Positions 1-64,000 of a stretch of DNA of 64,000 bases are shown here, in pieces. The notes beneath the pieces were generated by a model. It saw only the letters and a list, made by a program, of their open reading frames with translations. It did not search any database and was not told where the DNA came from. The stretch's first letter is position 1, and each line of letters opens with the position of its first letter. The DNA lies in NCBI GenBank assembly GCA_019426215.1, contig CM033396.1, positions 25,807,101-25,871,100 on the forward strand. Reading direction: 5' to 3'. Made by a program: the position numbers and the translations under genes. The DNA comes from Buddleja alternifolia (lineage: Eukaryota > Streptophyta > Magnoliopsida > Lamiales > Scrophulariaceae).

Positions 1-159
1 CACCGCCGACGCCCACCTCTGCCTCTGCCGCCGACGCCGACGCCACCCACCTCCGCCGCCGCCGACGCCGCCCTCCTCCGCCGCCGCCTTCCATTTAGTT
101 TTGGTATTTTTTTTTAGATAAATATACACACACACACACACACATAGAGTATATATAGA

Positions 160-588
160 TGTATGTATATGTGGGTGTATGCATATATATGTGGGTGTAT
201 GTATATTTGTGTATGTGTGGGTGTATTTATATTTGTGTATATGTGGGTGTATGTGTATGTATATTTGTGTATGAATATTTGTGTATGTATATATGTGGAT
301 GGGTGTATGTATATTTGTGTATATGTGGGTGTATGTGTATGTATATTTGTGTATGAATATTTGTGTATGTATATATGTGGATGGGTGTATGTATATTTGT
401 GTATATATATGTTCATGGGTGTATGCATATATGTGTATATGTTAATGGGTGTATTTGTGTATGTGTGGGTGTGTGTATATTTGTGTATGTATATATGTGG
501 ATGGGTGTATGTATATTTGTGTATATGTTGATGGGTGTATGTATATTTGTGTATGTGTGGGTGTACGTATATTTGTGTATTTATGAAA
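160..588. repeat. Minisatellite inside CACTA copy 1
   Basis: Tandem units of about 22-30 bp built from TATATTTGTGTATG and TGGGTGTATG, with variants carrying GGATGGG or TTAATGGG. A short (CA)n run at 124-146 precedes it. The array is open in several frames on both strands and gives Tyr/His/Thr- or Tyr/Val/Cys-rich translations; these reflect the repeat and are not a gene. The reverse complement of the same unit occurs in copies 2 and 3. Confidence 0.9.
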
Positions 589-592
589 ATAT

Positions 593-905
593 TTCTCGGT
601 TGAAATTTTGCGGTGTTGGAATGACACGAAATTCACAAGGTCATAGAGAAACGGCATTCTGAACAAAACGCAAGACTTTGTCTTGCGCTCTCGTGATTTT
701 AGCTATCCAAGATCGTTTAAGGCCTCAAATACGTGTTTTATTACAAAAATACGTATTTATGTAATAAAATGCGTATTTGAGGCCTTAAACGATCTCGGAT
801 GGCTAAAATCACGAGAGCGCAAGGCAAAGACTTGCGTTTTGTTCAGAATGCCGTTTCGCTATGACCGTGTGAATTTCGTGTTATTCCGACATGGTAACAT
901 TATAA
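593..905. repeat. Internal foldback of CACTA copy 1
   Basis: A long imperfect inverted repeat. The left arm (about 612-745) contains GATTTTAGCTATCCAAGATC and GTTTAAGGCC; the right arm (about 778-895) carries the complements, ending in ATTCCGACATGG. The centre is an AT-rich spacer around 745-778 with its own ACGTATTT symmetry. Homologous foldbacks lie at about 5497-5790 and 13527-13830. A transcript through it would form a double-stranded stem of roughly 130 bp, a plausible small-RNA source (inference). Confidence 0.8.
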
Positions 906-939
906 ACGATAAAATAAAATTAAAACAAAATAAATATAC

Positions 940-1195
940 CACCCTATGGCAGCGGTTCAGCCGGAACCGCTGCCATAGGGTCCAATTTTTTATTTTTTTT
1001 TTAAATAAATGACCCTATGACAGCGGTTCTGCCGAAACCGCTGCCATAGGGTCACCCTATTGCAGCGGTTTCTATAGAACCGCTGTCATAGGGTGACCTA
1101 TGGCAGCGGCTCCGGAACCGCTGCCATAGGGTTTTGACCTATGGTAGCGGTACCTATGGCAGCGGTTCAAAACCGCTGTAATAGGCCCAAAAAAA
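940..1195. repeat. Subterminal hairpin array, CACTA copy 1
   Basis: About five consecutive near-perfect hairpins built from CCCTATGGCAGCGGTTC and its complement. The first has an 18-bp perfect stem with a 5-nt loop (about 944-984). Later ones vary slightly (GACAGCGG, TTGCAGCGG). CACTA elements carry subterminal repeats that bind their transposition proteins; that these play that role is inference from position. Confidence 0.85.
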
Positions 1196-1225
1196 CCGCT
1201 GCTATAAGTCATTTCTGTAGTAGTG

Positions 1226-2817
1226 AAGCCTATGCTCTTTACGATGATGATTCCACATGGCTAGATGACAATACAATTCTTCAACTTGATGAATAGAAGT
1301 CCTACTTTTATTTTTATCAAAGAAAAGCATCATTTAATTTAGTAGCTCTACTTTTGTGCATGTTATAGTTCATTCCTTTAGTTTTCTTGTTTTGGACCAA
1401 TTAGCACTTTAGGTTTGGTTTGAATTTTATGCAGATTAATTTTTCTTATTTTAGACCAATTAGTACTTTATGTTTAGTTTGAATGTTATGCAGATTAATT
1501 AATCATTATTTTGAATTATCATTTAGTTTTTCGTTCTTTAAAATGAATTGTGACTAGAATTTCTCTCTCTAAATGAGCTTATCAATTTTAACTCATTTAA
1601 TGTCTATTTGAATATTTTTCCAACTTTATGTCCCAAAAATTATTATTATATGATTAAAGATCAGCTGGACTATACATTATATATGACTTCTTGGTAAGGA
1701 TGTGTAAGAATATTGCCGTTTGTTTCAATCCAAATTATTGGTAAATAAACGTATATTACACCTTTATATCAAAGTACATATTATTCTCGGTTCCGTATTT
1801 TTTGCCCATTTTTTGAACTTTTATTGGGTAAAAGTCCAAATAGTACTCGTACGTATAAAAGAACGTTTAAAAGCCTTCCCGTATTTAACTAACAGAGGGT
1901 GTATCTCCACTTAAATTAATATTATAATCATATTAGAAATGTAAACTAGTGGTTGCATATAGGGTTTATACGGCAAAATAAATTTTGTTTTATTTGTTAT
2001 GAATTTTTAACATTTTGTTTAATAACTTTCAAAATGGCTTGCGTTTAATCACAATCGAAATTTACATTCAAATTTTCAGAGTCCACCTCATAAACTCGCT
2101 ACGACGCAGTGCGCACTAATCTCCTCAAATAGCGCTAAACATTCTTTAAACCTGTCTTGTGCCTATTTTTTAGATGATCTTTCCTAGGTTGGGTGGTGGG
2201 CTCCAAAAATTACGGTTCGGCGCACCTTTAGAATTAGAATTAGTCAAATTGTTTTTTTAGTAATAAAGTGAACATTTAAAAATAGTCAATCTTAAAAATA
2301 TCTTATGTTGAGAATTTAGTTTTGTTTAAGGACACCTACATGCGTCCTCTCTATTTAAAACAACCAATCTTCTTGTTAAATTTATAGACTTGGTCTTAGT
2401 CTTCTAGATTAATTAAGTAATCAATTATAATTTTGTACATAAGTTTGTGTTGTAGAACTTTTATATTAATAATTGATATTAGTTAGGATTTTAAATTAAA
2501 ATTTTCCCATTTTTTAATCTTTTAGAAAATATAAAAAGGGCACTTCTAGATAATCAGCATGTTAAAAGTAAAAAAGTAAATTAATAAAAATCTTGATATA
2601 TTTAAAATTCAAAAATAAAATTTTGTATTAAACTATTTAATTTATCAATTTGAACAATTCAAAGCAAAAAGACAGTGAAAAAATCAATTGTTCAATTCTT
2701 AACTCAAGCAGTAAAGAGTAATTTAGTCCAAAAGTTATTAATCTTAATTTTTTAATTTTTTTGAATGAAAAGTTAGTAGAATCAGTTTTTGAGTTTGAAA
2801 TATTGTGATGGGTTTTT
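1226..2817. other. AT-rich region; possible terminal exon fragment at its left edge
   Basis: Right after the CACTA end, 1228-1293 reads as 22 open codons with an acidic composition (includes LYDDDSTW and LDDNT) followed by TAG at 1294-1296 and AT-rich sequence that could be a 3' UTR. This might be the last codons of a host gene interrupted by the transposon, but 22 codons is short enough to be chance. In the rest of the stretch I see no coding potential, RNA gene or element boundary; it is AT-rich with poly(A/T) runs. Confidence 0.25.
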
Positions 2818-3003
2818 GTTTTGTCTGAACCAAGGATGTCCACTGCCGGCAGCAGTGACTAATCCCTTTCGCCGCAGGAGCTCTCCCATTGGAGGTAAAC
2901 GACTGACCACGAAATGTGCTTCATTCCAATGGGCAAGGATCGAATTTCCAATCTCATGGTTAAGGGACGAGCCGAGCTACCATCACACCACACCTCGTGG
3001 TTT
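2818..3003 (-). mobile_element. tRNA-derived SINE, minus strand
   Basis: An insert of about 186 bp flanked by a perfect 15-bp direct repeat (TTGTGATGGGTTTTT at 2803-2817 and 3004-3018), typical of LINE-mediated target duplication. On the minus strand it carries an A-box-like TGGTAGCTCGG and, about 35 nt later, a B-box-like ATTCGATCC, the internal RNA polymerase III promoter layout of plant SINEs. The minus-strand 3' end is A-rich. Family not identified. The tRNA-like half is too diverged to be a functional tRNA gene. Confidence 0.75.
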
Positions 3004-3018
3004 TTGTGATGGGTTTTT

Positions 3019-4646
3019 TGGCAGAACTATGTTTTCCCTATTTTATTTGCTAATGTTCTATTACTATCGCTGTTATTCTTTTTATATGAATACTAACAAA
3101 AAATAATTTAATTTATTATTTATCTAAATTATGTACGTGAGTTGCAAAAAATATGTTGGGCTACAAAGAAATACTATTACATTTATGACTGTTAATTTGA
3201 TTATTTGATTGCTAAGTTATTAATGAAACACGAAACTCCCTGAGATATTGAGTCGTATCAAACTTTACCATCGATGAAACTTCCATAATATAATCACATA
3301 GTACTTAGACTTTAGAATATTAGCTAATCGGAAAAGCACACTTTATGCGTGTGCAAAAGCATAAAAATCGAGATATATTTTTTGAGAAAAATTCTATTAA
3401 GTTTAAGTAAAAGATAAGGGAAAAGAAACAGAATAGAAGAAAAATATGGTGAGAAGTAAATTTAATTTCATTAAAGAAACACATATAGAGAGATAAAGAT
3501 ATAGTGATATAATAAAGAAAAAATATGTACAAGCACATGAGAGAGAATGAGATGAATAAGAAAATATTATTAGAGAGATAATGTGTGAGAATAAAACGGG
3601 AAAGAGAAAATAATATATGAAATCAAATATAAAAGAAAAAATTAACTGGGACACTTGCTAAAATTAATAATAAAAATTAATTTACCAAAATTTGACAGCT
3701 CAGAGTAGTTATTCTAGATTACTCATACTTGATATAATAGTATAAATATAACATTAAGGGGCGGATGAGCCCCACCTCCACCCCCTTCAATTTTTTATTT
3801 TAACAACATACATGCTTAAAAATTCTAAAATCTTTGGTTTTGTTCCCTCAAAAATTATAAAATATTGTCATCTCCCATATAGTAAAATAATTGACTCACG
3901 GTTTGAACTCTAGTGGTCTGCTTATTTTGTCTCAATTTGTTGTAATTATATTTTTGCATATATTCATGATTGTCCAACGTCCACCATCAATATTGTGTGT
4001 ATTTCCTTTGAACTGTACTCTGAAAAATGGGTAGTTTACACGTTTCAAAACTTATATAAGAAGGTATTGTATTTTTTTAATATAAATGTTTAAAATTTGA
4101 TGTTGATATTTTTGCTACATATTTCATATGTATTACTTTAAACTCAAGTCAAAAAATTTATTTGATTTAGGAATTTCAACAAATAGATTATGGACATCTA
4201 TAAAACAAGATTTGGTAGTGAAATATGTTTTATATGTAATAATAAAAAAAATGAAAAAAGGTGTATGGTTGTAACATATATTGGTCCTTTTTTTTTTTTT
4301 GTATATAAAATGATTGGAGAATATGTAATGGTGAGAGTCTAATTGTCTAAAGAAAAACGACATATATGTAATATGTGGGATGAAAAATCTATAATGTTTT
4401 GACTTGCAAAATGCCATTTTTTATTTTTATTTTTGATTTAGGTGATGCTCAATGCTCTCTCTTTCTTGACAATGAGATGAGAACTATTTTCATAGACGTA
4501 CAGAGATAAAACAACAATTAGGCTATAAACGAAGCAAAAGTATGATTAGAATTTGCAATAGATTTAACTCTTATCTTAATTATCCTCCTTTAATGAAATT
4601 GCCTATTTATAGTTATTTATAATATTCATATAAAAAATGTTAATTT
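3019..4646. other. AT-rich stretch without recognisable genes
   Basis: Highly AT-rich with purine runs around 3400-3650. Minus-strand open frames here translate to low-complexity Phe/Ser/Ile-rich peptides with no motif. I see no RNA gene, element terminus or repeat array. Confidence 0.5.
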
Positions 4647-5811
4647 TGTTGGGATCGGTACAACCCCGGGGATGTCAGTGCAGCGGAAAAATATGGATTT
4701 TAATAAAAAATCGGCATCCCCAAATTAGGGCTAGGTAGACATGGTACCATCGGATTCAAAAACTAACTTCACAATTGAGTTTTCTCGTGTTTACCTCTTG
4801 AAAAACAAAACAACGTCTTTTTAAGCAACTCCCAGCTACACCTCCGAATGGATTTGCTCTAGCGCCCCAAGTGTGACGCCTCTAAGATGTATCCACACAT
4901 TAGCTCGTACCCTCGATTATCTCCACCAGTACTAGCCAAGAGAATATCGAATTTCGGCTCGTGAGAAAAGGGTAGGAATATTTTTGGTGTTTTTCGTACT
5001 CAACACATGAGTTGGAAGCAATGCTTGTGAAAAAGGTGGAAGAGAAAAGATGGAGAGAATATAATCTCACAACTGTCAGTTGTGAATTATGAATTGCTTA
5101 GGATTAAAACACAAAAGAATATAACACTAATATATATACTTGGAAGTCACCACCCTTGGTCAACACTCCATACACATACACGCCTCACACACTTACACAC
5201 AATAGGCGTGTAGTATATATATATATATTTATATTATATTTATTTGTCAAGTTTCATTCTTTCTTAATTCCTTAGTTAATTAGATCCACTAATCAACTAA
5301 CAAGATCTTTCCATATATTTGAGATCCTTCCCAAATATACACTACTACAGAAATGACCTATTACAGCGGTTTTAACTGCTGTAAAAAAAATAAAATTTAA
5401 AAATGTTTTTTTTCCTGGGCCTATTACAGCGGTTATGGAAATAACCGCTATAATAGGTAGTTTTTTTTTTATTTTATTTCATTTTCTCATTTATAATTTT
5501 ACCATGTTGGAATGATATGAACTTTGCACGGTCATAGAGAAACGGCATTTTGAACAAAACGCATAAAATGCGATCTTGTGATTTTAGCCATCTGAGATCG
5601 TTTAAGGTCTGACATTTGCATTTTATTACCAAAATAGGGTATTTTCGTAATAAAACGCAAGTTTGAAGCCTTAAACGATCTCAAATGGCTAAAATCACAA
5701 AACCGCAATGCAAAGCATGCGTCTTGTTCAGCACGCCATTTTACTATAACTGTACAAATTTCGTATCATTTCGACACTGCAAAATTTCAACCGAGAAATA
5801 TTTTCTTAAAT

Positions 5812-6062
5812 ACACAAATATACATACACCCACACATACACAAATATACATACACCCATCCACACATACACAAATATACAAACATGATATGCCCATCAAC
5901 ATATACACAAATATACATACACCCATCCACACATACACAAATATACATACAACCACATATACACAAATATACATACACCCATATATACACAAATATACAT
6001 ACACCCACACATACAAAAATATACATACACCCACACATACAAAAATATACATACACCCGTAC
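5812..6062. repeat. Minisatellite inside CACTA copy 2
   Basis: Tandem units of CACAAATATACATACACCCA with short variable spacers (ACATA, TCCACATA). It is the reverse complement of the 160-588 array and matches 13850-14235. It translates as Tyr-Ile-His-Lys-rich frames that are artefacts of the repeat. Confidence 0.9.
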
Positions 6063-6063
6063 A

Positions 6064-6124
6064 TACGGTGGTGGTGGAGGCGTTGGTGGTGCTATATGGT
6101 GGTTGTGGCGGCGGCGGCGGTGGT

Positions 6125-6157
<33 letters not shown>

Positions 6158-6208
6158 GTCGAGAGTAGAGAGAAAAAGACTAAGAGAGAGAGAGAAGTGG
6201 GCAGATCT
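6064..6208. repeat. GGT/GGC triplet tract and GA microsatellite
   Basis: GGT/GGC triplets at 6064-6126, complementary in type to the GCC tract at 1-103 of copy 1, then a nearly pure (GA)n run at 6129-6157 continuing imperfectly to about 6208. Both lie inside CACTA copy 2. Confidence 0.85.
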
Positions 6209-6235
6209 ACAAGGAGGGTTTTAAATTTTTGGTTT

Positions 6236-6640
6236 CGGCCTATTACAGCGGTTCTTATGTGAACCGCTGTAATAGGCCGTTTTTTTTTAATTTTTTTTTA
6301 AATATACCTATTACAGTCGTTCTTCTCAGAACCGCTGTAATTGATCGGGAGCTATTACAGCGGTTCTTCTCAGAACCGCTGTAATGGCCCAGAGCTATTA
6401 TAGCGGTTCTTCTGAGAACCGCTGTAATAGGCTATTACAGCGGTTCTTCTGTATTACAGCGGTTCTTATGAGAACCGCTGTAATAGCTCAGGACCTATTA
6501 CAGCGGTTCTGAGAAGAGCCGCTGTAATAGGTCTCGTAGTCAACCCTATTACAGCGGTTCACCCATGAACCGCTGTAATAGGCCCTTCCGTTCAGCGGTT
6601 TTCAAAAAATCGTTGTAATAGGTTCGCTGTAACAGACCAT
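6236..6640. repeat. Subterminal hairpin array, CACTA copy 2
   Basis: A series of inverted pairs of CTATTACAGCGGTTCTT and its complement. Several stems are perfect over 15-18 bp with short AG/CT-rich loops. The matching shorter array at the other end is at 5355-5458. The word here is TATTACAGCGG; copy 1 uses TATGGCAGCGG and copy 3 TATGACAGCGG. Confidence 0.85.
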
Positions 6641-6817
6641 TTTTGTAGTAGTGATATAAGATCTATCCAAATAAGATCTTTCCATATAATTATTCAACTA
6701 ACTAATTAAATAGATCTTACCAAATTCACAATATCTATCCTAACATATTTATAAGATCTTTCCATATCAATTAGTCATCTGATTAATTAGAATAGATCCT
6801 ACTAAATATATTATAAG

Positions 6818-6819
<2 letters not shown>

Positions 6820-6848
<29 letters not shown>
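6820..6848. repeat. (AT)n microsatellite
   Basis: Pure alternating AT run of about 29 bp in an AT-rich background. Confidence 0.9.
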
Positions 6849-6851
<3 letters not shown>

Positions 6852-8103
6852 TAGACTTGATGAATAAGATAAATTCCTCCACCAATTCCACACACACATA
6901 CACGCCCATACGTGTGTATATATATATATATTTTTTTTCCTCATTCACACATTAATTAATTAGTCTTTCCCAATTTAATATTCCAATATTAAATCATAAG
7001 ATTATTATTAATTAAGATCACTTAATTAATTTATTCCTTTTCTCCGATTAATAAATTCCAATTAATTAATTATTTTCTCCATTAATTCATAAAGAATTAA
7101 CTAGCCAATAGGTACTACACTAAGTTAGTGTGTGACTGACACGACAAAATCCTAGCAAGAGAACTAGGTCGCGTAAGTAGTAAAGTGGATGGTTAAGTCC
7201 GGGGTTATCGTATCCACAAGGACAACTATAATCTAAGTACCAAGACTACTATATTACTCAATTCTAAGTTAAATCGGTCGATAAAAGGTTGATTCACTAA
7301 TTACTTAAGTTAATTACTAAAATAGTTTATAACCAAATAAGTGGAAGAAACGATAGAAGAGAAGCGATTAAGGCACGTGGTTCAACCATTTATGTATTTC
7401 GATTTTGATTAAGGTTCTATTGGATTATTAGATGGATTTAGCCAAGGCGAAATTCCCTAACATACGTACTACCCAATCTCTTGGCATAGCAACCCTACCT
7501 TAGTTAACGATTTCCTATATATCTCTATATGAAAACCCGTCTTAACAAAGATGCATTTAAGGTCTAGGAATTTCCCACGTGAATGGAAAGCCACCTAAAG
7601 AAACCGAGTCTATCTCTAGTCGGTTTAACTATAGGGTATTCAATGTTTATATCTTCCCTAGGTTATTATCTCTCGATCTCTAACCTAGACATTTTATCGA
7701 ACACTTGGTGATCAAACAAGCGAAGCATTGAGCTCAACTATTGAATACATAGCTAAAACCAAAATTAATCCAATAAACACCAACAAATCAACAATCAAAA
7801 TAACATAAATGGCCTATCCATGGCCTCAATCAAACAAGTTTAGCTCATATTCATATCAAAAGTGCAAATATAAATCATACAAGTCATAAGAGGTTTGAAC
7901 AAATTCAAGAAATAAATATGTAAAAACTCCCTAATTCTTGTAGAGATGTGGATTCCTCGTTGAATTCTCCGTCTTCTCACGAATCCGGGCCTTCAAGTAG
8001 ACGTTTTGACCTTCAAAATCACTCTCCCAAGCTCCCTCTCCCTCTCTTTTGGCGTGGCTGCTGCTATCTATGGTGAGTTAGGGTAAAAAATGGCTAAAAG
8101 AGG

Positions 8104-8111
8104 TATTTATA
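8104..8111 (-). promoter_or_regulatory. TATA box of LTR promoter
   Basis: Minus strand reads CTATAAATACC here; the second LTR has it at 12560-12567. Position in the LTR and the adjacent palindrome cluster suggest the retrotransposon RNA polymerase II promoter. The start site is not determined. Confidence 0.6.
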
Positions 8112-8127
8112 GACCAACCCGCTGCCT

Positions 8128-8217
8128 CGAACGCCGCGGCGTTCGCTTGTTGAACGCCTCGGCGTTGGCTACTGCATGTGAACGCCGCGGCGTTCGTGGA
8201 TGAACGCCTCGGCGTTC
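8128..8217. repeat. GC-rich palindrome cluster upstream of LTR TATA box
   Basis: Four units of the type GAACGCCGCGGCGTTC. The first (8128-8145, CGAACGCCGCGGCGTTCG) and the third (8180-8195) are perfect palindromes; the second (GAACGCCTCGGCGTTG) and fourth (8202-8217) have a CCTCGG centre. The cluster sits immediately upstream of the minus-strand TATA box. The same cluster at 12584-12673 in the other LTR has two substitutions in unit 2. Confidence 0.9.
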
Positions 8218-8756
8218 GTCCCCTGCTGCTCCAGCCAGTTTTGGTAAACTTCGCATAACTTTCTCTACCAATGTCGGAATTAACTGATTCAAGTTGCTGT
8301 AGAATCCTAAAACAAAGATCTACAACTCTCCAGAAGACACTAGGGCCGAAATCAAACGTTAAAGATGACAAAATTGTCTCACAAGTCACTGAATGAGAAA
8401 ACTCCATTGTAAGACGTCTCTTCCGATGACGTTTTCACCTCCTTCCCTACATATCTGATCTTTGTCTTCAACATAAGAAATGTACCTTTGCCTCTTATCT
8501 TTCCATTGGTAAATCAAGTGTGTAATTTGGACATGGGTAGAGAACTCTATTCAATAAACTCTATCAGTGCGCAGACAGTTTGTATCTTTATGCATGATTT
8601 ACCTTCAATCCTTGTTCTTTTCCTCCAAATGTTATGTTATTCTATAAAATATGAGAAGACAAGGATCAAAGCATCATATGTGATCAAATTATCAAGGAAA
8701 CAATCAAAACTAAGTCGATAAACGGGGGAAAACTAGTGTAAAAATAACATATATCA

Positions 8757-8772
8757 ACTACCCCCAAACTTA
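8757..8772 (-). promoter_or_regulatory. Polypurine tract
   Basis: Minus strand reads TAAGTTTGGGGGTAGT directly before the 3' LTR start TGATATATG, the position at which plus-strand DNA synthesis is primed. A 14-nt identical copy lies 1.26 kb upstream at 10017-10030. Confidence 0.8.
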
Positions 8773-10016
8773 GCTTTGATCGTCTTCGATCAAATACATT
8801 CAAACACACATATGATGATTGAAAATTTCATTTGCCAATTCATACACATAAGAGCAAGCATTATACCTTCAAAAACGATTATGAAAAGCTACACGATGCT
8901 TTGAACATTCAACAATTTGAAAACCTCACAAAATCTTAGTTTCCATCCCTATATCATGAACTCCCACATCCATATTCATGTCAAGAGCACACTTTAGAAA
9001 AGATTATGCAAATCAATTGGAAGGTAAAGACATTGAAACAATTCAATATTCGTTAACTCATCGGTGTGTATAAAGTGCAAAAGTCACAATCAAAAGGTCT
9101 TTCCGGCTTGTAATGTAAGGCTAGGTGATGGCTAGGACCGGAAGATATGGATAAAGTGACTAAGTCAAGAGAGCCTATGACTCAAAATCATCGAGCTAAA
9201 TTCTCATATAAACCATATAAACTTTCACAACTTATCACTTATCCCTATTTCATTCTATTTTGCCTTTCAACTTACAACCCCCAAACTTGTTTCTTTTCAT
9301 ATTGGGTTGTACACAGATTTCCAAGCCAAATGATCCAATTTAGTGCCAAGATCAAAGCCTAGTCAAGAGCACATTTTTTTTCTTTTTTTTTTCATATATA
9401 TCTCTCTCTCGACTATTTAGCCCATTGCTCAAGTTTTCATTTCATCCCCTTTTTTTACATAATACTTCAAACCTCAAATATCCCAACATGGCCAAAACAT
9501 CACTATCTAACTCATATACATTCAAATCAAAACAAGGTGACTACCCATATTCAAGTCAAATGATATGAAGTTCTAAACTCTCTTGATTAGGTGCAAGACA
9601 TTGTTTTCTTTTAGGGTAGAAGGTGGTTGTCGTGGCTTATGAAATAAAGACGAATGGTGGTTTCTAGTGTGCTTAGCACACTCCATTCTTATCAATACGG
9701 CTCAAATCAAGGTCTAGAGATTATGCAATATAGAGAAGGCCAAAATATAAGGCTAACAACAATGAAAGATGGCCTAAATCATTTTATGACTTTACAACAT
9801 TAATACACACTTCATAGTCAACAAAATTGAAAGTCCAACGTTTTAAATCCTCAAAAAAAATTGCATAAGCATGACTAAAAAGGGCTTTCAAGTCACAACA
9901 TATGACATGTTAACCACAGATAAGGGACTTTGACTTCGAGAGAGTAGAGATATTCAAACGCATTATGCTCTCATGCAAGGGTGCACCAATTCGTGAATTC
10001 TATATCAACAAGGTTG
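8773..10016 (-). other. Non-coding 3' interior of the Athila-type element
   Basis: No open frame of note and no family similarity I recognise. It holds pyrimidine runs (around 9375-9395) and lies between the two polypurine-tract copies. Such a spacer between ORF and 3' LTR is common in Athila/Tat elements. Confidence 0.6.
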
Positions 10017-10030
10017 TACCCCCAAACTTA
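10017..10030 (-). promoter_or_regulatory. Second, internal polypurine-tract copy
   Basis: TAAGTTTGGGGGTA on the minus strand, identical over 14 nt to the true tract at 8759-8772. Upstream on the same strand is CATTGAGGACAATG, a phrase common before polypurine tracts in Athila-type elements. It may be a central polypurine tract or mark an older element end. Confidence 0.6.
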
Positions 10031-10264
10031 AATTAAACATTGTCCTCAATGTTCATGAAATAAATGCAAGGTAAGAGGGATAAGCGATACAACCCTGAAA
10101 TGGAGAGAAACGGGGGGAACATGGGGGTGGGCTCATATCCCAGGATCAAACTGTGATCAAAACCTGAACGAGAGAAAACTCAAAGGAAACCATATTAAAA
10201 CGAGTCAAGGGGGAGAAAAAAAAAACAAAGGCACAAAAGAAAAGAAAGAATGCAATAAAAGAAA

Positions 10265-10311
10265 CTTGGGTTGCCTCCCAAGAAGCGCTTGTTTAACGTC
10301 ATTAGCTCGAC
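10265..10311 (-). promoter_or_regulatory. Conserved 47-nt block with hairpin, downstream of ORF
   Basis: About 13 nt after the stop of the element's reading frame. On the minus strand it contains CTTGGGAGGCAACCCAAG, a 6-bp stem with an AGGCAA loop. It aligns without gaps to 27511-27557 of the Athila pol copy with 41 of 47 positions identical. Conservation in an element that has lost all enzymes suggests a cis-acting role. Confidence 0.75.
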
Positions 10312-10323
10312 TCCTTGCATTGC

Positions 10324-11478
10324 TCACGGTGGATTGTAAGGAGCAATGCCAACTTTGTAGGGACGAGTTTTCTTATGCTTTTTCCAATTGCGTAATGGCA
10401 TATCCCCTCCAATCTTTATCATAAAACCTGGAATAATCAAAAGTGAGCACAAATTCTCTTCTATAAATATGTAATTGAAATGCAAAGAGTAAAGTGTAAA
10501 TTCTAGAGGAGGGGGATCATCAATTGATGGATACAATTGGTGTGTGACTGTCTCAAACTCCCCTAGTCTTGTCGTTGGCAATCTCAATGGTGAAATCTCC
10601 AAGTGATTTATATACCCTATGATTTTGTCATTCTCATCCGTAGTATCACTTGATTTCATGGTGTATGTCTCGGATGAATCATTGAAGTTGCATACTTTGA
10701 CTTGACCATCTTCCACTATATCCCTCTGGTGATTGATGGATTCTCTTAAAAATTCAAGGGATATGATGGTAGGTGGCATTGGGTTCTTGAAGATTTCTAA
10801 TGTTCTTTATTGGCCATGTCGTGAAATGGATTTAAAAATCTCTTTCTTCATTCGTATATGCTCAGTTGTTTTTGCCTCTATTTTGACACACATGGATTCG
10901 GGAGGTGGTTCTTCTTTAGTGATAGGATGTAGACATTGTAGTTCTAAATCAAAACCTTGTTCAACTTCTATATTGAGGGATGCCTCATTCTCTTTGGTGC
11001 TACTCTCCATGGTGCAAGGCGCTCTCTCCTTCCATAAGTTGACTGCTTGATTTACTAATCTTGCTACTTCCTTTCTATGAGCTTCTGACTCCTTTCTTCG
11101 AGCTTCTGACTCCTCGAAACTTGCTTCTGCCTCCTTTATGCTAGCTTGTACCCATACACTAAATTCATTCCCCAAGGCCTCAATTTTAGACCTCGTCTCT
11201 AGCTCTTGTTGATTAAAACTATCATGTTGTTGGTAAGGAAGGCTACCGACATGGTCAAAACCCGATGAAAGTATCATTGCATCATTGTTGTAACTCCATG
11301 TTGAGCTTGGATGATTTATCCAACCGGGATGTATCATGTTATTTTGACATGTTGAGCTTGGGTGATTTATCCAACTGAGATGGTAGGAGGGCTCATAGGA
11401 TTCCATTTGCATTGAGCTTGATGTGGTGATTGATGAATCCATATCCTGACATGGCCATTGAAAGTTATAAGCACTCAT
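10324..11478 (-). pseudogene. Gag-like reading frame of the non-autonomous element, one in-frame stop
   Basis: One frame of 385 codons running from ATG at 11478 to a stop at 10324, interrupted only by TAA at 10807-10809. The first part (223 aa) is polar, with two copies of a WINHPSST phrase near residues 36-59 and a probable coiled coil near residues 110-145 (repeated KEAEASFEESEARRKESEA-type heptads). The second part continues in phase for nine codons and then from Met 10779 (151 aa) to a basic end (KKHKKTRPYK). I recognise no zinc knuckle or catalytic motif, so gag is a guess from position between primer-binding site and polypurine tract. The stop may be inactivating or recoded; the sequence alone cannot decide. 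Confidence 0.55.
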
Positions 11479-11568
11479 ATCTTCAAAAATTAAAAATAAA
11501 CAAAATTAAAAGCAAATGACCTAATCTTAGAATGAATAAGAGAATCTCGATATTAGATACCATAGTTG

Positions 11569-11586
11569 TCCCCGGCAACGGCGCCA
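11569..11586 (-). promoter_or_regulatory. Primer-binding site (tRNA-Asp type)
   Basis: Minus strand reads TGGCGCCGTTGCCGGGGA, complementary to the 3' end of plant tRNA-Asp, 6 nt inside the 5' LTR. It fixes the element's orientation and fits Athila/Tat elements, many of which use tRNA-Asp. Confidence 0.85.
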
Positions 11587-11592
11587 AAAACT

Positions 11593-13210
11593 TGACACGA
11601 CAAAATCCTAGCAAGAGAACTAGGTCGCGTAAGTAGTAAAGTGGATGGTTAAGTCCGGGGTTATCGTATCCGCAGAGACAACTATAATCTAAGTACCAAG
11701 ACTACTATATTACTCAATTCTAAGTTAAATCGGTCGATAAAAGGTTGATTCACTAATTACTTAAGTTAATTACTAAAATAGTTTATAACCAAATAAGTGG
11801 AAAAAACGATAGAAGAGAAGCGATTAAGGCACATGGTTCAACCATTTATGTATTTCGATTTTGATTAAGGTTCTATTGGATTATTAGATGGATTTAGCCA
11901 AGGCGAAATTCCCTAACATACGTACTACCCAATCTCTTGGCATAGCAACCCTACCTTAGTTAACGATTTCCTATATATCTCTATATGAAAACCCGTCTTA
12001 ACAAAGATGCATTTAAGGTCTAGGAATTCCCCACGTGAATGGAAAGCCACCTAAAGAAACCGAGTCTATCTCTAGTCGGTTTAACTATAGGGTATTCAAT
12101 GTTTATATCTTCCCTAGGTTATTATCTCTCGATCTCTAACCTAGACATTTTATCGAACACTTGGTGATCAAACAAGCGAAGCATTGAGCTCAACTATTGA
12201 ATACATAGCTAAAACCAAAATTAATCCAATAAACACCAACAAATCAACAATCAAAATAACATAAATGGCCTATCCATGGCCTCAATCAAACAAGTTTAGC
12301 TCATATTCATGTCAAAAGTGCAAATATAAATCATACAAGTCATAAGAGGTTTGAACAAATTCAAGAAATAAATATGTAAAAACTCCCTAATTCTTGTAGA
12401 GATGTGGATTCCTCGTTGAATTCTCCGTCTTCTCACGAATCCGGGCCTTCAAGTAGACGTTTTGACCTTCAAAATCACTCTCCCAAGCTCCCTCTCCCTC
12501 TCTTTTGGCGTGGCTGCTGCTATCTATGGTGAGTTAGGGTAAAAAATGGCTAAAAGAGGTATTTATAGACCAACCCGCTGCCTCGAACGCCGCGGCGTTC
12601 GCTTGTTGAACGTCTCGACGTTGGCTACTGCATGTGAACGCCGCGGCGTTCGTGGATGAACGCCTCGGCGTTCGTCCCCTGCTGCTCCAGCCAGTTTTGG
12701 TAAACTTCGCATAACTTTCTCTACCAATGTCGGAATTAACTGATTCAAGTTGCTGTAGAATTCTAAAACAAAGATCTACAATTCTCCAGAAGACACTAGG
12801 GCCGAAATCAAACGTTAAAGATGACAAAATTGTCTCACAAGTCACTGAATGAGAAAATTCCATTGTAAGACGTCTCTTCCGATGACGTTTTCACCTCCTT
12901 CCCTACATATCTGATCTTTGTCTTCAACATAAGAAATGTACCTTTGCCTCTTATCTTTCCATTGGTAAATCAAGTGTGTAATTTGGACATGGGTAGAGAA
13001 CTCTATTCAATAAACTCTATCAGTGCGCAGACAGTTTGTATCTTTATGCATGATTTACCTTCAATCCTTGTTCTTTTCCTCCAAATGTTATGTTATTCTA
13101 TAAAATATGAGAAGACAAGGATCAAAGCATCATATGATCAAATTATCAAGGAAACAATCAAAACTAAGTCGATAAACGGGGGAAAACTAGTGTAAAAATA
13201 ACATATATCA
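11593..13210 (-). repeat. 5' LTR of the non-autonomous Athila-type element
   Basis: 1618 bp, TGACACG...ATATCA on the plus strand, followed by target duplication GTGAC. It contains the second palindrome cluster (12584-12673) and TATA box (12560-12567). The few differences from 7137-8756 are mostly C/T or G/A. Confidence 0.92.
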
Positions 13211-13214
13211 GTGA

Positions 13215-14240
13215 CACTACTACAGAAATGACCTATAACAGCGATTTTTTTGGGCCTATTACAGCGGTTTTAACCGCTGTCATAGGTACCGCTGTTATAT
13301 GATTTTGACCTATGACAGTGGTTAAAAAACCGCAGTCATAGGTCACCCTATGACAGCGGTTCCATAGAAACCGCTGTAGTAGGGTGAACCCTATGACAGC
13401 GGTTCCGGAAGAAACCGCTGTCATAGGGTTCAAAAAATAAAAATAATAATTTGGACCCTATGACAGCGGTTCCGGCTGAACCGCTGTCATAGGGTCGTTT
13501 ATTTATTTCTTTTTAATTTTATTTTATCGTTTATAATGTTACCATGTCGGAATGATATGAAATTCGCATAGTCATAGCGAAACGACATTCTGAATAAAAC
13601 GCATAGAATGCAATATTGTGATTTTAGCCATCTGAGATCGTTTAAGGCCTCAAATTTGCGTGTTATTACAAAAATAGGGTATTTTCATAATAAAACATAA
13701 ATTTGAGGCATTAAACGATCTCGGATGGCTAAATTCACAAGACCGCAATGCATAGCATGCGTCTTGTTCAGAACGACATTTTCCTATGACCGAGCAAATT
13801 TCGTGCCATTCCGACACCGTAAAATTTCAACCGAGAAATATTTTCGCAAATACACAAATATACATACACCCACACATACACAAATATACATACACCCATT
13901 AACATATACACAAATATACATACACCCACTAACATATACACAAATATACATACACCCATTAACATATACACAAATATACATACACTCATCCACATATATA
14001 CATACACAAATATACATACACCCATCCACATATATACATACACAAATATACATATACACATTAACTTATACACAAATATACATACACCCATTAACATATA
14101 CACAAATATACATACACCCATTAACATATACACAAATATACATACACCCATCCACATATATACATACACAAATATACATACAACCACATATACACAAATA
14201 TACATACACCCATCCACACATACACAAATATACATACACT
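13215..14240 (+). mobile_element. CACTA element, copy 3, truncated
   Basis: Begins CACTACTACAGAAATGAC at 13215. Then come a hairpin array with the word CCTATGACAGCGGTT (13230-13495), a foldback (13527-13830) and a minisatellite of exact 30-bp units (13850-14235). It stops abruptly at about 14240 where GC-rich hAT-like sequence begins; the triplet tract, second hairpin array and other terminus are missing. Its first C is also the last base of the GTGAC duplication, so the retrotransposon at 7137-13210 inserted across its edge. Confidence 0.85.
13850..14235. repeat. 30-bp minisatellite inside CACTA copy 3
   Basis: Clear 30-bp period (CATATACACAAATATACATA plus a CACCCATTAA segment), about ten units, some with CATCCACATATATACATA variants. 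It is homologous to 160-588 and 5812-6062. Long open frames on both strands are artefacts. Confidence 0.92.
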
Positions 14241-15117
14241 AGACCCGCATAAGTTTTTGGGACCCGGAACCGCTAGACCCGCGGGTACCCGCGAGTATTG
14301 TTTTTACACTACCGCTTGCGGGTACCCGCGAGAACCGGAACCGTGAGACTCGCGGGTACCAGCGAGTTTGGATCCGGAACCGCGAGACCTTTTTTTTTTT
14401 TTAGCTAGAGTTTTGCCTTTTTTCTTTTTCTTTTTTTTGGTAGTTTTTCTTCTTTTTCACTACTTTTTCTTCCATACGTTCTCCACCTTTTTCTTTTATT
14501 TTTGTATTGTATTTTATGTGTTTTGTTATAATCTAGCGGTAAATTTCCTACAATTTCATTCTAATACAAGAATTAAAGTCTGAGCGATTGCTTTTCTAGC
14601 AAAAAAAAAAAAAAAGTTGTTTGATAGTTGAGTATGTTTTGTTATAATTGGGAAAAATTTGATAAGGTTACTTATTTGATGAAGTAATGTGGATTATGCA
14701 ATTTTGGGGAAAAGATTGTTTGTGTAGCAACTCAATTTTTTAAGAGAACTGATTTTTTCACAAAAATAAGATCGGAAATTAAGTTCATTGTTGGAGAACG
14801 TTTCACTTAATCTAGTAATATCATGTTTAAGCATTATTGAATTTCGATTTGTGGTTTGCTTATATTTCGAAATTCTCCAATTTTAGATGCCTAGCATGTG
14901 TTCTGATATTTCGATTATGGATTTTCATGCCTAGCAAAATACTAGCCATCAAACACAAATATCAACTAATTAGACCTTTAATTTGCATTTTAAAAAAAAT
15001 AAAAAAGGGTTCCGGGTCCAACCCGGAACCGCTAGGAACCCAATAAGTTGGAACCGGAACCGTCGGGACAGTTCCGGGTACGGTTCCGGGTCCAACCCGA
15101 ATCCGTTGTCATCCTTA
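14241..15117. mobile_element. hAT-like DNA transposon remnant
   Basis: GC-rich subterminal motifs (CCCGCGGGTACCCGCGAG, GGTTCCGGGTCCAACCCGG) occur at both sides (14241-14395 and 15005-15105) of an AT-rich middle. The right end reads TAAGGATGACAACGG on the minus strand, similar to hAT termini of the TAGGGRTGNCAA type. The left terminus is missing, so no 8-bp target duplication can be checked. No transposase is seen. Confidence 0.45.
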
Positions 15118-16065
15118 GTCTTGAGAAGTGTGTAGTATATCCAGAGTATGGCACTAAAGAGACCAACCACGTACGGAATCGACAGGAAACCCTCGCTTGA
15201 TTTTTTCTTGTAGATTTGATAGAAAGTTGGTCTGCAGCAACATTTTACAACGATTAGTTAAGATTCAAGTTAGCTAAAGAAGTAATGCTACAAAATCAAT
15301 AAAATGAAATAGACTTACATTGGAGAAAGAAACACCATGAACGAAACAATATTACCTATAAAAGTATAGCAAATATATACTGTTGTGACATATCCAGCGA
15401 AAAATATGTCAAATCACTATAAAAGCTTAAAGTTAAAAAACTTAAATTAAGGTGCCGAATATGTAATGCTACACCGACCGCGGCAAACCGTTTACCCTTT
15501 TCCACCTTTCACGTAATTTGAAAAATATTAAATAATTAAATCTTTCCAAATGAATTAGTTGAGATAATTTCTTATCAAAATTATAGGAAGTATTAATTGA
15601 AAGTAGAAAGTAAAAGAAAAGCTAAATTAGCAACTATATATTGATTTTACCAAGTAGTCCAAATGCGAAAGCCCAGTGCCCAGAGAAGCCTTCCATTTTC
15701 AGAAAATCTTTTTAATTACAATGAATTTAAATTAGAGCTCTAAAATGAAATACTCAACTATCTTATGAACAATATACGATTGATTATGCATGCTATTATT
15801 TATAGAGATATAATTCATGGGACACTTGTGCAACTTGCTGTGTAAAGTTTAGCTATCCTTTCTTTTCTTTTTTGCTGAATAATGAAAATTGAGTGATAAT
15901 TATTTCTACTAAAGAAAAACATCTTTTCTTGAGATGATATTATAGTTTTTCTGCAAGAGGGGTATATAAGTCATTTTTCATGGTTACAGCTCATGCAATA
16001 GTTTGTGAAACAGTTTGATTGAATCTGTTTTTCTATTGAATCCAACTCCAATATGTTGTCCGATT
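15118..16065. other. AT-rich stretch without recognisable genes
   Basis: No coding potential, RNA gene or element terminus recognised. The last 13 bp (16053-16065) are one target-duplication copy of the following SINE. Confidence 0.5.
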
Positions 16066-16256
16066 ACCAACGAGGGTTGGTACAAGTGGTAAGCAGCTTA
16101 ATTTTGCTTAAGCAAAGTTTCGGGTTCGATTCCTTGTATACGCAGTTACCCTCGTTGGGAGACTCACCCACCAGGCCAGGTGTGCGACCCGGGTTGACCA
16201 ACAGATTAATTTAACAATGCCCGGGATACTGTGATAGGCAACCGAAAAAAAAAAAA
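16066..16256 (+). mobile_element. tRNA-derived SINE, plus strand
   Basis: About 191 bp. It has an A-box-like GGTACAAGTGGTAAGC near the 5' end, a B-box GGGTTCGATTCC about 40 nt later, a family-specific body (GAGACTCACCCACCAGGCC, GACCCGGGTTGACC) and a 3' poly(A) tract ending near 16257. An imperfect direct repeat flanks it (ATGTTGTCCGATT at 16053-16065, ATGTTCTCCAATT at 16257-16269, 11 of 13 identical). Mobilised by LINE reverse transcriptase. The degenerate duplication suggests an old insertion. Confidence 0.85.
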
Positions 16257-16269
16257 ATGTTCTCCAATT

Positions 16270-17955
16270 CAGCACTAATCCAATCTAATTTGGAAAACAT
16301 CATTAATTATAATGCGCCACTCGGCATCAATTAGAGATCGTCCTTTTGCTCCTTATTAATTTGTCAGTTTGTCAGTGCTTCCGAAAATATGGTGTGAAAA
16401 ATATTATTGAAGATATGGTTTAGTAGGCTTATCTTGTTGGGTAGGTGGGTTATGTCACATTTGGATCAGTTTTCTTTCTCCGAATTAAAATTAAAACTAT
16501 GGATTTCATTTGAGAATCCAATTTGTATTTTTCTATGTTTCACAATGTGGACATTTAATTGTCACAAGTTACTAGCGACATATAGTTGATGCGGAAAAGA
16601 AAATTGGACCAAGAACTAGTGAAAAATGCAAAATGGTCCTGTGAGTATAGGCGTTTGGCAAATTAGGAAAGTAATTATCAAAAACTCGCGAATTGAGGAC
16701 AAATTTCACCGAAATTCTAATTTGGCAGAAATTTCATTTCAATTTGGGAATTTTTGACTTTCCGGCCAAATTTGCTTAGGTGGCATTATTTATACTAGCG
16801 GTATAGGCACACTCAATGAGTGTGCAAAATAAAATAATTTACTAAAATTTAAACAATTAACATAATGTGAAGGACAATATCAAATTACATTTTAGTCCAT
16901 AAAATGTCCAATGAAATTGACATTTGGTTGCATACTGACAAAAATCTTTTAAAAATTTGAAGAAAGATTTTTCGTTTAATGGAATAAGAAATTAATTATA
17001 TGTATGGCTCATCCTCTCAACACTGACATGACTGAATCATGCGTGCACTTAATTAGTAGCCAAAAGGAAATTAAAACAATATAAAACAAAATATTAAAAT
17101 TGCACAAACCTTTTTCTTCTTTATTTCCCCTACTCATTTTCTCCTGGTGCCTTCTTCACATTAGATTGTAGGATTTTTCCTTACATTGTTCTACTTTTCT
17201 GCCGTACCAGCAATATATTAATTCCACTCCCTTTCTTTGTTGTAATTAGTCAACAACCCTTTGTGCCAAAAATAAGGGCACGGCGAATGAAGCTTTTTCT
17301 ATGGCCAAACAAACAGAAGAAACAATGCAACGGGTTGTTATGTGATTTCTTAGGCTTTATTAGATCTAGACGTCGTAATCATGTGTTAGTGGGAAGTTAC
17401 ATTGCAGTATGTGGGTTGCTCCGGATGAAGCCATATATACATGCAGTTTTTTATTTTTTGGAGGGACTATTTGGTTACTTTAGTTTGGTAGAATGTGGAG
17501 AAGGGCATTTTAAGAAGTTCAAATGAAAACATACCAAGGTGGTAACTCCAAGGGGTTGAGCCATTATAAAAGAGTATAGATATTCATTTATTTAAAACAT
17601 GCTGACATGGATAAATTTATCTTTAAAAATTATAAAATAATATAAAATATACCAAAAATTTGAAAATTATATATTTCAAACTAAATTTAAGTTTCAAAAA
17701 ATTATAAATTATTAGGAGAATACAATAATTTCATACTCAGAAAATGTTAAAACTGTATTGAAAAGATCTTGAAGAAAAATACAAAAAATGTCAAATATTT
17801 CAAAAATTTGAAATATCATAAATTCCAAACCAATGTTTAAATTTACAAAAAGTTATTTTTAATTGAAAATAAAATAATTTTATTATTTTAATTATATAAT
17901 AAAGTCAAATAATGTTTAATTTCTTATAAATTATCTAAAAATACAAAAATACTAT
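16270..17955. other. AT-rich stretch without recognisable genes
   Basis: Includes a perfect inverted repeat GCACACTCAATGAGTGTGC near 16807 and an open frame at 17263-17526 with no recognisable motif, which I regard as chance. The segment at about 17888-17947 recurs at about 18506-18565. Confidence 0.45.
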
Positions 17956-18565
17956 TGATGTGGGCTAAAAATGTCTAAGGGCACTATGGTAATTTAGCAC
18001 GTCACCGGCTGGGGTCGGGACGTCTCCCACGGATCAAAGTCCGCGGTTAATATAATAGTCAAGCCCAAAAAGGGCTGACGACCCATTACGAATACTAAAG
18101 TTGTATATTAGTTTAAAAGTAATAATAATAGGTCTAAATGGGCTACTGACAAAGTAAAGCCCATTGTCCATAACCCATTTTCAGCTCCCCCACCAAAAAG
18201 AGTGTTGGAGATAAAGCAGCTGGCTATCATATAAGATTATCGACTCCCCCAGTAAAAAAACTACACTGGCAATAGAGAGTAACCCCATCATTGAACTACG
18301 AACAGACTTGATCCCAACAATCCGGGTACGTAGGCAACTTGCCATAGTCGAGTGCAGTCTATAAATCCACCAACCCCCACCTAGTTTGTCGTGTGTTGGA
18401 TCGGTTCCTTCACCTCACGTGGTCAATCACGTGATATTCATACTCTGACGATTTTTACCATCATCAACTATTCTAAATATATCTAAAGAAAATAAAATCA
18501 CTTTTTTATTTTAATTATATAATAAATTCAAATAATGTTTAATTTCTTATAAATTATCTAAAAAT
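17888..18565. repeat. About 60-bp direct repeat flanking the solo LTR
   Basis: The segment at 17888-17947 (includes CAAATAATGTTTAATTTC and TTATAAATTATCTAAAAATA) recurs almost unchanged at 18506-18565. The solo LTR lies between the copies, together with its own 5-bp duplication. This duplication is separate from LTR insertion. Confidence 0.75.
17956..18466. mobile_element. Solo LTR (gypsy-like) with perfect target duplication
   Basis: 511 bp beginning TGATG and ending CATCA, flanked by ACTAT on both sides (17951-17955 and 18467-18471). Internal sequence (GGGTCGGGACGTCTCCCACG, CGATTTTTACCATCATCA at the end) fits a Ty3/gypsy LTR. No internal region remains, so it is the product of LTR-LTR recombination. 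Orientation is probably plus, as the ...TTTACCATCATCA end is typical of LTR 3' ends. Confidence 0.82.
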
Positions 18566-18951
18566 AAGAATATTAATTTTTTCATTAAATTGATTCCAAA
18601 GTCTGAATAAAATTATTTTTTGTTGACAAAAAAATAGGTTAAAAGAATACTAAACTCCTCAATATAAAGTGTCATACAAGGTAAGCATATACGGGCATTA
18701 TCAGGAAAGAAGGACAAGTTGTGGGTTGATGGATTGGAACTTGGAAGTACATATTTAAGAACTCAATAATTATGGGAATATAATCCTCAATAGGACTATA
18801 ATTATGGAGAAAACTAGAGAAAGTGAAAAGAAAACCAAGACCAGGGTACAATTAAAATAAGTGGCTGTTTTCCCAAGTACGATGTTATACAATTTAGAAT
18901 GTATATGATTGACTAAGGGGAACTCAAACTGAAAGTAAAAATGCTATAATT

Positions 18952-20048
18952 GTCTGGAACAAACTTATCATTCCAAAGAACTCTTTCACTTTCTTGCTTG
19001 CTGCACACCAAAGTCAACTTACAAGAGATAGACTAAGTAGGTTAATGTTCATTCGAAATTGTCAATTTGTTTTGCGTAGAACTGAAATAGACTTTATATA
19101 GCATTGTTTTTTAGATGTGAGCGGGCGGTGCAACTTGTGCAACTGTGTATGTGATGGCTGTAGGTAAGGAATTTTCCTATGTAGTCTAACAAATGGAGAA
19201 ATTGGATGAGATTTTCATTTGAATCTTGGAGATATAGACAAGGAATCATTATAGCAGGGGTCAAAACTAGAAGTTTCGGTAGAGACAATAAGTCCACGAT
19301 TTTGTGTTTTTCTATTTTGCTCACGATCTTTTGTGTGAAATCTAAATCCATCGACTATGAACCTTTTATATCTTTTTGTTATGATGTTTTGTCCTCTAGA
19401 CAATATCCTCAAGCATTCTTTTATTATGTGGATGGTAATGCATAAAAGGTTGTTCGTTGAAGAAAGACTAAGCAGATTTATGCATTGGAATGATTGTTGT
19501 TGGGTTTTCTGTGGAGATGGAATTGAAAATGTTGAGCACTTATTCTTTGAGTCTTAATAGGTGAGACAACTTGTCAAACAGACCATGGAATGGTTTAAAG
19601 CGTAAAATTACTCTGTCCAGTATGACAAATGGGTGAATGGATTAGATTTGCCTTTAAGGCATGGAAGTACAGGCAATGAATTATAAATACAAGGATTGCT
19701 GGAGTGGTTTATAAAATTTGGGAAGAAAGGAACATGAGAATGTTTACTCGGAAGGAGATAAATAGAGAAGTTGTCTTTGCCTAGTTGAAAATGGAACTCA
19801 AGATGCGATTTGAAGGTGGAAGGAACAGGAGAATGTCCTTAAGAGATATTGAATATCGAGAGTCTTTGCTAGAGTAATCTATCTATTTTTAATTTTGTAG
19901 TTCTGCATTCTGTAACTAATTTTTAGTCATGTTGTTTTCTGATATAGACATAACGGTAAGGTAAAACCAGTTACCTCCCTTAAGTCATATGTAAGAATGT
20001 GTTTTTGCTTGTCTGTATAAAGTAATTACTATAACCAAAAAAAAAAAA
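18952..20048 (+). pseudogene. L1-type LINE 3' relics (zinc-binding RT C-terminal region)
   Basis: Two decayed segments. At 18952-19085 the translation VWNKLIIPKNSFTFLLAAHQ...LTRDRLSRL resembles the domain C-terminal to plant L1 reverse transcriptase. At about 19400-19556 a second version gives HSFIMWM...ERLSRFMHW and then CGDGIENVEHLFFES, matching the Cys/His zinc-binding motif (zf-RVT). Further on, about 19700-19860 reads KIWEERNMRMF, typical of the L1 ORF2 end. A 12-nt poly(A) at 20037-20048 marks the 3' end. Stops and frameshifts abound and the reverse transcriptase core is absent, so it is a 5'-truncated relic. Having the domain start twice suggests two overlapping insertions or a duplication. 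Confidence 0.7.
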
Positions 20049-20830
20049 GTTTAGATCTTTCGAAATAAGACCATTCTCGTCCGATTGCATGTTATCAAGC
20101 TGCAAAATTTTAAAAAATTACTATATCAATAAAGATATAGACTATATATATATATCATATATAATATAATAAAGAATATTTAATTGACAACTCACACGGT
20201 GTTCAAACCAAGAAGTAAATGTTTCATTTGGAGACGTTGGATTTCATGTGATGTACAAGGATATTGGCCAATAACCATAGTCTTGTGCATGCTGTAGTTA
20301 GGTAAGTATTTAAGTAATAGTTTACTAGATACAACATGTAAAGCATTTAATCAGACAACTCACTTCATATATGGCTCTACATGCTTGCAGTTGAACAACA
20401 CATATTTATGCATGTACTCGTGACAAAGATTTGGCATCTAATCAAATAATTTCTGTCTTCCCAATTGGGTAGACCTTGTTTGAAAAGACATTCAACCCTT
20501 CTTTGTGAGTTTTACACTTGACGTCTTTTTCTACTTTGGATAAATCTTGTCTCGACATCATTAGAGAAGTACAATAAGCAAAATGACAAGCATTCATTTG
20601 TTATATACCCCTCAGCAATTGAAACCTTTGGACGACTTCTATTTCATACATATGTATTTAAAATGGACAAATGCCGAAAATATCACAAGTTTAAGTTTAG
20701 AAAATGAATTTTAAATATTTATGTATGAGAACAAGTAAACTGATAAGCAAAATTTGTATAGAAGAATATTATGTACCTCTCGATTGGATACATCCAAAGA
20801 TAATATACAGGACCTACCATCCTAGCCACA
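20049..20830. other. Unassigned AT-rich stretch
   Basis: No recognisable protein similarity in either strand, no RNA gene and no repeat array. It may contain more of the CACTA transposase relic found at 22640-23329, but I could not support that. Confidence 0.4.
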
Positions 20831-22306
20831 TGATAGGTTATGAATTCATGTATTTTAGAGCCTCATATTCATAATATTTATATTGATTTATGCATGATTT
20901 ATGCCACATATGCTTGTAATTTGTGTGCTTATGGAGTAAAGGTGGAAAATCATTGCAATTGAGAAAAACTGGATAGAAATGCAGAATTTTAGAGTACTTA
21001 TAGTCAAACTTTGAAGAAGTGTCCTTCTGAAAAGCTGTAGAGCTCTGTCTTAGATTCACGTGGGAACTTGAATCACCTAAATCAAAGATCTGTAAAAAAA
21101 GATATGAAGGAAACAAGATTGCTTCGCAGAAGACAAAATGTTACTGTTTCCAGCGTTCGAACGTTAATAGTTGGGCGTTCGAACGTGGGTTACCAGACAT
21201 CCGGACGTGAGGTCGATGGGAATAATAGCAGATTTTACGCGTTTTCCTATTCTAACTCAAGTTGGAGTCTTCCCCTTCCACCCTTATATATACTAGATTA
21301 GTTCTTTAGGGTTTTGTACACTTTTACAACACGAAATACACATAGAATAGAGCCCTATTAGGGTTTAGATTTAGTTTTTACATATTCATGAAGATACACA
21401 CAAACCCTTGAAGGTGAATAAATCAAGAAGCATGGAAGGGATGGAGATCGAAGTTCAACCATCAAATTTAATAGGGAGTTTTCTTAGATTAGATTTATAT
21501 TTGTCTATGAATAGGAATCTTTCTTTGTTTTTCTATCTTTTATCTTTCTTGATGAATTAGACTCTTCGAACTCAGACCATGTTTAGGCTAAATTATGAGA
21601 TTTGAGTTATAAATTGCATTTTTTTTTATATTAATTCCATTGTTGCTTTGTGTTTTAATCTTGTTCTTAATGATTCATATGATTAGCTATCATATGTAAG
21701 ATTTTATGCTTAAATTATCTGTTCGGGAGAAAGTAATTTAAGGTGCAAAAAAGATTAATAACATCTTCTAAGTCAGTTGATGCTTAGGATAATTACATAC
21801 TTAAGATGCTGCTAGCCGAATTTATTTGGAGGAAATCTGGATTTATCCGGGGAAAATTCTAGTTTTTAATGCATACAAGAGAGATTGCTACATCCAATTT
21901 AGTATAGCTAATCATGAGTGAGGGATCCGCGTGATAATAATCTTAAGGAATTTTTCACTTAGCAACATTAGTCTAATAATATGAAACGTGATTTAACAAG
22001 AATTGATTAATTTATGCCAACACATGTGTCTTAGTTGCTCTCTTTCATAGCTATCTTGATTTCAACATCTTGTTTTCTTTTAATTTTTCTTTCATAATAT
22101 TTGAGTTAATTCTTGTTTTGGTTTATTTTATTGCATTTAAAATCTTTAAATCTTTAGTTTTAGTTTAAGTTCTTGCTTGGTTTAATTTCTCGTAAAACTA
22201 AAATACAAGTCACTGTGGGTTCGACATTCCAGACTTAATTGTCCACTTTATTACTACACACGACCAGTCCTCTTGCTGTAAAAACACATAGAGTTCTACT
22301 GTGTCA
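20831..22306 (+). mobile_element. Probable Athila-type solo LTR
   Basis: The right end (...CTACTGTGTCA at 22306) and the preceding sequence (GTTCGACATTCC, CACTTTATTACTACACACG, CCTCTTGCTG) match the terminal region of the Athila LTR ending at 31511. A TATA box (TTATATATA, 21284-21292) lies about 100 bp downstream of a palindrome cluster (CGTTCGAACG at 21154-21163 and 21176-21185). The left end is set at TGATAGG by analogy with other family LTRs. The flanks (CCACA left, CTGCA right) are not a convincing duplication, so the left boundary is uncertain. Confidence 0.6.
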
Positions 22307-22639
22307 CTGCACTGGCCAAATGAATATATAGATCGACCATGAATCAAAGAAAGATGGATAGAAAATCCTTTCAAGTTGACATAATCTCTTTGCGATTTCC
22401 TTCTCTAGTCTAAGCAAATTTTGAGGAAGAAGAACTTTAGAGCACGAATCTTTGAAGTATCGGAACTAACGAATCAGTAGAAGATGTACAGATCTTAATT
22501 TGGCAATACTCTCCGTAAATCCTATGGAAGTAGCTATTGCATTAATCCATGATTTCATGACTTTTTAGATCAAAAACTTTGAGTGGTTTAAGTTTCACAC
22601 ATTTACATTTGTTGCAAGAATAACCACCAGACACCTTTA
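22307..22639. other. Stretch between solo LTR and transposase relic
   Basis: No motif recognised. By position it could be the decayed continuation of the minus-strand CACTA transposase. Confidence 0.35.
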
Positions 22640-23329
22640 CTCTTTTTACGCATTAATTAAATTAATTTGTCTCATCAAAAGAATTATAATCTTTTTGAAA
22701 TGGATGGCTAGTAGGTAAAAATGATGGTGGCCCATGTAGCATGCTTTTTTTAGAAAAGTGTAATCGCAAAGACCATATAGACTTGTGACATAGAGGGCAA
22801 GCATAATATCCTTTAGTTTCTTGACCAGAAAAGTACGAACTAGTAGGTTATAGATCCCTAATGATTCATAATAATGCAGCATGCATTTAAAATTTTGGTT
22901 ACATGAAGCATCGCGAGTGTTTATCCCAACATCTCATAGATCCTTTAACTCTCGCGATCAAATGTTGCAAATATATATCAATATCATTCCCCAGTTGACT
23001 TGGGCCAGTAATAAGCAACGATAACATGAAATAAGGTTTATTCATGTACATCCAAGCAGGAAAGTTGTATGATATTAACACCACTAGCCATGTACTATCG
23101 TGTACACTCATAGTTCTAGATGGATTAGGTCCATCTAAAGACAATCCTAGCCTGATATTGAGATGATAATTTTCAAATCCAGCATTATAATGGTCAAAGA
23201 TGAGTAAAGATGGAGAATCAGTTGGATACCTCATTTTATCATCTCTAGGATGACCCATGATATGACACTTCATAGACCATTTTGTTAGTATTAGGTGCCC
23301 AGTTAGCCATTTAGTGGCGCTGCCAAACC
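22640..23329 (-). pseudogene. CACTA (En/Spm) TNP2-type transposase fragment
   Basis: The minus-strand frame 22899-23329 encodes MRYPTDSP, then NIRLGLSLDGPNPSRTMS, TWLVVLISYNFPAWM, and LSLLITGPSQLGNDIDIYL. These are in order the conserved blocks of plant TNP2 transposases (typical LRLGLSADGINPHG, PVVMVTYNLPPW, LTLLISGPKQPGNDID). After a stop the relic continues at 22646-22882 with KKACYMGHHHFYL, the Cys/His-rich block that follows. Both ends are missing; the upstream side is cut at 23330 by a copia LTR start. It is a non-functional remnant of the enzyme class that would mobilise CACTA copies 1-3. No terminal inverted repeats are seen nearby. Confidence 0.8.
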
Positions 23330-24925
23330 TGTAATAACCCTTGAATGCAGTCTTGTTTTATATATCGAACCTTCTATTTATACATGGCATTTATCTTTAT
23401 CTATAAATCTATGCATAGTTTATAAAGTCCCTATGATCATAGCATGGCTACGGGAATGGTCGCGCACAAGTAGATGACGACTATCGAACATTTTCTAGGG
23501 CCATGATTCTAAACTAGTTCCAAGCCATAGAGTCATGAGAAGAAGAACAATTATTAACGCATGAAGGCTTGCTTGTACTACCTCCCATAATGGGTGTGTC
23601 TTGTTCCATGGGAATTGATCGAGGATCAATATATGTACAGAGGGTTTACGCTTATGTAGTGTCAAGACTGAATATCATCGCTGGATTCCATGTTGATTCT
23701 ATGTCAAACTTGGAATCCTAAGGGTTGCGTAGTAGAGATAATCCTTAACGCTTGAGATCGCATGGTTGCAATGGATTATACCCCCTACACTTTGATCTTA
23801 TTCAGATTCCAGGAGAATCATGAGAGTGGATAAGGTTGGGTGCACTCTTTTTTTTTTTGATTGAATAGAGTAAGGTTGGGTGCAGTCTGGCTGAACGACA
23901 AATCAGATCACATCAAAAGGGGATCCATCCACGGTACAGATATCAGGAGATTTTCTATGTTGTTGTATGACATAGATAACTAGTAAAAAATCTCTAGCCA
24001 GAGTAGCGGAGTCATTAAGAAGAAGTGTTGGTTCTTCTTAGATGGCGAAGGTCACTATGATCACAATACAGACATAGTTATCTGAGTTACTTGAGTTTCG
24101 ACTAAACCCAAACTTTAGACTCGGATCCAAAAAATGATTGAAAGAGTGGCTCTTACTAAGACCGTAACCTGGTGAGGCCTTTCGCTGTAATCATTTATAT
24201 CTAGGTCTTTATGACAACGTTGCTAGACATCAAATCATGATCGGTGGTAGCCTCTAGTTGAGTTTGCGGATAAGACTCGAGAACTTCATTATTTGTTTGT
24301 CCCGCAATTATTTAAGCCCAAGCGAAAGATCTCAATGCTAGCACGTAAATGAACCTAAGGGGTCACACACATAACTCGAGTATGCACTTCCTCGTGGAAA
24401 TGTTGGTTCTTGTGCAAAATTGGTTGTGTGGAATTAATCCTTAGTGGATTAGATTACTTCATAAGTAAAATTCATTAAATAGAAACTAATCCTAAGTGGA
24501 TTAAATTAATTCTTTAGTAGAATTAATCAAGTGAGATAATTTAATTATTTTAAAATAAACGGAGAAAAATAATATAAGTGTTAATTAATCATTATATGTA
24601 GATTAATTAATTAAAAGAAAATTACCTTGTATAGGTGAATTAAATAAGGTATCCAAGTAATTAATTATTTCTTGGTGGAGTAATTAATTAAATAAGGAAT
24701 CCAAATCATATATATATATATATTTATTTATTGTGTTTTGGATATATCTGGAAAGACTTTAAGAAGAAAAGGAGTTTGACTTTATAAGAGAAGGAGAGAG
24801 AGGGTCGGCCAAGAGGCCTATAAATAAGCCTCAAACCCCCCCCCCTCCCGCCCTCCAAGTGCAAGAATGTGTGTATCTTCTTTTGCTTAGTGCAAAATTT
24901 TCTTTTCTATTCTTCTCTCTAGTTA
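23330..24925 (+). mobile_element. Partial copia LTR
   Basis: Begins TGTAATAACCCTTGAATG and cuts the transposase reading frame exactly there. It continues with LTR-like sequence: AT-rich, repeated TTAATTAATT, an (AT)n run near 24708-24722, and a TATA-like CTATAAATA near 24820 followed by a C-rich, CT-rich leader. No CA end or primer-binding site follows; at about 24925 it passes directly into Athila pol. Copia assignment comes from the start sequence and overall style and is moderate. Confidence 0.5.
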
Positions 24926-27485
24926 CGCCTCCAAGTCCTACTCACGTAGTTCCAAAGAAAGGTGGCATCACCGTGATTGAAAATGCAAATAATGAATTGA
25001 TCCCTACACGTATGCTTACCGGGTGGCGAGTGTGCATAGATCATCGTAAGTTAAATGATGCCACCCGTAAGGACCATTTTCCCCTTTCCTTCTTTGACTA
25101 AATGCTTGAAAGGCTAGCTAGGCATGATTTTTATTGCTTTTTAGATAGATACTCCGGCTATAACCAAATTGCCATAGACCCCGAGGACCAAGAGAAAACT
25201 ACCTTCACTTGTCCCTATGGCACATTTGCTTATAGACGGATGCCATTTGGTTTATGCAACGGCCCGGCCACCTTTCAACGATGCATGATGGCAATTTTCC
25301 ATGACATGGTTGAGGAATTCTTCGAGATTTTTATGGACGATTTTTCAATTTTTGGAACCTCTTTTGATACTTGTCTTGATCCTTTAGCTCGTGTTTTAAA
25401 ACGTTGTGAGGAAACAAATCTTGTCTTGAATTGGGAAAAGTGCCATTTTATGGTCCAGAAAGGGATTCTGCTAGGCCACAAAATCTCTCGTAAAGGGATT
25501 GAGGTGGACCAAGCCAAGATAGAAGTTATTGAGAAGCTCCCCCCTCCCACATCGGTAAAAGCCGTGAGGAGCTTCCTTGGCCATGCCCGTTTCTATAGGC
25601 GATTTATCTTGAATTTTTCCAAAATTGCTAAACTGTTGTCTAACTTACTTGTCCAAGATGCACCTTTTGATTTTGATTCTACTTGTGTACAAGCTTTCAT
25701 GACCCTTAAAGAGTGGTTGATCTCTGCCCCAATTATGGCACCTCCCGATTGGAGCTTGCCATTTGAGCTTATGTGCGATGCTAGCGACTCGGCGGTGGGA
25801 GCGGTGCTCGAACAAAGAAAGGAAAAGGTATTTTGAACCATTTATTATGCTAGTAAGACTCTAAACGATGCACAATTGAATTATGCAACAACCGAAAAAG
25901 AACTACTAGCCATAGTATCTGCGTTTGACAAATTTCATACTTATCTTATTTTGAACAAAGTGATTGTGTACACCGATCATTCCGCATTAAAGTACCTATT
26001 TGCTAAAAAGGATGACAAACCTAGACTCATTAGGTGGATTTTACTCCTTCAGGAATTTGACATAGCAATCAAAGATAAGAAAGGAGTAGAAAATGTAGTT
26101 GCTGACCATTTGTCTAGGATAGAGGGCCCTACCCCCGAGTGCGTACATGATAAACCCATTTGTGAGGAGTTTCCCGATGAGCAATTGTATGCTATACTTC
26201 GTAACGATACTCCTTGGTATGCCAATTTTGCAAATTATCTTGTCACGGGAGTTCTTCCCCCGGATATCACTTGTCATCAAAAGAAGAAACTCTTATTTGA
26301 TGCGAAGCAATATTTGTGGGACGAACCATATCTATTTAAGATTTTTGCAGATGGCCTCATTCGAAGGTTTGTCCCCAAGGAAGAAATAACATCGGTTCTA
26401 GATCATTGCCATGACATGTCGGTAGGTGGCCATTTTGGGCCTTCTAAAACAGTGGCTAAGGTCCTTTAATCAGGTTTCTTTTGGCCCACACTCTCTAAAA
26501 ATGCATTTTTGTATGTCCAATCTTGTGATAGGTGCCAACGAACGAGTAATATCTCTAAAAGACATGAGACGCCCTTGAATAGCATGCTTGAGTGTGAATT
26601 ATTTGATGTTTGGGGTGTTGATTTCATAGGACCTTTCCCTAGTTCTTGTTCCAATTAGTATATTCTTGTGCCGGTTGACTACGTCTCTAAATGGGTTGAA
26701 GCGGAGGCTTTACCCACTAACGATGCTCGGGTGGTTACTCGATTTTTAAGAAAAAGGATTTTCACTCGTTTTAGAACCCCTAGAGCAATCGTTAGTGACG
26801 GGGGCACCCATTTTTGCAACAAGCAATTTGAACACTTATTGAACAAGTATGGGGTAAGGCATAAAATTTCAACTCCCTACCCCCCTCAAACGAGTGGGCA
26901 AGTGGAGGTGTCCAATAGGGAGATTAAACGCATTCTTGAAAAAACGGTCAATCCATCTAGGAAGGATTGGTCACTAAAGCTAGATGACGCCTTATAGGCC
27001 TATAGGACCGCGTTTAAAACCCCGATTGGCATGTCCCAGTATCGCCTCATTTTTGGAAAAGCATGTCACCTACCGGTTGAGCTTGAGCATCCTGCCTTTT
27101 GGGCTATTAAGTTTCTAAATTTTGATTCTACACTTGTAGGTACAAATCGATTGCTCCAATTGCATGAGCTTGAGGAATGGCGTCACCAAGCTTAAGAGAA
27201 TGCCAAACTTTACAAAGAACGAACAAAAACGTGGCATGATAAGCACATTCTTTCCTGGTAGTTTCACAAGGGTGAGAGGGTTCTCCTATACAACTCTTGC
27301 CTTCGACTCTTTCCTGGGAAGCTCAAGTCGAGATGGTCGGGACCGTTTCTGGTATCTCGTGTATATCTTTCGGGTGCCATCAAACTCACAACGGACAAGG
27401 GACAAAATTTCATGACAAACCCCATCGGTTGAAGCTTTATATTGGGATTGACGGGCCACGGGACAAAGTGTCTATTCCCCTCTAG
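24926..27485 (+). pseudogene. Athila-type gypsy pol (RT, RNase H, integrase), with stops
   Basis: Starts within reverse transcriptase (VVPKKGGITVI, WRVCIDHRKLN); gag, protease and the RT N-terminus are missing. RT motifs follow: MPFGLCNGPATFQRCM, and the active site FMDDFSIFG in place of YVDD, as is usual in Athila. RNase [41 protein letters not shown], ending near 26125. Integrase zinc finger H-H-C-C (HDMSVGGH...CDRCQ) is near 26405-26535, the core with WGVDFIGPF, SDGGTHF and [11 protein letters not shown], and a C-terminal KGERVLLYN/SRWSGPF region. It is one frame except near the 3' end. Stops (25099, 25836, 26467, 26656, 26995, 27193) are mostly one transition away from a conserved Gln or Trp codon. 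Not functional. Confidence 0.93.
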
Positions 27486-27510
27486 GATCCTCCGTAATTT
27501 AGCATCTCAA

Positions 27511-27557
27511 GTCGAGCTACCGACTATAATCTAGCGCTTCTTGGGAGGCAACCCAAG
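27511..27557 (+). promoter_or_regulatory. Conserved 47-nt block with hairpin, downstream of pol
   Basis: Starts GTCGAGCTA and ends in the hairpin CTTGGGAGGCAACCCAAG (27540-27557), just after the pol stop. It matches 10265-10311 of the non-autonomous element over its full length with six differences, none in the last 25 nt. Confidence 0.75.
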
Positions 27558-28649
27558 CTCTCTTTCCCTTCTCGTATTTTCGTGTTTCAAGTTTAGTTTG
27601 CTTTGTTTTCTTGTGCTTAGTCTTGGTTAGTTTGTGTTAATCGTTGTCTTTCTTTATTTTTGCAGGAAACGAACATAAATTTCAAAAAGTTCTTCCACGA
27701 CTGGGAGCCGAGTATATCGCGCCTAGGCGCCGATCGCCCTCAGTTGACAATTCGGTTCACAGAGCCACGCCCAGGCGCCATCCAATTCATGGCTGGGCGC
27801 CGATACACAGCACACCTAGGCGCCGGTAACCCACGCCTAGGCACTGGTAACCCACGCCTAGGCGCCGCAAAAGCCCAGCCGCCAAATTTATTTCTCATCA
27901 TGGCACCTAAGCGCCACTAAATCTGCGCTGGGCGCCAATCCCTATATGCCCAAGCGTCACTTGCCCCGCGCCCAAGCACTGACTGAAACACCAAAGGCCT
28001 ACCCTGCTTCGCATCACGGCGCCTAGGCGCCATCATACGCGCGCCTAGGCGCTGCTCAGGTATTTAAGTTTAATTTCAGTCAAACTTAGGTAAAAAATCA
28101 TCATCTCTCTCTCTCTACACTCTGTTCCGCCACACCCCATCTCCTCTCCAGTGTGATTTCGTCAATTTTGTGCCGTCTACAATCAGCTCCGCCACCTCCG
28201 CGCTGTGGGTCACTTTCTCCGGCAAAATCCGCTGTCATTGTCGCTATCTTTCGTCCTATTTCGGGCCATTTTGAGCAACAGGGTGAGTGATTGGCTACCA
28301 CCCGTTTATCCTTACTGCGTATTTGAGCTGAATGGGCCTTGGTTTGTCAAATTTTTACTGTATTGTGCTTGATTTGTTGATTTTTGTGGGTGGCGTTGGT
28401 TTTAGGGTTTAAAATTTGACACTTTGGGAACATTCATTGGTACACCATTACTACTTACATTCAGTTTGGATTAGTTGTGGGTGAGCAGTGATTTCAGTTT
28501 GGATTTGTTGTGTGGCGATTACTATTTCCATTCAGTTTGGGCAATTTTTGGATTGGTTGTGATTGTGGGCTGTTTATTTGCTCTCGGGACATAGTCGAAA
28601 ACTTGGTAGCCAATTCAACGCCGTTACGCTGCCCGATTTTTGATCAATT
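27558..28649 (+). promoter_or_regulatory. Spacer with GCGCCTAGGCGC palindromes and promoter-like sequence
   Basis: About ten units related to GCGCCTAGGCGC lie at 27715-28060 (perfect at 27719-27730). The last is followed within 10 bp by TATTTAAG (28061) and a CT-rich leader (CATCATCTCTCTCTCTCTAC). Upstream, TTTTTGCAG at about 27658-27666 is a good 3' splice-site sequence. The layout resembles the palindrome-TATA arrangement of the LTRs in this window, so the downstream ORF may have its own promoter or arise by splicing (inference). Confidence 0.5.
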
Positions 28650-29972
28650 ATGGGTAAAACGAATCCACCATCCAAGGGTAAAAAGAAGGTTGGGGAAGGC
28701 TCATCCACCGACCCCGAGCCCCCACATGACCCAATCGCACCGATTACACTTCCCCATTCTATAAACCCAAAAGCGGAACTTATTTTTCATGGTCTATACA
28801 GTCGATCGATTATCAAAGAAAAGCCTTTTGCTAGCAGTGCCAAGACCTCGGTGAAAGAGTGCATTGAGTTCCACCATCTGGACTATTTTTGTGGCCCCTT
28901 AGTGGCTATTCGCCTCCCATGGATTCAAGAATTCTATTGTACCGGGGCTTATCTTGATATCACAAACAAAAAGATTTGGCGAGCTCACACGATTGAGGTT
29001 CGGGATAGAAGGGTAAAGTTTGATGCTTCTGCTCTTAGCGAGTGCCTCGGGATGGCGATCCCCCAGATTTGCGGGTATCTGGTTCTCTCCAGGCCAAACG
29101 GGACGTACACTGTTTCGCTCGACGAGATTCTTGAGATCATTGCCATTGCGGGTACGACTTGGCCCGACGGGGAGTCTCACTTACCCCATCGTATCTTGCT
29201 CCCTGAGGCTGCATTCTGGCTTGAATTCATCCGCTTTAACCTCATCCCGAGTTCCAACCGATCTGAGGTGAACAAAGAATGGGCCTTGCTTATATTCTCC
29301 ATCATGACACATAGACAGGTTAACTTTGTGGGGTTGATCAACTGGTCTTTATTAGGGCATATCAAGAGAATAGGCATTGAGTTTGCTCCAGTTGTTGACC
29401 CGACATAGGGTAAGAGAAAACAAGGGGAGTCATCCCATCCAAAAAAGAACTCGTTCATCTTCCCATCTCTCATTTCGGCATTGTGTTTGACGGCCGGTGT
29501 TGGGGCTTTTCAGTGCGAGACTACAGACCCTGTCGACACCCCTCTTTTCTTCTCTGATGCCCCAGTATCAGTGCCTCCGCCTACTTTCCTGAGAGCTCGT
29601 CCGACTCTTGATCGTGGCACCGGATCCAGTCGCCCCATCATCTGATGTAGATGCTCTTTGGGCTGATGTCAGTCGGTTGAGGGTTGAGATGCAGATGATG
29701 ATGAGTGACAGTTGTGCTTACTTTCATCAGCTTATTAGCGAGCAGGATACATTCATGGGTCGGGGGCCTTTTGACTACTCAGCGCCGTCTACTTTCCCAC
29801 GCTCCGATGCCCCTCGGCCGGATGATATGATCGGTGCAGGTGCTTGTGCTGAGCCACGGGGGCATGGATGATATGTTGGACATGGATGATATTATGGGTG
29901 GAGAAGAGGATGAGGGTGTCAATTATGCTAGAGATGATGAATATGTTGACCGTTTTGTCAATGACGATGATT
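28650..29972 (+). pseudogene. Athila third ORF (env-like position, plant transposon protein)
   Basis: From ATG 28650 an open frame of 252 codons ends at TAG 29406-29408, then continues in phase (GKRKQGESSHPKK...) to about 29640. After a frameshift it continues at 29608-29871 (VDALWADVSRLRVEMQMMM, likely coiled coil) and as an acidic tail MDDMLDMDDIMGGEEDEG to the stop near 29972. The first part (IIKEKPFASSAKTSVKECIEF, PWIQEFYCTGAYLDI, VKFDASALSECLG) fits the plant-retrotransposon protein found after pol in Athila elements. The position is that of env, but I see no signal peptide or membrane anchor, so a fusion glycoprotein is not supported. TAG 29406 is one C-to-T change from CAG. Confidence 0.75.
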
Positions 29973-30249
29973 AGCATGTCTGTTTAGTCTATTTCCTATT
30001 TTCTTTTGTTGGATATTGATCTTGTTTAGTTGTTTTGTTTCTTGTTGATGTTTGTTTTTTGGATATTTTGTTGTGTTTGTTTCATTCGTTTTATTTAGTA
30101 GATGCCTATCTGTTTTAGTTATCTTTTGTTTTGCTGTTGGTTGTTTTTTGCTTCTCGCTTCTATCCATTACTTAACGCTTTGTCTGGCTAGCATCGTTTA
30201 ATGTGTAGTTGTTGAGTTCATTGCACACACCGCTGTTGCCACTCTTGGA
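29973..30249 (+). other. T-rich spacer between third ORF and 3' LTR
   Basis: Strongly T-rich (repeated TTTTGTTG, GTTTGTTTT). No ORF. The polypurine tract expected before the 3' LTR could not be found. Confidence 0.5.
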
Positions 30250-31511
30250 CACATTTGCATTCGAAGACTCGGGTTTGCTTCGTATCAAACGAAATCAAGA
30301 TGGAATGCTTCGCCTAGGCGCCACATTACTCTCGCCTAGGCGCCTGTAGATGAAGAGAAGCAACAAGTGGATGCAGACCCGCGCCTAGGCACAGACTCAA
30401 CCACGCCCAGGCGCCGCACCTTCCTCGCCGGAGCGCCAGATTCTCCACGCCTGGGCGCTGATCGACTTTTCCTCCAAGTAACTCCTGCCACGTAAGCGGT
30501 GCCTAGGCGCCGATCCACCTGCAACTGGGCGCCGCTGTAATCATTTTTTGGAAGCTATAAAGCGAAATTTTCAACACATTTCAAGGGTTCGATTTTTGGG
30601 GATTCTGGAGCTTTTCCTTGTAATTGAGCCACATTTTCACCTACCTTGAGATCAAGAAGGAAGATTAGCTTAGGGATTGAAGATTCAACTTGAAGATCCA
30701 TCATCATTCACCATTTAGGGAGTTTTAATATCTTTTCATTTTCATTTATGTCCATGAATATGTATATGAATTCATTTATGTCTTTTATGCTATCAATTAT
30801 GAGCTAAACTTGTAAGACTAGGGCCATGTAAGGCCAAATTGTGATTTATGCTTATCATAGAGGATTGTTGAAGTTATTCTTATGTTGTTATGTGGTGTGA
30901 ATTTGTGTTTTTGCTTGTCTTGCATATGCTTGATCACCATATGTTAGAATCTTATGCCTAGGTGAATATTTCGAGAGAAAATTGACTCAGGGTGCATGAA
31001 ATTCACACCATAACCCACAACTAATGAGGAATTGCCCTAGACATAGGTAAAGATTCCCGGGTGAAGTCGTTCGATCCAAATCGAGTGAGCTCTAGTACGT
31101 TAATGCATGTTTAGTGGTTAGATTTTCGGGTAGATATACTTAGAAAACTGTCATTCAAGCATAGGAGTTCAGCGCAAGACATCGGTTATTCACTACCCTG
31201 GAAGCTTTCACCATAGCAACATAAGCGTAATCCTTCTACGAAAGCCTTTATAAGTATAATCGAGCAATTTGGACCTAGCATGTGCCTTAGTCTCCCTTTA
31301 TATTTGGTTTTAAATCCTTCATGTGTCCTCGTTCTTATTTTACGTGTTTTTTTACCTTCAATTTACCTTTATTTTAGTTGTTCTTTTTCATTATAAAATC
31401 GTAAACTAGAATTCAAGTCTCTGTAGTTCGACAACCCGGTCTTTTCGTTCACTTTTATTACTATCATGACTAGTGCACTTGCTACTACGCACATTAGAAT
31501 TTAGCGTGTCA
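30250..31511 (+). mobile_element. 3' LTR of the Athila pol element (left edge uncertain)
   Basis: The right end is clear: ...GAATTTAGCGTGTCA at 31511, the inverse of the TGACACG starts of the solo LTRs at 38785 and 57984. It contains a palindrome cluster (about 30308-30535, TCGCCTAGGCGCC and variants), a TATA box (TATAAA at 30556-30561), and GACTAGGGCCATGTAAGGCC and TAGGGAGTTTTAAT segments shared with the solo LTR at 57984-59599. The left edge is placed by comparison. It abuts SIRE gag at 31512. Confidence 0.75.
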
Positions 31512-34245
31512 GCTTTCTCAAAAGTTCCTAAGTTGATCGAGTCAAATTATGACTCATGGAAGGTCAAAGCGTTTACTTATTTGTGTTCATGCGATGATGA
31601 AATGTGTGATGTCATTTCAGATGGACCTATTCAAATATACAAAGTTATTACTAGAGCACATGGAGCCACAAAAGCGACTCCAGATGGCTATGTGGAAAAG
31701 TCAAAGCAGGAATGGTCCACAGATGAGCGTTGGAGATCTAATCTAGATAATGTTGGACGGAATGCTCTATATACTGCTATCGGTGACAATGAAAACTTAT
31801 TCAACAAGGTCAAGTCATGTACTACTACTAAGGAAACATGGGATAAGTTGGCTACGATTTGTGGTGGTTCAACACAGATTAAAGAGAACAAGTTTTCCAT
31901 TGCCAAGGAAAGATTTAATGGTTTTAGGATGTTGCTTAACGGGACTTTAGAGCAATTGGACATAAGATTTACAGCTCTTGTTATAGAGTTAACATCTTTG
32001 AGTATGGATTTACAGAATCGGGAAATGGTGGTCAAAATCTTTAGAAGTCTATCCAGTAGATTTTTGATGAAGCCAATAGTAATGAGAGAATCTAATATGT
32101 TGGATCTTCTAATGCCAGAAGATGCGTTTTCAGAGCTTAAGGCATTTGAATTTGAGTTAAATTCAGCTAGCGATGTTGTTAGCAGTCCAGTAGTTGAATC
32201 TGGAGCGTTGATTGCATCAATCAAAGGAAAATCTGGTAATAAGGGAAAATCATCAAATGTCAGTGAGGAAGAAGAGTTAGCATTGCTAAATAGATTTAGG
32301 AAGTTCTTGAGATATGAAAAGAAAGGTTCTAAGTATCAAGTACAAAATTCATATCAAGCGCCTTCTCCTACACCAACACCTCAGTATCAAGCACCAGTGT
32401 ATTCTGCTCCTCAGCCCTCAGCGCCAGTTCAATACTAAGCATCTCCATCTCCAACTTAGAATTTCTCAGCGCCTGTGGTCTCAAAACCACACACTGTAAG
32501 GTTGACAAATGAACAAAAGTTGAAAACTAATCTTTGTTATAATTACAGGAAACTAGGTTGCCCTTATCCAACTGTATCCAAGCCCTCAAGGCAGGATTAC
32601 GTGGATAGAAACCAATTCAGGAGCAACCTTCGTCAACAAGGTTTGCTAGCGGAATCAGAACCAGCGTCCGCACCTGAAGATTTGGAGTCTTCAGAAGAGA
32701 GTAGTGATGATGATGAGCCAGTGGATGACTCAGGGCTTATTTATCTCATGGCCAGAGATGATGAAGGGTCCTCTGAGGTAAACACTGAATTATCTTATCC
32801 TCTTTCTTATGAAGAATTACTTGACAAAGTGAAAGAATATAATAAAGATTGTTAAGATGCCGCCAAATTGTATCAAAATCACTTCAATATCATTTCATCG
32901 CTCAAGAGTGATAATGTGACGCTCAAGGCAGAGTTGCAAGTTCAGCAACAATGCATTGAGAAGAACAAATCACTTGAGAGTGATATAATCAATCTGAAAA
33001 GTGATCTTGATATAATAGTCAAGAGAGAAGTTGAGTTGATTGCTAGACTTTCTAAATCAAAATAGTTCGTCTCATCATTGTCTAAAGAGTCAAGAAAGCT
33101 AGACAATGTGACTAAGGTAACAAGAATGTTTAGTGAAAATACTGGTTTAGGATGCAATAAATTTAGTAAACAACCAAGCAAATCTATTGTTACGGCGAAC
33201 AACAAAGGAAAAAGTGTTTTCTTTGTTGAGAAAGGTTCAAAAAGTCAAACACCTGTTGAACCGATCGACAATGGTACGAGGCCAAATGAGAAAGCCAAAG
33301 CTGACTCAGGCAAGGGTAAGACGAAAGCAAATGATTCACAAAGAAAGGTTCATCCAAACACTCAAAAGGCTAAGGATAAACCTAACCACTGTGAATCAAG
33401 CGCTAAGCGTCCAACACCAAAAGTGCACCCCAAGCCAGCTCCAAGGAAATACTAGCGTCAATATCCACAATGGTCTAGATCATATTATCGATACTATGAT
33501 GATTATGATTATGACTATGATTATGATTACTATTATAATCGCGGATATTATACACCCAAAAAACATAGACATCACAAGGTGAACAAAAAGCACACACAAC
33601 ACAATGTGAAACCCAAGAAGGCTAATCCTCCCGCAATGAAGATTAAACAAATACGGGTTCCAAAAGTTCGCGTTCAACTGACAATGCTACTATTGTTAAA
33701 GGATCCAAGTCGCAATGGGTACCTAAACAGAAATAGAACTTCTCTTTTGATTACAGGTACCTAGAGCTAGAGCCGATACATCGATAGTGGGTCGTCAAGG
33801 CACATGACAGGCTCCAAGGATCTCTTGATCAACTATCGAGTTGCCAATGGTCCTCAGGTTGTATTTGGTGACAACTCCAAAGGTAGAACCAAAGGTATAG
33901 GTACTATGCATAGGGGGAACATCATGATTAGTGATGTTTATTATGTTGAGGGTCTTAAGAATAATTTATTAAGCATAAGTTAATTTTGTGATAAAGGCTT
34001 TGAAGTCAAATTCTCAAGCGACTGTTGCCATATAAACTATGCTAAGACTAAATCTACTAACTTGAAAGGTAAAAGAACAAATAATGTGTATCTAGTAGAT
34101 TGGGGTTCAACAATAGATAACAACCCAACATGCTTTATGGTTAAAAATGAATCTAAAACGGGTTGGTTATATCATAGAAAAATGAATCTCCTCAACTTTA
34201 AGAGAATCTCTCAGCTTATAACGCTAGATCTTGTAGGGGGATTAC
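31512..34245 (+). pseudogene. SIRE-type copia gag-protease fragment with nonsense codons
   Basis: The gag N-terminus is cut by the Athila LTR. What remains begins SKVPKLIESNYDSWKVKA and runs through the capsid-like domain, the acidic ESSEESSDDDEPVDDSGLIYLMA region and a coiled coil (LKSDNVTLKAELQVQQQ). The aspartic protease motif IDSGSSRHMTG lies near 33778-33810, followed by YYVEGLKNNLLSIS and the pre-integrase domain ending LVGGLPK near 34248. A single frame holds throughout; stops near 32436, 32457, 32853, 33063, 33453 and 33980 are consistent with CAA/CAG to TAA/TAG. The zinc knuckle is damaged (CYNYRKLGCPYP, lacking the Cys and His spacing). Integrase, RT and RNase H are absent. Confidence 0.88.
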
Positions 34246-37200
34246 CAAAAGGATCATTGATGAAGACACCATCAAGGTTACTGAAGGCCTTGTGGTGGAC
34301 TGGAAATTTCTGTATGAACAAAATGAGATTAACTTGACGGACATGATGGACTCTGTTGCCAATGTAGGGCTTCAGAAGTTCCTGACCAAATTTTCTTATC
34401 TGTTTGCTCCTGAGGTGGACACTTTCTGGAGATCTACGAAGCTTTCTGAGGACAAGGAATATATCTCTTGCCTCTTTTCTTTATCCAAGAAGGAATCTCC
34501 GAAAGAATTCGTCCTTTCTGTTGCTTCCATTTCCAAGAACTTCAATCTGCCGAATGAGGGTGAGGCATTGGACTCCATTACTGCTGAACAAATTCAAGAA
34601 GCGTGGACAACGATGAGTGATTACGATAATGTACCCTACAAGCCGCACTTCGAGAAGAAAGAAATAGTGCCGAAGTACAAATTGGTGGCTGACTTTTGCA
34701 GCAAAAGTATAGAATGCAGGGTGGGTACCTTCGATAAGGTCAATCCGATGCAGTTTCAGATGATGACGGCCATACTCGTGGATATCAAGATCAACTGGAG
34801 TGAGTATGTGTTCGATCGGTTTAGGGATTGTTTATCCACAACAAACAAACCCTATGGCATTTGTACAGAGCAAAGTGTGTTCACTCATCTGGGCTCCCTT
34901 TGGCTAAGGCCAAGCTGCTGGAAAAGAGAATTCTCAAGAATCTCCTCAACCCTTCCAAGGTTGGCGGTGCTGCGGGACCACTGTCTGAGCGACAGGTAGT
35001 GCGCGAAGCTTCAAATGAAGAAGCAGAGTGACTAGCTCCTGTGGATGCTGTGAAGCGTCCTGCTATACAGAAGAAGAGGGCTCCTCGTAAGCCCAAAGCT
35101 ACTATTGTTCCATCTCCTCCAAAGAAAAGTGACGAGGAAGAGACTGATGAGGACAAGAAAGACAAGATTCCTTTGATCAAGTAGAGGAAGTTAGAAGGAC
35201 TTATAAAGAAAATAGATTTTGAGGAACCAACTGTTGCTCCTCCAGCTCAAACGCTTAAACTTGTTGAAGGAGTCAACGTGAAGAAGATTTTAAAGCATTC
35301 CAGGACAGGCAAGAGTCAACCTGCCCCTGCTCCTGAAGAGCTTGAGATTGTTGAGCCAAGCGCTCAAGAAGCTGCTGTTATTGAGACAAGTTCTCAGGGT
35401 AAGTTTATTTCTTCCGACAGCATTTTTTTTCCTACATCTATAGAAGATCCTGCTCTTATAGAGGATAGCTCTTATGCTACAGCTATTATTCCAGCTGCTG
35501 CTGAAGCACCTGTCGATGTCCATCTGGATGTTGACATGGAAAAAGTGGTGGCTATAGTCAAAGATATTGCAACAAGCGTTGCATTGGATGCCGAGGAACC
35601 TACATTGGAAGGGGTCCAACTACCACTTTCTTCAGAGGTCATAACAGAGGCACGCTCAGAAGGTCAGAGCATCGTTGAGGACATTATAAGACCAAGACAC
35701 TTCTTTAAACTGGATCCACTCAAGACGATTGATCACTCAATCAATTATATGCCACCAGCACTTGAAGAAAACTTTATTCCCGCAGGCTACAATGAAGAGC
35801 ATTATATTAATGTGGAGAATGAAGTAACCATGTTGATAAAGCATGATAAAGTTCTCTGTGAGATACTATTTAGCTCGGAGCTGACAAATGTGGAGCGGGC
35901 ATATTACCTGGCCATTGTCGATGATCTACCTACAGGTCAAGTTCCTGCTTCCATCGCTATTCATGAAGAAATAAATGATGTCAGAACTCCTAGATCTGAT
36001 ATAGCCTTAGCTTATTATCTAGACATGGGGCATAGCAAACCAATTGGCTTTGCTCCAAGAGATTTAAATATCAGAGTCTATGAGCGTATACTTGTTGAGT
36101 TTCTAAATCCAACAGAGGAACTCTTGAACAGAAAATGATACTCTCACTTTCCAGAAGTGGTGCATAGTGATGCAAATAAAAATTCAGTTAATCCACTTCC
36201 TTTGGAAAAATAAGGGTGTTTATGCCGGTGATCGTCCAGCGTCTCTAACAGACTTGATTCAAGAAGAAGCGGATGACTACTTCCAGAGTGTGAGGAATGC
36301 TAGCTATCAAACAAACAAATATCGCATTGAATCAATCAGAGAAATTCACCATGAAGGCATTCGGGCTATAGTAAATGCAGGCACAGACTACTGCATTAAT
36401 GAAGTGAACTGGGTTGAAGCGTACATGGGCAATAAGTTTACATTTCAAGATTTGGTCAACGCTCCTCATCTCTTCAGCATAGGCATGCATGACAAGAAGC
36501 GTCAATTCGCCAAGTATTGCTTAGAGAAGCGTCAATAGCGAGTGGGATCAATAGCTCAGTTACCAAGCGTTCGTTAACCAATCGAGCAATTTCTGCGTCA
36601 AACATTATATCGGCTTGCAGTTACTCCTCTCCACTTCAATAGCCAAGCGTCTAGTAGTGGAAGTTTTCCAGTATTAGATTTATCAACGACTCCTAGCCAC
36701 TGTGATGACAACTTTAGGTTGATGATGAAGATCATGGCTCCCATTCCTCTCTTTGACAAAATCTTCACAGAAAACTTGGACAAGCCCAACGGCTCCAGGA
36801 TTCGCAACTTCCATGGTTATCCACTCCTACTAACTATCAGACAGGAAGTAAGCAAACATTATGCGTATGTCTTTTCCCTACTGGAATGGAATCAGGGCAT
36901 CGTTCGAGCGGTTTATCCTTATTTGGAAGAGTACTACAGCATGTATATGCCTGAAGCTTACAAATTTCAACGTCTTCCAAAGGATAGAATCATTGGATTT
37001 TCCTTGCATTACTGCCCAGATATGTTATTTCTGATCCCCAGACCTCAGTAAAGGATTTTTCGAAATCATGTGCGGGAAATCATGGGTCCAATGTATGTCA
37101 GGGCCAGGGATAGTCCAATCCTCACATTTATTCAGGGATCTTGCCTTTCACGTTCACTGCTGAACGAACTTCTTGAAGATACATGAGACTTCTACGCCAA

Positions 37201-38383
37201 TATACCCTTAGCCAGGTTGAATTTCCAATTCACTGACTTTCGTCAAGAGGAGTCAGCGTTTGTGGAAGTACCTGTGGAATTTATTGAAGAATCTACATCA
37301 GAAGTGGCAAGTATTCCAGCGTCTGCTGAGGAACTAGTTCAAGCGTCTCCACCAGAGGTTAATCCTGACACTTTCGAACGAGATGTTCTCGATGTTGCTG
37401 AGTTACCGATTGAAGCGCGAGGCACCGTCTTTGATCCAGCACATCAAATCTCTATTGACTCACTCAGGTACACATCAAAGTTTAAGCGATCGGCTACTCA
37501 AGCGGTTACCTCATATATGAGTCAAACTTTTGGGCCACTGTTGAAATCAGTATTGGAGGAAGTGAGTAACCATGCAAATCAGAATGCTGAAGCCCTCCAC
37601 TGGATCAAAACTGATTTGGCCAAAATCGAGTCTTAGAATATGAGCGCCCAAATTGCTCATATGCGCGGTGCAGCTCAAGCGGCAGTTGCTGATTGCCTTA
37701 CGGAATTTCAAGAGATGAATGATGCTACAAGGGCAAATCAACTGGCCATGAAAGAGCACTTCGATAAGCGCATAGATAATTTAGAGGCCTCAATGGCTCA
37801 GATTGCTACTCAAGTCAGTCTATTAACAGAACACTTCATGAAGACTGATGATGGCAATAAGGGGGAAGATAAAGGGAAAGGAGAGAAGAGGAAAACATCC
37901 AGTTCAAGAGCTCAAGATCCTCCTCCGCCACCTAAGCGTTAAGAAGTACTCCCTTCTCCTCTTTCACTTGCTTTTCATCAAAGATACCTACCGTGGATTG
38001 CTACTACCGAAGTGCCCAGTAGAACTTTAGGGTTCCCTCCGATAGCGTATTATGCCAACTTACCAGTGCCTTCTCAGAAGAGACTTCAACAATTCGACGT
38101 ACCCATTGAACGAACACCTCTTCCATAGCCTACTGATCCAAAGATCATAGTTAAAGAGAAGAACAAATCAGAATTCAATCAAGTGTTCAGGATATGTCTG
38201 AGGCACATTGGCATCGACCTATCTGAATGGAATAAGCGCTATGTAGCTTATCAGAAGAGACAGACTTACAAGGATGAAATTATAGACAAAGATCATGCTG
38301 CGATGATTACGTTTGAGGAACAACTTTCTGAAGCGATCAAAGCCGAGATGATTAGCAGGCACACCGCTGGATCAGGAGATTAA
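34246..38383 (+). pseudogene. SIRE-type env-like ORF
   Basis: Joined directly to the pre-integrase domain. It reads IIDEDTIKVTEGLVVDWKFL from about 34247, then a long mostly open region: to 34999, 35278-36138 (286 aa, Glu/Ala/Pro-rich with repeated S/A-E patterns), 36167-36538, 36719-37051, 37217-37636, 37640-37942 and 38183-38383 in shifted frames or separated by single stops. Near 37640-37900 a coiled coil is likely (QAAVADCLTEFQEMND, RIDNLEASMAQIATQVSLL). SIRE-lineage elements carry such an ORF after pol, called env-like by position. I see no convincing membrane anchor. About 4.1 kb with few stops per kb, so more intact than the gag part. Confidence 0.7.
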
Positions 38384-38609
38384 AAGCGTCTTTGCATCTG
38401 CATTATCTATATTCTTGTCTCTTTATTTATTTTAGTTGTAAAATGTCTGTACTTTACTTGATATATTAATGAAGTGCATTTTTCAGCTAAAACATCTCGT
38501 TGAGGCTTAACTAACATTAACTAAATTTATCTAACCTTTATTCAAAGCTAACTTTTATGTTTTGGCTGTCTAACTCTTGAACTATAAAAGAGTAAGTATT
38601 GCCATCATC

Positions 38610-38623
38610 AAAATGGGGGAAAT
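38610..38623 (+). promoter_or_regulatory. Polypurine tract of SIRE-type element
   Basis: AAAATGGGGGAAAT directly before the LTR start TGTTAGAAAC. It primes plus-strand DNA synthesis. Confidence 0.8.
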
Positions 38624-41559
38624 TGTTAGAAACTTTCTTGTTAGATGTTTTGATGTTGACAATTAGGATTCTATGTTAGACCCCAAAACATGTAAGTTTG
38701 ATTTTGCTAGAAATCATGTATAGGCTTTGAGCGTTAGATTTGTACTAGGCTTTATTTATTTTCATTGTAGTCTGTTAGGCTAAGTGACACGCATAGACCT
38801 AACGTGCTTTTTGTAGCAAGTATACTAGACGTGTTGTAATAAAAGTGGACAAAATAAGTTCGGGTTGTCGAACCACAGAGACTTGGATTTTAGTTAACGA
38901 TTTGATAAAAAGAAAACAACTAAAGTAAAGAGCAAGCAAAAGATTTAAACAAACGAATAGCAATAGAGAAATGACTTAGGAATTGAATCTCACGTATGAT
39001 AAAAATGACTAAGGCACATGCTTCAACCGTTTTTACTCATTAATACATATGATTAATCCTTAGAATTATTAGACTCCTATTGCTTTGGTGGAAAAATCCT
39101 TAGATAATTATTACCCGATGTCTCGGCTCATAATAATCCTATGATTAATTGACAGTTCTCTAGATAGGTCTATCCGAGAATATAACCAATAACCACGCAT
39201 TCACTTTCTAGAATTTTCCCGGATAAATCCGACTAACAACACCCGAGAATCTCTACCTATCTCTAGGGGCAATTCCTCATTTGTTACGGATGATGTGTTG
39301 ATTCTTTTGAACCCTAACCTATGTTCTTTCGAATGAATAGACTAGCACAATAGCAAGCATATGGTGATTAAGCATATGATTGGAATAAAAGCACAAAATC
39401 AACACACAAAGCAATAGGAGAATTAACACGAAGAAATCAATTCATAATTATCAACTTGTAAATTCGGCCTTCACATGGCCTTAGTTTAGCAAATTTAGCT
39501 CATGATAATCATAAAAAGAAAAACTAAGCATATACTTCATATTCATAAACAAAAAAAAATAATCTAAGCTAAAACAACTCCCTATGCTTGACAATGGTGG
39601 ATCCTTGAGTTGAGCTTCAATATCCAAGTAATCTCCCTCCTTGCTTTCAACCAAGTGATGAAAATATGGCCCACAACCCAGAAAAATGGCTTCCAATCAC
39701 CCTGGTTTCGAACCCCTCAAATGTGCTAAAAAATCCCTTTAATACATTTGAAAAATGGTTATCGCGGCGCCTATGCGCGGGTGGATTGGCACCTTGGCGC
39801 CGCCTACGTGGCAAGGGTGTTTTGGGAGATAAGTCAAGGGGCGCCCAGGTGAGGCTAAATCAGCGCTGGGGCGTGGGACTGCGAACTCGATTGGTTGTCT
39901 TCTCTAGGCTCGCGCCTAGGCACGAGTAAAATGGCGCCTAGGCGCCGTTCTTTGAATGTCACTATTTGGATTACTTGAACCGGCGCCTGAACGTGGCTGA
40001 GTTGGCGCCTTGGCGCAGGAGTGTGAAGTTAAAATTTTGAGTTCGTTTAATGCGTCGTCTTTTACCCTTTTCTTCGTGCACCGTCGCTTAGTGATTAAAA
40101 TCCCTTTAACGCACCTATTAAACGTACAAGTGGCACAAGTTAAGCTATAAATGAACCTAAATCGTCAATAAAAAACATGTGCAAAAATGACTTTTATCAC
40201 TAAGTAATCTTAGACTGAGCGTCTGATAATTTCTGAGTGAGCTTATCAGTAGTTAAGTTTGAAGATTCAAGCGTCTGAAGAGAGAATGAAGATGAAGTTT
40301 TCCAAGCGTCTAAGCATTGTATAGGACCAGGATCATTCAGTGATTGAATTAGTGTCTATCAAGGACAAACATTCACCCGAATTTATTCCTAAGTCCAGAA
40401 GGAGTTTAATGCAAATATTCTCAGATCATTAATTGCCAACGGGCATTTAATTCAAATGCATTAAATGATGATAAGAGAATTAAATGTGATAAGCACTCCA
40501 GGACGTACGGAGAAGCCACCCTATTGGACTGTCAACTATTCAAAGACTGCATCACCAACTTTTGTGCAACAGATTTTCAGGAAAAAGGACAAAAGTTGTT
40601 CACTCGCAGAAGTGAGAGACACGCACCTGTGCATGTGTCAAACAGACACTTCTTCCAAGAATGCCTATAAATAGGACTTCAACAAGCCAAAAAAAATACC
40701 GAATTACAAGCCAAATTGTTGTTGCATTGAAGTCTCAAGTACACTAACTCTCAGAAAAGCCAGAATATTTAAGCAAACATTCTCTTTGCTTTTCTTCAAT
40801 TCATGAGACAGTCAACCAATATCTCAAATCTCTTCAGAGAAGAACAGTACATTACTATTGAGATATTTCAAGTTGTTAGAACTTTTCCAAAATCAAACAA
40901 ACCATTAGAAAAACCCCTATCCAAGCCTCGCGATCTGTGTGAAGTCAAAGTTGGATACATGCAATATTTCTGGGTGAAAGAAGCAAGGGGATAGAAGTGT
41001 GTTGGAGCAGAAATCTTTGTGACCAAAGAGCTCAAGTCATCAATATCCATGTCTCCCTAATTTGTAGAAGATTCTGTGTCATTCTTTGAGAATCATTTTA
41101 GTGGATTGCCTCCGAGTATTCGAGGAGAAGAAGGACGTACTTGGGATTAGTCCACCCAGTGAACCTTTAAATTCTTTGTGTTCTTTACTTTACCGTTATT
41201 TCTATCTTGTCATTAATCGGTTAAGTTAACACATTCGTTAAATCATTTAAAAGCTAAGCAACTAATGAAAATTTTGTGACACTAAAAACATTGAAAAAGG
41301 AGGACTTAAAATTATTCCGCTGTGCTAACCTTGATCAAAGAACTAAACGCTTAACCTACTCGGTTATAGTATTCAAATCTTGAGTCTAAATTAATCTTGT
41401 CAAACAGTCTTCAAGTAGACGCTTAGCCAAGCGCCTACATTTTCAATCGTCCAACCAAACTTTAAAACGAAACTTTTTGAAGACGAAAAAGACTTCAGGT
41501 CTATTCAACCCCCTCCCCCCTCCCTTCTAGATCCTTTTGTATGCCACTTGCGACCAACA
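38624..41559 (+). mobile_element. SIRE-type 3' LTR interrupted by an Athila solo LTR
   Basis: Starts TGTTAGAAAC after the polypurine tract and ends ...TGCGACCAACA at 41559. Without the nested solo LTR and its duplicated 5 bp it is about 1.5 kb. The last 60 bp (TATTCAACCCCC, CTTCTAGATCC) are the inverse of the LTR start at 63023. The following AGGATGATGACCC belongs to the leader of copia element A, as shown by the matching sequence at about 55911 in element C. Confidence 0.82.
38785..40199 (-). mobile_element. Athila-type solo LTR in the SIRE LTR
   Basis: 1415 bp, TGACACG...TTTATCA, with a perfect 5-bp duplication CTAAG (38780-38784 and 40200-40204). It has the same ends as the LTRs at 31511 and 57984. 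GC-rich palindromic segments (GGCGCCTAGGCGCC-type near 39935, GGCGCCTATGCGCGG near 39765) lie at about 39760-40010. No internal sequence, so an LTR-LTR recombination product. Confidence 0.9.
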
Positions 41560-43288
41560 AGGATGATGACCCAGAATAATTCAAATTAAGGCCAATTGGA
41601 AAATTAGTCAATTTTGATTTATTAATTAGTTTGGGCTTAATTTAATTAATTCCAAATGGGCCAATGGGTTGGTGATTTGGATTTAAATTAAAACTTGCCC
41701 AATAGAAATTAATAATGCGTGCACGTTTTTCTAATTAATTAATTTTGGGCCCAATTAAATTAAATCCAAGTGGACCAAAAGGATGGTGACTTATGTTTGA
41801 TGAAATCGAACCTAATAAGATTAATTGGAATAAAATATTTAATTAGAATAATTAATTATTTTTCATGGAGATTAATAATTAATTTATGGATTAAATATTA
41901 TTAATTTTTCCTCAGCTTGGAAATTACTTAAATATTTGAATAAGGAATATAAATTATTTTTCTTGGATGATTAATAATTAATTCTTTAATCAAACAAAAG
42001 TTTCTCCAATTGATAAGAAAATTGAATTCCATATTTCATGTATTCATTTTAGGAGGACTAATATTATTTTAATTAAAGGTAGATATACTTAATTTATAAG
42101 TTTGTATATCTAAGTCATCTAGTAGGACTAGAATGATTTTAATTGAAATAAAGAATATATAAAAGTTGAGAATTTTATAAATGACTTTTTAGTTGGACTA
42201 AAATTTTAAATAATCAACATAAGTGTATAGCGAGTATGTATTAAATGTTGCGAGCATGTATTAATAGATGAGCATGTCTTATGTGATGGAGACACTGATC
42301 ACGGACTTAGGTTTTATTCGATTTACCTTTTACTTTTATGGGTTGTAAAGCCAAATTTGAGGCTATTTTCTGCTTTCTTAGAAATAATATATAAGTTGAT
42401 TTAAAGTATTGTAATAGAATAGTTCAAAATTGGTGGAGACAAGAAGCCCATGAAGATTAGATAGGTTTTCGTTTTTACCTTTTTGTGATGGCCCATTGGC
42501 TCGGTCCCTCTAGTAAAAGTCCATGATCAGGTGTGGTGGATTAATTAATTTATTTATTTAATTCCATGAATATTTATATTGATAGGCATGATTATTAGTA
42601 GTATATATTATGCAAGTTCAATATATGTTAATTGCGCTATATAAATTGATTAATGTGCAAATTGAGACCAAACATTTAACAATTTAAATTCTCCCAAATA
42701 AATAATACCGAGTTAGTAAAGGATGTGTGACATCCTCGCCCTCCACTAAACGTATTAAAATTAAAATTACTACAAATATGTAATGCTTCCCAGTTATGAG
42801 GGTTATGCATTTGGAAATAATTTGAAATTTTATTAAGTGCATGAAATGTCTTAATCAAAGCATATTTCACCCCAGAAATCGGTTAGGTTGCAAGGTGAAA
42901 TTCAAATGTTAGATTAAAGGAGTTAGTAGGAATGAATTCGTGTAGTTCACAATCTTAGAAATCGGTTAGGTTGCGGCTTGGTGAACTATGGGGAAAGGTA
43001 TTGAAACATTTATTGGATAAATTGATGTTAGACATCACTTTAAACAATTAACGGGCCAGAAATCGGTTAGGTTGCAACCCATCTAATTAATTGAGGACCT
43101 CAATACCCGCTGTGGAATCGATGCCAATGATGATTCCCGATTTTCACATGGGAGTGTGAGATTCGAAAAATGCAGTGGGAGCCAAGATAAATTTTAAGTC
43201 CTGAATTTTTCTTGGTTAAGTCAAATACAAGTAATCTAATTAATTTGGTTTATTTTTGCAATTGTTTTCTCATTTATCTCTCTCAAAT
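41560..43288 (+). other. 5' leader of copia element A
   Basis: Non-coding, AT-rich, related to 55911-57278 of element C (AGGATGATGACCC, CAATGGGTTGGTGATTT, TTCACCCC, GAAAAATG-AGTGGGAGCCAAG). Its 5' part and 5' LTR are missing because the SIRE LTR abuts at 41559. It carries three hairpins with a repeated loop motif and a fourth small hairpin just before gag (separate entries). Confidence 0.8.
42865..43159 (+). promoter_or_regulatory. Leader hairpin set of element A
   Basis: Hairpin 1: TTTCACC (42865-42871) pairs with GGTGAAA (42894-42900). Hairpin 2: TAGTTCAC (42943-42950) with GTGAACTA (42981-42988). Hairpin 3: CAATTAA (43045-43051) plus GGG (43053-43055) with CCC (43078-43080) plus TTAATTG (43087-43093). 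Each loop contains AGAAATCGGTTAGGTTGC. Hairpin 4: TCACA, loop TGGGAG, TGTGA (43144-43159). The stems are unrelated to each other; the loops are identical. Confidence 0.8.
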
Positions 43289-45084
43289 ATGACAAACCCA
43301 CTTTCAATTCTACTCGAAAAGAATACCCTTACTGAACTCAATTATGTGGACTGTCTTAGAAATTTGAGGATTGTCCTCAATATGGAATCTCTGGGATATA
43401 TCTTGGAGGCTGATATCCCAACGGCAAGGACGACGTCCGAGTGAGAGGATACATGCTGGGATCTATGACCAATGAACTTCAAAGGTCACATGATAAGATG
43501 CCCACTGCAAGAATTATCCTAGCTCACCTGGTAGAGCTCTATGCTGAGCATAGTCGAACTGCACGATATGAGATATCAAAAGAGCTCTTTTGAGCCAAGA
43601 TGAAAGAAAGTAAGAAGGTTGGTGATCATGTCCTTAAAATGATATCGAGGATTGAGAAATTAGAAGCTCTTGACTTCGCCATGAACGCCACCCTTCAAAC
43701 TGACTTAATCTAGAAGTCTCTTCCTGATTCCTTCTCCCAATTTGTGGTTAACTTTAACTGCAATGACATAGAGTGCAATTTAGCTGGGCTAATGACCAAG
43801 TTGGTTACTGCACAATCTCAAATAAAACCAAAGGGAAAGGAAACTATCTTGGTCATCTCTTCTAGACCTAAAAAATCTAAGTCTAAGAAGAAGAACAACA
43901 AGAAGCAGGCTAGCGAGCTAGGAGCAAAAGGGGGAGTTCAAAAGGGTAAGGGAAAGGCTCAAGGGTTTGATAAGAGCAAAGGGCCTAAGAAAAAGAATAG
44001 ATGTCTCGAGTGCGGTGAGCTTGGCCACTGGAAGAAGAACTATCCTAAATTAGGCAAAGGCGCAAAAGGTATGGAACTCTTTGTTTTTGAAACTAATTGT
44101 TCTATGACCATTTTTTCTACTTCATGGATTCTGGACTCTGGAGCAAGTGCCCATGTATGTTGGTTGGATTAGGATCTGCAGAGAAGTCGAAAGCTGGGCC
44201 GAGAAGAAGTGATGATCAAAGTAGGCAGCGGGGAAAGCGTCGCGGCTACTAGGATTGGATTTATTTCTTTGATTTTGAATACTGGACATTTATTGTTTTT
44301 AAATGACGTTTTAATTTTTTTCAAGGGGCTTAAGAACATTGATTCCATTCCTATATTAGTTAAGATTGGTTATACATTCCGTTTTTCTAAATCGAATTGC
44401 GACATTTTTTATTGAAATTAAATAGTTGGCAATGCATCTTTAGTTAATGGTTTATATTATTTAAATGTCCTTAATTCATCTGATGTGAATGTTGTAACTC
44501 AAAACGTGGTAGGCAAGAAGATAACTTAAGACTCAAGTGGCATCTTAGACTAGGCCATGCTGGAGACCACAAGATCCACAAAATGGAAAAAGATGGGCTT
44601 TTAAGCTCACTACGGTTGGATCCCTATCCAACATGTGAATGATGTCTCTTAGGCAAGATGGCTAGATCTCCCTTCACCGAGACTTTTGGAAGAGCATCTG
44701 AAGTCTTAGGATTAGTGCATACCGACGTTTGTGGACTATTTAGAGAAATGGCTCGTGGAGGTTTCTACTACTTCATCACTTTCACAGACGATCATTCAAG
44801 ATATGGTCTAGTGTATCTGATGAAGCAAAAGTTTGAATCCTTTGAAGGGTTTAAAGAATTCAAAGCTTTGGTAGAGAATCAAACTTAGCAAAATATAAAA
44901 ACTTTACGATCAGATCGTGGAGGAGAATATATATGAGCGCCGAGTTTGATAAATTCCTTAGAGAACAAGGAATAATGTTACAACTAACACTACCAGCGAC
45001 TCTTTAACTAAATGAAGTAGCCAAGCGTAGGAACCGAACACTGTAGCCTAGTGCTCCTTACTGCTGCTTATATATTGAACAAAT
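43289..45084 (+). pseudogene. Copia element A gag-protease-integrase, truncated
   Basis: ATG at 43289 begins MTNPLSILLEKN, as in element C. Gag (NYVDCLRNLRIVLNME, VGDHVLKMISRIE) runs with stops to a zinc knuckle CLECGELGHWKKNYP near 44002-44046; the last Cys is Tyr, so one zinc ligand is lost. Protease WILDSGASAHVC is near 44126-44161. The pre-integrase region is badly broken. The integrase N-terminal part (VHTDVCGLF, YYFITFTDDHSRYG) is at 44658-44888. After ALLTAAYILN the sequence jumps at 45084 straight to the LTR start; the rest of integrase, RT, RNase H and the polypurine tract are deleted. Confidence 0.88.
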
Positions 45085-45524
45085 TGTTAGTGTTATGCCC
45101 TCAAAGTCCATAAGAGGATAGAATTATCGGGCATTGAATTGTAACTAAACATTCTTATATTAATAAAAGGCATTTCATGTTGTTTCTTGTAGGCACTATG
45201 GGTTAGGGAGAATGGCACTAGAAGTGTTTGATCCTTAGTATCTAAATTGGTTCGCAAGTCAAAGAGAGTATTGACTGGACATCGTTACTGGATAGAGACT
45301 TGTATGATATAAGTATTGACAGGGAAGTGCCAGTCGAACACTATGAGTATGCTAGTGGGAACTTATGTCATAGACACATCAATTAGACTGATGAGTTCGA
45401 ACACGGCTTGCATCAATTATGTTACATGGGTTTTCACTCAATGACAGTCAATGACAAAACTGATAAGTTGTGATAGGTACGCATGAACCTTAGACCTGAG
45501 TAATCACGTTGAAGATGTGTTTGT
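45085..45524 (+). mobile_element. Shared copia A/C LTR, left part
   Basis: TGTTAGTGTTATGCCCTCAA starts the LTR, matching the 3' LTR start of element C at 62858. It is interrupted after 45524 by element B and resumes at about 54385. It serves both as the 3' LTR of A and the 5' LTR of C; total about 1577 bp. Confidence 0.85.
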
Positions 45525-47150
45525 TGTTAGGAATCCCGTACAGTAAAAATAAAGAATTGCAACGGAAGATTTGATGATTTTTCATAGCTTTCGTTGAAAT
45601 TTTGAACGAATAAACATACCCTTTTGATTCGTTTATTGATTCTGTAGAACAGCAATCCTCCAAGGGCTCCTGTCTCTAAAGCTTCACGCGAAACGAGCCT
45701 TCCAAAGATCCCAAAACTCCTCATTTTCTTGCAAGAGTGGACGGCTAGAGAGGAGAGAGGGGAGAGAGTTCTTTTCTTTTATGTTATGTAATTAGCTTGT
45801 TACTTCTCTCTTGGGTTTGTTCCATGTAGGAGTCTTTTTAAACTCAACTAGCTTGTGGAACAAGTTGGAGGCTACTCCAAACCCTAGAGTGGCCTCTCCC
45901 CTTAGGGCTTCCATGGACTGGGTGGGCTTTTAATTGGCTTGTCTAATTTCTAGCCCACCTGTACATATTTAATTTAAATCTAATTTAAATATAATAAATA
46001 CAATTAATTAATTCCAATTAATTAATATACTAATTAAATAATTTAATTTAATCTAATTAAATTAACTATTTAATTAATTGATTTAATCTAATTAAATCAA
46101 CCAGTCCATTTAATTCTTTCTAAAAGATTTACACAAAAGATACATCCCGTTCGTTTCTTATAGCGCGACTCTTTAGGTTCGTCTCAATTGGCAAAGAGAG
46201 GAATTACCTAAGAATGTGAGCGTCACCTAGCCAGACCCATGGACTCACATCGTAACCCAATTGAGTACAAAATGAATGAATCATTTTACGAACCTCTTGA
46301 CCATAAATACCGTATGAGTATAAGCCCTTCACTGACGTATCCCGATCAAGTGAGAGTCATGGAAAATGTCAAACTCACTAAATTTGATACTGTGCATTAG
46401 ATTATAGCATAATGAAATTACTAAACTACCCTCAATGTCCCACATGAGTTAGTTGTTTATGCTTTGGCCAAAGACTTATAATTTCATTAGCCTATAATTG
46501 CACAGGATACTTTCTCGTTTACTATAGAGACAGTGAATCCTATCTTGGCGATCACTGATCAACTGCTACTTGTCTCATCGATATCGCACTTCGAGGTCGA
46601 CCCCACCGACAGGTGATATGGGCCTAACTACTCTGGTAACAAATCCAATAATACAAGCACATTGATCATGAACCCTCAGGTCTAAGGCTCACGCATACTA
46701 TTATGATTAGTAATCCAATCATTGACAGTCACCGAGTAAATACCCATGTGATGGGATTACTACGAGCCATGTTCAAATATGTCAATTCCATTGACATATC
46801 TATGATACCTGCTCCCACTATCACTATAGTGTTCGACTGGCACTCATCGACAGAGCATGTGTCATACAAGTCAAATCTTAATGCCCAATCAAGATTCTTT
46901 GACTTGCGAACCCTTTTAAGTGATAAAGTGTAAGACTCTTCCCATGCCATGTCTTTATTCCATAAAGGGCAAAGAGTCAAACCTTTATTCACATGGACTA
47001 TATGTTTAATACTTATTTAGATGCCGTAAAGATTTATATGAATAAAATATAAATGCTTTTATTAATTTCTTCTCAATAGTTTGTACAACATAATAAGATA
47101 CCCTAATCTAACTATTTGTCCTCATTTGCATCTAGGGCATATACCTAACA
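45525..47150 (-). repeat. 3' LTR of copia element B
   Basis: 1626 bp; plus strand TGTTAGGAATCC...ATACCTAACA. It lacks about 35 bp near its left end (the CTACCGGTAGATC region) present in the other LTR. Next to its right end, 47151-47165 read on the minus strand is GTGCAAGTGGAAGAT, the polypurine tract. Confidence 0.9.
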
Positions 47151-50106
47151 ATCTTCCACTTGCACTTAATGCTAATCGCTTTGGTATCTTATACCCATCT
47201 TCTCAAGATATTGCTCTAGCACCGCCTGCACTAATGGCTTAGTGAGTGGGTCAGCTACGTTATCAGCTAAGGGTATTTTCTGCACGGCGATGTCGCCTCT
47301 TCCAACGATTTCTCGAATTATGTGATATCTCCTCTCTATGTGTTTGGATTTATTGTGAGACCTTGGTTCCTTTGTTGCGCGATGGCTCCGTTGTTGTCAC
47401 ACCATAGTGGCAATGGAAGATCCATGCTAGGAACAACTTGAAGTTCAGTAATGAACTTCTTTATCCAAACAGCCTCCTTGGCCGCCTCCGAGGCTGCCAC
47501 ATATTCAGCTTCGGTGGTCGAATCGGCAGTTGTGCTTTGCTTGGAACTTTTCCAAGACACTGCTCCACCGTTTAAAGTGAATATGAACCCTGAAGTGAAT
47601 TTTCGGTCATCGATGTCAGATTGGAAATCTGAATCAGTATAACCATCCACTTTCATTTCTCCATTGCCATATGTGAGGATCATATATTTAGTTCTTCTCA
47701 AGTACTTTAAGATTGATTTCACAGCCATCCAATGGTCTTTGCCTGGGTTAGCTTGAAACCTACTTACTACGTTCATAGCGTATGCAAGATCTAGTCTCAT
47801 GCATAACATAGCGTACATGAGACTTCGCACTGCTGATTCATAGGGGATGGTATTCATTTCTCTTCGATCTTCCTCACTTTGAGGATTCATCTTTTTGGAG
47901 AGATGAATTCCATGTCTCATGGGCAAAAGACCTCTTTTAGAATTTTCCATCCCAAATCGCTTCAGGACCTTTTCTAAGTAGAGGGCTTGGGAGAGACCTA
48001 TTGTCTTATTCGATCTATCCCTGTAGATTCGAATTCCTAGGACATAGGTGGTTTCTCCTAAGGTTTTCATGGAGAATGTGCTTGAAAGCCATGTCTTAAC
48101 CAAAGTTAGCAAACCTGTATCATTCCTTATAAGTAGAATGTCGTCCACGTATAGTACCAGGAATGATATCTTGCTCCCACTGACCTTTTTATAGACACAT
48201 GGTTCATCCTCGTTCTTGATAAAGCCGTTGTTTCGTACTTCTTCATCAAAATGAAGGTTCCAACTACGAGAGGCCTGCTTCAGTCCATAAATATTTAACT
48301 TGCAGAATTTATGAGAATTGGTAGTGGATATGAAACCTTGGGCTGCTCCATATAGATATCCTCCTCGAGGAATCCATTTAGGAAGGCGGTTTTCACATCC
48401 ATCTGCCATAATTCATAATCCAGGTCTAGAATTCTAATGGATTTGATCATAGCTACTGGTGAAAAGGTTTCCTCATAGTCAATGCCCTCCTTCTGACTAT
48501 ACCCTTTCGCCACTAGCCTGGCCTTATAGGTATCCACCTTGCCATCCAGACCTATCTTTCTCTTATTGATCCATTTGCATCCAATAGGTACAATACCTTT
48601 AGGAGGATCTACTAGATTCCAGACTTGGTTCGAATACATCGAATCCATTTCCACTTTCATAGCTTCATGCCATTTCGCAGAACCCATATCCATCATTGCC
48701 TGGTCATAACTAGAGGGATCGTCTCCATGGTTTCTTTCTGCTACTGCATGCAAATTATGCTCTTCTTGTAGCAGAGAACCATATCTCGCAGGCGGTTGAG
48801 ATACACTAGTAGACCTGCGCACTGATGGTTGTGTCGTTTCTGGGTCGGGTTGGGTCTCTTGAACAGTGTCTTCCACAGAGGATTCATTTTGTTCTTGTAG
48901 AACAATACTTCTACCAGCTCCTCCTTCTCAAATGAATTCTTCTTCAAGAAAGATTGCCTGTAAGCTAACAATGATCCTTTGATCATCGGGAAGGTAGAAA
49001 AGGTATCCCATAGAATCCTCGGGACATCCAACGAATCGTCCTTTCATGGACCTAGCCTCTAATTTCTCTGCCTTGGTCTTTTTGACGTAAGCTGGGCAAC
49101 CCCATATTCTTATGTTTCAGATTAGGCTTCCTTCCATGCCATATCTGATATGGTGTTCCAGGAACAGATTTGGAGGGACATCTATTCAAAATATGAGTAG
49201 CTGTAAGTAGCGCGTGTCCCCAAAGTGAAATGGGCAAATATGTGTAGCTGAGCATGGATCGAACCATGTCCAACAGTGTTCGATTCCTTCGTTCTGCTAA
49301 GCCATTCAATTGTGGAGTTGTTGGAGGAGTAAGCTGTAATAGTATGCCATGTTCTCGAAGGAATTGGTCAAACTTTGCACACGTATATTCGCCACCGCGG
49401 TCAGACCGAAGTGTCTTTATATGATGCTCGGTTTGCTTTTCGACTAAAGTCTTGAATTCAATGAATTTCTCCAATGATTTAGACTTGTACTTCATTAAAT
49501 ACACGTAGCCATACCTAGAATGGTCATCGGTAAATGTGATGAAGTACTGAAAACCACCGCGGGCCATTTTTCCAAATGGTCCGCACACATCAGTATGAAC
49601 TAGACCTAAGACTTCTGTGGCTCTTTCAAAATTCCCTATGAAGGGGGCTTAGTCATTTTGCCTTAGATACAAGACTCACAAGTGGGATAGGCATCTGATC
49701 CCAATGAGTCTATGACTCTACCCTTTTCGAACTCATGTAGTGTTTGGTCCCCGACATGACCTAGTCTTAAGTGCCACAGTTGTCTCAAGTTTGTACCATG
49801 CATTCTGCATTTTCTTGTTACAGCGTTAACATTACAATCATTTTGGACATTAATATAATATAAACCATTTATTAAAGACGCATTGCCAACACATTCATTT
49901 CTAAAATAAATGTCACAAGAATTGTTCAAAAAGGAAAATAAATAACCTTTCCTGACTAAAACAGGAATTGAAACAATATTCTTAAGCCCGTTGGGCAAAA
50001 CAAGGCAATTGTCTAAATATAATAAATGTCCAGATGATAAACTAAGGGAAGTGGTGCCAATGTGTGAGGCTGCTACTCTATGACCGCGGCCAACACTGAT
50101 CATCAC
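47151..50106 (-). pseudogene. Copia element B pol (integrase, RT, RNase H)
   Basis: Minus strand. The pre-integrase region (50106-49663) has LRQLWHLRLGHVGDQTLHEFEKG and YPTCESC. Integrase (49588-49052): FTDDHSRYGYVYL, LRSDRGGEYTCAKF, TTPQLNGLAERRNRTLLDMVRSM, i.e. the D and E of the D,D35E core. RT: GCKWINKRKIG, RLVAKGYSQKEGIDYEETFSPVAMIKSIRI, then a small deletion before DYELWQMDVKTAFLNG, a frameshift near 48350, and the active site LYVDDILLI. RNase H: KSSKQSTTADSTTEAEYVAASEAAKEAVWIKKF and LWCDNNGAIA. The C-terminal DPL region lies between 47340 and 47160. Several frameshifts; not functional. Confidence 0.92.
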
Positions 50107-51033
50107 TTCACCATGCTCCAGTTTCTTACTTCTTTCCAGCTCCTAATTCATCACACATATGTGAGCACTAGCCCCAGAGTCTAGAATCCAGGAAGTTGAA
50201 AATATGGTAACAGAACAATTTGTTTCTAAAACATTAAGTTCTATACCTGAAGTAATTTCTGCATTTAGCATGGGACAGTCACGTTTCCAGTGCCCCATCT
50301 CATGGCAATGAAGACATGTGTCTGTCTTCTTTGGACCCTTTTTCTTAAACTTCTAAGTCTTTGTGATTTTGGGTTCTCTGATTTTGCCAGCTAGTTTAGT
50401 ATTAGTTGAAATAACAGGAAACTTGAATGCACCCCAACTCTCTTTCATTCGTTGTTGTGCAGTCATCAGCTTGCTCATAAGTGTCGAGAGTGATCCTTCA
50501 ATGTCATCCATGTCAAAATTGATGATGAAATCCAAGAATGATCTAGGTAATGGTTGTAGAATGTGGTCCACCTGTAGGTGAAGGTCCATGTAGTAACCCA
50601 AAGACCTAAGCCTGTCTATCATGGAGATCATCTTCAAAACATGATCTTTAACATCCTCATTCTCTTACATTTTTATGTTGAAGAGCTCTTTGGATACATA
50701 GTATCTGACGGACTTTCCGTGTTCCCCGAATAGCTCCTCCAAGTGCAGCATTATGGATTTGGGACTATCCATGTTTTCATTCGTGCGTTGTAACTCGCCA
50801 CATATGGAGCTCAACATATAATCTCTTACTTTACGAGCATCAGAGACCCAATTTGAGTATGCTAGTTTGACTGAATCATCCTCGTTGACCCCAGGCCTCG
50901 GTGGTCGATCTAGTTCCAGCATGTACTCGATATTTTCATCATTGAGGACTATCCTTAGACCTCTGTTCCAATTAGAGAAATTATAGCCGTTCAAAACGTT
51001 CTTTTCAAGCAAAACTTTGAGTGGGTTAACCAT
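50107..51033 (-). pseudogene. Copia element B gag and protease
   Basis: ATG at 51033 (MVNPLKVLLEKNVLNG), capsid region RGLRIVLNDENIEYMLEL, a stop near 50665, then KMISMIDRLRSLGYYMD. The zinc knuckle CLHCHEMGHWKRDC (50275-50320) is complete. Protease WILDSGASAHIC (50158-50200) has the catalytic D-S-G. The start agrees with elements A and C, whose gags begin with a similar NPL-LLEKN phrase about 100 nt after the GTGGGAGCC motif. Confidence 0.88.
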
Positions 51034-52704
51034 TTTGAGAGAGATAAAATTACTGCAAAAAATTAACCAAGATTCAATTAGATAATTATGTTGTACCCAA
51101 TTAAAAATTAGGACTTTAATTTTTTATTTGGCTCCCACTACATTTTTCGAACCATTGCACTCCCACTGCAATGAACGAAAATCTCGTTGGAAAGATTTCA
51201 TAGTGAGTGATTGAGTTCTTAAAAAATTTCAATGAGTTGCAATCTGTAACGATGTATGGCTCATTGGAACTTTTGAAGTGACATGCCATGTCAAGCAGTC
51301 TTACTGATGATTCAATCTGCCTTTGGCTCATGGATCACTCAACCTCAGCCTGTAACGAAATATTGGTGGTGATCCATCTAAGTACTTTCCCATCAACTCC
51401 TATCGATCTAACAGTTGAATCTTATCTTGCAACCTGTAACGGTGATATGGGATAAGATTTGCTTCGACCGATGGCATCCAATGCACTTGAAGAGATATGG
51501 ATTATGAATTAATGCATAACCCCCATTAGTCGGGACGACGCCATGCATAACTCATAATCCCATATTTTCCAAGTTTGATGGAGAGCCAGGATATCCAATA
51601 TACCTTACTTACTTAGTATTTAAAGTGGGAAAATTTTTGAAGGTCTCACTTTGCACATTAATTTGTTACGCGCATATATGAATTATAATCATGCATGCAT
51701 AGAAAAAACCAAGTTATTCTAACAACATGCATTTCCATGGACATTCTAGATTGATCTAAGCCAATAGATCAATCAGGGGAATAGGGGTCTATTATCAATC
51801 TAATTTCTAATAGATCTTCGAGCTCCAAGCTAGAAAAGGTCCTACCTCTATTTTACACAACTCAGAAAGCACCCTATATATTATATTACCATAATTAAAA
51901 GCACAAACTGGGGAGCAATTGCCCAATACAACCCAGATAATACCAAAGCGGTAAAACCCTAAGTTTATGGAAGCATCCACCACAACATACATCAAGCATG
52001 TAAGTAAACTATTTAAGTTTATGTTGGTTTTAAGTTTAAAATCGAAAAGAAATTCAAAAACCGATTAAATCTAATTTAATTAGAAGGGATGAATTTTGAT
52101 TTCAATTTTAAAGGGAAATAAATCCAATTTATTATTTAGGAAATAAGTCAAACCTATTCCTTTTTTATTTTGGAAAAATATAATCAACCTTAAATAAATC
52201 CTATTTATTTAGTCGTCGCAAATCATAAATAAAAATCTAATTTAATTTATGATATTATTAAATCCAATTTAATATTAAAGTCAAATCCAATTTAATTTTA
52301 AGAAAAACATTTTTAGGGAAAAAGAGTTTTGACAAATCACGGGTCGAATTTGTCTATTAGGGTCAAACCCTAATATTTATTCATTTATATATATATTTAG
52401 GCCCAGCGCACGGCTAGGGCGGCGTTTTCGCCACCACCCTACTTTTTCCTTTTTTTTTGTTTTTCTTTGATTACACGAATGGGGTGTTGCTCGCGTGTGC
52501 TTCAAAAACACATGGTGATGCCACCCCGATTTGCCGTTGCCAACGATGAAAAACATGTAATCATGCGATGATTTCAAGGCAATAAATATTTTCAAAATTT
52601 CAGATTTAACATCGAATATTAAATACATAAAATCAAATTTTATAAAAATCCATTTTTAACCAACATAATCTTAAACGCAAAAAATCATCAGATTCGTTTA
52701 AGTC
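51034..52704 (-). other. 5' leader of copia element B
   Basis: Non-coding, between primer-binding site and gag. Minus-strand features: a GC-rich hairpin at 52418-52435 (7-bp stem with AAAA loop), a long imperfect hairpin around 51500-51565 (GGATTATGAGTTATGCAT against its near complement), three hairpins with a shared loop motif (51230-51459) and a small hairpin beside gag (51154-51172). Confidence 0.8.
51154..51459 (-). promoter_or_regulatory. Leader hairpin set of element B
   Basis: Plus-strand coordinates; the RNA is minus. Hairpin near gag: CAATGAG (51230-51236) with CTCATTG (51260-51266). Middle: ATGGATCAC (51330-51338) with GTGATCCAT (51369-51377). Distal: AATCTTATC (51418-51426) with GATAAGATT (51451-51459). 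All three stems are perfect and unrelated in sequence. On the minus strand each loop contains CGTTACAG followed by a TTGC- or CTG-type end (ATCGTTACAGATTGCAA, CCGTTACAGGTTGCAA). A fourth hairpin is ATTGCA (51154-51159), loop, TGCAAT (51167-51172), with RNA-sense loop GTGGGAG. Confidence 0.85.
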
Positions 52705-52718
52705 GGCTCTGATATCAC
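52705..52718 (-). promoter_or_regulatory. Primer-binding site of element B (initiator tRNA-Met)
   Basis: Minus strand GTGATATCAGAGCC, one mismatch from the TGGTATCAGAGCC site used by most plant copia elements, immediately inside the 5' LTR. Confidence 0.85.
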
Positions 52719-54379
52719 TGTTAGGAATCCTATACAGTAAATACAGAGATTTGCAGTGGTAGATTCGAGGATTCCTACCGGTAGATCAAAAAAATAGATC
52801 TGATGATTTTTCATGGGTTTCGCGAAATTTTGAACGAATAAACATACCCTTTTGATTCGTTTATTGATTCTGTAGAACAGCAATGCTCCAAGGGCTCCTG
52901 TCTCTAAAGCTTCACGCGAAACGAGCCTTCCAAAGATCCCGAAACTCCTCATTTTCTTGCAAGAGTGGACGGCTAGAGAGGAGAGAGGGGAGAAAGTTCT
53001 TTTCTTTTGTGTTGTGTAATTAGCTTGTTACTTCTCTCTTAGGGTTTGTTCCATGTAGGAGTTTTTTTAAACTCAACTAGCTTGTGGAACAAGTTGGAGG
53101 CTGCTCCAAACCCTAGAGTGGCCGCCCCCCTTAGGGCTTCTATGGACTGGGTGGGCTTTTAATTGGCTTGTCTAATTTCTAGCCCACCTGTATATATTTA
53201 ATTTAAATCCAATTTAAATATAATATATACTATTAATTAATTCCAATTAAATAATATACTAATTAAATAATTTAATTTAATCTAATTAAATTAACTATTT
53301 AATTAATTTATTTAATCTAATTAAATCAATCAGTCCAATTAATTCTTTCTAAAAGATTTACACAAAAGATACATCCTGTTCGTTTCTTATAGCGCGACTC
53401 TTTAGGTTCGTCTCAATTGGCAAAGGGAGGAATTATCTAAGGATGTGTGTGTCACCTAGTCAGACCCATGGACTCATATCGTAACCCAATTGAGTACGAA
53501 ATGAATGAATCATTTTACGAACCTCTTGACCATAAATACCGTATGAGTATAAGCCCTTCACTGACGTATCCCGATCAAGTGACAGTCATGAAAAATGTCA
53601 AACTCACTAATCTTGATATTGTGCATTAGATTATAGCATAATGAAATTACTAAACTGCCCTCAATGTCCCACATGAGTTAGTTGTTTGTGCTTTGGCCAA
53701 AGACTTATAATTTCATTAGCCTATAATCGCACAGGATACTTTCTTGTTTACAATCGAGACAGTGAATCCCATCTTGGCGATCACTGATCAACTTCTACTT
53801 GTCTCATTGATATCGCACTTCGAGGTCGACCCCACCGATAAGTGATGTGGGCCTAACTACTCTGGTAACAGATCCAATAATACAAGAACATTGATCATGA
53901 ACCCTCAGGTCTAAGGCTCATGCATACTATTATGATCAGTAATCCAATCATTGACAGTCATCGAGTAAATACCCATGTGATGGGATTACTACGAGCCGTG
54001 TTCGAATATGTCAATTCCATTGACATATCTACGATACCTGCTCCCACTATCCCTATGGTGTTCGAATGGCACTCATCGACAGAGCATGTGTCATACAAGC
54101 CGAATCTTAATGCCCAATCAAGATTCTTTGACTTGCGAACCCTTTTAAGTGATAAGGTGTAAGACTCTTCCCATGCCACGTCTTTATTCCATAAAGTGCA
54201 AAGAGTCAAAGCTTTATTCACATGGACTATATGTTCAATACTTATTTAGATGCCGTAAAGATTGATATGAACAAAATATAAATGCTTTTATTAATTTCTT
54301 CTCAATAGTTTGTACAACATAATACGATACCCTAATCTAACTATTTGTCCTCATTGGCATCTAGGGCATATACCTAACT
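52719..54379 (-). repeat. 5' LTR of copia element B
   Basis: 1661 bp; plus strand TGTTAGGAATCC...TACCTAAC. The terminal CA is degraded (CT). It is closely similar to 45525-47150 apart from scattered substitutions and the 35-bp segment missing there. Confidence 0.9.
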
Positions 54380-54384
54380 CTTGT

Positions 54385-55521
54385 GACATCAAGTCCATCA
54401 TTAGAGTAGTTAGATCCAATTCAGCCGTTAGTGGGGTCAACCTCGAAGTGCGCTTGATGGGCAAGTAGCAATCTTAACTGATTAGCAAAATGGAATTGGT
54501 TATCTCATAAGTGAATGAGCTAAATATCCTATGCCGTCATGAATGAGTGAGGTCAAAGACTTTGGCTAAAACATTAGAGATACTCATGTTGGACATAAGA
54601 GTATTCTCTGTGACCTCGATTCATTATGAGCTAAGCATATGGTCAAGTCCTGTGAGTTTGACTAAACCATGATTCTCACTTGACTGGGATATAAGAATAA
54701 AGAGTTTATACTCGTACGGTAATCACAGCGTGAAAGGTTTGTAATGATTCTATTCATTCGTTCTCAATTGGTATACGATGCGGGCCACGAGACTGGCTAG
54801 GTGTTACCCACATCCTTTTGGTTTCGTCTCAATTACCTTTTGACGCGAACTTAAAGAGCTGCGCTTAAAGGAATTGCAAAGGAAAAATTATGGAATAAGA
54901 CTTGAGAGATTTTTCGGTATTTGATATCACAATTAACTAATTAATTTAAATCATTAGATGATCTTATTAATTAATTAAGTTAATGTGTTAATTAAATTCT
55001 TTATGAAATAAAATATAGAATTAACTTGGATTAATTAGTTATTTAAATAATTTATTGGATAAATAATATTAATTAAATAATTAATTCAATTAAAACTAAA
55101 TACATGGACTAAAGCCAGAGGGCTTAAAACGCCTAAGCGGGCGTCCAAACATGGACGCCTAGGCCTTAGTAAATTTAGGTTTAATTATTTCCTTGTGTAG
55201 TATAAATTCAACTAAGTGGAAATAATTAACCCTAGACTCATAATTGTCTTTATCTCCAAGTCATAGAATTCCACTTCTCTCTCTCTCTCTAGCCATCCAT
55301 GGGGAAAGGTAAAGAAGGATTTTTCGTTCTCAATTCTGGCGTGGTGATTTAGAGGCAGTGGCTATTTCGCTGCTTGGCAAAGGGATCAAAAGCTGGTTTA
55401 GAAGTTTCAATAATACAAAGAAAGGTACATGTTCTTTAACATGATTTGAATACATAAAATTGGAGGTGAACCACCGTGGGATTTAAATTTTTCACTGCGT
55501 TTTATATGTAAAAACCCAACA
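54385..55521 (+). mobile_element. Shared copia A/C LTR, right part
   Basis: Continuation of the LTR begun at 45085, ending AACCCAACA at 55521. It contains a segment with GACGCCTAGGCC and GGGCGTCC near 55137-55170, and a (CT)n-rich stretch near 55274. Directly followed by the primer-binding site of element C. Confidence 0.85.
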
Positions 55522-55522
55522 G

Positions 55523-55536
55523 TGGTATCAGAGCCC
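55523..55536 (+). promoter_or_regulatory. Primer-binding site of element C (initiator tRNA-Met)
   Basis: TGGTATCAGAGCCC, one base after the LTR end. A perfect match to the standard plant copia site. Confidence 0.92.
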
Positions 55537-57278
55537 ATCTCTGATTTCTGTGTTTAGTTAAATACGTGATTTTATGTGTTTTTGAAGCATGATGAATATG
55601 ACGATGAATTTATGATTTAGAGCCATGATCTTTTTGCATTTTTCTTGGATATTATTGCATGATAATATGGTGAATCGATAAGAGTCAAAAAGGGTGAAAA
55701 AACGGAGCCCGAAGGCTCCGTGTATGTGCGTAGCTGCATGTGCAGCAGCACGCACGGCCGACCCGCTGTGCGCCACCGGGTGACCAGCAGGTCACCCGAT
55801 GGCAGGCGCAACGCACGGCTAGTGACCTGTCGGGCCGTTCGCGTGGCCCATGGGGTCTAATTTTTTGATAAAAGGATTTTGGGCTATTTTAATTATCCGG
55901 GCGGGTCAAAAGGATGATGACCCGAGTTTTAATTAAATAAGCCCAAATTGATTTAATTAAAAGATTAGACATTCAATATATTAGTTTTGGGCTAAACTCA
56001 TTAAATTTAAATAGGCCAATGGGTTGGTGATTTAAGTTTGATGAAATCGAGCCCAATTAGTTTTTATTGAATATTAACTATTTGAATAAAAGATTAATTA
56101 ATTATTCTTGGAGGATTTTAATTAATTTATCTTATTTAAATAATAAATTCTCACTAGAAGGTTTTTATTATAAATATGAATAAATTTTAGAATTTTATGA
56201 GAAAATTAATTAGTTGGACTAATTAATGGTAATCTTAATCACCAACATAATTGCTTTATTTATCGCAAGCATGTATTATATGATGGTGACATTATTCATG
56301 GGCTTAGGTTTTATTTTTTGGATGTATTTCTTTTAATGGGTTGTAAGGGCCGGATTTGATCCCATTATTTTATTCTTAGAATTATGTATAGGAGTTTATA
56401 ATTCTTATATAATAGATAGAATTAGAAGAGACCTTGAAGAAGGGGTCGATCCAAAAAGGAAAAGAGCTCGGAGCCCAAGAAGAATAGTTTAGTTTTTTCT
56501 TTTCTTTTGATTGACTTGGGCCCTCTCGAAAAAGCCCATGAATATATGTAATGTTTTAATAGCTTTTGATGCATGTTTCATTCGATGTATGTTGCAAGTA
56601 TTATCCTATCCTGCGCTATAAAAATTTGATAATGTGCAAAATGAGAAATGAATAAATGTTTAGAGCATAAATTCTCCCAAATCAAAAACAATACTAAGTT
56701 AGAAAGGGGCACGAGGTGTCCTGTTCCTCCACTAAGCTTAATGAGTTTAAGAATTGAATCAAATATATGACATCTTCCCAGTAAGTGGCGTTCATGTATT
56801 AAGACCCAATTCTGAAATTTCATAAAGTGCATTGGATGCCTTAATCGAGACATATTTCACCCCAAATATCGTTAAAGGCTTTGCAAGGTGAAATTCAAAT
56901 GTTAGATTAAATGGTGTTAGTGAGAATACACTTCGATAGTCCACAAACCTATATATCGTTAAAGGGTTGCAGTTTTGATGGATTATGAGAAAAGAAGATT
57001 GGACCGTCTATTGGATAGATTGCTGTTAGTGGACCAAATACCGTTAAAAGGTTGCCATCCACTATTCTGATTAAAGAAATCAATCTCCACTACGAAGTAA
57101 TAAACAACGATGACTTTCGATTTTCATAGTGGGAGTGTGAATCTCGAAAAATGTAGTGGGAGCCAAGTCATAAATCGAAGTCCTTGATTTTACTTAGTTA
57201 TAGTTTAAGTTACAATCATCTAATCAAGTCTGGTTTATTTTCTGCAGTTATTTATTGATTTATCTTTCTCAAACAAAA
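55537..57278 (+). other. 5' leader of copia element C
   Basis: Non-coding. It has a GC-rich section (about 55690-55850) with a perfect 9-bp hairpin CGGGTGACC-AGCA-GGTCACCCG (55777-55798), then AT-rich sequence colinear with the leader of element A from about 55911. Three repeated-loop hairpins and a small fourth hairpin precede gag (separate entry). Confidence 0.85.
56855..57141 (+). promoter_or_regulatory. Leader hairpin set of element C
   Basis: Hairpin 1: TTTCACC (56855-56861) with GGTGAAA (56887-56893). Hairpin 2: ATAGTCCA (56936-56943) with TGGATTAT (56979-56986), one G-T pair. Hairpin 3: TAGTGGA (57027-57033) with TCCACTA (57058-57064). Loops: ATATCGTTAAAGGCTTTGCA, ATATCGTTAAAGGGTTGCA, ATACCGTTAAAAGGTTGCC. 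Hairpin 4: TTCATA (57123-57128), loop GTGGGAG, TGTGAA (57136-57141), one G-T pair. Then CGAAAAATGTAGTGGGAGCC, about 120 nt before the gag ATG. Confidence 0.85.
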
Positions 57279-57983
57279 ATGACTATCAATCCACTTTCCA
57301 TTTTACTCGAAAAGAACATTCTTATCGGACCCAACTACGTGGACTGGCTAAGGAACTTGAGAATTGTTCTCAACATGGAGTCTTTGGGATATGTGTTGGA
57401 CACAGACTTCCCTGCTCCACCTGCCAGAACACGTTCCAATGAGGAAGAAGTCTAGGCTCATGACGAATGGGTAAGGGATGATGTCCGAGTGTGTGGGTAC
57501 ATGTTGGGCTCAATGACAAACAAGCTTCAAAGGTCCCACGAGAAAATGACCATTGCGAGGGCTATCTTGGCACACTTGGTCGAGCTCTATGGTGAGCATA
57601 GTCGCAGTGCTAGATATGAAATATCTAAGAAGCTCTTCGAAGCCAAAATGAGAGAGGGTGAAAAGGTTGGGGATCATGTCCTTAAGATGATCGTGAGGAT
57701 TGAGAGATTGGAGGCTCTCAATTTTACAATCACCCCACAAATTCAAACGGATCTCGTTTTGCAGTCTCTTCCTGATTCCTTTTTCGAATTTTTCATGAAC
57801 TTCAACTGTAACGAGATTGAATGCATCTTAGCTGGGCTACTGAACAAATTAACTGCTGCACAATCTCAATTGAAGCCCAAGGGAAAGGAAATTGCACTGG
57901 TTATCTCTTCTGAGCCCCAAAAGACTAAACATAAGAAGAAGAAAACCAATAAGTAGCATGGTGAGCTTGGGGCTCAGGGTGGT
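57279..57983 (+). pseudogene. Copia element C gag, interrupted by a solo LTR
   Basis: ATG at 57279 (MTINPLSILLEKN). One frame with a TAG at 57453 (probably CAG originally) and a TAG near 57954. Capsid-type regions: YVDWLRNLRIVLNMESLGYVL, YEISKKLFEAKMREGEKVGDHVLKM, LQSLPDSFFEFFMNFN. A Lys-rich linker (KTKHKKKKTNK) follows. An Athila solo LTR interrupts after 57983 and gag resumes at about 59605. Confidence 0.88.
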
Positions 57984-59599
57984 TGACACGCTAAAAGCTA
58001 ATGTGCTATGATAGCAAGTGCGCTAGTCGTGTGTAGTAGTAAGTGTGGACGAAAAGTCCGGGTTGACGAACCACGGAGACTTGAATTCTAGTTTATGATT
58101 TTATACAAAGAACAACTACAATAAAAGTAACTTGAATGTAAAAACGTGTACAATAAGAACAAGGTTATGCAAATGAATTAAAACCAATTGTAAAGGGAGA
58201 CTAAGGCACATGCTAGGTCCAAATTGATCAAATATACTTATAAAGGCTCTTGTTGTAGAATTACTCTTATATTGTTATGGTGAAAACTCCTAAGGTAGAG
58301 AATAACCGATGTCTCGCGTATAAACTCCTATACTTAGATCGTGATTTCCCAAATATCCCTATCCGAAAATCTAACCACTCAACATGCATTAATGTACTAG
58401 AGTTCACTCGATTTGAATTGAACGACTTCACCCGGGAATCTTTACCTATGTCTAGGGCAATTCCTCATTAGTTGCGGGTCATGATGTGAATTTCTTGCAC
58501 CCTAAGTCAATTTTCTCCCGAAATATTAACCTAGGCATAAGATTTTAACATATAGTGATCAAGTATATGCAAGATAGATAAAAACACAATTCACATCACA
58601 TAACAATATAAGAACAACCTCAACAATCATCTATTATAAGTATATATCACAATTTGGCCTTACATGGCCCTAGTCTTACAAGATTAGCTCATCATCAATG
58701 GCTTAAAAGAATCTAATGTTGTCATATACATAATCATGAACATAATAATGCAATGAAAAGCAATTAAAAACTCCCTCAAGTGTGATTGATGATGATCTTT
58801 AATGGTGATGGATGAAGAATGAAAAATCCTCTCTCCTCTTCCAAGCTTGATGATGAATCCTATTCCAAAAACTCTCCTTCTCTCCCTCCTTATGATCGGT
58901 CCCCTTCCTCCCCTATTTCCTTCATGATCAATGAGTGCAAGAGATGATTAGCTTTATAGGTGTAGATTCCCCTCCCTCCCATGTGTTGTTCCTCTCTTGT
59001 GTCCTCCATTACTCTAAGGTGTGTAGTATAAAATTCCATAAAATGGATCTACCAAGAAACACACTTATGACATCCCCTCAACACATGTGCTGAATTATGA
59101 CTAAAAGTGATTCCTTCCCATCATAAAGAGCTGGATTTTTGGCAGAAAAGGAGTTAAGATTCGGATTTCCCACGCCTAGGCGTGACTCGGAGGGCGCTGG
59201 GGCGTGTCTTGGCGCATGTATTTCTCTATTCAGCGCAGCAATCGTATTTCCTTCACAATTTTCTCTATAGACCTCCGACTTGGATGATTCAAGTTCCCAT
59301 TTGAAGCTAAGACATAGATATATCACTTTGTAGAAGGCAACTTTGTCCAATTCGGTCTCGAAATGTACAGAATTATCGCTCGAATTTGGCAGGAGATGCA
59401 TAAACCGCCTAGGTGTTGAAAAACATGCTTGAACTTGTTTTGTACATCATTTTTCTTCCCTTTTCTTCATGTATTCTCATTTATTACCTGTATTCACTTA
59501 ACGCACCTATTAAATGTAAATGTGACATGATTTAAGTAATAAGTGAATCCAAATCATAAGAATTACGGTCTTAAAAACACGTAAAAACACCTCTTATCA
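57984..59599 (-). mobile_element. Athila-type solo LTR in copia element C
   Basis: 1616 bp, TGACACG...TCTTATCA, with a perfect 5-bp duplication GTGGT (57979-57983 and 59600-59604). Minus strand: a palindromic CACGCCTAGGCGTG and GGGGCGTG region near 59169-59205 lies about 210 bp upstream of TATAAA (complement of 58953-58958). It shares GGCCATGTAAGGCC-type sequence with 30250-31511. Confidence 0.92.
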
Positions 59600-59604
59600 G
59601 TGGT

Positions 59605-62600
59605 GTCGATAAGGGTAAAGGGAAAGTTCCTGTGATTCGCAAGCGTAATGGCCAAAGAAGATGGATATATGCCTACACTGCGGTGAGCTGGGCCACTGAA
59701 GAAGGAACTGTCTAAACATGGGCCCTGGCGCACAAGTTATGGAACTTTATGTTCATGAAACTTATTGTTCTATAACCGTTTTCTCCACATATTGGATTCT
59801 TGATCTGGTCTAGTGCTCACATTTGTTGCATGAATCAGGATCTAGTGCGAGGAAGGAAGCTGGACAGTGGTGAGCTGAAGATAAGAGCAGGCAGCGGGCA
59901 AAGCGTCATGGCTACTGGAATTGGATCTACCTCATTGCTTTTAAAATTCTGGACATTTACTATTTCTGGATAATATTTTGGTTATGCCCAATGGGCTTAA
60001 AATTATTGTTTCAATTCCCGTTTTAGTTAAGCATGGTTATACTTTCTGTTTTATAGACGAACATTGCAACATTTATTATGGTAATTAATTAGTAGGCTTT
60101 ACTTAATTACTGAATTGTTTGTACTACCTTAATGTCCTGAATGAGTGTGCTGTAAATACTATACAAAGGAAACGTGGAAGACAAGGAATTAACCAAAGAT
60201 TAATTTGGCATCTTAGACTAGGCCATGGCGGCGAGCACAAAATTCATAGAATGGAGAAAGATGGACTAATAGGTCCATTGGGATTGGATCCCTATCCTAC
60301 TTGTGAATCTTGTCTCAAGGGCAAAATGCCCAGATCTCCCTTCACAGGGACTTTTGAAAGAGCCTCACAAATCTTAGGTTTAGTGCATACTGATGTTTGT
60401 GGACCATTTGGAGAAATGGCTCGTGGAGGTTTCCTTTACTTCATCACATTCACAGATGACCATTCAAGATATGGTCTAGTGTACTTGATGAAGCATAAGT
60501 CTGAATCCATTGAAAGATTCAAAGAATTCAAGGCTTTAGTGGAAAATTAAACTGTGCAATATATAAAGGCTCTTCGATCTGACCGAGGAGGAGAATATAT
60601 GAGTGCGGAGTTTGATGAATACCTTAGAGAGAATGGTATAATATTACAACTCACACCTCCATCGACAAGACAGTTGAATGGAGTAACCGAGCGAAGGAAT
60701 TGAACTTTGTTGGACATCGTTCATTCCATGCTCAGCTACACTGACTTACCCATTTCACTGTGGGGTCACGTGCTCCTTACAGCTATACATATCTTAAATA
60801 GATGTCTGTCCAAGTCCGTTCCTAAGACCCCATACGAAATATGGAGAAATAATAAACCAAGTCTTAATCACATCAAGATTTGGGAATGTCATGCTTATGT
60901 CAAAACGACTAAAGTAGAGAAGTTGGAGGCTAGATCCTTAAAAGGGCGTTTCATTGGTTATCCTGAGGATTCCATGGGATGCCTCTTTTACCTGCATGAT
61001 GATCAAAAGGATCATTGTAGTTTTTCAAGCTCACTTTCTTGAAGATGAGTTCATTCAAGAAGGTGGAGCAGGTAGAAAAATTGTTCTTGAAGAACAAAAT
61101 GAAAATCCATTGGATACATCTACACAGGAAGTAAGAACCGAACCTTCTATAACACAACCACAACCGCAAAGATCAAATAAGATACCTCAACCACCTGAGA
61201 GGTATGGATATCTACTGCAAAGGGAGTTGAGCCTCCATTCAGTATTAGAGGAGGGTCATGGAGATGATCCCTCCACATATGATCAAGCGATGGCGGATGC
61301 GGATGCTGCGAGATGGCGTGAAGCTATGCAAACATAAATAGACTCGATGCATTCAAACCAAGTCTGGACACTCGTAGATCGTCCTGGTGGCATTATACTA
61401 ATTGGGTGTAAATGGATTTACAAGAGAAAGATTGGTGTTGATGGAAGGTTGACACCTATAAAGACAGGCTAGTGGCAAAAGGGTATAGTCAAAAGGAAGG
61501 AATTGACTACCAAGAAACCTTTTCGCCAGTAGCTATGATCAAGTCTATAAGAATTCTACTTGCAATAGCAGCTCACCTTGACTATGAGATATGTCAAATG
61601 GATGTCAAAACTGCTTTTCTGAATGGATTCCTAGAAGAAGATATCTATATGGAACAGCCCAAAGGTTTTGTATTCGAGGATGGTATCCATAAGTTGTGCA
61701 AGCTTGAAAAATCCATTTATGGGCTCAAGCAAGCATCTCGTAGCTGGAATCTACGGCTTGATGAGGTAGACAAAGGATTTGACTTCATCAAAAATGAAGA
61801 CGAGCCATGTGTTTATAAGAAGGTTAGTGGGAGCAAGATATCATTCCATGTCCTATATGTAGATGACATATTGCTTATAGGAAATGATATAGGAATGCTC
61901 ACCACTGTTAAGAAGTGGCTTTTGAGTACTTTCTCCATGAAAGACTTGGGAGAAGCTACTTACATTCTAGGGATTTGAATTTATAGAGATCGAACAAATA
62001 GAATGATAGGGCTCTCTCAAGCCCTTTACTTAGAAAAGGTCATGAAGAGATTTAGGATGGAGAATTCTAAGAAAGGGTTTCTGCCAATGAGGCACAGGGT
62101 CCATCTCTCAAAAAATTACGCGTCCTCAAAGTGAGGAAGATAGAAAAGAGACGAGCATTGTACCCTATGCATTTGTAGTGGGTAGCCTGATGTACATAAT
62201 GCTATGTACTAGACCTAACATTGCTTATGCAGTAAGTGTTGTTAGTAGCTTTCAAGCAAACCCAAGCAAGGAACATTGGATAGCTATGAAAAATATCCTA
62301 AAGTATCTGAAGAGAACTAAGGATATGATTCTCATCTATGGGAGTGGTGACCTAAGAATGGACGGTTACCCCGACTCAAATTTCCAATCAGATGTCGGTG
62401 ACCAAAAATCCACCTCGGGGTTCATATTCACCCTCAACGGTGAGGCGGTGACTTGGAAAAGTTCCAAGCAAAGCACAACCGCAGATTCCACCATAGAGGA
62501 TGAATACGTAGCTGCCTCTGAGGTAGCTAAAAACTAGTTTGGCTAAGGATGTTTCTTGGAGAACTTCAAGTGGTTCCAAGCTTGGAGCTCTCGTTGCCAC

Positions 62601-62782
62601 TTTATTGTGACAACACTGGAGCAATAGCGCAGGAAAATGAACCAAGGTCTCATAACATGTCCAAACACATAGAGAGAAGATATCACATCATAAGACAGAT
62701 CGTTGCCAGAGGGAAAATATCTGTTCAGAAAATAGCCTCAGCAAACAATGTTGCTGACCCATTAACCGAGCCATTGGCATAG
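59605..62782 (+). pseudogene. Copia element C zinc knuckle, protease, integrase, RT, RNase H
   Basis: After the solo LTR: zinc knuckle CLHCGELGH-RRNC near 59668 (Trp codon now TGA), a broken protease, and a pre-integrase region (60119-60330, LIWHLRLGHGGEHKIHRME, YPTCESCLKGKM). Integrase: LVHTDVCGPFGEMARGG, FTDDHSRYGLVYL, ALRSDRGGEYMSAEF and [71 protein letters not shown], and the active site LYVDDILLIGND. RNase H: KSSKQSTTADSTIEDEYVAA, LYCDNTGAIA, ending NNVADPLTEPLA at 62782. Stops (near 60548, 60703, 61976) and frameshifts (near 61450, 62100) disable it. Otherwise the longest copia pol here. Confidence 0.92.
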
Positions 62783-62842
62783 ACGGTGCTAGAAAGACAT
62801 CTTGAAAAGATGGGTATAAAATACCATAGCAAATGGCATTGA

Positions 62843-62857
62843 GTGCAAGTGGGAGAT
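62843..62857 (+). promoter_or_regulatory. Polypurine tract of element C
   Basis: GTGCAAGTGGGAGAT immediately before the LTR start TGTTAGTG. Compare GTGCAAGTGGAAGAT in element B. Confidence 0.8.
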
Positions 62858-63022
62858 TGTTAGTGTTATGCCCTCAAATGCCATAAGAGGATAGAATTAT
62901 AGGTCATTGAATTGTAACTAAACATTCTTGTATTAATAAAAGGCATTTCATGTTGTTTCTTATAGGCATTTGTAAGGTGAAGTAAACAACGTATAGTCCT
63001 TGATAGTAAGCCGAACTGTTAG
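62858..63022 (+). mobile_element. 3' LTR of element C, cut by a SIRE LTR
   Basis: First 165 bp of the LTR (TGTTAGTGTTATGCCCTCAA, as at 45085). The SIRE-type LTR at 63023 interrupts it. The GTTAG just before 63023 may be one copy of that element's target duplication; the other copy is outside the window. Confidence 0.85.
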
Positions 63023-64000
63023 TGTTGGTTCCAAGTGGTATACGAAAGGGTCTAGAAGGAGGGGTTGAATAGACCCTTAAGTCTTTTTCGACTTCTAAAA
63101 ATTCGTATCACTTTGAAGTATCTGAACGCTCGGAAAGCTTTGAGCGCTGGGTGCGGCGCTTGAGAGATAATGACTCAAGCGCTAGTTTTAGGCGCTTGGG
63201 AAAAGTTAACTTGGACTTGGTGATTTCAACGCTTACCAAAGTAGGGCAGAGTTTAGTCATTAAATCAGGGTTAGCACAGCGGAAGTATTTTATAGCTTAG
63301 CGTTCGGTTTGTTAATCAAAAGTAGTCGCTTAGTTGCTTTAAAACTTTATCAAAGTATATGCAATATGAATAGTAAAGCAATAAAACAGTAAATGACACA
63401 GGATATTTATAAGGTTCACTGGGTGATGTAATCCCAGTTACGTCCTTCTTCTCCTTTTATCAGGGAGGTTTTCCACTATGATGATTATCGAAGAGTCACA
63501 CAGAGACTTCTACAAAATAGAGGGAGATTGGATATGATCTCGGAACTCCTTGGTCACACAGATTTCAGCTCCACTAAAGACCTTCTATCCCCTTGCTTCT
63601 TTCACTCAGAAATGGTGCAAGTTACGCTTGATCTCAGAACTCCTTGGTCACACAGATTTCAGCTCCACTAAAGATCTTCCTCCACAAGCTTCTTTTACAC
63701 AAAAATATTGCTTGTAAGTCAACAAGCTTTCTCACTCAGATGAAAGGTGTTGATGATTTTGGTCACGGGTTTGTTTGTTTTTGGAAAGTTCAAACAACTT
63801 TGAAATATCTCAATAGTAGTGTAGGTTCTTCTTAAAAAAGAGGTTTGAAATATGGGTGACTGTCTAGGAATGTATTTTTGAGAAGCTTAAAGGATTTCGG
63901 CTCTGGAGTTTATAAGCTTTTTCTCTCAAATAAATTCAGCAAAGTTTTGGACCCTTTTCTTGTTTTTACGTCCAGATGTTTATCTATGTGTGTTCTTTGT
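63023..64000 (-). mobile_element. SIRE-type LTR, minus strand, running off the window
   Basis: Starts TGTTGGTTCCAAGTGG and AGGGTCTAGAAGGAGG, the inverse of the LTR end at 41559. It continues with AGCGCT/GCGCTT-rich sequence (63128-63205). The 63541-63580 segment (GATCTCGGAACTCCTTGGTC) recurs at 63621-63660, a short tandem duplication of about 80 bp. The open frame at 63644-63835 has no support as a gene. Being minus-strand with the LTR 3' end at left, its internal region would lie right of the window if this is the 5' LTR copy of another orientation, or it may be solo; undecided. Confidence 0.75.

Follow-up and report, generated by a model that had tools for sequence, protein, structure and literature searches.

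The comparison of three diverged, decayed Ty1/copia copies (A, B, and C) showed that the hairpins H1–H3 in their leaders are the visible tips of a larger folded domain common to all three, which occupies ~560 nt before gag. The first-pass annotation had proposed three hairpins per leader; these were real, but the structure to which they belong proved larger. Coordinates are given as positions in the window, i.e., the 64,000-nt stretch of Buddleja alternifolia CM033396.1 that was analysed (25,807,101–25,871,100, forward strand).

The copia-type gag was recognised in C, where one ORF piece (57,489–57,956, plus strand) matched Pfam Retrotran_gag_2 and another (61,472–61,978, plus strand) matched RVT_2, the reverse transcriptase. 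The pol remains of B (47,336–49,588, minus strand) showed the Pfam order rve to RVT_2 in the direction of the element, with integrase (49,052–49,588) ahead of reverse transcriptase (48,295–48,876 and 47,336–48,409), while A was assigned to the Ty1/copia group by its DNA similarity to B and C and not by Pfam. An LTR pair was present in B (52,796–54,378 against 45,567–47,149, 95.5% identity over 1584 positions); the approximate limits obtained from the mutual similarity of the two LTRs were 52,719–54,378 for the 5′ LTR (inner end set by eye) and 45,525–47,149 for the 3′ LTR (45,525 end set by eye), both on the minus strand. The start of this LTR may resemble that of BARE, which would make B a candidate member of the Angela/BARE lineage of copia. 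No LTR pair of C was found within the 64-kb window, and in A neither an LTR pair, nor a primer-binding site (PBS), nor U5 was located. The PBS of B (TGATATCAGAGC, 52,706–52,717, minus strand) and that of C (TGGTATCAGAGC, 55,523–55,534, plus strand), which we take to be of the tRNA-Met type, lie ~1.7 kb from gag. The presumed gag start codons are at 43,289–43,291 (A, plus strand), 51,031–51,033 (B, minus strand), and 57,279–57,281 (C, plus strand); a stop was also observed within gag of B. The hairpins had been placed between PBS and gag, which holds for B and C; no PBS was detected for A.

The consensus fold of the last ~560 nt 5′ of gag in A, B, and C contained 163 pairs in 20 helices (−119.5 kcal/mol). 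From P1 to P19, the domain covers 42,708–43,217 in A (plus strand), 51,095–51,616 in B (minus strand), and 56,694–57,199 in C (plus strand), and begins ~1.1–1.2 kb 3′ of the PBS in B and C. The strands are the same for all features of the domain listed below. The long rod P4, the fourth helix of the consensus fold (A, 42,750–42,838; B, 51,485–51,574; C, 56,736–56,828), had changes on both sides in 13 of its 37 pairs. The closing helix P16 (A, 43,106–43,179; B, 51,134–51,207; C, 57,086–57,160) encloses P17 and a further hairpin, H4, in A, where its 3′ strand GCAGTGGG falls in a word common to the three elements. H4 has the loop TGGGAG in A (43,138–43,165) and GTGGGAG in B (51,148–51,177) and C (57,118–57,146). 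In 100-column windows, the identity of B to A and C was 58–76% in the domain, 45–57% in the gag start that follows it, and 25–61% across most of the 5′ leader.

Selection on an RNA structure, as suggested initially, was supported by compensatory changes in excess of both shuffled alignments and pol controls, by a better fold of the sense than of the antisense strand, and by single-sequence z-scores. Pairing was retained despite changes on both sides in 45–46 of the 163 consensus pairs, whereas 40 locally shuffled and refolded alignments gave 15.8 ± 3.5 (maximum 28), and only 3–7 double-changed pairs remained when the partner columns were slid by 1–3. Three pol alignments, one of them antisense, served as controls and remained close to their shuffles, with 20 double changes against 14.8 ± 2.8 in shuffles, 13 against 10.9 ± 3.1, and 9 against 13.7 ± 3.1. 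In a non-circular test on C's own fold, 34 pairs were double-changed in B and 25 of them still paired (null 8.5, maximum 17 in 500). The six single-fold comparisons of leaders kept pairs above the null by z of 1.7 to 4.7; their double-changed paired counts exceeded the null mean in every case and the maximum of 500 null sets in three (A on B, 21 against 19; B on C, 19 against 17; C on B, 25 against 17). The corresponding z values of twelve pol comparisons ranged from −0.9 to 2.2, and none of these comparisons exceeded the maximum. These results come from three elements, all of which are decayed copies.

The whole domain folded at −119.5 in the sense and −88.0 in the antisense orientation. For the H1–H3 stretch by itself the gap was slight (−41.2 against −37.3), and the antisense z (−8.7) was no weaker than that of the sense strand (−7.9). 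Single-sequence z-scores of the three elements were −3.55, −3.90, and −1.99, the last being that of C, which was equalled by 4 of 100 shuffles. Fold energy against column shuffles was dropped as proof, since one pol stretch reached a z of −5.9 and the control pol_b (−99.5 against −69.2 ± 6.0) lay below all 40 of its shuffles; because the pol controls pass the energy test too, the argument was based on covariation counts together with the single-fold test. Further 5′ in the leader (A, 42,090–42,690; B, 52,250–51,650; C, 56,130–56,665) there was no covariation support (19 double changes against 16.4 ± 4.7), with an energy of −29.3 against −11.2 ± 3.0 in shuffles (minimum −22.1).

The nine hairpins were all found where they had been annotated or a few bases off. 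H1 together with its outer stem lies at 42,851–42,917 in A (inner stem 42,864–42,901), 51,403–51,471 in B (inner stem 51,459–51,418), and 56,841–56,910 in C (inner stem 56,854–56,894); H2 at 42,941–42,990, 51,330–51,377, and 56,936–56,986; and H3 at 43,045–43,093, 51,230–51,266, and 57,027–57,064, respectively. They start ~78–113 nt apart (~60–110 bp in the first-pass annotation). The stem of A1 (ATTTCACC/GGTGAAAT) recurs unchanged in C1, as had been noted. The stems of B are AATCTTATC/GATAAGATT (B1), ATGGATCAC/GTGATCCAT (B2), and CAATGAG/CTCATTG (B3), and that of C3 is TAGTGGA/TCCACTA. The description of the stems as perfect or with one G–T pair was accurate for C2 (ATAGTCCA/TGGATTAT, one G–T) and had to be amended for A2 (TGTAGTTCAC/GTGAACTATG), which has two. 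A3, annotated as bulged, exists but is weaker, with an inner GGG/CCC, a lopsided internal loop, and then an outer CAATTAA/TTAATTG.

Summed over the nine motifs, the best stems scored 71.5, compared with 45.9 ± 3.6 when the flanks were shuffled (maximum 60.5, n = 1000) and 49.0 ± 4.3 when positions were drawn at random from the 801-nt stretches concerned (maximum 69, n = 1000). Taken one by one, the hairpins were modestly unusual, being matched by 7–73 of 1000 shuffles and 44–164 of 1000 random placements. Stem numbers per leader (8, 6, and 6) were raised only mildly over those of shuffled leaders (3.6, 2.7, and 3.0 expected; reached by 10, 17, and 29 of 300 shuffles). The strength of the hairpins is that of their combination and covariation, not of the individual stems.

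The loop motif said to be shared by the hairpins was exact in all three loops of A and strongly altered in B2. Elsewhere in the window it showed no excess (36 matches with up to three mismatches against 39 expected); the A form of the loop gave 7 matches against 3.6 expected, the exact ones being the three known loops only. Loop identity was 0.75 within an element and 0.44 at the same position between elements, and the element-wise grouping of the nine loops ranked top of all 280 splits into triples. The stem arms behaved in the opposite way, with 0.29 within an element and 0.49 at the same position (hand-picked 8-nt 5′ arms). The loops change in concert in each element while the stems follow position, as if a single ligand recognised every one of the three loops. 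The palindrome UUGCAA is present in five of the nine loops (A1, A3, B1, B3, and C1) and missing from A2, B2, C2, and C3. A fixed antisense partner of the loops inside each element, searched for with two of the three loops of A (H1 and H2), was set aside for now, since the best partners differed in place among A, B, and C.

Our preferred reading, to which we give slightly less than an even chance, is that the domain serves encapsidation and dimerisation of the genomic RNA and is bound by the element's own Gag; Gag as the ligand and packaging as the outcome are what we infer. The ~560 nt before gag form a conserved RNA domain of the full-length transcript, in which three large loops of one sequence, displayed on three unrelated stems, are putative binding sites for Gag of the same element or for the nucleocapsid portion of that Gag. 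The remainder of the domain would be made up of H4, whose loop (G)UGGGAG is rich in G, and of the rod P4, and the UUGCAA palindrome of five loops could initiate dimers. A conserved structure between PBS and gag, as expected of an encapsidation signal, was found (with the PBS known for B and C only). Packaging is supported by the structure, its compensatory evolution, its location (3′ of the PBS and 5′ of gag in B and C), and the loops having changed in concert; counting against it are the lack of UUGCAA in every H2 loop and in C3 and the departure of B2 from the loop motif.

Hairpins between PBS and gag, a G-rich hairpin loop, and a palindromic loop sequence are features of the retroviral psi region and 5′ leader. 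These occur here as well, the palindrome in five of the nine loops; however, our domain starts ~1.1–1.2 kb past the PBS (B and C), presents one long loop on three hairpins, and belongs to another element family. Among plant copia elements, BARE2, which likewise has an untranslated leader before gag, is said in a paper on BARE to carry conserved signals for dimerisation and packaging (PMC3735527); we came across no published structure for this part of the element, and the two are likened by description, not by sequence. Yeast Ty3 offers a similar likeness, with a structured cis-acting 5′ region in the genomic RNA of an LTR retrotransposon and a palindromic dimer site at a hairpin tip, but no repeated-loop hairpins are noted for it in the available portions of the source (PMC11381356), and here too the likeness is one of description and not of sequence.

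The facts that favour packaging also fit translation control. Under that explanation, which we consider less likely but which deserves serious attention, the domain steers the translation of gag as an IRES or as a shunt structure like that of cauliflower mosaic virus (CaMV). Because 41 (B) and 48 (C) ATGs precede gag downstream of the PBS, the leader must also get round scanning, and control of this kind would resolve these dozens of upstream start codons, although their numbers are only somewhat over those expected from composition (33.3 and 37.4, respectively). In A, B, and C, the final upstream ATG is 119, 110, and 128 nt away from that of gag, respectively, the 35 nt ahead of the gag ATG are pyrimidine-rich (0.74, 0.63, and 0.57), and a large covarying structure stands immediately 5′ of gag. 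No Rfam family reached the cut-off, and the weak matches below it were not to IRES families, which speaks against an IRES, though an IRES may exist without a match to a known family. Ribosome shunting is typically marked by a short upstream ORF whose end lies only a few nt 5′ of the first stem, and this pattern fits B alone: the nearest upstream ORF ends 20, 3, and 23 nt from P1 in A, B, and C, which is a weak test, as it depends on where the transcript starts. According to published work, the CaMV leader is likewise ~500–600 nt long and highly structured, has many upstream ORFs in a plant reverse-transcribing element, and contains a coat-protein binding site (PMC5902531, PMC12786077); shunting and packaging are combined in this one structured leader (PMC5902531). 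It differs in forming a single large stem-loop, in its downstream PBS, and in the short ORF ending at the stem, the last being seen here in B only.

A location of the domain within a leader intron is unlikely but is a rival to be taken seriously; a splice joining U5 to a point just ahead of gag would strip the PBS, the upstream ATGs, and the structure to give a gag mRNA, while only unspliced RNA would keep the structure, which might regulate the choice or mark the genome. Candidate 3′ splice sites with a branch-point-like ATCTAAT were found in B (acceptor-like TTTTTTGCAG, 51,053–51,083, minus strand) and C (acceptor-like TTTTCTGCAG, 57,218–57,247, plus strand). ATCTAAT occurs in all three elements; TGCAG (B and C) or TGCAA (A) ends 23–26 nt downstream of it and 19–31 nt upstream of the gag ATG. 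The acceptor AG is, however, missing in A. Donor-like GT words are present in U5 of B (52,847) and C (55,425), but such words are frequent by chance, and B has a second one at 52,778. The U fraction of the leader (0.34) exceeds that of gag (0.26–0.27), and splicing is reported for BARE (near the end of gag) and Drosophila copia in the BARE paper (PMC3735527). A leader intron alone leaves the RNA structure unexplained, and for this reason it may well hold together with the packaging reading.

A role in another step of the genomic RNA, such as its export from the nucleus, its stability, or its protection against silencing, seems improbable: export factors are recruited by the structured CaMV leader according to a review (PMC12786077), but this offers no reason for the loops to be alike within each element. 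The absence of any selected structure, with chance stems, AT-rich sequence, or inherited repeats as the source of the hairpins, would agree with the mildly unusual lone hairpins and stem counts, the z-score of C by itself, and the three of six leader comparisons that stay within the null maximum, but is contradicted by the circular and non-circular compensatory tests and the pol and sliding controls, and is very improbable.

The statement that nothing like this leader had been described was not contradicted by Rfam 15, of which no family reached the gathering cut-off in the 64-kb window, or by the open-access papers searched, among which no description of such a domain was found. RT-based scans of viral contigs gave no relatives beyond the window, and the conserved leader pattern was absent from these contigs. 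Loop-pattern matches at nine viral loci (one match each) and matches of the conserved leader pattern at four loci in bacterial MAG contigs were judged to be chance by their number and hosts.

Elements of this kind make up a large share of many plant genomes. With a low probability, close to that of the leader intron, the domain may represent a new class of packaging domain of ~560 nt, in which one 12–20-nt loop is repeated three times on unrelated stems, the loops co-evolve with Gag as a family-specific code, and location in a leader intron lets splicing sort gag mRNA from packageable genome. If the Gag of each family reads its own loop sequence, this could explain how families are kept separate in one cell; a family-specific loop code could also explain which defective copies are mobilised by others. 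The domain is a concrete, mappable RNA structure whose helices and loops are open to mutation. In A, B, and C, the tip of P4 (UCCCA/UCCCG) and the H4 loop (UGGGA) form a candidate kissing contact, noticed by eye and comprising five pairs only.

The leaders of three diverged Ty1/copia elements, A (plus strand), B (minus) and C (plus), were found to share one fold over the last ~560 nt before gag. Alignment of A 42700–43260, B 51640–51068 and C 56670–57240 (pairwise identity 0.65–0.71) gave a consensus of -119.5 kcal/mol (covariation part -10.5) with 163 pairs and 45 double changes, i.e., pairs altered on both sides yet still paired. A separate pair counter found 46 double changes and 92.3% of 483 cells paired. 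With the 3' letters dealt anew, 17.6 ± 3.2 double changes were obtained and 46 was reached in 0 of 500 trials; with the partners slid, 3–7 remained. Since the consensus structure had been picked on the same alignment, controls were also refolded: locally shuffled leader alignments yielded 15.8 ± 3.5 double changes (maximum 28, n = 40). This bears out the proposal of the first-pass annotation that the stems stay complementary while their sequence changes. For pol regions of the three elements treated like the leader, double changes against shuffles were 20 vs. 14.8, 13 vs. 10.9 and, in antisense, 9 vs. 13.7; in the 5' portion of the leader they were 19 vs. 16.4. Folding energy as such is a poor guide, because pol stretches too folded below their shuffles.

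In a non-circular test, one element was folded alone and the others were viewed via the sequence alignment (null n = 500). For the C fold on B, 34 pairs were changed on both sides and 25 of them still paired (null 8.5, maximum 17). The corresponding values were 21 of 33 for A on B (null 9.1, maximum 19), 19 of 23 for B on C (8.8, 17), 14 of 18 for C on A (6.7, 17), 17 of 27 for B on A (9.8, 22) and 9 of 14 for A on C (6.2, 16). Thus, the null mean was exceeded in all six leader comparisons and the null maximum in three, the latter in none of the 12 pol comparisons. Folded singly, A had a z value of -3.55, B of -3.90 and C of -1.99, with 4 of 100 shuffles of C folding as well. The leader antisense also showed an excess (37 vs. 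14.2 double changes), as must be expected; however, its fold was weaker than the sense fold (-88.0 vs. -119.5), which fits a sense-strand RNA. Over hairpins H1–H3 by themselves the strand difference was small (sense vs. antisense, -41.2 vs. -37.3; z -7.9 vs. -8.7). The covariation case is strong for three sequences, all from one window.

Within the shared fold (helices P1–P20), P1 contains P2 and P3, and P3 surrounds the rod P4 (37 pairs), the small P5 and H1, whose outer stem, below the inner one, reads TTAATC/GATTAA in A and C and TCGGTC/GATCGA in B. H2 comes after the P3-enclosed part. P12, with the strands GATTGA/TCAATC (B), TATTGA/TCAATA (A) and GATTGG/TCAATC (C), surrounds P13 and H3, and P16 surrounds P17 and a further hairpin, H4. 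The H4 loop, (G)TGGGAG, is nearly constant, whereas its stems vary (CACA/TGTG, TGCA/TGCA and CATA/TGTG). The 3' strand of P16 is part of a 23-nt word, TCGAAAAATGYAGTGGGAGCCAA, matched by A, B and C. Next come P19 and P20, then a stretch rich in pyrimidines and finally the ATG of gag. The rod P4 of B (51486–51574, minus) gave a sub-threshold match to MIR405, a plant microRNA family (23.4 bits, cut-off 102, E 0.15), which is probably chance or simply reflects a long hairpin.

All nine hairpins initially noted, three per leader with a common loop motif, were recovered; H3 of A has only three pairs adjoining the loop, and the trio is just part of the larger fold. Summed over the nine motifs, the best stems reached 71.5; shuffling of the flanks gave 45.9 ± 3.6 (maximum 60.5, n = 1000), and random placement within these stretches gave 49.0 ± 4.3 (maximum 69, n = 1000). 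Single hairpins are weak evidence, each being equalled by 7–73 of 1000 shuffles, and stem counts per leader exceeded those of shuffled leaders just mildly. Loop cores (21 nt each, anchored at the CG within the motif) were most alike within an element, as had been claimed: identity was 0.75 there and 0.44 at the same position between elements, and none but the true one of the 280 possible splits into triples reached 0.75. The 5' stem arms (hand-picked 8-nt pieces) showed the reverse, 0.29 vs. 0.49. Hence, the loops within a given element vary in concert, whereas the stems are inherited according to their place in the leader. Transfer of a loop that leaves its stem behind would account for this concert only awkwardly; one ligand reading all three loops would be the simplest explanation. 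The Gag of the same element is favored, since the loops are concerted and no fixed antisense partner for them was found inside the elements. Gag would bind the three loops, and the domain may serve packaging or dimerisation.

A leader intron, by which splicing would take the primer-binding site (PBS) and the structure out of the gag mRNA, would be an elegant arrangement and compatible with the packaging reading. B and C have a branch-point-like ATCTAAT and a TTTTYTGCAG, of which the second ends 19 and 31 nt ahead of the ATG, and GT donor-like words occur in U5; in A, ATCTAAT is kept and TGCAA replaces TGCAG. In caulimovirus shunting an upstream ORF ends right before the first stem, whereas here that feature was present in B only. 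Given the many upstream ATGs (41 in B and 48 in C after the PBS), simple scanning would probably not get as far as gag; the nearest of these ATGs lies 110–128 nt ahead of the gag ATG.

The earlier statement that no such element had been described met nothing contrary: no Rfam family matched (weak sub-threshold hits only), and searches of open-access papers (among them PMC2829016, PMC12786077, PMC6317226, PMC10578108, PMC11381356, PMC12513839, PMC5902531 and PMC3735527) turned up no such structure for a plant copia element. The BARE paper (PMC3735527) mentions conserved dimerisation and packaging signals of BARE2, citing earlier work; thus, the idea that a plant copia element has a packaging region is already known, and what appears to be new is the structure, its repeated-loop design and the concert of its loops.

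The window is AT-rich (G+C 0.37) and holds remains of several retrotransposons. By their coding remnants and similarity, A, B and C are assigned to Ty1/copia: C has a copia-type gag and a reverse transcriptase (RT) piece, B has an integrase followed by RT pieces, as is usual in copia, and A was assigned through DNA similarity to both. A protein search with the RT of C placed 7,982 of 7,997 scored proteins at E <= 0.001; among the 120 matches listed, the named organisms were plants (e.g., Punica, Ulmus, Prunus, Sesamum, Cucumis, Mikania), except for three short contigs under Enterobacter or Escherichia, taken for contamination. Accordingly, the elements belong to a plant host, which is probably a eudicot. 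The LTR pair of B is 95.5% identical over 1584 positions. The primer sites TGATATCAGAGC of B (52717–52706, minus) and TGGTATCAGAGC of C (55523–55534, plus) lie 1684 and 1756 nt from the gag ATG; neither PBS nor LTR pair was identified for A in the window. A stop within the first 130 gag residues marks all three as decayed copies. A 113-nt stretch at the pol end of both A and C (45083–45195 and 62856–62968) is 95% identical, against 71–76% for other A–C matches, which suggests that the two exchanged sequence recently or that both later received an insertion from one source.

The 5' leader patches of A and C (41559–42386 and 55910–56384) are still alignable at 71–75%; no match of B to them was reported in the same window comparison, and the neighboring stretch folded without excess compensatory changes in all three elements. 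A further repeat family occurs at 30450–31511, 38785–39849 (minus) and 57984–58802 (minus), the last copy separating gag from the pol region within C. Identity is 84% between 30690–31511 and 58802–57984 and 68% between 30450–31511 and 39849–38785, and a copia-type gag ORF (31473–32438) starts at the margin of the first copy. A putative plant transposon protein (Transposase_32, 28650–29408) and a retroviral-type RT with RNase H (25102–25836) come from other elements.
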